NCBI GenBank assembly: GCA_964036195.1
Contig: OZ038451.1
Span: 10,606,529 to 10,670,528, forward strand
Source of the DNA: Sphaerolaimus hirsutus
Lineage: Eukaryota; Nematoda; Chromadorea; Monhysterida; Sphaerolaimidae
Length of the DNA: 64,000 nt
Reading direction: 5' to 3'
The position numbers and the translations under genes are program-made. The notes below the pieces were generated by a model. The model saw only the letters and a list, made by a program, of their open reading frames with translations, ran no database searches and was not told where the DNA came from. How positions within the stretch are numbered: the first letter of the stretch is position 1; each line of letters opens with the position of its first letter. Below are positions 1 to 64,000 of the stretch, piece by piece.

Positions 1-233
1 TTAGTCATATTAAGATAAATTTGTGGTCTTAAAATTTAACCAAATTTACAGTTATTTTGCCCGTATAACGTTGTTCATATTTACAATGAATTGATAATAT
101 AAGTAGCAACATGTGTTGAAACTTCTGGAGAAAGCATTTTGAATACTTCCCCTCAACATATTGGTCCAGGGGAACTTTTGCAGGATTTACGGTATTTATA
201 TTTTATTTGGTTAGCTAGACCAGATTTGGTTGC
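1..233. other. AT-rich flank, no gene seen
   Basis: Non-coding AT-rich sequence to the left of the first 5.5 kb duplicated copy. No ORF, splice pattern or repeat family was recognised here. Confidence 0.5.
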
Positions 234-621
234 GCGGCAGCTCAAAACATAATTATAACTCTTAAAATATCAATCATTTTGATTTTTGATTTGTGTTCCA
301 TAGATTCTCTGTTCATGTCGTGTCATAGACTCGTGTTTTTGGGAGTTAAATATTTATGATCTTAGATTTGAAAAATCCCTTATTTGGAAGCTCTCAGTTT
401 TAGCTAATTTATGCGGCAACGTACCTTAACGTGGGGGTTTTCAAAAGCAAAATTAGCGGGGTATCATTCGAGGGAGGGGTATTTGGAGTAGCATTTTTGT
501 TTTATCAACATCATCATCAAAAAGTCAATCAAAAATTTATTGCTTTACGTTCGACGCTCTATTCCGCCGCATTTCTATCGTCATTGAATATTCAGCCCAC
601 GATAGTTTCCTGCCAGCAAAC

Positions 622-1412
622 CAGAGTTGTTAAAATACCGGTATTTTTGGAAAGCGTAAGCGTAAATACAATTTCCAAATTTTCAGTATGGATACTGAAA
701 GCTTAAGGTATTTTTAAAATACCTGGGAAAGCGTAAATAAAAGCGTAAGCGTAAAAATTTTTTAAGAGACGTTTTCTCGGTGAATTCTTTCCAAATCAAG
801 CTCTCAGCGACATTTTTCGGATGTCCACTTAGTAGTCTGCCCTCATATGCTGTTTGGCAATTCATCGGCAGCGACACTTACCGTATTTCTTCTAATAGAA
901 GAGCACCGTTCAATTTTTTGTCAACTTTATTTGTCTGTCATTCTATGGGAGGTGCCGTTCTATTGGAGGCTGCCGTTCTATTAGAAGAAACACGGTAAGT
1001 CATCTTTGTATCTTCCAACTTGGAGTTACTGCTGTCGACGGCGACAACAACGTCGTCGGAATCCATTTTCAGCCCATAATTTCGCATCTGAAGCCACGAT
1101 TTTGCTCGACGACACAGTATTAGCAAGACATTCATACTGCGACACAATTTGTAAATGTGCCACTATTTCCAGCACATTACTGCACACACGCAGTAAAATT
1201 TTGTCACTCTTTTTTGTGGTTTTATGCTTTTTCAAAAGTGTAAAACTGAACTGTGTGAAAAGCTTTTTTACGCTTTTAGTACCCGGGTATTTTGGCCGGG
1301 AAAGCGTAAAAAAGCGTACGGGTATTTTATGAAAGCGTAAGCGTAAGCGTAAGTATAAATACCCATTTACCCGGGTATTTCGGGTAAGCGTAAATACGCT
1401 TTCGCAACTCTG
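622..1412. mobile_element. hAT-type non-autonomous element (CAGAGTTG termini)
   Basis: Ends are CAGAGTTG at the left and CAACTCTG at the right. The flanking 8 bp CAGCAAAC are duplicated exactly at 614-621 and 1413-1420. An 8-bp TSD is the hallmark of the hAT superfamily. The interior is rich in the hexamer gcgtaa and in CCCGGGTATTT motifs. No transposase is present, so it would be mobilised in trans. Relatives: 14241-14717, 38570-40023, and single ends near 5850, 24160 and 48735. Confidence 0.85.
879..997. mobile_element. Small TA-flanked element (CCGTATTTCTTC termini)
   Basis: Inverted ends TACCGTATTTCTTCTAATAG and a near-match at the right, terminating ACGGTA, give a likely TA target duplication as in Tc1/mariner-type MITEs. 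It holds two copies of an 18-bp unit (GGAGGYTGCCGTTCTATT type). The equivalent at 7097-7233 holds three. It lies nested within the element at 622-1412. Confidence 0.65.
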
Positions 1413-1633
1413 CAGCAAACTAGAAATATAGTAAACTCGTAAATCAAATTTGAATGAATGGCATTTGTCTGGCTTAAGTTGGCTTTCAATGGCTCAAGTT
1501 CACTGGAACTAGATGTTCGTCAACTCCAGTTGACGGAGAATAGTAATTTAAAAAAATCTTGAGTGAACCATTGTGTGCATTTAGGGCATCACTTGAGCGC
1601 AATGCCATTTCTCGCAAATGGAATCTGGCCATA

Positions 1634-1837
1634 GGTGCCAGTCCCAAACCCTGTATAATATAAAATCAAGTGTCAAATGTCATACAAATTTGTCAATTGT
1701 CATGCAAAGTGTCAGGCAAAGTGTCAATTGTCATGCAAACTCCAGTGATAAAATCTTTTCCTTTTGTTTTGATTGACATTTTACATGACATTTGACACTT
1801 GACTTTACACTTTACAGTGCTTTGAATTTCCCCCAGG
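1634..1837. mobile_element. GTGCCAGTCCC-family TIR element
   Basis: Left end GGTGCCAGTCCCAAACCCTG pairs loosely with the right end TTTACAGTGCTTTGAATTTC. The interior consists of runs such as AAATGTCATACAAA and GTGTCAATTGTCATGC. It is the same family as the elements that form introns of the coiled-coil gene at 36974 and 37732. This copy is intergenic and eroded. Confidence 0.6.
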
Positions 1838-2131
1838 TCGACTGAAGCTTACTTTATTTTCTAATCACTGCGATATCTTCATGAGATAAATGCTCAATTA
1901 GTGCTCATGCTCAATATGCATTACTTTTATTCCCGGCGGAAATATTGCATGATGCATTTCACACGCAATCATAATAAATTTCGCACGCAATCAGAGTGAA
2001 CTGAATCAAAACGAATTATCTCGACGCGCGGCCACTTTTTGCAGCCACTGTTTTAGCTGGTTGTACTTCCTCAAGTCCTCGCGATAATTGGTCATCTTGG
2101 TGTCCGCCAGGTTCAAAAGTCCCCCATATCT

Positions 2132-2332
2132 GGGGGCACTCCCAGAGCCTGTAAAATACCTGTCAAATGTCAAATGTCATACGAGGTGTCAAGAGCCCAT
2201 GTAAAATGCCCTGCAGAATGGCAAACTTGACACTGCAATCTGCCATTTCGCAGGGCATTTTACATGACTTTTGACACTTTGCACGCCATTTGACATTTTC
2301 CTGGGCATTTTACAGGGTCCGGGAGTGGCACC
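2132..2332. mobile_element. GTGCCAGTCCC-family TIR element
   Basis: Left end GGGGGCACTCCCAGAGCCTG and right end CAGGGTCCGGGAGTGGCACC are inverted repeats. The interior forms a long imperfect hairpin (AAAATGCCCTGCAGAATGG against CCATTTCGCAGGGCATTTT). It belongs to the intron-forming family. I see no clear target-site duplication. Confidence 0.75.
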
Positions 2333-2879
2333 TGTCCATGAACGCCGCTTTATCGTGATTTGAATAAGCCGTCCGTTCTCGTAGGCTGTTGTCATTCTTC
2401 CTGCCCCAAGTTCGCGGCCGGAGCACGGCTGCAGCGAGTTGACAGATTTCTCATTATCGTCAACTCAGAAAGTTGGCAACTGAACGAGCTTACCAACGAC
2501 TGGTTTGAATGCGGCCGGTCGCGAAATCGCCTCACTTTTTCGGACGGTCGATAAACAAGCGACAACAACGCATAAAGTGGTCACGGCCACGCCGCCGGGA
2601 AGGGCCATGATGGATTTAAGTAATAACGTCGGCCGTAAAGTAAAGTTGTCTGCCGCTTCGAATTTGTGATGTTAAACGCGCCAGACCTTCGGAGGTTACC
2701 GCGACTAGCGTTCCGAAAATGGATGTTTTTCAGATAGTTCAATGTAATTTCAGAAAATCTTTTAGAATATTTCAGAAAAAAATAAATTAAAGCTCTCTGA
2801 AAAACGCTGAGAAAATATATATACCAAATAATCATAAATAAGATATTTTTATATTTTCTTCTCATAAAATAAATACATG

Positions 2880-3010
2880 TACCGTATTTCCTCGAAATAC
2901 ACCCCTCAAAATGGACACAATGAATTTATAAACCCCCCTAGTTTAACCCCCCCCTCAAAATTTCCACTCTGAAAAGATAAACACCTCGGTGGTAATTCGA
3001 GGAAATACGG
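2880..3010. mobile_element. TA-type MITE (CCGTATTTCCTCGAAATA termini)
   Basis: The left end TACCGTATTTCCTCGAAATA is mirrored by TTCGAGGAAATACGG at the right, around a C-rich interior (CCCCCCTAGTTTAACCCCCC). Other copies: 9110, 34301, 38638, and partial ends near 12000 and 30915. Confidence 0.7.
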
Positions 3011-3299
3011 AAATAATTCGCTCTGGAAAAACCTGGAGAAAATGTAAATAAATATAAGATTTTTATATTTAAAAAATATATAAATCTCCCGAGATTTTTC
3101 GACACCCTAACCACGACGTAAATTAGTGACCCCTGAGTGCTTGTCGCGCCCGATGCCCTGGAGAAAAATGTACCGGACAACTAATACCGATAAAGGCAGT
3201 TCTACAAATAAAAACGTAGCAAAAAATCTGTGCGAGTATGCAAAAAATCTACTTTTGAGCCCTTGTCATTGGCGTTGCATAGACGCCAGTGCGCTGGCA

Positions 3300-4200
3300 C
3301 CAGCGTATAGCTACACAGCCGTGATCAACGATAGAAAAACACAGAAATTGAACACAGAAACTCATTGAGTTTCTGTGTTTTTGTTTAACACAGAAACACG
3401 GAAACTCACAAATTTTGAAAAACTCAAAACTCAAATGAGTTTTTTTTTGGAGAACACAGAAACACGGAAACACAGAATAGTTTTTTTGTTGAGTTTTTTC
3501 ATTGGATTTGAGGAATACTGTGTTGTGAATTTTAACTGAACAAAATAAGAAATGTGCACAAGTGCATATCAACAGATAACAAAGGGTCCAAATTTAATAA
3601 CAAGTAACAAAATACAACCTAAGTAACAAAATGGTGGCACCTGGTCATTATGACAATGATTGGAATTGTGATTGACACTGACTGATTGACAAAGACACTT
3701 GCACCCACCAGCTCCCTCCAGAGCTGAGGGCTCACCCCAAAGCTGCCAAAAGACTAACCTTGTCAATTGTGAGGTATAATATTATTTACAAGTCTAATGG
3801 GTCAAAAGGTGAGTTAGTCACGTGAAACCAGTAAAGTAAAATGTCATCAAAAATGCCTAATGTTAAAACTTTAATTTGACTTTTTGCATGACTGTTTACA
3901 TTTTTCAACACATTTTACAGGGTCCCTGGACATGCATAAACAAATTTGTGATGAGAAAACCACTGTTTTTGCATTGAACCACTGTATTTGGGTAAAAACT
4001 TGCATTTTATGAAAAAACTCGAGTTTTTATGGAAAAACTTGAGTTATGACCAAAAAAAACACAAAAATAAAAACAGAGTTACTCAAGTTTTTTCATGAAA
4101 AAACTCAAAACACAGGTATTCGTGTTTGAAAAACTTAAAACACAGAAAGTGTTTTCTCTGGAGAACTTACCCATCGTTGGCCGTGATTAACGATGGCAAA
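3300..4200. repeat. Low-complexity ACACAGAAACTC / AAAAAACTC repeats
   Basis: Many short direct and inverted copies of AACACAGAAAC, AAAAACTCAA and their complements make several strong local hairpins, for example around 3355-3385. The block is bounded by two GTGATYAACGAT motifs (about 3321 and 4181). The same block recurs at 9531-10431. It is probably a degenerate transposon interior; no coding potential is seen. Confidence 0.6.
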
Positions 4201-4481
4201 CCCTCTGGAAAATGTTTAATAACATGTTTAAAATGCTTTCTTGTTTGTTTGTTTTGTAAATGACTCTGAATATCAGTTAAAAATAAGTTTTCAAATGTTC
4301 GAATTAAGTGTTTGAACTTTTGTCGAATACTTTTCGAATTTTCTCAGCTTAATTATTGCATTTTCAAATTTTTCTGCTGAATTTTGAACACATATTTCAA
4401 TTTTTGCAGCTCTTGAAGTTGTTAAAAAATACCTCAAATACATTTGCGCATTCAATCAATGCGAAATTGATGTGTTGAATC

Positions 4482-5117
4482 TAGGGTTGGAAAAAAACGT
4501 TGTTTTTTTAACTCCATGTTTTTTTTAAAAACAACGTTTTTTTCATTAAAAACTTTTTTAAACATTTTTTTAAAAGCTCCCAGATATGGCCCTGGGTCAA
4601 TATATATAGGTATATCAGGCGAGTGGCATTACTCTGTGATGTTATATACAACCATATAATGGCCGTGGAGCCATGGGATAGAATTATAAGTGGTGATTAG
4701 TGTCAAAAATGTCCATTTTTTGTCGACATGTTCGTATATCGCCTTATAGTCGAATGTTCGTGACTTCAAGTGAAGTTTGGCACGGAATAGGTATCAAACA
4801 AGGTTATAAAAGGAGGTTGTTACTTTGGGAGTGATGTTACACACTGTGGAGGTACATGGAAGCACATTACCTTAATAATTTATTTATACTACAGCAACAT
4901 ATGACCAATGTTAGCACTATACCACTGGCTTATTCACCAATGTTAGCACATAGAAATGGATGCTTTGATACTAAAAATGCCACAAAACCAATACCAAACA
5001 ACCACCAATGTCAATTTGTGTGTGAAATTGCGCGCTTGCATGCAAGCAAAATACCTAGTGCTTAGTACTAACATGTTTTTTAAATAAAACATTGAAAAAA
5101 AACATTGGCCAACCCTA
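4482..5117. mobile_element. hAT-type element (TAGGGTTGG termini)
   Basis: Ends TAGGGTTGG / CCAACCCTA are flanked by perfect 8-bp duplications GTTGAATC (4474-4481 and 5118-5125). The outer parts are T/A-rich and could pair as a hairpin. The inner part (ATGTTATATACAACCATATA and a CTTCAAGTGAAGTT palindrome) matches the element at 16194-16901 in reverse orientation, so both belong to one family. Confidence 0.85.
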
Positions 5118-5125
5118 GTTGAATC

Positions 5126-5857
5126 CTGTTTTAGCATTTTATTACGCATTTTCAGCCAAAAATACTGTAAAAATTTGAAAGCGTTTTTTGAATTTTTGTA
5201 TCTTTCTGTAAATTGATTTTTACATGTTTTTCTAGTGGTAAAAAATAAAAAAATCGAAAATATGCGTTCGTTTGCCATCGTTAGCCCTGCTGCAGTTGCA
5301 GTGGTAAAAACGGGGGCGCGGTTGCGTGATCGTTATGGGGGCGGGGTAATAAATATGTGCATGCCTCATAACATGCAATAAATTGGTTTGAAGGGCGATT
5401 TTGTTTGATTGGAAGTGAGTAGACGCTTGACATTGTGCGATTGCGATTAGCGTTCCAAAAAATGACCAATCTCAAAAAATCTCTCTAAAAATAAAATCTC
5501 TCATGTTTTTGTAAATCTCTGAGAAAATCTCCCATGCTTGAAAAAGATCTAAAAAAATCTGTAAATCTGTCACAACTGAAGTCTAACTGAAAAGCTGCTC
5601 AGCTCAGCACTAGCAGCACTTAAGGTATTTATACAGAGTATTTTCAGTGCAAAATGTCGGGCATTCATTTATTCAGATTTTGGTTATGAAAAACCTATTT
5701 CTTACTAAACTTTTCACGAAAATTTCAGGGGAAAGAATGCCCCCTAGAATAGACCCTCCATCGAATTACGTTTTAGTATTTATACTTCTGATTTGGAAAA
5801 GGTATTTACGTTTACGTTTACGTTTTCTAAAAATACCAGTATTTGTACAACTCTGGA
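5126..5857. other. Non-coding stretch across the first duplication edge
   Basis: AT-rich sequence with AAATCTCT/AAAATCTGT runs near 5465-5580 and the gcgtta/tttacg hexamer pattern near 5800-5850, which ends in CAACTCTG like the hAT element at 622. The end of duplicated copy 1 (5768) falls here. No gene is recognised. Confidence 0.5.
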
Positions 5858-6445
5858 GTGGGTGGAAATCTTTCGTCCAACGGTTCATCAGATCTGTCTG
5901 ACGGATCAGAAGACAAGAATGATGGACCGTCTAACTTGCAAAATCATAAATAAATGGATTTAAATCGTTGCAATTAGGATACATTGTTTGGAAAGGTCTA
6001 TTTGTAAGGAATGGACTGTTGTCAAATGACAATTTCCATTACGTTTGAATTCGTCATGTGGATTTTATTCAAAAAAATTTTGTTCCTAGCCTTGTTTTTT
6101 GTCATTACATCCTGGAGAACGCGTATTAAGATCTGAATGCGCGTATAATGGTGCTGGATAAACATTTTTAGCACACGCATGGTGTTGTAGGCACTTTTTT
6201 ATCCTGGCGCCCTTGGCGCCTGGCGCCCTATTTTCCAAATGGCGCCATGGCGCCCTTGGCGCTTGGCGCCCTCTTTCCGTGGCGCCCCTGGCGCCTGGCG
6301 CCCACTTTCTCAATGGCGCCATGGCGCCCTTGGCGCCTGGCGCCCTTTTTCTGTGGCGCCCCTGGCGCTTGGCGCCCACTTTCCGAATGGCGCCATGGCG
6401 CCCTTGGCGCCTGGCGCCATTTTTTCTGGCGCTTTTCCATCACTA
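5858..6445. mobile_element. Truncated GGCGCC-rich hAT element
   Basis: It matches the right two-thirds of the complete element at 29548-30419, from GAGTGGGTGGAAATCTTTCG to the right terminus TTCCATCACTA, with the left arm missing. Positions 6185-6430 are a tandem array of ATGGCGCCATGGCGCCCTTG-type units, almost wholly GGCGCC palindromes, which produces open frames in several readings that are not genes. The right terminus abuts the start of duplicated copy 2 exactly. Confidence 0.8.
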
Positions 6446-6833
6446 GCGGCAGCTCAAAACATAATTATAACTCTTAAAATATCAATCATTTTGATTTTTG
6501 ATTTGTGTTCCATAGATTCTCTGTTCATGTCGTGTCATAGACTCGTGTTTTTGGGAGTTAAATATTTATGATCTTAGATTTGAAAAATCCCTTATTTGGA
6601 AGCTCTCAGTTTTAGCTAATTTATGCGGCAACGTACCTTAACGTGGGGGTTTTCAAAAGCAAAATTAGCGGGGTATCATTCGAGGGAGGGGTATTTGGAG
6701 TAGCATTTTTGTTTTATCAACATCATCATCAAAAAGTCAATCAAAAATTTATTGCTTTACGTTCGACGCTCTATTCCGCCGCATTTCTATCGTCATTGAA
6801 TATTCAGCCCACGATAGTTTCCTGCCAGCAAAC

Positions 6834-7642
6834 CAGAGTTGTTAAAATACCGGTATTTTTGGAAAGCGTAAGCGTAAGCGTAAATACAATTTCCAAATTT
6901 TCAGTATGGATACTGAAAGCTTAAGGTATTTTTAAAATACCTGGGAAAGCGTAAATAAAAGCGTAAGCGTAAAAATTTTTTAAGAGACGTTTTCTCGGTG
7001 AATTCTTTCCAAATCAAGCTCTCAGCGACATTTTTCGGATGTCCACTTAGTAGTCTGCCCTCATATGCTGTTTGGCAATTCATCGGCAGCGACACTTACC
7101 GTATTTCTTCTAATAGAAGAGCACCGTTCAATTTTTTGTCAACTTTATTTGCCTGTCATTCTATGGGAGGTGCCGTTCTATTGGAGGCTGCCGTTCTATT
7201 GGAGGCTGCCGTTCTATTAGAAGAAACACGGTAAGTCATCTTTGTATCTTCCAACTTGGAGTTACTGCTGTCGACGGCGACAACAACGTCGTCGGAATCC
7301 ATTTTCAGCCCATAATTTCTTATCTGAAGCCACGATTTTGCTCGACGACACAGTATTAGCAAGACATTCATACTGCGACACAATTTGTAAATGTGCCACT
7401 ATTTCCAGCACATTACTGCACACACGCAGTAAAATTTTGTCACTCTTTTTTGTGGTTTTATGCTTTTTCAAAAGTGTAAAACTGAACTGTGTGAAAAGCT
7501 TTTTTACGCTTTTAGTACCCGGGTATTTTGGCCGGGAAAGCGTAAAAAAGCGTACGGGTATTTTATGAAAGCGTAAGCGTAAGTATAAATACCCATTTAC
7601 CCGGGTATTTCGGGTAAGCGTAAATACGCTTTCGCAACTCTG
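6834..7642. mobile_element. hAT-type element, duplicated copy of 622-1412
   Basis: Same CAGAGTTG/CAACTCTG ends and same CAGCAAAC flanks as copy 1, because the whole locus was duplicated. It differs from its twin by hexamer and 18-bp-unit copy number. Confidence 0.85.
7097..7233. mobile_element. Small TA-flanked element, 3-unit version
   Basis: Counterpart of 879-997 with three rather than two copies of the 18-bp internal unit (TTGGAGGCTGCCGTTCTA register). Confidence 0.65.
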
Positions 7643-7863
7643 CAGCAAACTAGAAATATAGTAAACTCGTAAATCAAATTTGAATGAATGGCATTTGTCT
7701 GGCTTAAGTTGGCTTTCAATGGTTCAAGTTCACTGGAACTAGATGTTCGTCAACTCCAGTTGACGGAGAATAGTAATTTAAAAAAATCTTGAGTGCACCA
7801 TTGTGTGCATTTAGGGCATCACTTGAGCGCAATGCCATTTCTCGCAAATGGAATCTGGCCATT

Positions 7864-8067
7864 GGTGCCAGTCCCAAACCCTGTATAATATAAAATCAAG
7901 TGTCAAATGTCATACAAATTTGTCAATTGTCATGCAAAGTGTCAGGCAAAGTGTCAATTGTCATGCAAACTCCAGTGATAAAATCTTTTCCTTTTGTTTT
8001 GATTGAAATTTTACATGACATTTGACACTTGACTTTACACTTTACAGTGCTTTGAATTTCCCCCAGG
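7864..8067. mobile_element. GTGCCAGTCCC-family element, duplicated copy
   Basis: Second copy of the element at 1634-1837, carried along in the 5.5 kb duplication. Confidence 0.6.
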
Positions 8068-8361
8068 TCGACTGAAGCTTACTTTATTTTCTAATTACTG
8101 CGATATCTTCATGAGATAAATGCTCAATTAGTGCTCATGCTCAATATGCATTACTTTTATTCCCGGCGGAAATATTGCATGATGCATTTCACACGCAATC
8201 ATAATAAATTTCGCACGCAATCAGAGTGAACTGAATCAAAACGAATTATCTCGACGCGCGGCCACTTTTTGCAGCCACTGTTTTAGCTGGTTGTACTTCC
8301 TCAAGTCCTCGCGATAATTGGTCATCTTGGTGTCCGCCAGGTTCAAAAGTCCCCCATATCT

Positions 8362-8562
8362 GGGGGCACTCCCAGAGCCTGTAAAATACCTGTCAAATGT
8401 CAAATGTCATACGAGGTGTCAAGAGCCCATGTAAAATGCCCTGCAGAATGGCAAACTTGACACTGCAATCTGCCATTTCGCAGGGCATTTTACATGACTT
8501 TTGACACTTTGCACGCTATTTGACATTTTCCTGGGCATTTTACAGGGTCCGGGAGTGGCACC
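8362..8562. mobile_element. GTGCCAGTCCC-family element, duplicated copy
   Basis: Second copy of the element at 2132-2332, with a C-to-T change in the right arm (gcacgctatt for gcacgccatt). Confidence 0.75.
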
Positions 8563-9109
8563 TGTCCATGAACGCCGCTTTATCGTCATTTGAATAAGCC
8601 GTCCGTTCTCGTAGGCTGTTGTCATTCTTCCTGCCCCAAGTTCGCGGCCGGAGCACGGCTGCAGCGAGTTGACATATTTCTCATTATCGTCAACTCAGAA
8701 AGTTGGCAACTGAACGAGCTTACCAACGACTGGTTTGAATGCGGCCGGTCGCGAAATCGCCTCACTTTTTCGGACGGTCGATAAACAAGCGACAACAACG
8801 CATAAAGTGGTCACGGCCACGCCGCCGGGAAGGGCCATGATGGATTTAAGTAATAACGTCGGCCGTAAAGTAAAGTTGTCTGCCGCTTCGAATTTGTGAT
8901 GTTAAACGCGCCAGACCTTCGGAGGTTACCGCGACTAGCGTTCCGAAAATGGGTGTTTTTCAGATAGTTTAATGTAATTTCAGAAAATCTTTTAGAATAT
9001 TTCAGAAAAAAATAAATTAAAGCTCTCTGAAAAACGCTGAGAAAATATATATACCAAATAATCATAAATAAGATATTTTTATATTTTCTTCTCATTAAAT
9101 AAATACATG

Positions 9110-9240
9110 TACCGTATTTCCTCGAAATACACCCCTCAAAATGGACACAATGAATTTATAAACCCCCCTAGTTTAACCCCCCCCTCAAAATTTCCACTCT
9201 GAAAAGATAAACACCTCGGTGGTAATTCGAGGAAATACGG
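9110..9240. mobile_element. TA-type MITE, duplicated copy
   Basis: Second copy of the element at 2880-3010. Confidence 0.7.
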
Positions 9241-9530
9241 AAATAATTCGCTCTGGAAAAACCTGGAGAAAATGTAAATAAATATAAGATTTTTTATATT
9301 TAAAAAATATATAAATCTCCCGAGATTTTTCGACACCCTAACCACGACGTAAATTAGTGACCCCTGAGTGCTTGTCGCGCCCGATGCCCTGGAGAAAAAT
9401 GTACCGGACAACTAATACCGATAAAGGCAGTTCTACAAATAAAAACGTAGCAAAAAATCTGTGCGAGTATGCAAAAAATCTACTTTTGAGCCCTTGTCAT
9501 TGGCGTTGCATAGACGCCAGTGCGCTGGCA

Positions 9531-10431
9531 CCAGCGTATAGCTACACAGCCGTGATCAACGATAGAAAAACACAGAAATTGAACACAGAAACTCATTGAG
9601 TTTCTGTGTTTTTGTTTAACACAGAAACACGGAAACTCACAAATTTTGAAAAACTCAAAACTCAAATGAGTTTTTTTTTGGAGAACACAGAAACACGGAA
9701 ACACAGAATAGTTTTTTTGTTGAGTTTTTTCATTGGATTTGAGGAATACTGTGTTGTGAATTTTAACTGAACAAAATAAGAAATGTGCACAAGTGCATAT
9801 CAACAGATAACAAAGGGTCCAAATTTAATAACAAGTAACAAAATACAACCTAAGTAACAAAATGGTGGCACCTGGTCATTATGACAATGATTGGAATTGT
9901 GATTGACACTGACTGATTGACAAAGACACTTGCACCCACCAGCTCCCTCCAGAGCTGAGGGCTCACCCCAAAGCTGCCAAAAGACTAACCTTGTCAATTG
10001 TGAGGTATAATATTATTTACAAGTCTAATGGGTCAAAAGGTGAGTTAGTCACGTGAAACCAGTAAAGTAAAATGTCATCAAAAATGCCTAATGTTAAAAC
10101 TTTAATTTGACTTTTTGCATGACTGTTTACATTTTTCAACACATTTTACAGGGTCCCTGGACATGCATAAACAAATTTGTGATGAGAAAACCACTGTTTT
10201 TGCATTGAACCACTGTATTTGGGTAAAAACTTGCATTTTATGAAAAAACTCGAGTTTTTATGGAAAAACTTGAGTTATGACCAAAAAAAACACAAAAATA
10301 AAAACAGAGTTACTCAAGTTTTTTCATGAAAAAACTCAAAACACAGGTATTCGTGTTTGAAAAACTTAAAACACAGAAAGTGTTTTCTCTGGAGAACTTA
10401 CCCATCGTTGGCCGTGATTAACGATGGCAAA
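9531..10431. repeat. Low-complexity ACACAGAAACTC block, duplicated copy
   Basis: Second copy of the block at 3300-4200. Confidence 0.6.
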
Positions 10432-10712
10432 CCCTCTGGAAAATGTTTAATAACATGTTTAAAATGCTTTCTTGTTTGTTTGTTTTGTAAATGACTCTGA
10501 ATATCAGTTAAAAATAAGTTTTCAAATGTTCGAATTAAGTGTTTGAACTTTTGTCGAATACTTTTCGAATTTTCTCAGCTTAATTATTGCATTTTCAAAT
10601 TTTTCTGCTGAATTTTGAACACATATTTCAATTTTTGCAGCTCTTGAAGTTGTTAAAAAATACCTCAAATACATTTGCGCATTCAATCAATGCGAAATTG
10701 ATGTGTTGAATC

Positions 10713-11348
10713 TAGGGTTGGAAAAAAACGTTGTTTTTTTAACTCCATGTTTTTTTTAAAAACAACGTTTTTTTCATTAAAAACTTTTTTAAACATTTTT
10801 TTAAAAGCTCCCAGATATGGCCCTGGGTCAATATATATAGGTATATCAGGCGAGTGGCATTACTCTGTGATGTTATATACAACCATATAATGGCCGTGGA
10901 GCCATGGGATAGAATTATAAGTGGTGATTAGTGTCAAAAATGTCCATTTTTTGTCGACATGTTCGTATATCGCCTTATAGTCGAATGTTCGTGACTTCAA
11001 GTGAAGTTTGGCACGGAATAGGTATCAAACAAGGTTATAAAAGGAGGTTGTTACTTTGGGAGTGATGTTACACACTGTGGAGGTACATGGAAGCACATTA
11101 CCTTAATAATTTATTTATACTACAGCAACATATGACCAATGTTAGCACTATACCACTGGCTTATTCACCAATGTTAGCACATAGAAATGGATGCTTTGAT
11201 ACTAAAAATGCCACAAAACCAATACCAAACAACCACCAATGTCAATTTGTGTGTGAAATTGCGCGCTTGCATGCAAGCAAAATACCTAGTGCTTAGTACT
11301 AACATGTTTTTTAAATAAAACATTGAAAAAAAACATTGGCCAACCCTA
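10713..11348. mobile_element. hAT-type element (TAGGGTTGG), duplicated copy
   Basis: Second copy of 4482-5117, including both GTTGAATC flanks. Confidence 0.85.
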
Positions 11349-11999
11349 GTTGAATCCTGTTTTAGCATTTTATTACGCATTTTCAGCCAAAAATACTGTA
11401 AAAATTTGAAAGCGTTTTTTGAATTTTTGTATCTTTCTGTAAATTGATTTTTACATGTTTTTCTAGTGGTAAAAAATAAAAAAATCGAAAATATGCGTTC
11501 GTTTGCCATCGTTAGCCCTGCTGCAGTTGCAGTGGTAAAAACGGGGGCGCGGTTGCGTGATCGTTATGGGGGCGGGGTAATAAATATGTGCATGCCTCAT
11601 AACATGCAATAAATTGGTTTGAAGGGCGATTTTGTTTGATTGGAAGTGAGTAGACGCTTGACATTGTGCGATTGCGATTAGCGTTCCAAAAAATGACCAA
11701 TCTCAAAAAATCTCTCTAAAAATAAAATCTCTCATGTTTTTGTAAATCTCTGAGAAAATCTCCCATGCTTGAAAAAGATCTAAAAAAATCTGTAAATCTG
11801 TCACAACTGAAGTCTAACTGAAAAGCTGCTCAGCTCAGCACTAGCAGCACTTAAGGTATTTATACAGAGTATTTTCAGTGCAAAATGTCGGGCATTCATT
11901 TATTCAGATTTTGGTTATGAAAAACCTATTTCTTACTAAACTTTTCACGAAAATTTCAGGGGAAAGAATGCCCCCTAGAATAGACCCTCCATCGAATTA

Positions 12000-12428
12000 A
12001 CCCCCTCAAAACTTGCTGGCAAAATAATTAATTCCCTGTGATATTTCGAGGAAATCATCGTTTTTCACACGGTGAACCTTAAAACCTTCCCTTCCCACCC
12101 ACTTTCCATTTTCTAAAAAATATCACAAAAATCTTCATATTAAGTGCGAGCACAACGCGGCTTAAATATCGACACAGTTGGTTTAAAAACTGATACACTA
12201 CGGCTTACCAATCGTATGAAAAATTAAATTTGTTTGCGGCTTAAAAATCGGGATACATTCGGTTAGAAATCGAAACAATAAGGCTTAACAATCGAGTTGC
12301 TTAAAAATCGGGTTTCCCACAGTTTTTACAGGTTTTTTACCCCAATTTTGCATTATTCATCTTTCAAAAATCAATATAGTACCCCACTAACCCCCTAACC
12401 ACTTTTGTTGCTATTTATAGCTCTTGAC
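12000..12428. other. Non-coding AT-rich stretch with a MITE end
   Basis: Begins with the right half of a CCGTATTTCCTCGAAATA-type MITE (ATTTCGAGGAAAT near 12041-12055). Then come several GGCTTAAAAATCGG-type short repeats (12170-12310). No gene is seen. Confidence 0.5.
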
Positions 12429-13183
12429 CAGGGTTGGTTTTATAAAAATCATTTGTATACAAATTGTAAAAAAATTGTATAAAAATGTATTTTATTTTAA
12501 TTTTATTCTTGTTTCATTTTTTTTATTCCAAAATAATAATAAAAAATAAAATGGACCATTTTACAAAAATTTTACAGAAATTTTACAAAAAATCAGATTG
12601 CATGCAAGGTTAGAAAAATGTGATAATTAGACCTAAACATGAAAAACGTGTGACAAATTTTTCCATTACTTTGCAAAAGTTGCATGCAGTAGGTATTGTT
12701 AGCTAGTTGCAAGTGTTAAGTTACAATTATCGATAAGAATGGTTTGCATTTTCAGTAGAAGGATTACTGGAGTGTGCTGGGTGCATTTGTAAAACATCAT
12801 GCAGGGTGTCAATTGTCATGACAAATGTAGTAAAGTGTCGATTGGCATCTCAAATGTCAAGCAAAGTATAATTGTCATGACAAATGTCGTGCAGAGTGTA
12901 AATTGTGTATCTGAATCTTATGTTTTGGTATCCAAACCTTATATTTTGGTATCCAAATCTTATGTTTTTGTATCCAACCATTCACATAAGATATGGTTTC
13001 AAAAACAACAAGATTTGGATACAAAAGATAAGATTTGGACACAATTTGCTTTACAGTTTACAAAAATTCAAATTTTTATACAATTTTTATTTTTATTTTG
13101 AACTTTTCCATTTTATTTTATTTTATTTTATTCTTCAATTTTCCATTTTATTTTTATTCTTTTCTGAGATTTTGCCAACCCTG
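12429..13183. mobile_element. hAT-type element (CAGGGTTGG termini)
   Basis: Ends CAGGGTTGG / CCAACCCTG. The flanks CTCTTGAC and CTCTATTT agree only in the first four bases, so the TSD is decayed or the boundary is slightly off. The interior has GTGTCAATTGTCATG repeats and an inverted pair built from GTATCCAAAYCTTAT (12905-13045). The same pair occurs at 20135-20275. Confidence 0.6.
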
Positions 13184-13339
13184 CTCTATTTACCTACACT
13201 ATAAATAGTTTATAGATTTATACTTCCCTGGGCCTGCGGTCCAGTTAATTGAAATTTATTAATTTGATCCATCTGCAGCTGAGTCTTGAAGACTTAAAAA
13301 ATAAACAGTTTGATAGAAAAAATGACCGAGCGAAGTGTC

Positions 13340-13870
13340 CAGTGCAGGGGGGGGGGGCTATCCCACTGAGCAGAACTGATTGAAATCAAAGGTACGAAAA
13401 AACGTGTAAAGATGGCAAATGATTTGAAAAAAAACTCGATTTTTAAAATCGCAGCATCAGTTCAGATCAGGGGTCTCGAAGGTGCGGGGGTAACATCCCC
13501 CAAACCCCCCAGCGATCTATCTATCTATCTATCTAGGATGGAAAATTTTCGGCTACTGTTCTCTGAACCCAAGCCCAATTCAGGCTTCCCAAGCCGATTT
13601 GGCCTCTATTTTCAAAAAGATCACTTCATTTCCACACGCAATTGTACAACGAGGTGATGTGATCAACACAACCACAGCAAACACAATGCTGGTGAACTGC
13701 CGTGATCTGCGGTGAAGTGTATTCACGCGGTCACTCGCAGGCACTTCAACACACTTCACGAATTTCCAGTTGTTGTTTTTTAATGTAAACAATTTCCATA
13801 GAAATTAAGTTTGTGAAGTTTTAGTGAAGTGCATACCATTGGTTATCAGGCTCTGAAGTGTGATCATGGG
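13340..13870. repeat. G-run / GATAGATAGCT-family and GAAGTG repeat remnants
   Basis: Contains homopolymer G runs, a (TATC)n stretch near 13517-13535, and phrases shared with 36120-36240, 38150-38430 and 22500-22570 (bases around GGATAGATAGCT and CGAAACCCCTGA). Positions 13620-13870 carry interspersed CACTTCA/GAAGTG motifs. Probably decayed MITEs; no gene is recognised. Confidence 0.5.
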
Positions 13871-14240
13871 GGGGGGGACACTTCAAAACACTTCACGAGT
13901 ACTTTATTTGCGGAAATACAGTATACACGCGGATCAAAAAATGTTGCGTTCGCAACCGTAACTGAAAACTTCTGCGTGGGCAGCGCCATTGCCACACCGC
14001 GGCTAATATTTATGTAGTTCAATCCAAGACAAAAATAAGTGTCGATAGCCAGTGCCGGTGCAATTGTCAACTTCAGTGGGCGTATGGGGGGGCGCCACTT
14101 CACTTGCAGTGATTATGAATAGATAAATTTACCCACGTCATAGTTAGCCAGTCGTTAAGTTATTTATGACAGCAGTGCATATAAAAAGACTTAGCTCCGC
14201 GGGTTAATGTTTTTTCATTCTTCATGCGGCACTATATTTT

Positions 14241-14717
14241 CAGAGTTGTTAAAAGTACTGAAATTTTTCAAACGTAAACGTAAAGTATTTATTTTTTACT
14301 CACAGGTGAGTACAGAAAACGTAAAGTATTTATTTTTTACTCTTACTCAAGAGTAAACGTGAGTAAATTACTTTCGTCCCCGGAAAACGTAAAATCGGGT
14401 ATTTTTGAGAACTTTTGCCCCAATTTTCGCTCAAAATCACATAATTTTCGAACTTTTTCACCATCAAATTCACTAGTTTTATGCTATTGTGGATATGTTG
14501 TCCCTATTTCTTAGCATTTCTCTCCCTTTGTTTCCTTATGCCTTGAAAAGCCTACTAAAAACATGTTTGAAATACGTTCTCTTCACTCGCGTATTTTCAA
14601 AAAGTACGCGAGTAAGTGAGTACCGGCATTTTTTTCAGGAGTACACGTAAACGTATTTACGCAGTACTCGAGTATCCGTATTTATCGAGCAAACGTAAAT
14701 ACGTTTTAACAACTATG
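14241..14717. mobile_element. hAT-type element (CAGAGTTGTTAAAA end)
   Basis: Left end CAGAGTTGTTAAAA matches other members of the family. Right end TTTTAACAACTATG is the mutated inverted partner. The interior is made of ACGTAAACGTAAA, GAGTAAAC and TACTCGAGTA motifs. No matching target duplication was found at the proposed ends. Confidence 0.55.
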
Positions 14718-15206
14718 TTCAAGCGGCTTTAGAGAACGCAGCGGCGAAATGGACAACGGAACTAATAATAATCGTGGGAGCCAATTTTCTACCCAAATAT
14801 GGTTCATTTCGTTAATCATAAGAAAAAGTAGACTACTGAAGGATATCTAAAAACAAAACCTATGCAAATTGAGCCTGAACAAACATTTTCCGAACAAACA
14901 GATGGACAAAAATTATCCGAAATTTCACAGGAGCACATTCCAACCCATTCGATTCGCTATCCTCACGCCTGAAAACAAAGAAAATAAATTCATATTCAAA
15001 GCACGAAAATTACGATATCGACACTCTTAGAACACAATAAAATATGCAAAATATAACCACTTTAAGCGGATTCTAGGTGCCGCTGGAAGTGTGCGTTACG
15101 CAAGGGCAAATTAGTGATGTGTGGGATGATTTCCCGGGTGTCTCAATTTTGCCGATATCTTTAACGCGTGACCACAAATATGACTCTTTACAAAACGCCC
15201 GCCAAA
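14718..15206. other. Non-coding stretch
   Basis: Mixed-composition sequence without splice structure, a long ORF or a recognised repeat. Confidence 0.4.
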
Positions 15207-15254
15207 GTGTGCACTAGGGTTGGAATAAAATCGATTTTTTTAACAACCCCGATT

Positions 15255-15961
15255 AAGGGTTCAAACGGGATCCCGATCCCGATCCCGGATCCCGTGAAAT
15301 TCCGGGATTTAGCAGTCCCGATCCCGATCCCGAAACCCCAATCCCGATCCCGAAATCCAAAAATACCAATCCCGATCCCGAAAACTATCAAATCCCGATT
15401 CCGAGAATCTCCCAAGTCCGGGATCCCGATCCCGGAAAAAATAGTGGAAATTATAAAAAGTGAAAAAATGACATTTTTGATGCAAAAATGTTAACGCAAA
15501 CCCCCAGCGTCCATTTTATGTCACTTTTCTGGCATCCAACAGTGTTTTGAGACCTTTATGCACAACTGTGAATTCCAGAACAGTGACGAAAATCTCTATC
15601 CCTAGACCCCAATCCCAAAATCGAAAAAATGCCAATCCCGATTAGGGTTCAAACGGCACCGCGGTCCCGGTACATGGTTCGGCAAAAAGTCGGGACTGGG
15701 GCGGTTTCGGTCCCGACACCCAAGTCCCGGTCCCGGTCCCAACATTAGAAAATTTCTGGTCCCGGTCCCGGTCCGAAAAACTGGTCCCGTTTGAACCCTA
15801 ATCCCGATCCCGTGACCCCAATCCCGGATAATCCCGATCCCGATCCCGAAATCTCAAAATACCAATCCCAATCCCGATCCCGAAACCCCAATCCCGATCC
15901 CGAAATCTCAAAAGGTGAATCCCAATCCCGATCCCGAAAAGTCAATCCCGTTTGAACCCTA
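15255..15961. mobile_element. hAT-type element with (ATCCCG)n interior
   Basis: Ends AAGGGTTCAAACGGG / CCCGTTTGAACCCTA are flanked by a perfect 8-bp duplication CCCCGATT (15247-15254, 15962-15969). The interior is mostly ATCCCG hexamers in irregular register. ORFs here, rich in IPIPIP or GSGIGIG, are repeat translations. It is interrupted by a related element at 15643-15800. Confidence 0.88.
15643..15800. mobile_element. Nested hAT-type element with (GGTCCC)n interior
   Basis: Ends TAGGGTTCAAACGG / CCGTTTGAACCCTA sit within the preceding element and are flanked by a perfect duplication ATCCCGAT (15635-15642, 15801-15808). The interior uses GGTCCC hexamers instead of GATCCC. A relative in the opposite orientation lies at 21337-21476. 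Confidence 0.88.
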
Positions 15962-16193
15962 CCCCGATTTAAAAAATCGATTTTTCAATAAAAATCGCTG
16001 GGGTCAAAATTAGTCCCATTTCTATCTAAAATCGCCTTTGAGGGTAATAAAAGCCATATAAATCGATAGGCAGTGCACATTTATGCTTTCTGTGGTAATA
16101 TAAGTACTGTGGGTACTACACCACCAAATTGGTTGTAAAAGCCATGAAAAAAGCAACTGATGGACTGCTTGCATGAAACTGCATGGTTTGCAC

Positions 16194-16901
16194 TAGGGTT
16201 GGTACTTGATTTTTTTTAACTGATTTTTTTTTAAATCAAGGGGTGGAAACTGATTTTATTTTTAAAAAATCAAAATGAAAAATTTCTGGTAGACATGCTC
16301 TAGGTATTTTGCAATTTTTTGCGCGCAAGCACGCAATTTCTAATACACATTACCATTGGTGGTGTTTTCATGGGTTTTGGGGCATTTTTAGTTCAAAAGA
16401 TTGCATTTATTCATGCTACAGTGTAATAATACTCCGTGATATGCTAGTGTAGTATATAATATCCAGCCAATGTGCTCCCACATACTTCTACAGTGTGTAG
16501 CATCACTGTCAATGTATTAGCCTCCTCTTACAGCCTTATTTAAGCACTATTCCATGCTGAACTTCACTTGAAGTCACGAACGTTTGACAAAAGACGATAT
16601 ATGTAAAATCGATATGTATATGTAAGTCGTAATAAATGTATATGTAAGTCGACATAAAATGGATATTTTTGAATGAAATCACTGTTTATAATACTATCCC
16701 ATGACTCCCCAGTCATAATATGACCACAATAGACATAACAATACATTGTCTGACACTACACATAGACATATTTTTTCTATATACCCCCATTTTGGGCGAT
16801 TAAAAAAGAAAGTCTGATTTGAATTTAAAAAAATCAATTAAACAAAAAATTGATTTAAAAAAATCAAGGCGTTTGAAAAAAATTGGTTTTTTCCAACCCT
16901 A
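16194..16901. mobile_element. hAT-type element (TAGGGTTGG termini)
   Basis: Ends TAGGGTTGG / CCAACCCTA with an 8-bp flank GTTTGCAC at the left and CTTTGCAC at the right (one mismatch). The interior is the reverse-oriented relative of 4482-5117, sharing the ACTTCACTTGAAGTCACGAA segment. Outer arms carry complementary TTGATTTTTTT/AAAAAAATCAA runs. Confidence 0.8.
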
Positions 16902-16935
16902 CTTTGCACACAAAATTTTTGCATTTTACCTAGTG

Positions 16936-17703
16936 CAGGGACCAGTTCCGCAAGTGGACAAGTTAAGAGTTAAAAGTTAAGAGTTGAGTAAAATGACAAA
17001 TGGCGAGTTAAGAGTAAAGTTAAAGTTTAAGAGAAAAGTTAAAGCTTTAGAGAAAAGTTAAAATTTAAGAGTTGAGTTAAAAGTTGAGTTAAATGTTAAG
17101 AGTTGAGTTAAAGGTTGAGTTAAATGTTAAGAGTTGAGTAAAAGGTTAAAAGTTGAGTTAAGAGTTGAGTTAAAGGTTAAAAGGTGAGTTAAAAGTTGAT
17201 TCAAAAGACAAATGGGTGAAAAATGTAATAAAAAATAATAAAAAAATTTAAAAAATGAATTTGGATCTTGAGAGCATTAGATTTGAAACAACGTTCCGCG
17301 ATTTTTTCTTTTTTAGCGATAATTTTTTTGGATACATTATTTTCAAATGACGTGCATACAACATTGGCACCATGCCAGGGAACAGCCGTATCGATACCAA
17401 TTTCACATTTTTATTTTTTATATTTTTTTAGCATCATTTTCCACTTGTCTCTTAACTCTCAACTCTTAACTCAACTCTTAACTCAACTTTTAACCTTTAA
17501 CTCAACTCTTAACATTTAACTCAACCTTTAACTCAACACTTCACATTTAACTCAACTTTTAACTCAACTCTTAAATTTTAACTGTTCTCTTAAACTTAAA
17601 CTTTTCTCTTAAACTTTAACTTTACTCTTAACTCGCCATTTGTCATTTTACTCAACTCTTAACTTTTAACTCTTAACTTGTCCACTTGCGGAACCGGCAC
17701 CTG
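16936..17703. repeat. Long inverted repeat built from GAGTTAAAAGTTAA units
   Basis: The left arm begins CAGGGACCAGTTCCGCAAGTGG and the right arm ends CCACTTGCGGAACCGGCACCTG. Both arms run inwards for over 200 bases with AAGTTAAGAGTTGAG against CTCAACTCTTAACTT. A transcript would fold into a very long hairpin. Terminal CAGG...CCTG suggests another hAT-like MITE, but no TSD was seen. Confidence 0.8.
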
Positions 17704-17809
17704 GAGTACCAAATTTTTTGCCAGCGATTAAAAATAATAAAAAATCGGTAAGGGTGCTGCGATCAAAAAAAATCGCTTTAAAAAATTGCTTGCCAACCCT
17801 AGTGTGCAC

Positions 17810-18183
17810 CTTCACATAAGAGGTCGTTTCTCAATTGAGTGCAATTACCATTGAAGTTGTTTTCATTAATTTTTTTGCGGCACGTTTGTATGAAAGGTCA
17901 AATTTGTGTGTATTGAAGTCAGAAATGTAAAAATGTAAAAAAATATGGCAGAGATCACCACATATGATACTATTCAATAGAGTCACAGCCATTGCGTTTA
18001 TGTCCACAAAAGACTATTATTCCAAAACAGAATATTATTATTCACAAACATTTACATTCAAAAAGGTCGAATAAAATTTAATTTTAGGTAATTATCAAAC
18101 TAAAAAAATCAAACCGTTAAAATCTATTGTTCATTCTTAATAGGGAGGGAATATCAGAATTTTTTGTTACCGAAATGGCGAAC
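17810..18183. other. Non-coding AT-rich stretch
   Basis: AT-rich DNA between the nested transposon cluster and the tentative minus-strand exons. No recognisable feature. Confidence 0.4.
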
Positions 18184-18508
18184 CTTGAGCGATGTCAATT
18201 TACAAGATGAGTCAACAGAAAAATGGGTTTCAAAGTGGAAATCACTATTTCTCTTGTCTGAAATAACTGTTACAGATAATAGGTACATTTCATGCCGACT
18301 GGCCTTGCGTTTTTGAGCGGACTCTAAATTTCCCCACACTTATCAAATTGCGTAATACATTGCACATGACATCATCAAACCACTAACCGATCTCGAGCAG
18401 CGCGACTCCGGAAAGAAATTCGATAAGTTGATTTCTACACTGCGCCTTCGCCTTGGCGATCGACTGCTCGCTGTTCTCGCCGCCGCGCCCCATGCCCGGC
18501 ATGAACAT
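18184..18508 (-). CDS. Tentative minus-strand 5' exons, unidentified protein
   Basis: On the minus strand an ATG at 18508-18506 opens a GC-rich frame starting MFMPGMGRGGENSEQ. It continues for 40 codons to a GTTAGT donor at 18387. A possible second exon (18257-18184) follows a TTTCAG acceptor in matching phase, reads DKRNSDFHFETHF and ends at a GTTCGC donor. The methionine/glycine-rich start and GC bias stand out from the AT-rich surroundings. It lies head-to-head with RPL23, whose ATG is 613 bp away, so a shared bidirectional promoter is conceivable. The plus strand is also open here. I do not recognise the protein, and the second exon is less secure than the first. Confidence 0.35.
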
Positions 18509-19121
18509 GGTCGATTAGATAGATTATCTATAGACCAGCGCGGTCGATTTGCCCGATCGTTCGTCTGCGACCGATAGATAATAGTTTTGGCACAGAGCCA
18601 AATAGGCTGTGACAGCGACTAACGGCAGGAAGCTTGTTGGAATGCGAGAAAAGTCATTAAAAAACACACGGAAAATCAGACACACTACTATGTACCTTTC
18701 TAACGCGTGGTCGGCGACGCTATCACAGCAGGTGCTTGTTTGAATCGCAGATCCCGGGTCAGAATGAGAATGGCGTTTGTAGGCGGAGCTTGGACATATT
18801 GTGGATGTTTGGCTCACGTCCAAGGTATTTGGTGCGTATTGTATTTTGAGCCATTGTACCTTAATTTTAATTCAAAATCGCTAAAATTTGCCCAATTTTG
18901 TGAATTTTTACATTCATAATGGCTATTATTGTATACACAGTTATATATCTATTTCTAGCGTATTATATTGATATAAATAGCGATTTCGACATTTTGGCCG
19001 GCTGCCAATCTTCCATAACGTTATCTCATCACCGGGAAACCGGAAAAGTATTTCAACATTTAAATACAAGAAAAAGAAATACTGTTGCTGTCTCTACTCC
19101 GGTTTTCGTTGCCATTACAAG

Positions 19122-22100
19122 ATGTCTAAACGCGGTGTGTTAGCTTTTCTCCATTTTATTGCGGCGTAACATTATGTATCACGGAATACCTAAAATTTTA
19201 GTCACGCATTGGAACGTCTTTCGTCCCCATAAGTGTATCCATAGCGGAAACTTCAAAGGAGCGAAACTTTTTTACTCTTAAAACGTTTTCATTTTTAGAT
19301 TTACCATTTAAGCTTTTATATCTGTAAACGCGAAGCGGAATCCAAAGTGCGTTTGTTGCTCACAAATACGTACCCAACACGCAGGACGCGGCGGTACTTC
19401 CGGGTCGAAATTCCGGATTTCACTGGCGTTGCCTGTAGCCGCCGTTATGAATTGTGCCGATAACACAGGTTGGCTATTTCATGCTCGTACGCTTTTTCTG
19501 TTTATTACTGCTGGGCGTTTTGCCAAAAGCGACTATTTTGCACGTTTTATCTAAAAGACAAAACGCGCAACCACTGTCGCAATCATGTGACCAAAAAATT
19601 GGACACACGACCACGGCTGGTCGCTTATGGAACATGCCCTTATTAACACCAGGTTGCCTTGCGGCAAGCCTAGTGAGAGACAATTTTGCCACTGACCTAT
19701 GTTTGAGATGAAACATCAAAATCGCAGGTTTGGCAACATGGTTTTTGCCCAATATTATTTATCACCACTGTGGTAGTTACCTTGATACAGTTGGGTAAAA
19801 ACAACCTGGTAGCTGTCAAACACAGTCAAATGTGAAATGTAAAGTAAAGAGTAGAGTGTCAAATGTAAAGTCAAATGTGAAATGTTAAGTAAAGAGTAAA
19901 GTGTCAAATGTAAAGTCAAATGTGAAATGTAAAGTAAAGTGTCAAATGGAAGGTCAAATGCAAAGTCAAATGTGAAATGTAAAGTAAAGTGTCAAATGTA
20001 AAGTCAAATGTGAAATGTAAAGAAAAGTGTCAAATGTAGAGTCAAATGCAAAGTCAAATGTCAAATGTAAAGAAAAGTGTCAAATGTAAAGTCAAATGCA
20101 AAGTCAAATGTAATGTAAAGTGTCAAATGTAAAGTGTCAATTGTGTATCCAAATCTTATTTTTTGTATTCAAATCTTATGTTTTTGTATCCAAATCTTAT
20201 TTCGAAAAGTAAGATTTGGATACAAAAACATAAGATTTGGATACGAAAACAATTTTTGGATACACAATTGACACTTTACTTTACATTTGACACTTCACTT
20301 TACATTTGACATTTGACTTTACCACTACCTATTTGAGCCATTTTTAAAATGGTTCATTACCCTAAGCTTAAAATGGTGAGTAGGGCTAAGCTTAAAATGG
20401 TTAGTAGGGCTAAGCTTAAAATGGTTAGTAGGGCTAAGCTTAAAATGGTTAGTAGGGCTAAGCTTAAAATGGTTAGTAGGCCTAAGCTTAAAATGGTCAG
20501 TAGGCCTAAGCTTAAAATGGTTAGTAGGGCTAAGCTTAAAATGGTTAGTAGGCCTAAGCTTAAAATGGTTAGTAGGCCTAAGCTTAAAATGGTTAGTAGG
20601 CCTAAGCTTAAAATGGTTAGTAGGCCTGAGCTTAAAATGGTTAGTTGGGCTAATTTTTTACCTAAGCCTAAGCTTAAGCCCAAAATAGTGAATTTTCCTA
20701 GAAAATAGTCGGTAGAATTCTTTAAAGCTTTTTACCATTTCAATATACGACGTTACAGTGCGTTGGCATCGTGCCAAAAAGAGTTTTCCAGAGTTGGCAC
20801 GCATTTTCCAACGCACAAGCATGAATAAGCCCACAGGTTTGCCCGCGCGGCGCATGGTTCGAAATAGGTCGAAACTAGCGTGAAAATTATCCAAACGTTT
20901 TTAATTTACACAGCCAAACCGATTTATGTTTGGTAATTAGGGTTCGAACGATATGACCCGATATTCGAAATTTTTTCAAAATTTTTGATATCGGTATTCG
21001 ATATCAAAAAAATGGGCGATATCCGATATTCGATACGATATATTATTTGAACCCTATTGGTAATTCCATGTATAAAAGAAATTTGGAAGGAATCAAGAAT
21101 TTAATGTACACGGCGCATTTTCCCCCTGCATACATTATCTGTAGGTCTGTTCCCACAACCACAAGTGCCTGGAAATGCACTCAATTGTGCACAGCGGTTG
21201 CCGGCGCTAGCGCCAACGCCAATGGCGCCATGGCGCCGTCGCCTACAAACGGCGCCAGCGCCATGGCGCCATTCCATCACTGTAAATATAGGTAAATTTT
21301 TACGGGGGGGGGGCTTCGTAATCCTGGATACTTCCCTAGGGTTCAAACGGGACCAGTTTTTCGGACCGAGACCGGGACCAGAAATTTTCTATACCGGGAC
21401 CGGGGATGTCGGGACCGGGACCGGGACTGGGATTTACCGAACCATGTACCGGCACCGCGGTCCCGTTTGAACCCTAATACTCCCCTAGTTATGTGTGCCA
21501 GAATATTCATCACAGGCGCCAAGAATCTGCACGTGATCGCCGTGTTCGGCGTGGGCGGCCGCTTGAATCGTATGCCGGCCGCCGGCGCCGGCGACATGTT
21601 CGTCGCGTCCGTCAAGAAAGGCAAGCCCGAGTTGAGAAAGAAGGTCTGTGGTGGTTGCGGTTTACGAACTGTGTTGTTGAGGGTCCAGACACTGGGTGGT
21701 GTCATAAAAAAACGTCAACTAAATAACACAAAGATTTTTAAAAGCTTCACACTTTGCGGACAGAAAGAATGAAAATTAATTGTCACGACATAAAATCAAC
21801 TATGCTGTATCGCATAAGAAGGTTGAAATCACACAACAAAAATTTAGTTGACACGAATTTTGATGTCAACTAGTGTGTGTGGGCTCATTGATCAATGTGT
21901 GGGCCCAGGGACGTATCCAGGATTTTTGAGCGGGGGGGGGGCTGCTTGTTTACGGAGGCCGGCGAGCGGGGGGGGGGGCTCAGCCCCCCCCCCCCCTAAA
22001 ATTTTACCTACAGAATGGCGGAATGTGGTCATGGCGCTGGCGCCATTAGTAGGCGCCACGCCATGGCGCAATTGGCGTTGGCGCCATTGCATGGAACGCT

Positions 22101-23017
22101 GTATATGTATGTAAATATCCATACAAATGCAGCAAAAAGCTCACCATTGAGTGTATTTATAACGATTTTAAGCCACATGGAGCAAATCTGATGATAATAC
22201 CTTATGTGTGGTGAAAAATGCGCTCTTGCGCGCAAATTTTTTTACGCTGACGTTGAAAAAATCGCATTTTCCGGCCACTTTCTGGTCTCGCCCCGGGAAG
22301 GGGGGGGGGCTGCAGCCCCCCCCTGAATACGGCCCTGTGTGGGCCCATTGTCAAGTGTCGCCAAGATTATTCTACCTTTTGTGGTAATCCCGCAAGTTGC
22401 TGAACTATATCTGGAAGTATAAGGAAAAGTTAATGAACAGTACTTTTTCTGGGGCCTGTGCCTCTGTGCATGTTTACCCGCTGTGCATGTCAGGAGTATT
22501 CAAGACTTTGAGCCTCCAGGGGGTTGGATAGATGGCTAATCGCTCCTCTGGAGGGATAGATAGCTAGAAAAAAAAATATAGGGGGTTTGGGGGTTCGTGG
22601 GGGTTCATTGTAAAGGTTTTTCATAATGAGGAAAAAAGGTAGAAAAATCGCTAAAAGTAGGTGAAAAATTACTAAAAATGGGTATATAAGCACATATACT
22701 ACAAGAAATAGCTGAAAATAGACAATAAAACACATGAACTAGTGATTTTGAAGGTGAAAATGTATAAAATGGTATGAAAATGAGCGATTTTGTGTGAAAA
22801 TTAGGGTTTACATGCACAGCGGGTAAACATGCACAGAGAGCCTCAGTACTTTTTCTGTTCTTTACCGTTTTTTCAATCTCAATTAGCGTCTACCGTTCGC
22901 AGGTGCTGCAAGCCGTAGTCATCCGACAAAGGAAACCTTTCCGCAGGCGCGATGGAACATTTATTTATTTCGAGGATAATGCCGGTGTCATAGTAAATCA
23001 AAAAGGGGAAATGAAAG
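19122..23017 (+). CDS. RPL23: Ribosomal protein L23 (uL14), exons 1-4, last exon missing
   Basis: Large-subunit protein uL14, which sits at the subunit interface near the GTPase-factor binding site. Exons: 19122-19134, 19385-19468, 21516-21643 and 22903-23017. All junctions have GT/AG and the phases agree. Exon 1 encodes only MSKRG, the split position I recall for animal RPL23 genes. Exon 2 encodes [14 protein letters not shown] through NCADNTG. Exon 3 encodes [24 protein letters not shown] and [10 protein letters not shown]. Exon 4 encodes [13 protein letters not shown], then [16 protein letters not shown] and GEMKG. The expected final ~27 residues (SAITGPVAKECADLW type) are not found downstream before VPS33A. 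Slight departures from consensus, such as VFGVGG where most animals have a basic residue, are plausible divergence. A pyrimidine-rich stretch near 19091 may be a TOP-like start. No frame break is seen. Confidence 0.93.
19806..20330. repeat. Inverted repeat of AAAGTCAAATGTGAAATGT units (RPL23 intron 2)
   Basis: About 300 bases of tandem AAAGTCAAATGTGAAATGT / AAAGTAAAGTGTCAAATG units end in complementary TTTACATTTGACAC runs at 20275-20325. Between them a tight hairpin (20135-20275) pairs TGTATCCAAATCTTAT units with ATAAGATTTGGATAC units. A similar core occurs in the element at 12429-13183. Confidence 0.75.
20349..20665 (+). repeat. 24-bp minisatellite AAGCTTAAAATGGTTAGTAG
   Basis: About twelve tandem copies of a 24-bp unit (AAGCTTAAAATGGTTAGTAG plus GGCT or GCCT) lie within intron 2 of RPL23. 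Because 24 is a multiple of three and the unit lacks stops, frames stay open on both strands (KLKMVSRA on plus, TILSLALL on minus). This is a repeat artefact, not a gene. Confidence 0.92.
20938..21056. mobile_element. Short hAT-type element with GATATTCG core
   Basis: Ends TAGGGTTCGAACG / TTTGAACCCTA are flanked by a perfect 8-bp duplication TTGGTAAT (20930-20937, 21057-21064). The 119-bp body is made of GATATCGATATTCG motifs. It shares termini with the hexamer-rich elements at 15255 and 21337 and lies in RPL23 intron 2. Confidence 0.87.
21195..21290. repeat. GGCGCC-rich fragment
   Basis: Clustered GGCGCC/GGCGCTAGCGCC palindromes end in ATTCCATCACT, the terminus of the large GGCGCC hAT element. 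Only one terminus is present. It lies in RPL23 intron 2. Confidence 0.6.
21337..21476. mobile_element. hAT-type element with (GGGACC)n interior
   Basis: Ends TAGGGTTCAAACGGGACC / GGTCCCGTTTGAACCCTA. Flanks ATACTTCCC and ATACTCCC look like a duplication with one extra base. Its interior is the reverse complement of the nested element at 15643-15800. It ends just upstream of RPL23 exon 3. Confidence 0.75.
21680..21894. mobile_element. ACTAGTTGACA-family MITE (RPL23 intron 3)
   Basis: The right end GATGTCAACTAGTGTGTGTGGG and the interior (TTAGTTGACA, TTGTCACGACAT) match the better-preserved copy at 35246-35464. The left end is degraded, so that boundary is approximate. Confidence 0.6.
21906..22337. 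mobile_element. hAT-type element with G-run/C-run arms
   Basis: Termini CAGGGACGTATCCAGG / CCTGAATACGGCCCTG are flanked by a perfect 8-bp duplication TGTGGGCC (21898-21905, 22338-22345). Layout: G-run, GGCCGGCGAGCGG, C-run, a GGCGCC segment, a short AT-rich core, then GCGCTTGCGCGC-type palindrome and a second G-run/C-run pair. The copies at 32855-33302 and 45656-46092 have the same layout and their own TSDs. Confidence 0.92.
22452..22843. mobile_element. TIR element (CTCTGTGCATGTTTACCCGC)
   Basis: The left end CCTCTGTGCATGTTTACCCG is inverted at the right as CGGGTAAACATGCACAGAG. The 14-bp CAGTACTTTTTCTG is repeated on both sides (22438-22451 and 22844-22857), which may be the target duplication. 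The interior carries GGATAGATGGCTAATCG and a run of AT-rich hairpins. It lies in RPL23 intron 3 just before exon 4. A sister copy is at about 44051-44416. Confidence 0.8.
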
Positions 23018-23147
23018 GTTTGTTCCCGTTTGGGATTGGGATTGCAAAAAAAGTGGACGTTTGTTATTAGATCATCTGATGATGCATGCCATGTTCACTT
23101 TGGCCCCACACACTAGTTGACATCGACACCAAATGTCAAATGTCAAA

Positions 23148-23213
23148 AGCTCAATTGAGAGTTCATGGTGCGGCTTATGCTCTTTTGGGCACAATATATA
23201 GGTTTTTTAAAAA
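23148..23213 (-). repeat. Segment shared with the satellite spacer
   Basis: The reverse complement of this 65-base stretch (containing CTATATATTGTGCCC, GCATAAGCCGCACCA and CTCTCAATTGAGCTT) recurs in every spacer of the satellite at 49.8-64 kb, with a few mismatches. It follows an incomplete ACTAGTTGACATCGACACC MITE end (23096-23130). Confidence 0.8.
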
Positions 23214-24394
23214 GCGGCGCAGCGCTAGTGCTAAATGGGTCAAAGGTGTCTATAAGCTCCCCATATATTTGTGTATACCTAAATGCATTGAATACTTGAA
23301 TTAGAGTATATACACGTTAAATTCTTTCATATTTATTATTATTTGTCAAATAATAAATCGTTCCGATAAACATGACACATTTAAATATTTAACAGTTTAG
23401 AAAAAATTCCGTATTTTTTGAATAATTTTGCTGGGAAACAAACTTTTTTAGCATGATTATTTAAATAAATTGGACCGTTTTGGCAGGGGTTAAAATTCCA
23501 CAAAATGTTTATCTTCACATTTCACATTGTTATAAAAAACACTGTTCATGTGTTACATTTGCTCAAAATGGTATTTGAAATTAGGTAATAATCATTACAG
23601 TTGTTAAAAGTAACCAAATTTATGCAAAGTATATGTATAAGTGATTAGTATTAATATTTATGATAATAGAGTTGTTTACAATTAATATACATACCTTTGA
23701 CAAAAATTAAATTATTTATTTTATTCTTTTATTCATTTTTATCAGCTTAGAACATGAAAAAATGTTCAGAAAACATAATCAATGACATACATTTTGCCCA
23801 TTTTTGCATTCAGATTCACTAGTCCCAGTAAAATTCAAAGTTTTTTGTCCCTGTAAAATGTTACATTGGCTGTTGAATTAGGTATGGTGTGAAGTGGCAT
23901 TTCTCAAGTGGCTTTTCTCAAGTGTTTTCTGCTGGCACAAATATAATATCAATTTTACTTTTGGAGTTTTCACAAAGAAATTTCAAATGAAATGTGCATA
24001 TTTTGCATCAATATTACAGCATGTTATTACATTTGCACATAATGCTCATTTTTAGTTTCATGACAAAAATTTCCTTTACAGTATTGTTTCTTGACATTTT
24101 GTCTAAAATTGAATGGTTTTTAATAACCATTCCCAGGTTCACTGGTGACTCTGGTGCAGAGTTGTTAAAAGTATCAAACTTTTTCTAAGTATACATAAAC
24201 ATAAAGTATTTATTTATTACTCAGCCCTGAGTGAGTACAGAAAATGTAAAGTAAAATTTTATACTTTTACTCATGAGTAAACATGAGTAAAATACTTTTT
24301 GAACCACAAAATTCTAATCAAAGATTATTGACCAATTTTTCCTATCAAAGCCAAGCCTATCAAAAATGCATTTTTTACGAAAATGAATGAAATG
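23214..24394. other. Non-coding AT-rich region, RPL23 last exon not found
   Basis: No reading frame resembling the RPL23 C-terminus (acceptor plus SAITGPV-like codons) was found here. A hAT-type left end (CAGAGTTGTTAAAAG) lies near 24160 without an obvious partner. Confidence 0.5.
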
Positions 24395-25110
24395 TCATGA
24401 TAGGATACTGCGTGAAATGGAGAATCTGAGACTGTGCGAAATGAAGAATCTGAGACTGTGTGAAATGGAGAATCTGAGACTGTGCTAAAAGGAAGAATCT
24501 GAGACTGTGCAAAATGAAAATCTGAGACTGTTTGAAATGAAAATCTGAGACTGTGAAATGAAAATCTGAGACTGTGTGAAATGAAAATCTGAGACTGTGC
24601 GAAATGAAAATCTGAGACTGTGCAAATGAAGAATCTGAGACTGTGCGAAATGAAGAATCTGAGACTGTGCGAAATGAAGAATCTGAGACTGTGCGAAATG
24701 GAGAATCTGAGACTGTGCTAAAAGGAAGAATCTGAGACTGTGCAAAATGAAAATCTGAGACTGTTTGAAATGAAAATCTGAGACTGTGCAAAATGAAAAT
24801 CTGAGACTGTTTGAAATGAAGAATCTGAGACTGTGTGAAATGAAAATCTGAGACTGTGTGAAATGAATAATCTGAGACTGTGTGAAATGAATAATCTGAG
24901 ACTGTGCAAAATGGAGAATCTGAGACTGTGCGAAATGAAGGATCTGAGACTGTGAAGTGTGAGGATCTGAGACTGTGTGAAATGGAGAATCTGAGACTAT
25001 GCGAAATGGAGAATCTGAGACTGTGCTAAAATGGAAGAATCTGAGACTGTGCAAAATGAAGAATCTGAGACTGTGAAGTGTGAGGATCTGAGACTGCGTG
25101 AGATGGAGAT
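24395..25110 (+). repeat. Minisatellite of AATCTGAGACTGTGCGAAATGA units
   Basis: About thirty tandem units of 20-24 bp built on AATCTGAGACTGTG plus a variable GCGAAATGA(AG) tail. The variation mostly affects the tail. Minus-strand frames read (SQILHFAQ)n and similar; these are repeat translations. Confidence 0.9.
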
Positions 25111-27290
25111 GTGAGAGTGCGCGAAGCTAGAAATGTGAGAGTGCGCGAAGCTGTAAACATGAGAGTGAGCACAATGGTAAAAATGTAAGAGTGAGCAAAA
25201 TGGTAAATGTGAGAGTGAGCAAAATGGTAAATGTGAGAGTGAGTGAAATGGTACATGTGAGAGTGAGCGAAATGGTACATGTGATACATTTACACATAGA
25301 CATGTGAGAGTGTGCAAAACGTGACAATTCCAAATTCATATGTCATCTGTTTTTTTTGCTTATTTTCAGCTATTCTTGACATTTGCACAAAATGCCAAAT
25401 TTTTTCACACTTTGATGACCTATGACTCACTTACAGTAGGTATAAAAAGTGAATTTGTGAAGTGAAGTGAATTAGTTAAGTTAATTAAATGTGAGAGTGT
25501 GCGAAGCTGCAAATGTTAGAGTGCGCAAAGCTGCAAATGTGAGAGTGCGCGAAGCTGCAAATGTGAGAGTGCGTGAAGCTAGAAATGTGAGAGTGTGCCA
25601 AGCTGTAAACATGTGAGAGTGAGCGAAATGGTACATGTGAGAGTGAACAAAATGGTAAATGTGAGAGTGAGCGAAATGGTACATGTGATACATTTACACA
25701 TAGACATGTGAGAGTGTGCAAAACGTGACAATTCCAAATTCATATGTCATCTGTTTTTTTTGCTTATTTTCAGCTATTCTTGACATTTGCACAAAATGCC
25801 AAATTTTTTCACACTTTGATGACCTATGACTCACTTACAGTAGGTATAAAAAGTGAATTTGTGAAGTGAAGTGAATTAGTTAAGTTAATTAAATGTGAGA
25901 GTGTGCGAAGCTGCAAATGTTAGAGTGCGCAAAGCTGCAAATGTGAGAGTGCGCGAAGCTGCAAATGTGAGAGTGCGTGAAGCTAGAAATGTGAGAGTGT
26001 GCCAAGCTGTAAACATGTGAGAGTGCGCGAATCTGCAAATGTGAGAGTGCGCGAAGCTGCAAATGTGAGAGTGCATGAAGCTAGAAATGTGAGAGTGTGC
26101 CAAGCTGTAAACATGTGAGAGTGAGCGAAATGGTACATGTGAGAGTGAACAAAATGGTAAATGTGAGAGTGAGCGAAATGGTACATGTGATACATTTACA
26201 CATAGACATGTGAGAGTGTGCAAAACGTGACAATTCCAAAGTCATACATCATCTGTTTTTTTGCTTATTTTCAGCTATTCTTGACATTTGCACAAAATGC
26301 TAAATTTTTTCACACTTTGATGACCTATGACTCACTTACAGTAGGTATAAAAAGTGAATTTGTGAAGTGAAGTGAATTAGTTAAATGTGAATAGTTAAAT
26401 GTTAGTTAAAAGTTAATTAAATGTGAGAGTGCGCGAAGCTGCAAACGTGAGAGTGCGCGAAGCTGCAAATGTGAGAGTGCATGAAGCTAGAAATGTGAGA
26501 GTGCGCGAGGCTGCAAATGTGAGAGTGCGCGAAGCTGCAAACGTGAGAGTGCGCAAAGCTGCAAACGTGAGAGTGCGCGAATCTGCAAATGTGAGAGTGC
26601 GCGAGGCTGCGAATGTGAGAGTGTGCGAAGCTGCAAACGTGAGAGTGTGCGAATCTGCAAATGTGAGAGTGTGCGAAGCTGCAAATGTGAGAGTGCGTGA
26701 ATCTGCAAATGTGAGAGTGTGCGAAGCTGAATTTTTTCACACTTTGATGACCTATGACTCACTTACAGTAGGTATAAAAAGTGAATTTGTGAAGTGAAGT
26801 GAATTAGTTAAATGTGAATAGTTAAATGTTAGTTAAAAGTTAATTAAATGTGAGAGTGCGCGAAGCTGCAAATGTGAGAGTGTGCGAAGCTGCAAACGTG
26901 AGAGTGCGCAAATCTGCAAATGTGAGAGTGCGCGAAGCTGCAAATGTGAGAGTGCGCGAATCTGCAAATGTGAGAGTGCGCGAAGCTGCAAATGTGAGAG
27001 TGTGTGAAGCTGCAAATGTGAGAGTGCGCGAAGCTAGAAGTGTGAGAGTGTGTGAAGCTGTAAACATGAGAGTGAGCACAATGGTAAAAATGTAAGAGTG
27101 AGCAAAATGGTAAATGTGAGAGTGAGCAAAATGGTAAATGTGAGAGTGAGTGAAATGGTACATGTGAGAGTGGGCAAGATGTTAAATGTGAGAGTGCACA
27201 AAATAGTAAATGTGAGAGTGAGCAAAATGGTAAATGTGAGAGTGAGCAAAATGGTAAACAGTAGGGGGAGTTGTTTGAGGGAAGGGGCAA
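25110..27290 (+). repeat. 24-bp minisatellite GTGAGAGTGCGCGAAGCTGCAAAT with spacers
   Basis: Arrays of a 24-bp unit are separated by repeated spacers of roughly 200-240 bp (near 25250-25490, 25690-25895, 26185-26420, partial 26730-26850). The spacers contain TTTTCAGCTATTCTTGACAT, CACACTTTGATGACCTATGA and AATTTGTGAAGTGAAGTGAA. A variant unit GTGAGAGTGAGCAAAATGGTAAAT closes each block. The 24-bp unit is the reverse complement of that forming the 49-64 kb satellite. The repeat-encoded frames (NVRVREAA on plus, HSHICSFA on minus) are not genes. Confidence 0.93.
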
Positions 27291-28239
27291 AAGGGTAAAT
27301 ACATTTTCCTGGAAAAAAAAGTTGTTTTTAGCTATTCTTGACATTTGCACAAAATGCCAATTTTCACACTTTGATGACCGATGACTCACTCACAGTGGGT
27401 ATTAAACGTGAATTACACAAACGTTCAAAAGAATGGATGATTTTCAGAAAATAAAATTAATTATAATGTTATACAATCTCTAAAAGTAAAAATTTCATTC
27501 ATTAACCTCTAAAAACTGCAGGAAAATAGCAATAAGTATCAATAATATCAATAATTTAGCATATGATTTATTATTTCACATTGGTCACATTTATTACATA
27601 ACATCAGCTTCTTGTGACAATTGTGTAAAACGTGTGATGCAGCTAGTAAATTTAAATGATAAATACAAAACGTAAATGTGTAAATTCTTTAGTACAGTGA
27701 AGGGTGGGGGACCTTTGCCCCCACAGCTACTCAGTAGTGGTTTGGCAGACCTCCGAAAATACTGAACAACTTTTTTAGCCGGTGCCTCGCACCACTGTAT
27801 AAGCGCTTGGCTCTCCAACGCGCTCAAGCCACTCAAAATGTAAAGTAAAAAAGTCGGATCATTGATCATTGTGACGTTTAAATTCACTAGTTTGTGTGTG
27901 TTTTGCCTGTTTTTTTTTGCCTATTTTTTTCAACTTTTTCCAATTTTTAGCTTTTCTCCATTTTCTACCCATCTATGCCTTGAAAAAGCATATACTGTAT
28001 TTCCTCGATGCACTGTTAGCGAAAAAATTTTGTCCTGTAAAATGTCAATTTTAAATAAAAAGGAGAAGTTTTTTTGACTGAAATTTTGACACTATCTATG
28101 ACAATTGACAATTTCTTAGGACATGAATCTAGATGAATGTTGGCACTTGCCCCTGCACGTAGCTAAATATTATTTACACTGGCAGCAGTCCCCGCTAGCT
28201 TTTTGTGTGTATTTTCTTTAAGTTGGGTAGAAACACCAA
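27291..28239. other. Non-coding region between repeat blocks
   Basis: AT-rich DNA. A minus-strand ORF at 27594-27887 (containing ALIQWCEAPAKKVVQYFRR) is the only stretch with non-repetitive protein-like composition. I recognise no family and see no splice or conservation support. Confidence 0.4.
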
Positions 28240-29240
28240 TCTGACTAAAATAATTATATCTACTTTTTCTTTTCTGTTCTTGTTCTTTTCACAAAAGCAT
28301 TGAAAAACATGTTATTGAACATTTCTGAGCAAAAGTAGACTTGGTGCCAACAGTTGTGTAAGTATTTTCCAAACAAATTTATTGTGCGACATTTGCACAC
28401 AATGGCAAAATGTTTGCAAAATACAGAAAAATCGCTGGCGCCAAGGCTACTTTTGTTCAAAAATGTTCCATAACATGTTTTACAATGCTTTTGTGCAAAA
28501 AAAACAGACAGCAAAAACAAATATAAATATTCTAAACGGTTGCAGTTTTATTATGTTTTAAAGAAAATACTGGAACATTTTCAAGTAAATGTGGCCTTGG
28601 CACCAGCATTTTTGTTACTGTTTTCTTGAAAACTTAAAGAAACCACAATTGATAAAAATATATATTTTTATCTACCTATTTTTTGTTGTCTGTTTTTTTG
28701 CACAAAAGCATTGAAAATCATGTCATAGAACATTTCCAAGCAAAAGTAGACTTGGCGCCAGCATGTTTATGAGTATTTTCTTCAAGACAGAAAGAAATGG
28801 CAGTTGACCAAAATATTTATAATTATTTTTGATGTCTGTTTTTTTGCACAAAAGCATTGAAAAACATGTCATGAAAGATTTCCAAGCTAAAGTAGTTTTG
28901 GCGCCAGCATTTTTGTGTGTATTTTCTTTAAGTCGGGTAGAAACACCAATCCGACTAAAATAATTATATCTACTTTTTGTTTTCTGTTTTTTTTTCTTCA
29001 CAAAAGCATTGAAAAACATGTTATTGAACATTTCTGAGCAAAAGTAGACTTGGTGCCAACAGTTGTGTAAGTATTTTCCAAACAAATTTATTGTGCGACA
29101 TTTGCACACAATGGCAAAATTTGCAAAATACAGAAAAATGCTGGCGCCAAGGCTACTTTTGTTCAAAAATGTTCCATAACATGTTTTACAATTTTTGTGC
29201 AAAAAAAAGACAACAAAAACAAATATAAATATTCTAGATG
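28240..29240. repeat. Diverged tandem repeats with CACAAAAGCATTGAAAA motif
   Basis: A ~280-base segment at 28240-28530 recurs at about 28960-29240 with very few differences. Between them are shorter, more diverged units (28690-28930) sharing GCACAAAAGCATTGAAAA, CATGTCAT, AAAGTAGACTTGGCGCCA and TATTTTCTTTAAG. Two inverted copies of AAAACATGTTATTGAACATTT-type sequence (ATGTTCCATAACATGTTTTA) lie in the same units. Confidence 0.8.
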
Positions 29241-29329
29241 ATTACGATTTCTTTCCATCTTGAAGAAAATTCTCACATTTTTTTCACATTGCTCACATAG
29301 CATTTGCGATCAAAAATACAGGCAATTGC

Positions 29330-29515
29330 AAAGGAAAATGAAGGGGCACTGCGAACGAAAATTCTGGGGGCTCTGCGAACGAAAATTCTGGCAAATTGCA
29401 CTATAACGCGGGATTGAATCCCGTTCAAATCCTTAGAGGGATCAAATCTCGTTCGAATCACTAGAGGGATCGAATCCCATTGAAATCCTTAGAGGGATCG
29501 AATCTCGTTTGCGCC
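29330..29515. repeat. Short tandem units GCGAACGAAAATTCTGG and AGAGGGATCGAATC
   Basis: Two copies of CTGCGAACGAAAATTCTGG are followed by four copies of a ~30-bp unit containing TTAGAGGGATCGAATCYCGTT. Confidence 0.75.
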
Positions 29516-29547
29516 CTTTTTTCTGTCGCTTTTAAATCACTAGACAC

Positions 29548-30419
29548 TAGTGATGGAATGGCGCCATGGCGCTGGCGCCATTTGAGGGCGCCAAAGGGCG
29601 CCGCGCCATGGCGCCATTGGCGCTTGGCGCCCTTTTTCTGTGGCGCCCTTGGCGCCTGGCGCCCACATTCTGAAAGGCGCCATGGCGCCCTTGGCGCTTG
29701 GCGCCCTTTTTCCGTGGCGCCCTTGGCGCCTGGCGCCCTGCTTTAGAAGGGCGCCAAAAAGGCGCCAGCAAGGTTTCATGGTGAGTGCTGTGTAAACGAA
29801 AAAAAAAGAAAGCCGCATCCGTGGATGATCTAAATTTGCCAGAAAAATGGACGGAGTGGTGTGAGTGGGTGGAAATCTTTCGTCCAACGGTTCATCAGAT
29901 CCGTCTAACTTGCAAAATAATAAATAAATGGATTTAAATCGTTGCAATTAGGAAACATTGTTTGGAAAGGTCTATTTGTAATGAATGGATTGTTGTCAAA
30001 TGACAATTTCCATTACGTTTGAATTCGTCATGTGGATTTTATTCAAAAAATTTTTGTTCCTAGCCTTGTTTTTTGTCATTACATTCTGGAGAACGCGAAT
30101 TAATATCTGAATGCGCGTATAATGGTGCTGGATAAACATTTTTAGCACACGCATGGTGTTGTAGGCACTTTTTTATCCTGGCGCCCTTGGCGCCTGGCGC
30201 CCTATTTTCGAAATGGCGCCATGGCGCCCTTGGCGCTTGGCGCCCTCTTTCCGTGGCGCCCCTGGCGCCTGGCGCCCACTTTCTCAATGGCGCCATGGCG
30301 CCCTTGGCGCCTGGCGCCCTTTTTCTGTGGCGCCCCTGGCGCTTGGCGCCCACTTTCCGAATGGCGCCATGGCGCCCTTGGCGCCTGGCGCCATTTTTTC
30401 TGGCGCTTTTCCATCACTA
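29548..30419. mobile_element. Complete GGCGCC-rich hAT-type element
   Basis: Termini TAGTGATGGAA / TTCCATCACTA are flanked by a perfect 8-bp duplication CTAGACAC (29540-29547, 30420-30427). Each arm is about 230-250 bases of GGCGCC palindromes arranged as GGCGCCATGGCGCCCTTGGC units. The ~390-base core is AT-rich. No transposase is present. A right-hand fragment is at 5858-6445; a shorter related element is at 47420-47599. Confidence 0.9.
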
Positions 30420-30599
30420 CTAGACACCTGGGGGCAGTTCCGCTGAGACGAAATTGCATCATTTATGCGTCAATTTTACTGTTCTCTACATTTGCACACA
30501 ATTGCTCTGCGCATGCTAGTTTGCAGCTGAAATTTATTGGAGTTAGGGATTGTGTTTGACAGGCTGCAGCTTTTTCCAGGGGCCAGTCCTGCACCCTGT

Positions 30600-30915
30600 G
30601 AACATAATGTAAATGTTGACTGTCTAGAATTTGTCAAAAATTGAATACATTTTACAGTGTCTTTTACATGACATTTGACACTTTACAGGGTTTATTACAT
30701 CATGACATATGACATTTTACAGGGTCTTTTACACTTTACAGGGTTCAATACATTTTACAGGGTCTTTTACATGACATTTGACACTTTACGGGGTTTATTA
30801 CATCATGACATATGACATTTTACAGGGTTTTTTACACTTTACAGGGTTCAATACATTTTACAGGGTCTTTTACATGACATTTGACACTTTACAGGGTTTA
30901 TTACATCATGACATA
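30600..30915 (+). repeat. ~118-bp tandem repeat of TTTTACAGGGT motifs
   Basis: Nearly three copies of a unit containing CAATACATTTTACAGGGTC, TTTACATGACATTTGACAC and TTATTACATCATGACATATG. The motifs are those of the arms of the GTGCCAGTCCC family, whose left end (CCAGTCCTGCACCCTG) lies just upstream at 30582. It appears to be an internally expanded member. Confidence 0.8.
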
Positions 30916-31474
30916 CCGTATTTCCTTGAAATACCCCCCCCAGATTGCCTTTTTTCTCCCTTTTTCCTTCTAAAGCTTGAAAAACTCCATATAGGTATTG
31001 AACCCCTGCGACCCCCCCTCCAAAAACATCAAATATACACATGATTTGTGATGGAATGGCGCCATTTGAGGGCGCCAAAGTAAGCCGCACCATGGCGCCC
31101 TTCTACTACTTTTGCTACTTGTTCACCGGGTTGTCTTGTGCACCGACACACCCCCTTTTTGTTGCCGCTCTTAGGGTTCAATCAGAATTGACTTTTCGGG
31201 ATGGGGATTGGGGTCACGGGATCGGGATTACTTTTTTGAATTTTCGGGATGAGGATTTTGGAAAACCTTCAAATACACATATTTGATTTTTCACAAAAAA
31301 AATGAAAAGTGGATGCCAGAGGAGAAGCATAAAATTCACATCTGAGCTTTCCGTTCACATTTCTCAGTGAAAAATATCCTTTGACAATTTTGACAAATTT
31401 TTCTGGGATCGCCGTGATCATGATTATGGAATTTTGTCACTATAACCGCTTTTCTAAATGCAACGTTTATTCAG

Positions 31475-33988
31475 GTGCTCCGGCTGATGTGCCTTCAATC
31501 GTTGATCGGCGACGGGCTCAAAGCCAAAGTGCTCGATTCCTACCGAACCAAATTCGTGCAGGTGGCCGCACTTTTCAATCATCAATGGCGACCCACGCAG
31601 TAGTTGACACATGTGTGTCAACTTGTTTGTGTCTACTCAAATTTCGGCTCCACGTATCACAGCGCGATCTTCCAATGCACGTGCCGTAATATTTATGTTT
31701 CAACATTGCCGCATGTGCATTTAGAGATGGCTCTGCGACACGCAAAACCAAAATCTGAGTTGACACAAACCAGTTGACATGTGTCAACTAGTGTGTTCTC
31801 CACCAACAGCCAACAACACCCCCTTCAATTTACCCCCCCCCCCCTACAGAGCTACGGCTACGAACTGGTAGACGACCTTATCAACCTGCAGCGGGCGGGT
31901 ATACTGCGCGAGCGCGCCGCCGCCCCCAAAAGCATGCCCTTCAGCTACCCCTCCCTGAACGATTCTGGTCCATCCAGGAAGGGGGATAGTTCGCCGGTTT
32001 GTGGAGTGGGTCAGGTGAAGAAACAGTTGCGACTGCTTGTTGAGGGGGTCGATGAACAGGTGTGTTTTTGTTATGTGTTCGTTTTTTTGCATATGCAGTT
32101 GATTGTGGTGGGAGCGGTGTTTGTTGCAGATGTGGTCAACTGAAACGCGTTTTACTGTGAAATTACCATATCCAATCTGAATAAAAATCTAAGATTTTTT
32201 CTCTATATTTGCATTGCTCCATTTATTGGGGCGTTTGGTATACAATTATACAGGTTATTCTATTCAGCAAACTACGGTCCCATTCTTTCTATATTAAATT
32301 TTCATACGTTCAGTGTGGTCTTTCAAACTTTTCGCTACTCAATAAACAAGGCAAGTAAGCATGATTTCAACCATTCTGATGCCAGTCCCGCACCTTGTAA
32401 AGTGTCAAAGGTCGTGTAAAATGTCGCATATTGTGTAAACTGTCGCGCAAACTGTCTATTGTCATTCAAAATGTCAAAAGTTCAGTAATGCAATTTTGTA
32501 TTTTTATTGCCGCTTGACAGGGTGCGGCACTGCTCCCTGGTTTGGCGTGACACTCTCAACCATGCCAATGTACACATCTATAACCTGCATCTGCCATGCC
32601 CACAGAAGCCGACCGACTGCGCGTACTCGTACAGCGGGTGGGCGCCGGTGCTGGGTCGGCTGCTGGAGGCGCTGCTGGGCGGCTGGTCGCAGCCGCACCT
32701 GCTCGACGCCGTCAAGTCGCTGCCCGGCGCCATGGAAGTCAACTTGCGTCGGTTGTTGTGTGTGTGTGTGTACATTGGTGTGGGTGGTTGCCCGAATTGG
32801 TTCGGTTGGCACCTGGCTACTGATTTGCATTGAAAAACTCTTTTGGGAGCTTTACAGGGACGTATCCAGGATTTTTGAGCGGGGGGGGGCTGCTTGTTTA
32901 CGGGGGCCGGCGAGCGGGGGGGGCTCAGCCCCCCCCCCCCTAAATTTTTTCACTATATAGGGACGGAAAGTTGTTTTGGCGCTAGCGCCATACCAAGGCG
33001 CCACGCCATGGCGCTATTGGCGTTGGCGCCAGCGCCAGGAACCGCTTTAAATAGATGTAAATATGCATACATATGCAGCGAAAGTCGCAAAAATGTGTTC
33101 ATTTTCAAGGATATTTGTTTACAGGGACCGATCCGCTAAAAATACAATGTATGGGGAAGAAATTGCGCGCTTGCGCGCAAAATTTTTCAGAAACATCGAA
33201 AAATGTAAAGGGAAAATTGCATTTTCCGGGACTTTTTAGGTCTCACCCCGGGAGGGGGGGCTGCAGCCCCCCCCCCCCGCCCCCCCCCTGGATACGGCCC
33301 TGGAGCTTTATATTTGAAAAAACGTTAGAAAAAAATCATAAGATTTTTTTTTCTGTTGATTTTTTATTTTTGCCAGAATTTTCAGATTTACTTAATTATA
33401 TCTTCATTTTGAGTGATTTTCTGCGATGAAAAAAATCACATTTTTATGTATTTATATTTATTTTTCCGACTAGAGTTGATTATATTTTCTCAAAATCACC
33501 CTATCCTATCAATGCTACTACCTATATTTGATTTTCTTGGAAGCGACAGTATCAATCCCTGATTTTTTTAAGTGAAAATTTTACTTTTCACATTTTACCC
33601 TTACTATAAAGACTTTGAATTTCCACGCCGCCCCACATTTCAGCTTGCGAAAGCGACGCCGCAAGCAAATCGGTCCCAGATCCCGGTGCCACAGATCGCC
33701 GGCCGTCCGTGCTCATGATCGTGATCGGTGGGATCACATTTGGTGAGATGTCCGCGCTACGAATGGTTGCCAGGCAGAGGGGTGAGTCGACGGATCGTGT
33801 CCCTGTAGTCATGTAAACCCGCCAGTCATGTATTATTTTTTTTTGGGGGGGGGGTAGCAACGATGGAGTAAACTTTTTTATGACCATTTCGCTGTTTCGC
33901 AGGATTCTATTTGATGGTTGTAACGACGAGCGTGATAAATGGGGAGCGATTTTTGGAACAGTTTCACACGTTGCCGCCGGATGGTTAA
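31475..33988 (+). CDS. VPS33A: Vps33A, C-terminal part (Sec1/Munc18 family)
   Basis: SM-family subunit of the HOPS/CORVET tethering complexes, which binds SNAREs for endosome/lysosome fusion. Exons: 31475-31561 (VLRLMCLQSLIGDGLKAKV), 31850-32059 (SYGYELVDDLINLQRAGIL to VEGVDEQ), 32606-32747 (KPTDCAYSYSGWAPVL to KSLPGAM), 33644-33781 (PSVLMIVIGGITFGEMSALR) and 33903-33988 (FYLMVVTTSVINGERFLEQF then stop). Phases agree at every junction. The YSGWAP and IGGITFGEMSALR segments match the YSGYAP and LGGVTFAEIAALR signatures of Vps33A as I recall them. About 230 of the expected ~600 residues are present. No exons for the N-terminal SM domain are found upstream. Introns contain MITEs. A polyadenylation signal follows at 34219. 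Confidence 0.92.
31591..31797. mobile_element. ACTAGTTGACA-family MITE in VPS33A intron
   Basis: Left part GTAGTTGACACATGTGTGTC and right part GACATGTGTCAACTAGTGTG are inverted repeats, with CAAATTTCGG / CCAAAATCTGAG near the centre. It is closely related to the copy at 36376-36584. Confidence 0.75.
32383..32541. mobile_element. GTGCCAGTCCC-family element in VPS33A intron
   Basis: Left end GCCAGTCCCGCACCTTGTAA pairs with right end TTGACAGGGTGCGGCACTG. The interior has AAATGTCGCATATTGTGTAA-type motifs. It lies inside the intron between 32059 and 32606 and does not form its splice sites. Confidence 0.65.
32855..33302. mobile_element. hAT-type element with G-run/C-run arms (VPS33A intron)
   Basis: Same architecture as 21906-22337. 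Termini CAGGGACGTATCCAGG / CCTGGATACGGCCCTG with a perfect 8-bp duplication GAGCTTTA (32847-32854, 33303-33310). Confidence 0.93.
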
Positions 33989-34218
33989 GTTGACTATTTG
34001 CGCCGAATATTTGACTTAGTTCGTTAAGTATTAATGTTATCGTTGGCAAATGTACAAATGGGCACGCCAATGGCCTTACTGTGGTTTCAGTGTCGGTTTG
34101 TGCACCGCTGCGCATGTGAGCCGTTGCAACTGCATGTTAATTGCTAAATTTCATTACAGCGATCTATGATTGAAAGGTTGTGATATTCCTTCTTTTGCCG
34201 CATACGAGTGTGCTGAAA

Positions 34219-34224
34219 AATAAA
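34219..34224 (+). terminator. Polyadenylation signal AATAAA for VPS33A
   Basis: Canonical AATAAA 231 bases downstream of the VPS33A stop codon, in a T-rich context, with the next gene starting about 390 bases further on. Confidence 0.6.
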
Positions 34225-34300
34225 GGTGCCTGCCCTATATATACTTTGTTTTATGAAGATTATATTTGTATTTGATTTTATTATCGACGAAATATCTGCT

Positions 34301-34403
34301 TACCGTATTTCCTCGAAATACCCCCCCTCGTTTAACCCCCCCCCCCTCTCGGGACCACTATGAAACAATCAACCCCTGTGGGGTATTTCGAGGAACTACG
34401 GTA
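34301..34403. mobile_element. TA-type MITE (CCGTATTTCCTCGAAATA termini)
   Basis: TACCGTATTTCCTCGAAATA at the left and TATTTCGAGGAACTACGGTA at the right surround a C-run core. TA is present at both edges. It is located between VPS33A and the coiled-coil gene. Confidence 0.85.
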
Positions 34404-34614
34404 ATCTAAATATTTATGTATTGATACATGGATTTTTTGTTATCGATTACGATACGATAATAATATGAATGATCGCTACTTCAGACAAGTAAATATGTTA
34501 ATATTTGACCAAAAAAACAGTTTGCGTTTTATATCGCTGCACTCTGTCTGCTTATCATGTAACCTCCGATTATTATCCCCCTCTGTTCAAATGTAAAATG
34601 TGCAGAAGCCAAAA

Positions 34615-37600
34615 ATGAGCATGGATACTGATTTGGCGCTGCTCATGAAGCGCTACGGCTACCAGGCAACCAGTGGCACCGAAACTCAGAGATTGATCCA
34701 GGAATATGTGAGTGGTTGTTTTGTTTTTATATTTTGGTCCTTTGGCTGTGTCCGCCCTTTGTCTATTGGGTGTAAACGTGGTAATTTTTTTTAACTGTTT
34801 TTAAGATGATATTTTAAGATTAAGTAGTTTTCGATATTTTCCTAGTCCATTTTCGCTTTTTTTTCTGCCAAATTATGGATATATCTTTATGCTTCCCGGC
34901 CTTCTGCCGGCCCGTACACATTCCAAACATGCGCCACAGAACTTTAAAATCTGCCACCCTAAAATAGGCTTCCATTTTCATTCGCACCATGAACGTTGCT
35001 TAACAACGAGTCTATTGATTACGCTCGCGCATGTGCTTATCACTGACCTGCTCGCATGAAATTCCTCATTGTGAGTTCCTACGTCATTTGATTGCATTTT
35101 CAGTTGAGCCGGCCCGTGGATCATGCTCTTGTGGCGGCGAATCTGCGTCGGGTGCTGCTGCGATGCATGGATAAAGCCAGGGAAAGCGTGCAGGCTGCCG
35201 ACCAGACCGCCGTTAGTCCACCGTCCCCCGATTTGCGCGCCAATGGGCTCCCACACACTAGTTGACATCACAAATAAATGTCAACTGAATATCAACTAAA
35301 AAAACATGAAAAAAATTGTTAAGGCATCACATTTTACAGAAACAATGGAAATTAAGTGTCACGATATTTTATTAACAATGTTCTATCAAATAGGAAGTCG
35401 AAATCAAATAATTAACCAAAATTTAGTTGACATCGATTTTGATGTCAACTAGAGTGTTGGAGCCCAATGGCCCTACACACACTAGTTTTCACCGTGACCA
35501 TTATGAAAACTGAAATGGCGACATGGCGACATCCAGCGTACTCTTTTTGTATGCTATGTGTTTTAGTTTTAAAAATTTTAAATTTTAACTTTCATTCATT
35601 TACATTCCAATTAATATAAAATAAAATCATTCAACCGTGTTCATTAATTTGCATTTGAAAAATTTTCAGTTTTCACACGAAGTCACGGTGAAAACTAGTG
35701 TGTGTAGGCACAATCTGCCGTATTTATTCGAGCGGCGCTCGCAGGCGGCGGCTCTGCACCAGCGCATGCGCGAGCAGGAGACGCTCATCTCCAAGCAGGA
35801 GGAGGACTTGTCGTCGTTGCGCAAGCAGTTGGCGCAGTGCCAGCGCGAACTGCACACCAAGCAGCAGATCGCCGACGCGGCGCACGCCGACCAGACCGCC
35901 GCGTCGCGCGACGGCCCCGACTTGGAAAAGTGGAAGGAAAAGTATGAGGTTGGGTTGCGCATTTAGAATATCATGCTGAAAATATACCGTAAGTCACGTC
36001 AACTAGTTATTTTGAAGGTGCAAATTGACAAAAGGTAGTTTTTTTTAGCGATTTTGAGCAAAAGTTGGGATGAAATTTCTCAAAAATCGTTTCAGGTGGC
36101 TAAATAGCTGGTCGATTTAGGGGTGTTAAAAAAGGAACCTAGAACCTTTCCCTCTGGGAAAGGTAGATAGCTGGGCGGCCTCCGGGATAGATAGCTGGGC
36201 GATTTTGATTGTAAGCCCCCCCCCATTATCGGAACCCCTGTAAATGCGTGTGTTTCACAGAGCGCTCAGAGCACCCTGAAGCAGTACCAGGACAAGACTG
36301 AGCAGCTGAGACACGATCTGCACGCTGCCAATTCGGGACGCAGGGCTGTGGAAGATAAATGCAAGGTGCTCTATTGGCGGCCCACACACTAGTTGACACA
36401 CGCGTGTCAACTGGCCTGTGTCAACTCAGATTTCGGTTTCACATGTCGCATTACGCCCTTCCAATGCACTTTCCGTAATATTTTTTCAACATTGCAGAAT
36501 GTGCATTTGGAGATCGCGCTGATTCAGGTGAAGCCGAAATCTGAGTTGACATCAATACATGTGTCAACTAGTGTGCGGGCCGCCATGATTTTGTTATTTT
36601 GATAATTATTTAGGTCAACTTAATCATGATGTTATTTTGATGTTAAAAATTTGTACGTAGACACTACAAAGCGATTTGCTCGCCATGAAGCGTCGATTGG
36701 ATGCGGTCGAGGGTCGAGCATCTGAGTTGACACTGTTGAAAAATGCTCTGCGAAAATGGCAGCACGCTGGCGCTCAATTTTGTTAGCAAAGCAATTCCTA
36801 CAAATTTGCCAAGGTTTACCTACTACAAAAGTGGTGGACAAACTCGCAACGTTTCATTTCGCAGTGGAGAAGCTGGATTATCACCGCTTGGCTCCGCCCA
36901 CTTTCTACCTGGCAGCTAAGCGGTGCGCTTTGACCACTAGCACAGCACTTTCGGCGGCGCCGAAACGCGTCAGGTGTCAATCCCAGACCCTGTAAAATGC
37001 CATGTAAAATGTCAAGTGTCATGCAAAGTGTCCAAAGTCATGTAAAATGCCCTGGAAAATGGCAAACGCACGTTTACCATTTTTCAGTGCATTTTATATG
37101 ACTTTTGACATTTTACATTATATTTTACGTTTTACATGACATTTGACATTTTACAGGGCATTTTACAGTGTCTGGGACTGCGCCCAGGACAACGTCACGC
37201 AACAGCGTCGACGTGTCGCTGGACGCCGCGCAGGAGGAGCACGCGGTCGCTTCAAAATCCGATGCGCACATTAAGTTGACCGCGCCGGCGGCCAGTGCGG
37301 ACAAGTCCATGCAGCGTATTTTGGTTGGTGTTGGTAAATAATTTTTTTCAAATGATTATCATATTTTTTAAATTGATGTGTTTTTTTAAAAATTACCGTT
37401 GACATTGGTTTTTTTTAATCAAGGCGTTTGAAAAAAAGGATTTTTCAACCCTAGAGTCATCCGACCTTGACTTAAAATATGTGCCCCTAAAAAGTGTCCA
37501 CGCAGGCGCTGTGTGCGAGTGCGCAACGAGTCGTCCACGGGCGTCCACAAGCAACAATGTTCAGCGGCACAAACAGATTGAAACCGTCGCCCAAGAAGCG

Positions 37601-40600
37601 CGCCCGTTTGAAGTCGCCGCCCAAACCGACTCCAGTGATGCCAAGCGGACCAGCTCTTCCTGCATCCACCGGTGCAGTTGCAGCCGCGGCGGCAAATCAA
37701 TGCTCTGCTTCCAGTTCGGACGCGCCGGCTGGTGCTTCTCCCAGACCCTGTGAAATGCCCTGTGAAGTGTGAAATGTCATGTGAAGTGTGTAAAATCATG
37801 TAAAATGCCCTGGAAACTGGGAAACTTAGTTTCTATCTCACCAGGCATTTTACATGACACTTGACACTTTGCACCACACTTGACACTTTACATGGCATTT
37901 TCCAGTGTTTGTGAGTGCCCCCTGGTGTTGCCGCCGTGGCCGGCGATGCGGCGCTCACCGCGAGACTGGGCGCTATGACGCAGCACTGCAGGGCGCTGTC
38001 GCCGCTCAGAAAGGCCGGCGCGGCGCTGCGGCAGCCGCTCAGTGGGGCGGCAACGGCGGGGGTGGGTCAGCCTGCGGCTGCAAAGTCGCTCACGTGTGTG
38101 AGTGGGGGACATGTGGGAGAGTGTGTGATGCGGGGGTATCTTGAATTTTGACCCCCCGGGGGTTGGATGGATGGAAAATCGCTTCTCCGGAGGGATAGAT
38201 AGCTGGAAAAAAATTTTTGATGGGGGGGGGGGTCGATATATAGGTTTTTTTAAGGTGAAGAATGAAGAAAATCGCTAAAATTAGGGGAAACATTTATTAA
38301 AATAGGTTTACAAGCACATATAGCCAAAAATAGCTGAAAAGTGGCAATAATTTGCCGCTGGGACAGATAGATAGCTCGGCGATTTGGGGGGTTTCCCGTC
38401 CAAAACACCACCCCCCCCATTCGAAACCCCTGATGTGATGGAATTGGTGTGCTGTAGCAAAACGTGTTTCTCTATTTTGCAGGCCTCTCGCCCCCTCGTC
38501 CCGACTCGAGCTGCCAGGTCCAAAACTGCGGGTCTGCCTAAACAAGCAAAAACGTTGGTTGATATTCTGCACAGTTGTTAAAATGTACGTACATTTACTC
38601 AAAAAATACGCGTACGCGAGTACGCGTTAAATACATTTACCGTATTACCTCGAATTATCCCCCCCCTGAATTAACCCCCCCCCCTCGAATTAACCCCCCC
38701 TCAAAATGGGCTGGGGAAATAATAAACCCCCCCTCGAAATACCCCCCCCCTCCGGAATGATGTACGTCATGTACATAATAAATACGTCATGTATGCAATG
38801 TACATGATGTATATTACTGTTTATTTGTATTGCAGCTACACATGGACATGTTTGTGTAGCTAATCTACGTTTTTATGTCCAAATATATCTTGTTTGGACA
38901 CATTTATTACCTGTTTTGGGCATGCAAATGCCTACTATTTACTACGATCCTTACGAAAATTTGTGACGAAATAATAAGACCCCCCTCGAATACCCCCCCC
39001 CCTCGAATTAACCCCCCCTCAAATTTTGCTGGCGAAATAATAAACCCCCATGGGGGTATTTCGAGGTAATACGGTACATATACTTTTTTAAAGTAATGTA
39101 CCGTATTTCTCCAATCAAAGCACCCCGGGTGCTTTACAAAATTGGAGCACTTTTCAGACTACTTTTCAAGTGCCATTTATAGCACCCTGGTGCAATACAA
39201 ATCACGGGGTGCTATACTATGTTTTTTTTCAATACCAATAGATACTGAAGGTTATGAATGAATGATACTGACTGATCAACTTTTTTATACCTAATTTATA
39301 TATGCAAATGTAATATTCCCACGACCTTTCCCACTTTAAGTTGCTCTGGTGAATTACACCAGACGCATTTGATGTAGCCGCAGCATGCAATTAAATAGGC
39401 ATATGTGTGCAAAAGAACGCTGCGCACCATGCAAACAAATTCTTATGCAACAGATGGCTTTGTGATCTTTCCTCATATCTTTTCCGCAATATTTTTATGC
39501 TAGGAGAGGAGATAATCATCAAGTTTTTTTTTGGATGAGAAGTAAAGCACCCGGGTGCTTTACACGGAACATTTTACACAGCATAGCACCCCGGGAGCTT
39601 TGATCGGAGAAATACGGTACTCACTTTTAGGCGTACATTTTAAAAGTGCACGCGTACAGAGAAAATGTATTTTGTTGTTAAAATCCCACTTTTCTGTTGC
39701 TAAAATAAGAAAATTTTGAAGAAATCATCATTTTTCTAGAAAATACTAAGTAATCACTAAAAAACGACATCTATTATGCCTTCCAGTGTAAAACTCACTC
39801 TCTAGTATAAAACTCACTATAAAAGGTAGTAGCTTTTACGTTTTTAGGGGTGAAAGTACTCGCTTTTACATTTTCCTGGGAAAAAAAAGTATTTTACTCA
39901 CATTTACGCATGAATACGAGTAAAAAAAGTATTTTACATTTTCTATACTTTGTGGTGAGTAAAAAATAAATACTTACATTTACACATACTTTTGAAAAAA
40001 GTTAAGTAATTCTAACAACTCTGATATTCTGCCGTTTTCGTTTTCGCACACACGTTATGAAGATATTTGACGAATTTTTTTCGTTTGCATTTTAAGGCGC
40101 GCAGTTCAAAAGCCAGATGCGGCACCGGTCAGCAGAAATGGGTCCGCAGTTTCTGATAACGTGGATCAAAGTGTAATTGCGCATCAGCTCAGTGCCGAAC
40201 AGCAGGCTGTGAAAGAGGAATTCAAAAAGAAGCGACTGAAGGTTCTGGGCGAGGCGACAGAATTCTTCCATGAACTGCTGCAACTGCAGCATGCATTCAT
40301 TGAACCGCTGCCCATGATGTTCCGTAAAATCGTGGGTGTTTCTTATTTCTTAGAATTTGTAAAATAATAATTTGAATTTTAAACAAATTAAACTTTGAAA
40401 ACTTTTTATGGAACCATGACAGAAAACAGATGCGTCAACAAAAAATATCCACGCAGTGTTCGACCGAGGAACGACCACCAGACAAGTCTGCACCAGTGAA
40501 ACCAGTGGCAACCAGTGAAAAAGTACCATCCGTTTCAGCTACAAATCAGTCACGTCAAACGGACACACCAATGGACAAGCAAAGCACCAGTGGTGTTACT

Positions 40601-43600
40601 GCCGTGAAAAAAGAGCCGGCAAAAAATTCTGGCGCTATGATCATTGGCACAGATCCAAATTCGGACGAGTCGGATGATTCTGATGCGGATGGACCCAGAT
40701 GCGTTATTGCCGATTCGGTGGAGACTGTAAAACAGGCGCCAAAGCCACGAGAGAAGAAACTGCCCGCGGCCCGGCTGGTTGAAAAAACCCCGAGCGATGC
40801 GATGGTGTGTGTGCAAGTGCTTTTTGGCCCACCCTAGTTATTGGCAGGTGTTCTATATCCGACCACAGATCCGCTAGAATTTCACATTTGTCCTGTACAG
40901 TGTGAAATTCCATCACGGTTTATCAAGTAAAATCACTTCTCTATTTTCTTTCTGACGGTAATAAAGTAGACGTTTCATTGAAGTAGGCGTAGGCCTACTA
41001 GTCATCTTAACCCGCTAGTCATGTAGACACGCTAGTGATGTGTTGTAACCCGCTACTCATCTATGTCCTAATTTTCGGGGGTCAATCCACTTTGACATGT
41101 TGTGTACTTTAACATGTTGTGGAATATAACATGCCATCATGGGAATTTGACATGTTGTGGAAAGTGACATGCCAAAAGGTGAAAGTAACATGTCAAGCGT
41201 GAAAGTAACATGCCACAGCCCAAAGGTGAATGTAACATGCAAAGCGTGAAAGTAACATGTCATGCACATGCGGTCGCAAGTTGTAACTCATGCATGTGAA
41301 AAAGTTATCAGTGATTGATCATTATCATCATGTTTGTCAAGGTGTGAATTCTATGCATGTTCACACATGCAAATCAAACCCTCAAATCAATTTTTCTTAT
41401 CTTCTTAGTCATGTGTACTTATATATTTACTAACTTGTGTGTGCTGTGCTGTCTAGTGAAAGATATATTGTTATATTGATGAATAATATTAACAAGCTAT
41501 AATCCTTATCATTTTAACAGCGTCACAAGGATTGGCACATAAAATTGGCTGCGTGTTTGCAGCCGGGAATCGCTTAAATGATCAATCGCAATTCGTTATT
41601 GATCGTTCAAGTTTTTTTCCGCATGTTTATATTTTTGCGTGCCATATACACTGGATGCCAACTGGATTTAGTGTCAACTCGATTTGTTGAAAAGCAATCA
41701 CTATTTCCATGTCAATTTGAGCATGAATTCACTAACTATCAACTCAAATCTTAATTATGACCAGGGGGCACCCCCAGACCCTGTGAAAAACCCTGTAAAA
41801 TGTAAAATGCCATGCAAAGTGTCAAAAGTACATAAGTTTGCCATTTTGCAGGGCATTTTCCATGACTTTTGACACTATGCATGACATTTTACATTTTGCA
41901 GGGCTTTTTACAGGGTCTGGGAGTGGCACCAGTTGGTGCAATTGACATCCTATAAAACTTGATGTGAACTATTCCTGAAGCGCATACTTTGCGCAGAATC
42001 GTACAATAATTTATAGAAAAAAATTTGTGATAAATAAGTTACATCAAAAATTGATCAAAATCCTGTAATAAACTTCGTAATTAATTATTAAATAAACAAT
42101 AAAAACAAAATAAAATGATGAAAAACTGTCTAATTTTTGGTTCATTATTTAGATGGGTTGTGGTAGGTTTTGGCACATTTTGACACTCCGAAAACAATAG
42201 AACAGCAGCCTCCAAAAACGACAGGTGAAAATTACATCTGAAAAGTTGCAAAAGACAGCAAATATGAGCCTACCGCGGTTGTGCTGCATGGTTTCATATG
42301 TGTTAAAATGTATTTACGTTCACTCAATACTTACATATACCTACTTGACTAGGCAATGGGGTCATAGGGTGCTTTATTTCCTAGCCTATGTAGATACTCC
42401 GCGCTGCGCGCGCTGCGCACGCTGCGTGCGATCGATGAATTCAGTACTCTACTCGGCGGACCGCAAAGTATGTGCTACCATAATTTACTGAATCTTGTGA
42501 TAAATTTTTCATTCATTGATAAATGTAACTTTTTCACACACATGAGTTACAACTTGCGACCGCATGTGCATGATATGTTACTTTCACGCTTTGCATGTTA
42601 CATTCACCTTTGGGCTGTGGCATGTTACTTTCACGCTTGACATGTTACTTTCACCTTTTGGCATGTCACTTTCCACAACATGTCAAATTCCCATGATGGC
42701 ATGTTATATTCCACAACATGTTAAAGTACACAACATGTCATAATGACCACACTCAATTTTCGGGTATAGATGACTAGCGGGGTGATAAGCGACAGCCGGG
42801 TTTAAGTGGTTGGTAGGCCGCAGTGCGTGTGCTCTACAGTAGTAAATGCGTGAGCCCTTTTTCTGGCACTTTTCCATCACTAATTCGGAGCCATCACACG
42901 CAGACAACGGATAATGACCCAATGAGTGTGGACCAAGCTTCGCTGTACTTCAACCGGACGGTGAACGCTATCTGCGTGGCCGGTCTCCGCGCGGTGCTGG
43001 ACAAAAGTTGGTCGGGTGCCTGCCACTCATGACTCTGTCAAATGTAAAATGACAGGCAGAGTGTAAAAAGCCATGTAAAATGTCCTGAAAAATTGCAAAA
43101 GTTTGCAATTTTGCAGGCATTTTACATGACTTTTGACACTGCGTGAAATTTGACATTTTACACGGCATTTTACATCACTTTTCACATCACTTTTCACACT
43201 TTACATGCCGTTTGACATTTTACACGGCATTTTACAGTGTCGAGCGCCCCCAGTAAGACCTCTGCACCATTTACAAACCTGTAAAATACATATGTGCCGT
43301 GCAACGCAGAGTCGGCAACTGCGTTGGACGAGTCGCACGCGTACGTGCGCGAACTGGACGCGGCGTGGCGCGGCTACAGCTGCGTGGACGGCGGCAGGCA
43401 CGCCACCGCCGCCCTGGCCAACATGGTCGTCGAGCTGGTCGACTCGGTGGAAAAGCTGGTCGCTGCCAGTGAAGGTTGTTCTTTGGCCCCACACACGCTA
43501 GTTGACATCGACACCAAATGTCAACTGGTTCCATTCCCAATTCAAAGCTTGCGTTTCAATGTCGATCGTCGGCTCGTCAGCAAGCTTTGAATCGGGATCG

Positions 43601-45136
43601 GCACCAGTTGACATTTGGTGTCGATGTCAACTAGCGTGTGTGGACCCTTTGCTTCATGAAATATTCTGGTTCGGCTTACTTTTGAGTTCCTCGCTGTTCT
43701 CTGGGAAGTGTACATTTTTAAGTGTTTCTTTTTATAGTTCTCTGACTGCACACTTTATAAATATACTGTATCCCATCTGAGCTAAAAACAAAAATATTCT
43801 CATAAAATTACATTGCTTTCGCTATCGGTGAGCTTTGGTGCACCACTTTTCACATGACTTAGTTGTCGCAGCTCAGTCGACAATGCTGCGGCAACATACA
43901 TATTTTAAATGCCTATAACTTATAAACCACGAGTTCAAATTATTATTAGTACAACTTGACACGTATGCTTCACTACTTTTTTCACAAATACGCAAGTTTT
44001 TCCTCGAAATATGAAACATAAAAAAATGTCATCACTAATTTATGAGCATGTGCCTCTGTGCATGTTTACCCGCTGTGCATGTCAGGGGTATTCTAGATTT
44101 TTATCCTCCAGGGGGTTGGATAGATAGCTAATCGCTCCTCTGGATAGATAGCTGGGAAAAATTTTTTGGGGGGTTTGCGAGGGTTCAATATATAGGCTTT
44201 TTGAGATGTAGGAAAAAAAAGTATAAAAATCGATAAAAAAATTACTGAAAATCGGTATATAAGCACATATAAATACAACAAAAAATAGCTGAAAATAAAC
44301 AATAAAACACATGAACTAGTGATTTTGAAGGTGAAAATCTATAAAAATGTATAAAAATTAGAGCTTTTGAGTGAAAATTAGGGTCTACATGCACACCGGG
44401 TTTACATGCGCAGAAGGCTTCGGTCCCAATTTATCCTCTAAACACCGCCATCATCTAGACGGCAGCGAGCTGGTGTGGGTAGGCGACTCGGCCGACCCGA
44501 CGGTGCCCAAGCGCTTTGCTGTTCTTCTGGTGGTGCTGTCTCGGTTCTGGCGTCAGCTGCTCGCCGCCATGGACACCATCAACCACGCCGCCAGGCACGA
44601 ACTGCAGAAGGTTGTTGGGGGGTGGGGACTTGGGGACTTTTGATGAACCATTTTGAAATACGTTTTAGGTACCTGGTAAATGCGTCAAATGCGAATGCGA
44701 ATGCGAAGGTGTCAAATGCGGTGGGGTAAATTTCGGAAAATGCGGTGTACGATACGGTAAATTTTTCACATTTGCGGTACGGTATGGTGAATTCTGTCAC
44801 GCCAGTACCTGGTGTGAAATTTCATTACCCATCCAGACAGTAAAAGCTGCCAAACATGCCGAATGGCGTTCGTTTGAACGTCTATCCTTTTGAACAATTT
44901 CTTTTTTTAATTCAGAGGTGCTTTCCGTTCGTGTATAGAGCAAGCATCACTGATAGTGATTTTACGCGCACTGGATTTGACGAACATGTCTGTTACAGGC
45001 TTTAGGCGATCTCGACGAGACAGTGCAAGATCTTCACACATTTTTCGGCCAGGGTTCGCAGTCCGGCCGCTCGACCACCAAACAAACAGTTGCCGCGGCT
45101 GTGTCCATTGCTCGGGAAAAAATGAAATCTGATTGA
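34615..45136 (+). CDS. Multi-exon coiled-coil protein, unidentified
   Basis: Exons by splice motif and phase: 34615-34707, 35104-35211, 35670-35948, 36261-36365, 36661-36781, 36865-36973, 37188-37320, 37506-37731, 37916-38097, 38483-38553, 40098-40331, 40430-40806, 42394-42467 (doubtful), 42904-43006, 43310-43474, 44414-44610 and 44999-45136 (stop). Residues ~75-220 look like a coiled coil (QRMREQETLISKQEEDLSSL, LKQYQDKTEQLRHDL). The middle is low-complexity and basic (PKKRARLKSPPK, NLS-like) then acidic (DESDDSDADG). The C-terminus is helical (AALANMVVELVDSVEKL). Coding GC3 is high, unlike the introns. Start MSMDTDLALLMKRYGY follows TGCAG, so either an upstream exon or a trans-splice site is possible. 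I do not recognise a family; a centrosomal, nuclear-scaffold or checkpoint protein would fit but is a guess. Phases around the 7th-8th, 10th-11th and 13th exons are uncertain. Confidence 0.72.
35246..35464. mobile_element. ACTAGTTGACA-family MITE at exon 2/3 of coiled-coil gene
   Basis: Inverted ends GGCTCCCACACACTAGTTGA / TCAACTAGAGTGTTGGAGCC are flanked by a 5-bp duplication CAATG (35241-35245, 35465-35469). The left insertion point lies in sequence that still reads in the exon 2 frame. Confidence 0.85.
35472..35708. mobile_element. CCTACACACACTAG MITE contributing a splice acceptor
   Basis: Perfect ~27-bp inverted ends CCTACACACACTAGTTTTCA...TGAAAACTAGTGTGTGTAGG, two bases from the preceding element's TSD. 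The proposed acceptor for exon 3 (TTTTCAG at 35663-35669) and its first 13 codons (FSHEVTVKTSVCR) lie inside this element. Confidence 0.85.
36120..36240. repeat. GATAGATAGCT-family fragment in intron
   Basis: Two GGATAGATAGCTGGGCG phrases and a C-run followed by CGGAACCCCTG lie just before the exon at 36261. Shared with 13340-13560 and 38150-38430. Confidence 0.5.
36376..36584. mobile_element. ACTAGTTGACA-family MITE in intron
   Basis: Ends GGCGGCCCACACACTAGTTG / CAACTAGTGTGCGGGCCGCC lie within the intron 36366-36660, starting 11 bases after the donor. Confidence 0.85.
36974..37187 (+). mobile_element. Intron formed by a GTGCCAGTCCC-family element
   Basis: The whole 214-bp intron is one TIR element. 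The left end GTGTCAATCCCAGACCCTG supplies the GT donor. The right end CAGTGTCTGGGACTGCGCCCAG supplies the AG acceptor. Arms (AAAATGCCATGTAAAATG against CATTTTACAGGGCATTTTAC) extend far inwards. Flanking exons join AAA CGC GTC AG / G ACA ACG in frame. Confidence 0.85.
37732..37924 (+). mobile_element. Second element-derived intron of the same family
   Basis: The left end GTGCTTCTCCCAGACCCTG begins at the GT donor after GCG CCG GCT G. The right end CCAGTGTTTGTGAGTGCCCC closes the TIR and is followed by CTGGTG, which also precedes the left end. Exact excision joins GCT G / GT GTT GCC in frame. A canonical acceptor TGTGAG at 37915 keeps the same frame with three extra codons. Confidence 0.75.
38150..38430. 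repeat. GATAGATAGCT-family element in intron
   Basis: CCCCCCGGGGGTTGGATGGAT and GGAGGGATAGATAGCTGG at the left, and GACAGATAGATAGCTCGGCG and CATTCGAAACCCCTGATG at the right, suggest a loosely inverted element. The interior GTTTACAAGCACATATAG is shared with 22680-22700 and 44255-44275. Confidence 0.55.
38638..39076. mobile_element. TA-type MITE, composite of C-run copies
   Basis: Outer ends TACCGTATTACCTCGAATTA / TATTTCGAGGTAATACGGTA, with inner CCCCCCCTCGAAATACCCC and TAATAAACCCCC segments at both ends. The core includes TACGTCATGTA repeats. TA on both sides. Confidence 0.8.
39099..39619. mobile_element. TA-type element (TACCGTATTTCTCCAATCAAAG)
   Basis: Left TACCGTATTTCTCCAATCAA and right TTGATCGGAGAAATACGGTA are inverted ends. 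Both are backed by GCACCCCGGGTGCTTTAC-type palindromes. TA target duplication. Confidence 0.85.
41050..42780. repeat. Large inverted repeat of ACATGTTGTGGAA / AAAGTAACATG units
   Basis: About 260 bases at 41050-41312 (CGCTACTCATCTATG, TTGACATGTTGTGGAAAGTG, GGTGAAAGTAACATG, CGGTCGCAAGTTGTAACTC) are mirrored at 42515-42780. The arms enclose about 1.2 kb that includes a GTGCCAGTCCC element (41763) and the doubtful exon at 42394. It may itself be a long-TIR transposon; no TSD was assigned. Confidence 0.85.
41763..41930. mobile_element. GTGCCAGTCCC-family element
   Basis: Ends GGGGGCACCCCCAGACCCTG and CAGGGTCTGGGAGTGGCACC are well preserved inverted repeats. The central hairpin is CAAAGTGTCAAAAGTACATA through GACTTTTGACACTATGC. 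It lies inside a long intron. Confidence 0.85.
43008..43250. mobile_element. GTGCCAGTCCC-family element at an intron 5' end
   Basis: The left part GGTCGGGTGCCTGCCACTCA overlaps the proposed donor (A/GTTGGT at 43007). The right part ends CAGTGTCGAGCGCCCC. Interior arms TGTAAAATGTCCTGAAAAATTG / CAATTTTGCAGGCATTTTAC. Another 60 bases separate it from the acceptor at 43309. Confidence 0.7.
43486..43646. mobile_element. ACTAGTTGACA-family MITE in intron
   Basis: Ends GCCCCACACACGCTAGTTGA / TCAACTAGCGTGTGTGGACC with a 5-bp duplication CTTTG (43481-43485, 43647-43651). A long, nearly perfect hairpin: GACACCAAATGTCAACTGGT pairs with ACCAGTTGACATTTGGTGTC. It lies six bases past the exon boundary at 43474. 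Confidence 0.9.
44051..44416. mobile_element. TIR element (CTCTGTGCATGTTTACCCGC) supplying a splice acceptor
   Basis: Sister of 22452-22843. Its right end GGGTTTACATGCGCAGAAGGC contains the AG acceptor of the exon beginning 44414, so the 3' splice site of this intron lies in the transposon terminus. Confidence 0.78.
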
Positions 45137-45435
45137 TTATATTTATTTGTTTTTTTTGTTTTTTTAAGTGCTTTATCTGAGGCAGATCGACCTGTAGTTT
45201 CAGTTTTGGTTGATATTTACCTCTGTTTTTATTTTTGCAGTAGTAATGCTAATCGGATCCAGAGATATTTGTAGAAACGTTGGCAGTGTTGCTCTTGCTT
45301 GATTTTTGGCAACTGATTTTTTGTAGCACATAAATATTTATATGCTAACTCTGATATTTAATTATGTGAGCATTTCACTGCTATTTATTGTAAAAATATG
45401 ATATTTTATTTCTGCCGTTTTTTATAAAAGTCAGA

Positions 45436-45441
45436 AATAAA
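45436..45441 (+). terminator. Polyadenylation signal AATAAA for coiled-coil gene
   Basis: AATAAA 300 bases after the TGA stop at 45134-45136, in AT-rich 3' sequence. Confidence 0.5.
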
Positions 45442-45655
45442 TGTTCGTCAGAAATACACATAAATTCGTAAACACACAGGGGCGGTGCCATCTGGGCCAT
45501 TGATTTCACCTGTTATGCACATTTTGTTCGCCTCTACTCGATTGCATCGTTCAGTTGCTTTAAATGATTGGCTGTTAAATACCCGTCTTTCGTTTGGATC
45601 ATTTCCCTCGTGCACGTGATTAGTGATCAAAAAGCGCCAGGATATTGGCGCCAAG

Positions 45656-46092
45656 CAGGGACCTAGCCAGTATTTTTGAGCGGGGGGGGGGGGGCGGATC
45701 GTATACGGAGCCCGGCGAACGGGGGGGGGGGCGGCGCCCCCCCTAAAATTTTACCTCTGTAGTAGGGAAATGGCGCCATTCGTAGGCGCCACGCCATGGC
45801 GTCACTGGCGTTGTCATTGGCGCCAAAACAGCAGTATACGTCTGTATTTTACAGGCATTTACAGCGACATGGACACGAGTTGAGTCCATTTTTACTGGCT
45901 TTGTGGTCGCGGTGATCGGTAAGCCGAAAATACATGTTGTGAAGGGTAAATGCGCGCTTGCGCGCAAAATTTTTTCAAACTGTCGGCAAAATCGTCCTCT
46001 GAAAGCGCCATTTCTGGCACATTTTTTGGGCCGGCCCGGGAATGGGGGGGGGGCGGCCGCCCCCCCCGCCCCCCCCCCTGGCTACGTCCTTG
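45656..46092. mobile_element. hAT-type element with G-run/C-run arms
   Basis: Third copy of the 21906-22337 family. Termini CAGGGACCTAGCCAG / CTGGCTACGTCCTTG with a perfect 8-bp duplication GCGCCAAG (45648-45655, 46093-46100). It inserted into or next to a GGCGCC-rich sequence that continues to about 46230. Confidence 0.92.
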
Positions 46093-46440
46093 GCGCCAAG
46101 CGCCATGGCGCTTTTTCGATCCCAAGCTCCATGTCGCTTTTTGCATTGGCGCTGGCACTAAGCGTCAGCGCCAAGTAATGTTGTCGCGTAAAAATTTCGC
46201 CATGGCGCCACAGCAGTCGCCATGGCGCTTTTACACGTGATCCCCCATTCAAGCAGATTGGCGTTTCGACTGCTCGCCTGTTTTGCTCGCAGTTATTGCT
46301 GCGATTTTTTTTATGCGCTGGCCTGGTTTTGCATGTTGAATTCCCGCGTATATAAACATGTAGCGGAAGATTTCCTGTTTCACTTGTCATTTCAGAAAAA
46401 CTACTGTGGAAAACGTTTGATGATTTCATGAGAAACCACC

Positions 46441-46462
46441 ACGTCACACACACACACACACA
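46441..46462. repeat. (CA)n microsatellite
   Basis: A short run of about nine CA dinucleotides. Confidence 0.9.
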
Positions 46463-47084
46463 GTGTAAAACTAAATACAAACAAATTTGTATAAGACAAA
46501 AAAAAATTTTACGACTTAAGACAATCAATGAGAAACGGGACTGGCCACTGGTATTTTTACATCGATGGATGCTTCACATTATAATGAGGAAAAACAGAAA
46601 ATGTATATATCATTCTTGTAATCGTTTGAATTTGTATGTTTTTCCATCCTTTTACAATCTCCCAGTAATTCACAAATCCAAATCCATTTGCTTATTTGGA
46701 ACCTATACTCTGGTTACTTTACACCCTGCACGCGTGGTTCCCGCTGGGAGTGTGCCAACGATGGTTAGCGCGTGCGAGTTTAATAAAAAGATGACAAAAT
46801 TGATTGTTGTTATAATGTTATTCATTTACATATTCACATTGATGAATTTTCCATCTTTTTACGGAAATCGCGTGACTTAACAATCATTGGCACGCTTCCA
46901 ACACGAGACATAAATCAGTGCGACGGCAGAGTATCATGTACGCCGAGTATACAAGAAATGCCCAGTAAAAAGTTCATGCCTATTGCCTTCGAGTTTGCTG
47001 ACACGGGCTGGGTAATTTGGTGACGGTTCTGCAACAGGCAAAGTAAAATATTAAATGATAGAAGCATCATAATTTGCTAAGTGG

Positions 47085-47275
47085 GAAGTCAAGAGGCAAG
47101 TAAAAACTTGAGAGACAAATTGCAAATAACAAGAAAATGTAATTATAATAAATGTACTGCTTCAATGACTATCCTCAGGATTTCAGTGGACTGTGCCATT
47201 TTTTCATTTTCATTACATTTTCTTGTCATTTGCCATTTGTCTCTCAACATTTGAGTTTCCTCTTACGTTTTACTT
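47085..47275. repeat. Imperfect hairpin with AACAAGAAAATGTAAT arms
   Basis: GAGAGACAAATTGCAAATAA and AACAAGAAAATGTAAT (47107-47145) are mirrored by ATTACATTTTCTTGTCATTT and GCCATTTGTCTCTC (47211-47246). Probably a small decayed MITE. Confidence 0.65.
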
Positions 47276-47419
47276 CACTCTTAACACACGGGATGTCAAC
47301 TGTTGCGGTGTCAACTCGATTTTAGTTCAAATTATGTCGCAGGACAACTTTCAAGTGCACGTACGGCAAAGTCGACGAGGATGTATTGCCATGTGCATTT
47401 TAACATGGTTTCGCCGATC

Positions 47420-47599
47420 TAGTAATGGCGCTAGCGCCATTTGAGGGGGCCATGGGACGCCGCGCCATTGGCGCCCTTTTCTTATGGCGCCTGGCGCTCT
47501 GTTTTTGAAATGCGCCATGGCGGCCTTGGCGCTTGGCGCCCATTTCCCGTGGCGCACTTGGCGCCTGACACCTTTTTTTCTGGCGCTTTTCCATCACTA
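47420..47599. mobile_element. Short GGCGCC-rich hAT-type element
   Basis: Ends TAGTAATGGCG and TTCCATCACTA with flanks CGCCGATC / CGCAGATC (7 of 8 match). It is a deletion relative of 29548-30419 that keeps only the GGCGCC arms. Confidence 0.75.
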
Positions 47600-47648
47600 C
47601 GCAGATCATAAATTTTTAGTTGATGTGCTACGCAAACTAGTGCAAATG

Positions 47649-48295
47649 AAGGGTGTGCTTATAAAAGTACCGATCTACAAAAAATCGATTTTGAGAAAAT
47701 CGCGATTGAGAGTTTGGAGCATGCAATACCCATACATGGGTATTGGGTATGGGAATATCCACATGCATGAGTATAATCATTGATTATACACATAACACTA
47801 GCTATATAAAATTTAGGGAATTGTATTTTTGTAGTACAGTACATTTTAAAGGAACAAATTGGTAATAGCATGTAGATCGGTATTTTTTAAAGCACAAAAT
47901 TAGAAAGCTGTAGATCGGTACTTTTACCCATAATAAAAAAGCACAAAATAAGTTTTTGCGCAACCGGACACCGATCTGACATCGGTACTTTTAGAAGCAC
48001 AAAAAATAATGTGCAGATCAGTACATTTAAAAGAACAATTTTGAAAAAAGTGTGTAGATCGGTACTTTTAAAGACACAAAAGCTGAAAAAGCTTGTAGAT
48101 CGGTACTTTTAAAATTTCAAAAACTGTATTTTGCGATTTTTTTTGCTTTTTTCGACCCCCCATATCTCAAAATTGAATTTCGCACCCCTTACATATTATA
48201 TATATTTTTGAAGCGCATTTTTATGGGGACCCCAAAAATGGTCCTAACTCAAATTTGAAAAATTTGTAGATCGGTACTTTTAGAAGCACACCCTT
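47649..48295. mobile_element. TIR element with repeated GTAGATCGGTACTTTTA motif
   Basis: Ends AAGGGTGTGCTTATAAAAGT / ACTTTTAGAAGCACACCCTT, extended by GTAGATCGGT pairing, with a 6-bp duplication CAAATG on both sides. The motif GTAGATCGGTACTTTTA or a close variant recurs about seven times inside. Confidence 0.85.
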
Positions 48296-48387
48296 CAAAT
48301 GCACATGTCAATGTAAATTCCTTTTCGGCTTTGCCGCATGTGCACATGAAAATTATCCTGTTACCTGCCATATTAGTCATCCTTATT

Positions 48388-48680
48388 AGGATGAGTCATT
48401 CTTGATCTCTATCAACTGTAGTTGACAGTCACCTGACTCTAGAAAACTCAAATGCATCCAAAGCTAATTTAAATTGGTGTTTTGAGAGGAAGTGCACCAT
48501 TTCTGCATCATTTTACAGTTCATTACATTTGCACAAAATGGCTCTGTGCACAATGGTTTTCAATCAAATCTTTCAATTTTTAGCTTCAAACTCATTTGAT
48601 GTTTCTAGGATGAGTCATTCTTCATCTCTATCAACTGTAGTTAACAGTCACCTCATTCTAGAATACTCAAATGCATTCAA
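48388..48680 (+). repeat. Pair of ~75-bp direct repeats
   Basis: 48388-48459 and 48608-48680 both contain AGGATGAGTCATTCTT, ATCTCTATCAACTGTAGTT and ACTCAAATGCATYCAAAG, about 220 bases apart. Confidence 0.85.
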
Positions 48681-48889
48681 AGATATGTAAACGTATTTAC
48701 TCAGTACTTGAGTGAATATGATGTTTTAAGCAGAGTTGTTCAAATTGTCATACTTTTTTGAAAGTATATGTAAATATAAAGTATTTATTTTTACTCACCC
48801 CTGAGTACAGAATATGTAAAGTAATTTTTTTTTCTTCTCACATTTACCATTTTGTGCACTTTACATTTTTATCATTGTGCTCACTCTCA

Positions 48890-51800
48890 CGTTTACTGCT
48901 TCGAGCACACTAACATTTCTAGCTTCACACACTCTCACATTTGCAGCTTTGCGCACTCTCACATTTGCAGCTTCTCGCACTCTCACATTTGCAGCTTCGC
49001 GCACTCTCACGTTTACAGCTTTGCACACTCTCACATTTGCAGCCTCGCGCACTCTCACGTTTGCAGCTTCGCGCACTCTCACATTTGCAGCCTCGCGCAC
49101 TCTCACATTTACAGCTTCACGCAGTCTCACATTTGCAGCTTCGCGCACTCTCATATTTGCAGCTTCAAGCACTCTCACGTTTACAGCTTCGCGCACTCTC
49201 ACATTTGCAGCTTCAAGCACTCTCACGTTTACAGCTTCGCGCACTCTCACATTTGCAGCTTCAAGCACTCTCACATTTGCAGCTTCGCGCACTCTCACAT
49301 TTGCAGCTTCGCGCACTCTCACATTTGCAGCTTCGCGCACTCTCACATTTGCATCTTCGCGCACTCTCACGTTTGCAGCTTTGCGCACTCTCACATTTGC
49401 AGCTTCAAGCACTCTCACATTTGCATCTTCGCGCACTCTCACGTTTGCAGCTTTGCACACTCTCACATTTGCAGCTTCAAGCACTATCACGTTTACAGCT
49501 TCGCGCACTCTCACATTTGCAGATTCAAGCACTCTCACGTTTGCAGCTTCGCGCACTCTCACATTTGCAGCTTCGCGCAGTCTCACATTTGCAGCTTCGC
49601 GCACTCTCACATTTGCATCTTCGCGCACTCTCACGTTTGCAGCTTTGCGCACTCTCATATTTGCAGCTTCGAGCACTCTCACGTTTGCAGCTTTGCGCAC
49701 TCTCACATTTGCAGCTTTGCGCACTCTCACGTTTACAGCTTCGCGCACTCTCACATTTGCAGCTTAGCGCACTCTCACATTTAATCAACTTCACTTCACA
49801 AATTAAATTAACGAGATTAAATGAGTGATTTTAAGAGATAATTCTGTAGAAATATTTCAAAAATAGACACCTATACTTTTTTCCAAGAAAACATACTTTA
49901 GTAGTATTTTATCTTTCTTAATGAAAAACGGAATACTTTGTTTATGTATTATGAAACATTTATTTCCAACGGAATTATTCCAGAACATACATTATAGTGT
50001 TTATAAACTGTTAAAACGTTCAAAGTGTGATATTTATGTCCATTGGGAACGTATTACATGAGAAACATTCACTGCATTCATAAAGAAATAAATATAAATA
50101 AAGCATAAAAGCTGCATTTTCAAAAAACCTATATATTGTGCCCAAACGAGCATAAGCCGCACCAGGAACTCTCAATTGAGCTTATCACGTATTATGCACA
50201 CTCTCACATTTGCAGCTTCAAGCACTATCACGTTTACAGCTTCGCGCACTCTCACATTTGCAGATTCAAGCACTCTCACGTTTGCAGCTTCGCGCACTCT
50301 CACATTTGCAGCTTCGCGCAGTCTCACATTTGCAGCTTCGCGCACTCTCACATTTGCATCTTCGCGCACTCTCACGTTTGCAGCTTTGCGCACTCTCATA
50401 TTTGCAGCTTCGAGCACTCTCATGTTTGCAGCTTTGCGCACTCTCACGTTTGCAGCTTTGCGCACTCTCACATATTCAGCTTCAAGCACTCTCACGTTTA
50501 CAGCTTTGCGCACTCTCACGTTTGCAGCTTTGCGCACTCTCACGTTTACAGCTTCGCGCACTCTCACATTTGCATCTTCGCGCACTCTCACATTTGCATC
50601 TTCGCGCACTCTCACATTTACAGCTTCGCGCAGTCTCACATTTGCAGCTTTGCGCACTCTCATATTTGCAGCTTCAAGCACTCTCACGTTTACAGCTTCG
50701 CGCAGTCTCACATTTGCAGCTTTGCGCACTCTCATATTTGCAGCTTCAAGCACTCTCACGTTTACAGCTTTGCGCAGTCTCACATTTGCAGCTTTGCGCA
50801 CTCTCATATTTGCAGCTTCAAGCACTCTCACGTTTACAGCTTCGCGCACTCTCACATTTGCATCTTCGCGCACTCTCACATTTGCAGCTTTGCGCACTCT
50901 CATATTTGCAGCTTCGCGCACTCTCACATTTGCAGCTTAGCGCACTCTCACATTTAATCAACTTCACTTCACAAATTAAATTAACGAGATTAAATGAGTG
51001 ATTTTAAGAGATAATTCTGTAGAAATATTTCAAAAATAGACACCTATACTTTTTTCCAAGAAAACATACTTTACTAGTATTTTATCTTTCTTAATGAAAA
51101 ACGGAATACTTTGTTTATGTATTATGAAACATTTATTTCCAACGGAATTATTCCAGAACATACATTATAGTGTTTATAAACTGTTAAAACGTTCAAAGTG
51201 TGATATTTATGTCCATTGGGAACGTATTACATGAGAAACATTCACTGCATTCATAAAGAAATAAATATAAATAAAGCATAAAAGCTGCATTTTCAAAAAA
51301 CCTATATATTGTGCCCAAACGAGCATAAGCCGCACCAGGAACTCTCAATTGAGCTTATCACGTATTATGCACACTCTCACATTTGCAGCTTCAAGCACTA
51401 TCACGTTTACAGCTTCGCGCACTCTCACATTTGCAGATTCAAGCACTCTCACGTTTGCAGCTTCGCGCACTCTCACATTTGCAGCTTCGCGCAGTCTCAC
51501 ATTTGCAGCTTCGCGCACTCTCACATTTGCATCTTCGCGCACTCTCACGTTTGCAGCTTTGCGCACTCTCATATTTGCAGCTTCGAGCACTCTCACGTTT
51601 GCAGCTTTGCGCACTCTCACGTTTGCAGCTTTGCGCACTCTCACATATTCAGCTTCAAGCACTCTCACGTTTACAGCTTTGCGCACTCTCACGTTTGCAG
51701 CTTTGCGCACTCTCACGTTTACAGCTTCGCGCACTCTCACATTTGCATCTTCGCGCACTCTCACATTTGCATCTTCGCGCACTCTCACATTTACAGCTTC

Positions 51801-54800
51801 GCGCAGTCTCACATTTGCAGCTTTGCGCACTCTCATATTTGCAGCTTCAAGCACTCTCACGTTTACAGCTTCGCGCAGTCTCACATTTGCAGCTTTGCGC
51901 ACTCTCATATTTGCAGCTTCAAGCACTCTCACGTTTACAGCTTTGCGCAGTCTCACATTTGCAGCTTTGCGCACTCTCATATTTGCAGCTTCAAGCACTC
52001 TCACGTTTACAGCTTCGCGCACTCTCACATTTGCATCTTCGCGCACTCTCACATTTGCAGCTTTGCGCACTCTCATATTTGCAGCTTCGCGCACTCTCAC
52101 ATTTGCAGCTTAGCGCACTCTCACATTTAATCAACTTCACTTCACAAATTAAATTAACGAGATTAAATGAGTGATTTTAAGAGATAATTCTGTAGAAATA
52201 TTTCAAAAATAGACACCTATACTTTTTTCCAAGAAAACATACTTTACTAGTATTTTATCTTTCTTAATGAAAAACGGAATACTTTGTTTATGTATTATGA
52301 AACATTTATTTCCAACGGAATTATTCCAGAACATACATTATAGTGTTTATAAACTGTTAAAACGTTCAAAGTGTGATATTTATGTCCATTGGGAACGTAT
52401 TACATGAGAAACATTCACTGCATTCATAAAGAAATAAATATAAATAAAGCATAAAAGCTCCATTTTCAAAAAACCTATATATTGTGCCCAAACGAGCATA
52501 AGCCGCACCAGGAACTCTCAATTGAGCTTATCACGTATTATGCACACTCTCACATTTGCAGCTTCAAGCACTATCACGTTTACAGCTTCGCGCACTCTCA
52601 CATTTGCAGATTCAAGCACTCTCACGTTTGCAGCTTCGCGCACTCTCACATTTGCAGCTTCGCGCAGTCTCACATTTGCAGCTTCGCGCACTCTCACATT
52701 TGCATCTTCGCGCACTCTCACGTTTGCAGCTTTGCGCACTCTCATATTTGCAGCTTCGAGCACTCTCACGTTTGCAGCTTTGCGCACTCTCACGTTTGCA
52801 GCTTTGCGCACTCTCACATATTCAGCTTCAAGCACTCTCACGTTTACAGCTTTGCGCACTCTCACGTTTGCAGCTTTGCGCACTCTCACGTTTACAGCTT
52901 CGCGCACTCTCACATTTGCATCTTCGCGCACTCTCACATTTGCATCTTCGCGCACTCTCACATTTACAGCTTCGCGCAGTCTCACATTTGCAGCTTTGCG
53001 CACTCTCATATTTGCAGCTTCAAGCACTCTCACGTTTACAGCTTCGCGCAGTCTCACATTTGCAGCTTTGCGCACTCTCATATTTGCAGCTTCAAGCACT
53101 CTCACGTTTACAGCTTTGCGCAGTCTCACATTTGCAGCTTTGCGCACTCTCATATTTGCAGCTTCAAGCACTCTCACGTTTACAGCTTCGCGCACTCTCA
53201 CATTTGCATCTTCGCGCACTCTCACATTTGCAGCTTTGCGCACTCTCATATTTGCAGCTTCGCGCACTCTCACATTTGCAGCTTAGCGCACTCTCACATT
53301 TAATCAACTTCACTTCACAAATTAAATTAACGAGATTAAATGAGTGATTTTAAGAGATAATTCTGTAGAAATATTTCAAAAATAGACACCTATACTTTTT
53401 TCCAAGAAAACATACTTTACTAGTATTTTATCTTTCTTAATGAAAAACGGAATACTTTGTTTATGTATTATGAAACATTTATTTCCAACGGAATTATTCC
53501 AGAACATACATTATAGTGTTTATAAACTGTTAAAACGTTCAAAGTGTGATATTTATGTCCATTGGGAACGTATTACATGAGAAACATTCACTGCATTCAT
53601 AAAGAAATAAATATAAATAAAGCATAAAAGCTGCATTTTCAAAAAACCTATATATTGTGCCCAAACGAGCATAAGCCGCACCAGGAACTCTCAATTGAGC
53701 TTATCACGTATTATGCACACTCTCACATTTGCAGCTTCAAGCACTATCACGTTTACAGCTTCGCGCACTCTCACATTTGCAGATTCAAGCACTCTCACGT
53801 TTGCAGCTTCGCGCACTCTCACATTTGCAGCTTCGCGCAGTCTCACATTTGCAGCTTCGCGCACTCTCACATTTGCATCTTCGCGCACTCTCACGTTTGC
53901 AGCTTTGCGCACTCTCACGTTTGCAGCTTTGCGCACTCTCACATATTCAGCTTCAAGCACTCTCACGTTTACAGCTTTGCGCACTCTCACGTTTGCAGCT
54001 TTGCGCACTCTCACGTTTACAGCTTCGCGCACTCTCACATTTGCATCTTCGCGCACTCTCACATTTGCATCTTCGCGCACTCTCACATTTACAGCTTCGC
54101 GCAGTCTCACATTTGCAGCTTTGCGCACTCTCATATTTGCAGCTTCAAGCACTCTCACGTTTACAGCTTCGCGCAGTCTCACATTTGCAGCTTTGCGCAC
54201 TCTCATATTTGCAGCTTCAAGCACTCTCACGTTTACAGCTTTGCGCAGTCTCACATTTGCAGCTTTGCGCACTCTCATATTTGCAGCTTCAAGCACTCTC
54301 ACGTTTACAGCTTCGCGCACTCTCACATTTGCATCTTCGCGCACTCTCACATTTGCAGCTTTGCGCACTCTCATATTTGCAGCTTCGCGCACTCTCACAT
54401 TTGCAGCTTAGCGCACTCTCACATTTAATCAACTTCACTTCACAAATTAAATTAACGAGATTAAATGAGTGATTTTAAGAGATAATTCTGTAGAAATATT
54501 TCAAAAATAGACACCTATACTTTTTTCCAAGAAAACATACTTTACTAGTATTTTATCTTTCTTAATGAAAAACGGAATACTTTGTTTATGTATTATGAAA
54601 CATTTATTTCCAACGGAATTATTCCAGAACATACATTATAGTGTTTATAAACTGTTAAAACGTTCAAAGTGTGATATTTATGTCCATTGGGAACGTATTA
54701 CATGAGAAACATTCACTGCATTCATAAAGAAATAAATATAAATAAAGCATAAAAGCTGCATTTTCAAAAAACCTATATATTGTGCCCAAACGAGCATAAG

Positions 54801-57800
54801 CCGCACCAGGAACTCTCAATTGAGCTTATCACGTATTATGCACACTCTCACATTTGCAGCTTCAAGCACTATCACGTTTACAGCTTCGCGCACTCTCACA
54901 TTTGCAGATTCAAGCACTCTCACGTTTGCAGCTTCGCGCACTCTCACATTTGCAGCTTCGCGCAGTCTCACATTTGCAGCTTCGCGCACTCTCACATTTG
55001 CATCTTCGCGCACTCTCACGTTTGCAGCTTTGCGCACTCTCATATTTGCAGCTTCGAGCACTCTCACGTTTGCAGCTTTGCGCACTCTCACGTTTGCAGC
55101 TTTGCGCACTCTCACATATTCAGCTTCAAGCACTCTCACGTTTACAGCTTTGCGCACTCTCACGTTTGCAGCTTTGCGCACTCTCACGTTTACAGCTTCG
55201 CGCACTCTCACATTTGCATCTTCGCGCACTCTCACATTTGCATCTTCGCGCACTCTCACATTTACAGCTTCGCGCAGTCTCACATTTGCAGCTTTGCGCA
55301 CTCTCATATTTGCAGCTTCAAGCACTCTCACGTTTACAGCTTCGCGCAGTCTCACATTTGCAGCTTTGCGCACTCTCATATTTGCAGCTTCAAGCACTCT
55401 CACGTTTACAGCTTTGCGCAGTCTCACATTTGCAGCTTTGCGCACTCTCATATTTGCAGCTTCAAGCACTCTCACGTTTACAGCTTCGCGCACTCTCACA
55501 TTTGCATCTTCGCGCACTCTCACATTTGCAGCTTTGCGCACTCTCATATTTGCAGCTTCGCGCACTCTCACATTTGCAGCTTCGCGCACTCTCACATTTG
55601 CATCTTCGCGCACTCTCACGTTTGCAGCTTTGCGCACTCTCATATTTGCAGCTTCGAGCACTCTCACGTTTACAGCTTTGCGCACTCTCACGTTTGCAGC
55701 TTTGCGCACTCTCACGTTTACAGCTTCGCGCACTCTCACATTTGCATCTTCGCGCACTCTCACATTTGCATCTTCGCGCACTCTCACATTTACAGCTTCG
55801 CGCAGTCTCACATTTGCATCTTCGCGCACTCTCACATTTGCATCTTCGCGCACTCTCACATTTACAGCTTCGCGCAGTCTCACATTTGCAGCTTTGCGCA
55901 CTCTCATATTTGCAGCTTCAAGCACTCTCACGTTTACAGCTTCGCGCAGTCTCACATTTGCAGCTTTGCGCACTCTCATATTTGCAGCTTCAAGCACTCT
56001 CACGTTTACAGCTTTGCGCAGTCTCACATTTGCAGCTTTGCGCACTCTCATATTTGCAGCTTCAAGCACTCTCACGTTTACAGCTTCGCGCACTCTCACA
56101 TTTGCATCTTCGCGCACTCTCACATTTGCAGCTTTGCGCACTCTCATATTTGCAGCTTCGCGCACTCTCACATTTGCAGCTTAGCGCACTCTCACATTTA
56201 ATCAACTTCACTTCACAAATTAAATTAACGAGATTAAATGAGTGATTTTAAGAGATAATTCTGTAGAAATATTTCAAAAATAGACACCTATACTTTTTTC
56301 CAAGAAAACATACTTTACTAGTATTTTATCTTTCTTAATGAAAAACGGAATACTTTGTTTATGTATTATGAAACATTTATTTCCAACGGAATTATTCCAG
56401 AACATACATTATAGTGTTTATAAACTGTTAAAACGTTCAAAGTGTGATATTTATGTCCATTGGGAACGTATTACATGAGAAACATTCACTGCATTCATAA
56501 AGAAATAAATATAAATAAAGCATAAAAGCTGCATTTTCAAAAAACCTATATATTGTGCCCAAACGAGCATAAGCCGCACCAGGAACTCTCAATTGAGCTT
56601 ATCACGTATTATGCACACTCTCACATTTGCAGCTTCAAGCACTATCACGTTTACAGCTTCGCGCACTCTCACATTTGCAGATTCAAGCACTCTCACGTTT
56701 GCAGCTTCGCGCACTCTCACATTTGCAGCTTCGCGCAGTCTCACATTTGCAGCTTCGCGCACTCTCACATTTGCATCTTCGCGCACTCTCACGTTTGCAG
56801 CTTTGCGCACTCTCATATTTGCAGCTTCGAGCACTCTCACGTTTGCAGCTTTGCGCACTCTCACGTTTGCAGCTTTGCGCACTCTCACATATTCAGCTTC
56901 AAGCACTCTCACGTTTACAGCTTTGCGCACTCTCACGTTTGCAGCTTTGCGCACTCTCACGTTTACAGCTTCGCGCACTCTCACATTTGCATCTTCGCGC
57001 ACTCTCACATTTGCATCTTCGCGCACTCTCACATTTACAGCTTCGCGCAGTCTCACATTTGCAGCTTTGCGCACTCTCATATTTGCAGCTTCAAGCACTC
57101 TCACGTTTACAGCTTCGCGCAGTCTCACATTTGCAGCTTTGCGCACTCTCATATTTGCAGCTTCAAGCACTCTCACGTTTACAGCTTTGCGCAGTCTCAC
57201 ATTTGCAGCTTTGCGCACTCTCATATTTGCAGCTTCAAGCACTCTCACGTTTACAGCTTCGCGCACTCTCACATTTGCATCTTCGCGCACTCTCACATTT
57301 GCAGCTTTGCGCACTCTCATATTTGCAGCTTCGCGCACTCTCACATTTGCAGCTTAGCGCACTCTCACATTTAATCAACTTCACTTCACAAATTAAATTA
57401 ACGAGATTAAATGAGTGATTTTAAGAGATAATTCTGTAGAAATATTTCAAAAATAGACACCTATACTTTTTTCCAAGAAAACATACTTTACTAGTATTTT
57501 ATCTTTCTTAATGAAAAACGGAATACTTTGTTTATGTATTATGAAACATTTATTTCCAACGGAATTATTCCAGAACATACATTATAGTGTTTATAAACTG
57601 TTAAAACGTTCAAAGTGTGATATTTATGTCCATTGGGAACGTATTACATGAGAAACATTCACTGCATTCATAAAGAAATAAATATAAATAAAGCATAAAA
57701 GCTGCATTTTCAAAAAACCTATATATTGTGCCCAAACGAGCATAAGCCGCACCAGGAACTCTCAATTGAGCTTATCACGTATTATGCACACTCTCACATT

Positions 57801-60800
57801 TGCAGCTTCAAGCACTATCACGTTTACAGCTTCGCGCACTCTCACATTTGCAGATTCAAGCACTCTCACGTTTGCAGCTTCGCGCACTCTCACATTTGCA
57901 GCTTCGCGCAGTCTCACATTTGCAGCTTCGCGCACTCTCACATTTGCATCTTCGCGCACTCTCACGTTTGCAGCTTTGCGCACTCTCATATTTGCAGCTT
58001 CGAGCACTCTCACGTTTGCAGCTTTGCGCACTCTCACGTTTGCAGCTTCGAGCACTCTCACGTTTGCAGCTTTGCGCACTCTCACGTTTGCAGCTTTGCG
58101 CACTCTCACATATTCAGCTTCAAGCACTCTCACGTTTACAGCTTTGCGCACTCTCACGTTTGCAGCTTTGCGCACTCTCATATTTGCAGCTTCAAGCACT
58201 CTCACGTTTACAGCTTCGCGCACTCTCACATTTGCATCTTCGCGCACTCTCACATTTGCAGCTTTGCGCACTCTCATATTTGCAGCTTCGCGCACTCTCA
58301 CATTTGCAGCTTAGCGCACTCTCACATTTAATCAACTTCACTTCACAAATTAAATTAACGAGATTAAATGAGTGATTTTAAGAGATAATTCTGTAGAAAT
58401 ATTTCAAAAATAGACACCTATACTTTTTTCCAAGAAAACATACTTTACTAGTATTTTATCTTTCTTAATGAAAAACGGAATACTTTGTTTATGTATTATG
58501 AAACATTTATTTCCAACGGAATTATTCCAGAACATACATTATAGTGTTTATAAACTGTTAAAACGTTCAAAGTGTGATATTTATGTCCATTGGGAACGTA
58601 TTACATGAGAAACATTCACTGCATTCATAAAGAAATAAATATAAATAAAGCATAAAAGCTGCATTTTCAAAAAACCTATATATTGTGCCCAAACGAGCAT
58701 AAGCCGCACCAGAAACTCTCAATTGAGCTTATCACGTATTATGCACACTCTCACATTTGCAGCTTCAAGCACTATCACGTTTACAGCTTCGCGCACTCTC
58801 ACATTTGCAGATTCAAGCACTCTCACGTTTGCAGCTTCGCGCACTCTCACATTTGCAGCTTCGCGCAGTCTCACATTTGCAGCTTCGCGCACTCTCACAT
58901 TTGCATCTTCGCGCACTCTCACGTTTGCAGCTTTGCGCACTCTCATATTTGCAGCTTCGAGCACTCTCACGTTTGCAGCTTTGCGCACTCTCACGTTTGC
59001 AGCTTTGCGCACTCTCACATATTCAGCTTCAAGCACTCTCACGTTTACAGCTTTGCGCACTCTCACGTTTGCAGCTTTGCGCACTCTCACGTTTACAGCT
59101 TCGCGCACTCTCACATTTGCATCTTCGCGCACTCTCACATTTGCATCTTCGCGCACTCTCACATTTACAGCTTCGCGCAGTCTCACATTTGCAGCTTTGC
59201 GCACTCTCATATTTGCAGCTTCAAGCACTCTCACGTTTACAGCTTCGCGCAGTCTCACATTTGCAGCTTTGCGCACTCTCATATTTGCAGCTTCAAGCAC
59301 TCTCACGTTTACAGCTTTGCGCAGTCTCACATTTGCAGCTTTGCGCACTCTCATATTTGCAGCTTCAAGCACTCTCACGTTTACAGCTTCGCGCACTCTC
59401 ACATTTGCATCTTCGCGCACTCTCACATTTGCAGCTTTGCGCACTCTCATATTTGCAGCTTCGCGCACTCTCACATTTGCAGCTTAGCGCACTCTCACAT
59501 TTAATCAACTTCACTTCACAAATTAAATTAACGAGATTAAATGAGTGATTTTAAGAGATAATTCTGTAGAAATATTTCAAAAATAGACACCTATACTTTT
59601 TTCCAAGAAAACATACTTTACTAGTATTTTATCTTTCTTAATGAAAAACGGAATACTTTGTTTATGTATTATGAAACATTTATTTCCAACGGAATTATTC
59701 CAGAACATACATTATAGTGTTTATAAACTGTTAAAACGTTCAAAGTGTGATATTTATGTCCATTGGGAACGTATTACATGAGAAACATTCACTGCATTCA
59801 TAAAGAAATAAATATAAATAAAGCATAAAAGCTGCATTTTCAAAAAACCTATATATTGTGCCCAAACGAGCATAAGCCGCACCAGGAACTCTCAATTGAG
59901 CTTATCACGTATTATGCACACTCTCACATTTGCAGCTTCAAGCACTATCACGTTTACAGCTTCGCGCACTCTCACATTTGCAGATTCAAGCACTCTCACG
60001 TTTGCAGCTTCGCGCACTCTCACATTTGCAGCTTCGCGCAGTCTCACATTTGCAGCTTCGCGCACTCTCACATTTGCATCTTCGCGCACTCTCACGTTTG
60101 CAGCTTTGCGCACTCTCATATTTGCAGCTTCGAGCACTCTCACGTTTGCAGCTTTGCGCACTCTCACGTTTGCAGCTTCGAGCACTCTCACGTTTGCAGC
60201 TTTGCGCACTCTCACGTTTGCAGCTTTGCGCACTCTCACATATTCAGCTTCAAGCACTCTCACGTTTACAGCTTTGCGCACTCTCATATTTGCAGCTTCG
60301 AGCACTCTCACGTTTGCAGCTTTGCGCACTCTCACGTTTGCAGCTTTGCGCACTCTCACATATTCAGCTTCAAGCACTCTCACGTTTACAGCTTTGCGCA
60401 CTCTCACGTTTGCAGCTTTGCGCACTCTCACGTTTACAGCTTCGCGCACTCTCACATTTGCATCTTCGCGCACTCTCACATTTGCATCTTCGCGCACTCT
60501 CACATTTACAGCTTCGCGCAGTCTCACATTTGCAGCTTTGCGCACTCTCATATTTGCAGCTTCAAGCACTCTCACGTTTACAGCTTCGCGCAGTCTCACA
60601 TTTGCAGCTTTGCGCACTCTCACATATTCAGCTTCAAGCACTCTCACGTTTACAGCTTTGCGCACTCTCACGTTTGCAGCTTTGCGCACTCTCATATTTG
60701 CAGCTTCAAGCACTCTCACGTTTACAGCTTCGCGCACTCTCACATTTGCATCTTCGCGCACTCTCACATTTGCAGCTTTGCGCACTCTCATATTTGCAGC

Positions 60801-63800
60801 TTCGCGCACTCTCACATTTGCAGCTTAGCGCACTCTCACATTTAATCAACTTCACTTCACAAATTAAATTAACGAGATTAAATGAGTGATTTTAAGAGAT
60901 AATTCTGTAGAAATATTTCAAAAATAGACACCTATACTTTTTTCCAAGAAAACATACTTTACTAGTATTTTATCTTTCTTAATGAAAAACGGAATACTTT
61001 GTTTATGTATTATGAAACATTTATTTCCAACGGAATTATTCCAGAACATACATTATAGTGTTTATAAACTGTTAAAACGTTCAAAGTGTGATATTTATGT
61101 CCATTGGGAACGTATTACATGAGAAACATTCACTGCATTCATAAAGAAATAAATATAAATAAAGCATAAAAGCTGCATTTTCAAAAAACCTATATATTGT
61201 GCCCAAACGAGCATAAGCCGCACCAGGAACTCTCAATTGAGCTTATCACGTATTATGCACACTCTCACATTTGCAGCTTCAAGCACTATCACGTTTACAG
61301 CTTCGCGCACTCTCACATTTGCAGATTCAAGCACTCTCACGTTTGCAGCTTCGCGCACTCTCACATTTGCAGCTTCGCGCAGTCTCACATTTGCAGCTTC
61401 GCGCACTCTCACATTTGCATCTTCGCGCACTCTCACGTTTGCAGCTTTGCGCACTCTCATATTTGCAGCTTCGAGCACTCTCACGTTTGCAGCTTTGCGC
61501 ACTCTCACGTTTGCAGCTTTGCGCACTCTCACATATTCAGCTTCAAGCACTCTCACGTTTACAGCTTTGCGCACTCTCACGTTTGCAGCTTTGCGCACTC
61601 TCACGTTTACAGCTTCGCGCACTCTCACATTTGCATCTTCGCGCACTCTCACATTTGCATCTTCGCGCACTCTCACATTTACAGCTTCGCGCAGTCTCAC
61701 ATTTGCAGCTTTGCGCACTCTCATATTTGCAGCTTCAAGCACTCTCACGTTTACAGCTTCGCGCAGTCTCACATTTGCAGCTTTGCGCACTCTCATATTT
61801 GCAGCTTCAAGCACTCTCACGTTTACAGCTTTGCGCAGTCTCACATTTGCAGCTTTGCGCACTCTCATATTTGCAGCTTCAAGCACTCTCACGTTTACAG
61901 CTTCGCGCACTCTCACATTTGCATCTTCGCGCACTCTCACATTTGCAGCTTTGCGCACTCTCATATTTGCAGCTTCGCGCACTCTCACATTTGCAGCTTA
62001 GCGCACTCTCACATTTAATCAACTTCACTTCACAAATTAAATTAACGAGATTAAATGAGTGATTTTAAGAGATAATTCTGTAGAAATATTTCAAAAATAG
62101 ACACCTATACTTTTTTCCAAGAAAACATACTTTACTAGTATTTTATCTTTCTTAATGAAAAACGGAATACTTTGTTTATGTATTATGAAACATTTATTTC
62201 CAACGGAATTATTCCAGAACATACATTATAGTGTTTATAAACTGTTAAAACGTTCAAAGTGTGATATTTATGTCCATTGGGAACGTATTACATGAGAAAC
62301 ATTCACTGCATTCATAAAGAAATAAATATAAATAAAGCATAAAAGCTGCATTTTCAAAAAACCTATATATTGTGCCCAAACGAGCATAAGCCGCACCAGG
62401 AACTCTCAATTGAGCTTATCACGTATTATGCACACTCTCACATTTGCAGCTTCAAGCACTATCACGTTTACAGCTTCGCGCACTCTCACATTTGCAGATT
62501 CAAGCACTCTCACGTTTGCAGCTTCGCGCACTCTCACATTTGCAGCTTCGCGCAGTCTCACATTTGCAGCTTCGCGCACTCTCACATTTGCATCTTCGCG
62601 CACTCTCACGTTTGCAGCTTTGCGCACTCTCATATTTGCAGCTTCGAGCACTCTCACGTTTGCAGCTTTGCGCACTCTCACGTTTGCAGCTTCGAGCACT
62701 CTCACGTTTGCAGCTTTGCGCACTCTCACGTTTGCAGCTTTGCGCACTCTCACATATTCAGCTTCAAGCACTCTCACGTTTACAGCTTTGCGCACTCTCA
62801 TATTTGCAGCTTCGAGCACTCTCACGTTTGCAGCTTTGCGCACTCTCACGTTTGCAGCTTTGCGCACTCTCACATATTCAGCTTCAAGCACTCTCACGTT
62901 TACAGCTTTGCGCACTCTCACGTTTGCAGCTTTGCGCACTCTCACGTTTACAGCTTCGCGCACTCTCACATTTGCATCTTCGCGCACTCTCACATTTGCA
63001 TCTTCGCGCACTCTCACATTTACAGCTTCGCGCAGTCTCACATTTGCAGCTTTGCGCACTCTCATATTTGCAGCTTCAAGCACTCTCACGTTTACAGCTT
63101 CGCGCAGTCTCACATTTGCAGCTTTGCGCACTCTCACATATTCAGCTTCAAGCACTCTCACGTTTACAGCTTTGCGCACTCTCACGTTTGCAGCTTTGCG
63201 CACTCTCATATTTGCAGCTTCAAGCACTCTCACGTTTACAGCTTCGCGCACTCTCACATTTGCATCTTCGCGCACTCTCACATTTGCAGCTTTGCGCACT
63301 CTCATATTTGCAGCTTCGCGCACTCTCACATTTGCAGCTTAGCGCACTCTCACATTTAATCAACTTCACTTCACAAATTAAATTAACGAGATTAAATGAG
63401 TGATTTTAAGAGATAATTCTGTAGAAATATTTCAAAAATAGACACCTATACTTTTTTCCAAGAAAACATACTTTACTAGTATTTTATCTTTCTTAATGAA
63501 AAACGGAATACTTTGTTTATGTATTATGAAACATTTATTTCCAACGGAATTATTCCAGAACATACATTATAGTGTTTATAAACTGTTAAAACGTTCAAAG
63601 TGTGATATTTATGTCCATTGGGAACGTATTACATGAGAAACATTCACTGCATTCATAAAGAAATAAATATAAATAAAGCATAAAAGCTGCATTTTCAAAA
63701 AACCTATATATTGTGCCCAAACGAGCATAAGCCGCACCAGGAACTCTCAATTGAGCTTATCACGTATTATGCACACTCTCACATTTGCAGCTTCAAGCAC

Positions 63801-64000
63801 TATCACGTTTACAGCTTCGCGCACTCTCACATTTGCAGATTCAAGCACTCTCACGTTTGCAGCTTCGCGCACTCTCACATTTGCAGCTTCGCGCAGTCTC
63901 ACATTTGCAGCTTCGCGCACTCTCACATTTGCATCTTCGCGCACTCTCACGTTTGCAGCTTTGCGCACTCTCATATTTGCAGCTTCGAGCACTCTCACGT
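48890..64000. repeat. Satellite: 24-bp units in ~1.17 kb higher-order repeats
   Basis: The basic unit is GCACTCTCACATTTGCAGCTTCGC, with recurring variants (CGTTTACAG, CATATTTGC, GCATCTTCG, TTCAAGCACT). Arrays: 48890-49783, 50197-50955, 51370-52128, 52543-53301, 53716-54426, 54841-56199, 56614-57372, 57787-58329, 58744-59502, 59917-60843, 61258-62016, 62431-63357 and 63772 onwards, separated by ~414-bp spacers. Repeat periods are 1173, 1173, 1173, 1125, 1773, 1173, 957, 1173, 1341, 1173 and 1341. All differences from 1173 are multiples of 24. Since 24 is divisible by three and no unit has a stop, all three plus frames and one minus frame stay open for 180-470 codons; this is not evidence of a gene. 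Confidence 0.97.
49784..50196. repeat. Satellite spacer (first of twelve)
   Basis: AT-rich ~414-bp spacer beginning TTAATCAACTTCACTTCACA and ending CTTATCACGTATTATGCACA. Copies are almost identical. I noted a G/C change near 49907 in the first copy only, a G-to-C near 52460, and a G-to-A at about 58713. The last ~70 bases match the reverse complement of 23148-23213. The left edge resembles the spacer flank of the 25-27 kb arrays (GTGAAGTGAAGT against ACTTCACTTCAC). Confidence 0.93.

Follow-up and report, generated by a model that had tools for sequence, protein, structure and literature searches.

Insertion of a NuwaI-like MITE at CWG sites as a candidate route to new introns in Sphaerolaimus hirsutus

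The window analysed here is a 64-kb (64,000-nucleotide) stretch of the Sphaerolaimus hirsutus genome, in which a VPS33-like gene (Sec1 family match) lies upstream of the gene of interest, the focal gene. The upstream coding exon of the focal gene (36862..36973, forward strand) has an open frame and is preceded by tttcgcag, and its codon changes between tandem copies of the locus are mostly synonymous. The downstream coding exon (37188..37333, forward strand) is in frame upon exact excision of the sequence that separates the two, and its 3' end is placed at a GGTAAAT donor by inference; further GTs occur near this end. The predicted intron between them has GT at 36974–36975 and AG at 37186–37187, the termini of a canonical U2 GT-AG intron, and such termini are likewise present in the CAG-ended copies of the family described below. 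We found a single open frame over the junction, GTC AG|G ACA (translation VEKLDYHRLAPPTFYLAAKRCALTTSTALSAAPKRV^RTTSRNSVDVSLDAAQEEH...), which confirms the in-frame AG/G join proposed in the first-pass annotation. The predicted protein is a coiled coil and matched no Pfam family above cut-off.

The whole interval 36974–37187 is an inverted repeat with arms at 36991–37068 and 37071–37148 (82%). Folded as RNA, it forms one hairpin in which the two ends meet at the base (−115.2 kcal/mol, z −16.4), and none of 200 shuffled sequences folded as well. The first-pass annotation had placed both GT and AG at the two ends of this one element. The GT does lie in the element, but the AG is part of the right-hand copy of a target-site duplication (TSD), CAG at 37185..37187 (forward strand), whose left copy, CAG at 36971..36973, is exonic. 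Because the AG is the right copy of this 3-bp duplication, the mobile part is 36974..37184, a 211-bp forward-strand element with terminal inverted repeats (TIRs) that carries the GT donor, with GTGTCAATCCCAGACCCTGTAAAATG as its donor-end TIR and ...GGGACTGCGCC at the acceptor end. Two other readings were rejected: splice sites placed symmetrically within the TIRs, since the AG lies in the duplication, and a hAT origin suggested by the CAGG-like ends, since the duplication is 3 bp of CWG and not 8 bp.

The focal locus has nine more copies at C2:10.41–10.75 Mb, some of them broken. A search for an uninterrupted relative of the focal gene found none, and returned the tandem copies on C2 only. Across the focal junction, the distinct codon changes between tandem copies, read in the frame that the junction needs, are synonymous in 8 cases and nonsynonymous in 2; this count omits the codon that the inferred downstream donor (37333/37334) interrupts and the next one. 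Pooled over the focal exons with those two codons included, the ratio of synonymous to nonsynonymous changes is 21:7 in the required frame, against 10:17 and 1:26 in the remaining two. Indel runs number 1 in exons and 15 in introns and elements among four near-complete tandem copies (L039, L040, L041 and L044). This tally leaves out L042, L043, L045 (whose counts are identical to those of L044), L046 and L047, and it used borders of 37738–37919 for the second element of the locus, a few bases off the final ones.

That second element, a forward-strand copy at 37732..37924 with CTG on both sides, was overlooked in the first-pass annotation, as were the duplication-supplied 3' splice site and the CTG/CTG class as a whole. 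It is predicted to be either a GT-TG intron or a GT-AG intron that ends in the AG at 37914–37915, with the frame preserved and three codons added. Coding-looking sequence lies on its 5' side (37506..37731, forward strand; frames 0 and 2 are both open over the junction and selection is weak) and on its 3' side (37925..38090, forward strand; 3' limit approximate). With two open frames, and with 14 synonymous against 22 nonsynonymous changes in the better of them (five copies pooled), the gene and frame of this copy are uncertain, and it may sit in the focal gene or in the next one.

At least five other family copies had been reported from the window, and all five were recovered. A forward-strand copy flanked by TAG/CAG (1635..1836) recurs at 7865–8066, and a reverse-strand CAG/CAG copy (2130..2331) recurs at 8360–8561, both repeated by a 5.6-kb tandem duplication. 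The others are a partial copy at 30580, a diverged forward-strand copy in a larger intron of the VPS33-like gene (32379..32539), and a reverse-strand CTG/CTG copy (41762..41929). An Rfam scan of the window gave no match.

Across the 348-Mb assembly (762 contigs), exact pattern counts gave 2,605 perfect donor ends after CWG (1,377 after CAG and 1,228 after CTG) and 1,721 perfect acceptor ends (989 CAG and 732 CTG), and the reversed-pattern control gave 0 matches; the end patterns are thus far beyond chance. The 8,539 matches at up to two mismatches are not a copy number, as they may include the opposite end of the same elements. For a closer view we took forty loci from among the best matches (thirty dispersed and ten in the focal tandem array) and forty more at the beginning of chromosome C1, taken as the pattern listed them. 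Eighty copies were parsed from 64 of 70 loci, with L001–L008 and L039–L048 left out, and were oriented by their tips alone; no element was parsed at six of the forty C1 loci (L049, L050, L066, L067, L068 and L080).

The parsed copies, 136–388 bp long, share one plan: C[A/T]G, then GTGCCA[A/G]TCCCAGACCCTGTAAAATG ... CATTTTACAGGGTCTGGGACTGCCCC, then C[A/T]G, with family termini GGGGCAGTCCCAGACC. The two TIRs differ only at their tips, which read GTGCCA at the donor end and, inwards, GGGGCA at the other, so that the acceptor end finishes in CCCC. The flanking triplets are CAG/CAG in 23 copies, CTG/CTG in 22, CTG/CAG in 11 and CAG/CTG in 1, and the remaining 23 of the 80 lack CWG at one or both ends. 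Where both flanks are CWG they match in 45 of 57 cases (p 1e-5), and from this we conclude that the triplet is a duplication and that the WG of the acceptor belongs to the target. Paired exact end positions on C1 give 23 CAG/AG, 16 CTG/TG, 5 CTG/AG and 1 CAG/TG (Fisher 8e-7); this set overlaps the 80 copies (one CTG/AG pair and several matched pairs are common to both), and pairs about 300 bp apart may be two neighbouring copies. Of the 57 CWG-flanked copies, 54 have T as second donor base, and all 57 have an acceptor that reads C, then A (34) or T (23), then G. In each of the 55 copies folded (two of at least 330 bp were left out), the ends pair, a base among the first 14 with one among the last 18.

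These copies are short, carry TIRs, are flanked by a TSD of fixed length and occur in high number, as MITEs do. The genome-wide pattern foreseen in the first-pass annotation, with many copies whose ends coincide with exon edges, is found together with precise target-site duplications. Its description of the family as active or recently active holds in part: thousands of intact ends suggest a recent spread, but neither an autonomous source element nor insertion polymorphism was seen.

We examined whether copies lie in coding sequence with a codon model trained on 14 fragments and applied to the other 66 copies, the training fragments being kept out of the orientation and frame counts (one counted copy, the second element of L035, duplicates a training one). 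Fourteen of the 66 score as coding (score >8), 12 in sense and 2 in antisense orientation, and of 1,139 control windows at these loci 5.4% score as coding in any of six frames. With each flank scored separately, left and right frames under exact excision would agree by chance in one third of cases; in sense copies the proportion that agree is 21 of 33 (threshold 0), 10 of 15 (threshold 2), 9 of 11 (threshold 3) and 8 of 10 (threshold 4), and in antisense copies that are coding on both flanks it is 1 of 7 (threshold 0).

Protein domains run across some of the predicted junctions. Twenty joined fragments (9 CTG/CTG, 6 CTG/CAG and 5 CAG/CAG) were chosen by hand as long or recognisable and compared with Pfam. 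Eight gave a match above cut-off that spans the junction: 7tm_1 (L020), ABC_membrane_2 (L035 and L015), Oxysterol_BP (L009), Xan_ur_permease (L079), Cullin (one of two fragments in L022), Oscp1 (L057) and CHGN (L064). L015 and L035 are duplicates of one locus and so account for two of the eight. Three fragments matched on one side (Cullin, Lig_chan-Glu_bd and CUT_C, the last below cut-off), one held a below-cut-off zinc finger reaching barely past the junction, and eight of the twenty had no Pfam match. Six of the spanning cases are CTG/CTG and two CTG/CAG; none is CAG/CAG, as none of the five CAG/CAG fragments matched. Thus, in the 80 parsed copies and in these eight of the 20 chosen fragments, similarity between elements reaches both predicted splice boundaries across different genes, as in known introners.

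Related genes elsewhere in the genome read through the insertion point. For the oxysterol-binding (ORP) fragment, three other loci (on C1, C13 and C6; 41–53% identity) continue without a stop, the alignments having one- to three-residue gaps close to the junction, and for the SLC23-like CTG/CTG fragment five other loci do so, three on C15, one on C3 and one on C9. Together with the duplications at exon edges (45 of 57), these uninterrupted relatives indicate insertion into exons.

These data lend good support, from the DNA, to the introner reading of the first-pass annotation, to which we assign a probability of roughly 0.9: a non-autonomous, NuwaI-like MITE inserts into exons at CWG and is then spliced out as an intron. 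The family, its ends, its duplication, the orientation bias, the restored frames, the uninterrupted related genes and the selection on exons are all seen in the genome itself. The element would insert at CWG in an exon, where a 3-bp stagger duplicates the triplet. Once the host gene is transcribed, the element RNA would fold as one hairpin with both splice sites at its base; the element tip would supply the GT 5' splice site, and the right CWG, after the C-rich tract, would act as the 3' splice site. Since its tips differ, GTGCCA on one TIR and, read inwards, GGGGCA on the other, the element brings its own 5' splice site, and because GT is present at one TIR only, it works in one orientation. 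Excision from GT through the right CWG would give back the pre-insertion coding sequence with nothing gained or lost. A CAG target would thereby yield a GT-AG intron, as at 36974–37187, and a CTG target a GT-TG intron, in which later replacement of the acceptor T by A seems to be favoured. The asymmetry of the TIRs (GTGCC and GGGGC) suggests that a transposon turned into an introner when one of its ends gained GT.

The TSD and the TIR tip link the family to the NuwaI group of PHIS (PIF/Harbinger) transposons, and we infer a NuwaI-like origin from these two features. NuwaI elements, known from 16 animal genomes, have a CWG TSD and a TIR that usually starts with GGG, and autonomous members average about 4.5 kb, most with two ORFs (PMC4482050). 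The present family shares the 5'-CWG-3' TSD. Of its two TIRs, the acceptor-end one reads GGGGCAG inwards and fits, and the donor-end one starts GTGCCA and departs by the GT; its copies are 136–388 bp long, and no transposase could be linked to them. We counted at least 163 DDE_Tnp_4 matches in the genome (150 of 306 candidates scored), and found no autonomous partner, as the DDE_Tnp_4 elements examined have other termini. In the two types of DDE_Tnp_4 element examined, the TIR motifs of the family had no more than single matches, at 3 mismatches. The abundant Harbinger-type elements L089, L091 and L092 were rejected as partners because their termini, GGGGCC and then AAT or ATT, match the Pangu group, and a second transposase element type (L090) was rejected as it gave no convincing TIR match in the stretch examined. 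A possible virus-borne copy, one IMG/VR contig with the 19-mer, was dismissed as chance because similarity stops after 22 bases.

The CTG/CTG class is about as abundant as CAG/CAG (22 and 23 of the 80 copies), and under exact excision its copies depart from canonical GT...AG termini, their last two bases being TG. Only GT...TG removal restores uninterrupted coding sequence in these copies, and they predict GT-TG introns. An in-frame AG occurs within the last 40 bases in 7 of the 22 and is absent from 15; copies without one are those in the genes at L079, L057 and L064 and the 195-bp element of L035. It lies nine bases before the end in 5 of the 22, in 2 of the 23 CAG/CAG copies and in the 37732–37924 copy (in one example it is followed by TGCCCCCTG), so that these five CTG/CTG copies and 37732–37924 could be GT-AG introns that add three codons. 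When GT/AG pairs near the ends of 13 coding copies were enumerated, no alternative was common to all. Within the limits tried, OSCP1 has no GT-AG alternative; cullin and CHGN have one each, which would keep the length and replace residues, and at other loci the length would change. A shared solution for all CTG/CTG copies through in-frame use of the upstream ACAG of the right TIR was also rejected, as the frame is off by one with any of the three consensus left-TIR GTs and the enumeration yielded no common solution.

Two copies of an ABCD-type gene bear on whether genes with a CTG/CTG element remain functional. Around one such element, the second, the exons differ by 4 synonymous and 0 nonsynonymous changes, while the element between them has 9 substitutions and 4 indels and keeps its GT...TG; the gene thus stayed under constraint while it held the element. 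At the other acceptor of the L015 copy of this gene a base has been deleted (CTG/CGG), so that the joined frame there shifts unless excision ends at CG. Mismatched pairs are skewed, with 11 CTG/CAG against 1 CAG/CTG (p 0.006) among the 80 copies and 5:1 among the C1 end pairs, and the AG share is higher at right ends than at left ends (57.5% versus 52.9%, p 0.003). The excess of CTG/CAG and the higher right-end AG share suggest that AG is selected after insertion, through a T-to-A change at the acceptor.

We lean slightly towards the view that a single transposon family is the source of hundreds to thousands of introns in an animal genome, a large part of which have TG as sole 3' splice site, the site being set by the CWG that was hit, TG being tolerated by virtue of the hairpin, and TG later giving way to AG one intron at a time. 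The competing account, which we consider possible at somewhat under even odds, keeps GT-AG introns at CAG sites only and has CTG/CTG copies either use nearby AGs that differ from locus to locus or represent harmful, mostly unfixed insertions bound to disappear. It is favoured by the apparent preference for AG over TG in the mismatched pairs and right ends, by the in-frame AG nine bases upstream, which is commoner in CTG/CTG than in CAG/CAG copies, by the several loci with other in-frame GT-AG options, two of them without change of length, and by human introns, in which TG sites exist only as alternatives to AG (PMC2374985). It sits poorly with CTG/CTG copies being as numerous as CAG/CAG copies and supplying six of the eight domain-spanning cases, four of which lack an in-frame AG over their final 40 bases; with the want of an alternative common to the 13 copies, or of any for OSCP1 within the limits tried; with the constraint on ABCD exons while the element was present; and with the existence of GT-TG introners in Micromonas (PMC3879977).

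Removal of the elements from somatic DNA, as with ciliate IESs, could cover the CTG/CTG class, since DNA excision between short duplications would be exact and would not need an AG; the coding orientation bias of 12 to 2 and the GT at one end only argue instead for RNA splicing, and we regard somatic removal as very improbable. We give equally little credence to ordinary MITEs lying in pre-existing introns, with the splice-site match due to chance or to inspection by eye. Some copies do lie inside larger introns (32379–32539), but elsewhere the duplication abuts coding sequence on both sides, domains run across the junction and related genes are uninterrupted. A narrower doubt concerns the focal locus, where the exons might be decayed or non-coding, so that the focal element, whether or not the family is an introner, would lie outside any gene. 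The focal protein matches no Pfam family above cut-off, the tandem array includes broken copies and the next exons are little constrained; against this, the synonymous excess is confined to the required frame (21:7 versus 10:17 and 1:26), and we judge such decay unlikely.

Introners with TIRs and TSDs are established, and in a 2022 survey they were found, among animals and land plants, in two groups only, both of them animals (Gozashti et al. 2022, PMC9860276). Like those introners, the present family appears to be a mobile element with TIRs and TSDs that makes introns by insertion into exons. It also resembles a Chrysochromulina introner class in which the 5' splice site lies in the element and the 3' site comes from the TSD, although the Chrysochromulina case is without TIRs (PMC9860276). 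None of the examples from that survey that we considered combines TIRs, a CWG TSD, an element-borne GT and a target-borne AG or TG (PMC9860276).

Repeat introns with GT-TG ends are known from the green alga Micromonas, where introner classes IE-B (25 members) and IE-D (6) have them at very variable length; another intron class there has TG and CG acceptors, mostly with EST support (PMC3879977). For IE-B and IE-D the authors favour reverse splicing, and the text of that report mentions neither "inverted repeat" nor "target site" (PMC3879977). The main Micromonas class, IE-A, has 6,112 members (PMC3879977), so that a family as large as the present one is not unprecedented. The present case, in which GT-TG is predicted only, differs from Micromonas in concerning an animal, in its thousands of ends, in its TIRs and in a CWG duplication that would decide between AG and TG.

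Non-AG 3' ends on a large scale are known in an animal from the larvacean Fritillaria, where a short triplet (YAY) likewise stands before the 5' site and at the 3' end (PMC13326754). Those introns are AG/AC and AG/AT and are linked to a U2-type spliceosome and a duplicated U2AF (PMC13326754), whereas here the ends are GT/AG and, if real, GT/TG at CWG. In human U2 introns TG can act as a 3' splice site, in 36 genes, yet only beside an AG and never as the sole site (PMC2374985). Diplonemid introns, from another lineage, are comparable in that base-pairing joins the intron ends and the termini are not GT-AG, and the abstract mentions no mobile family (PMC12621601); copepod introns have GA and GG donors (PMC5714493). 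Among the matches listed for introners (TIRs, animals, giant viruses and Helitrons, Harbinger) and for TG or noncanonical introns, in a collection with few subscription papers, we recognised no report of the present family. A GT-TG introner family of this size in an animal would be new.

The origin of new introns is a long-standing question, and the 2022 survey had animal introners in two groups only (PMC9860276). Since this genome has thousands of intact ends, an insertion signature that can be read and related genes free of the insertion, it allows the birth and maturation of introns to be traced copy by copy. If the CTG copies are spliced at TG, they would run contrary to the human-derived rule that TG is never the sole 3' site (PMC2374985) and would extend the Micromonas pattern, 31 introners there (PMC3879977), to animals on a large scale. 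Should the TG-only reading be true, the family would amount to a natural experiment in the birth and maturation of spliceosomal introns.

The focal gene segment has been amplified about tenfold in the 348-Mb assembly (C2:10.41–10.75 Mb; loci L039–L048), and the copies include near-complete and broken ones. In the window itself, a 5.6-kb tandem duplication (234–5768 and 6446–11999; 99% identity) holds two family copies in each of its units. A 24-bp tandem repeat (CACTCTCACATTTGCAGCTTCGCG) occupies 48882–63357 and 63774–63998 (~14.5 kb, ~600 units), and multiple frames are open through it, for up to ~480 codons. Just past the window edge the focal element occurs next as L042, a copy whose left flank resembles this repeat.

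The 195-bp element at the ABCD-type gene locus L015 carries CGG as its right-end acceptor triplet, whereas the duplicate locus L035 has CTG; either an excision that keeps the frame would have to finish with CG at the 3′ side, or the copy would be a broken one. Two further copies, at L023 and L032, are oriented opposite to the strand with the higher coding score and, taken as introns, would start with GG.

Three near-identical Harbinger-type transposase elements (L089, L091, and L092) carry GGGGCC at their right end, near 4315, with AAT or ATT immediately after it. Because this right terminus resembles the window's CACACTAGTT elements, they are a possible source of the latter.

Upstream of the focal intron, a TIR element (GGGCTCCCACACACTAGTT...AACTAGAGTGTTGGAGCCC; 35246–35464) with AAT at either side sits within a coding-looking stretch, and a related element follows it (~35470–35708). 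The element at 35246–35464 belongs to a Pangu-like (ANT) family, which may be a second intron-making family.
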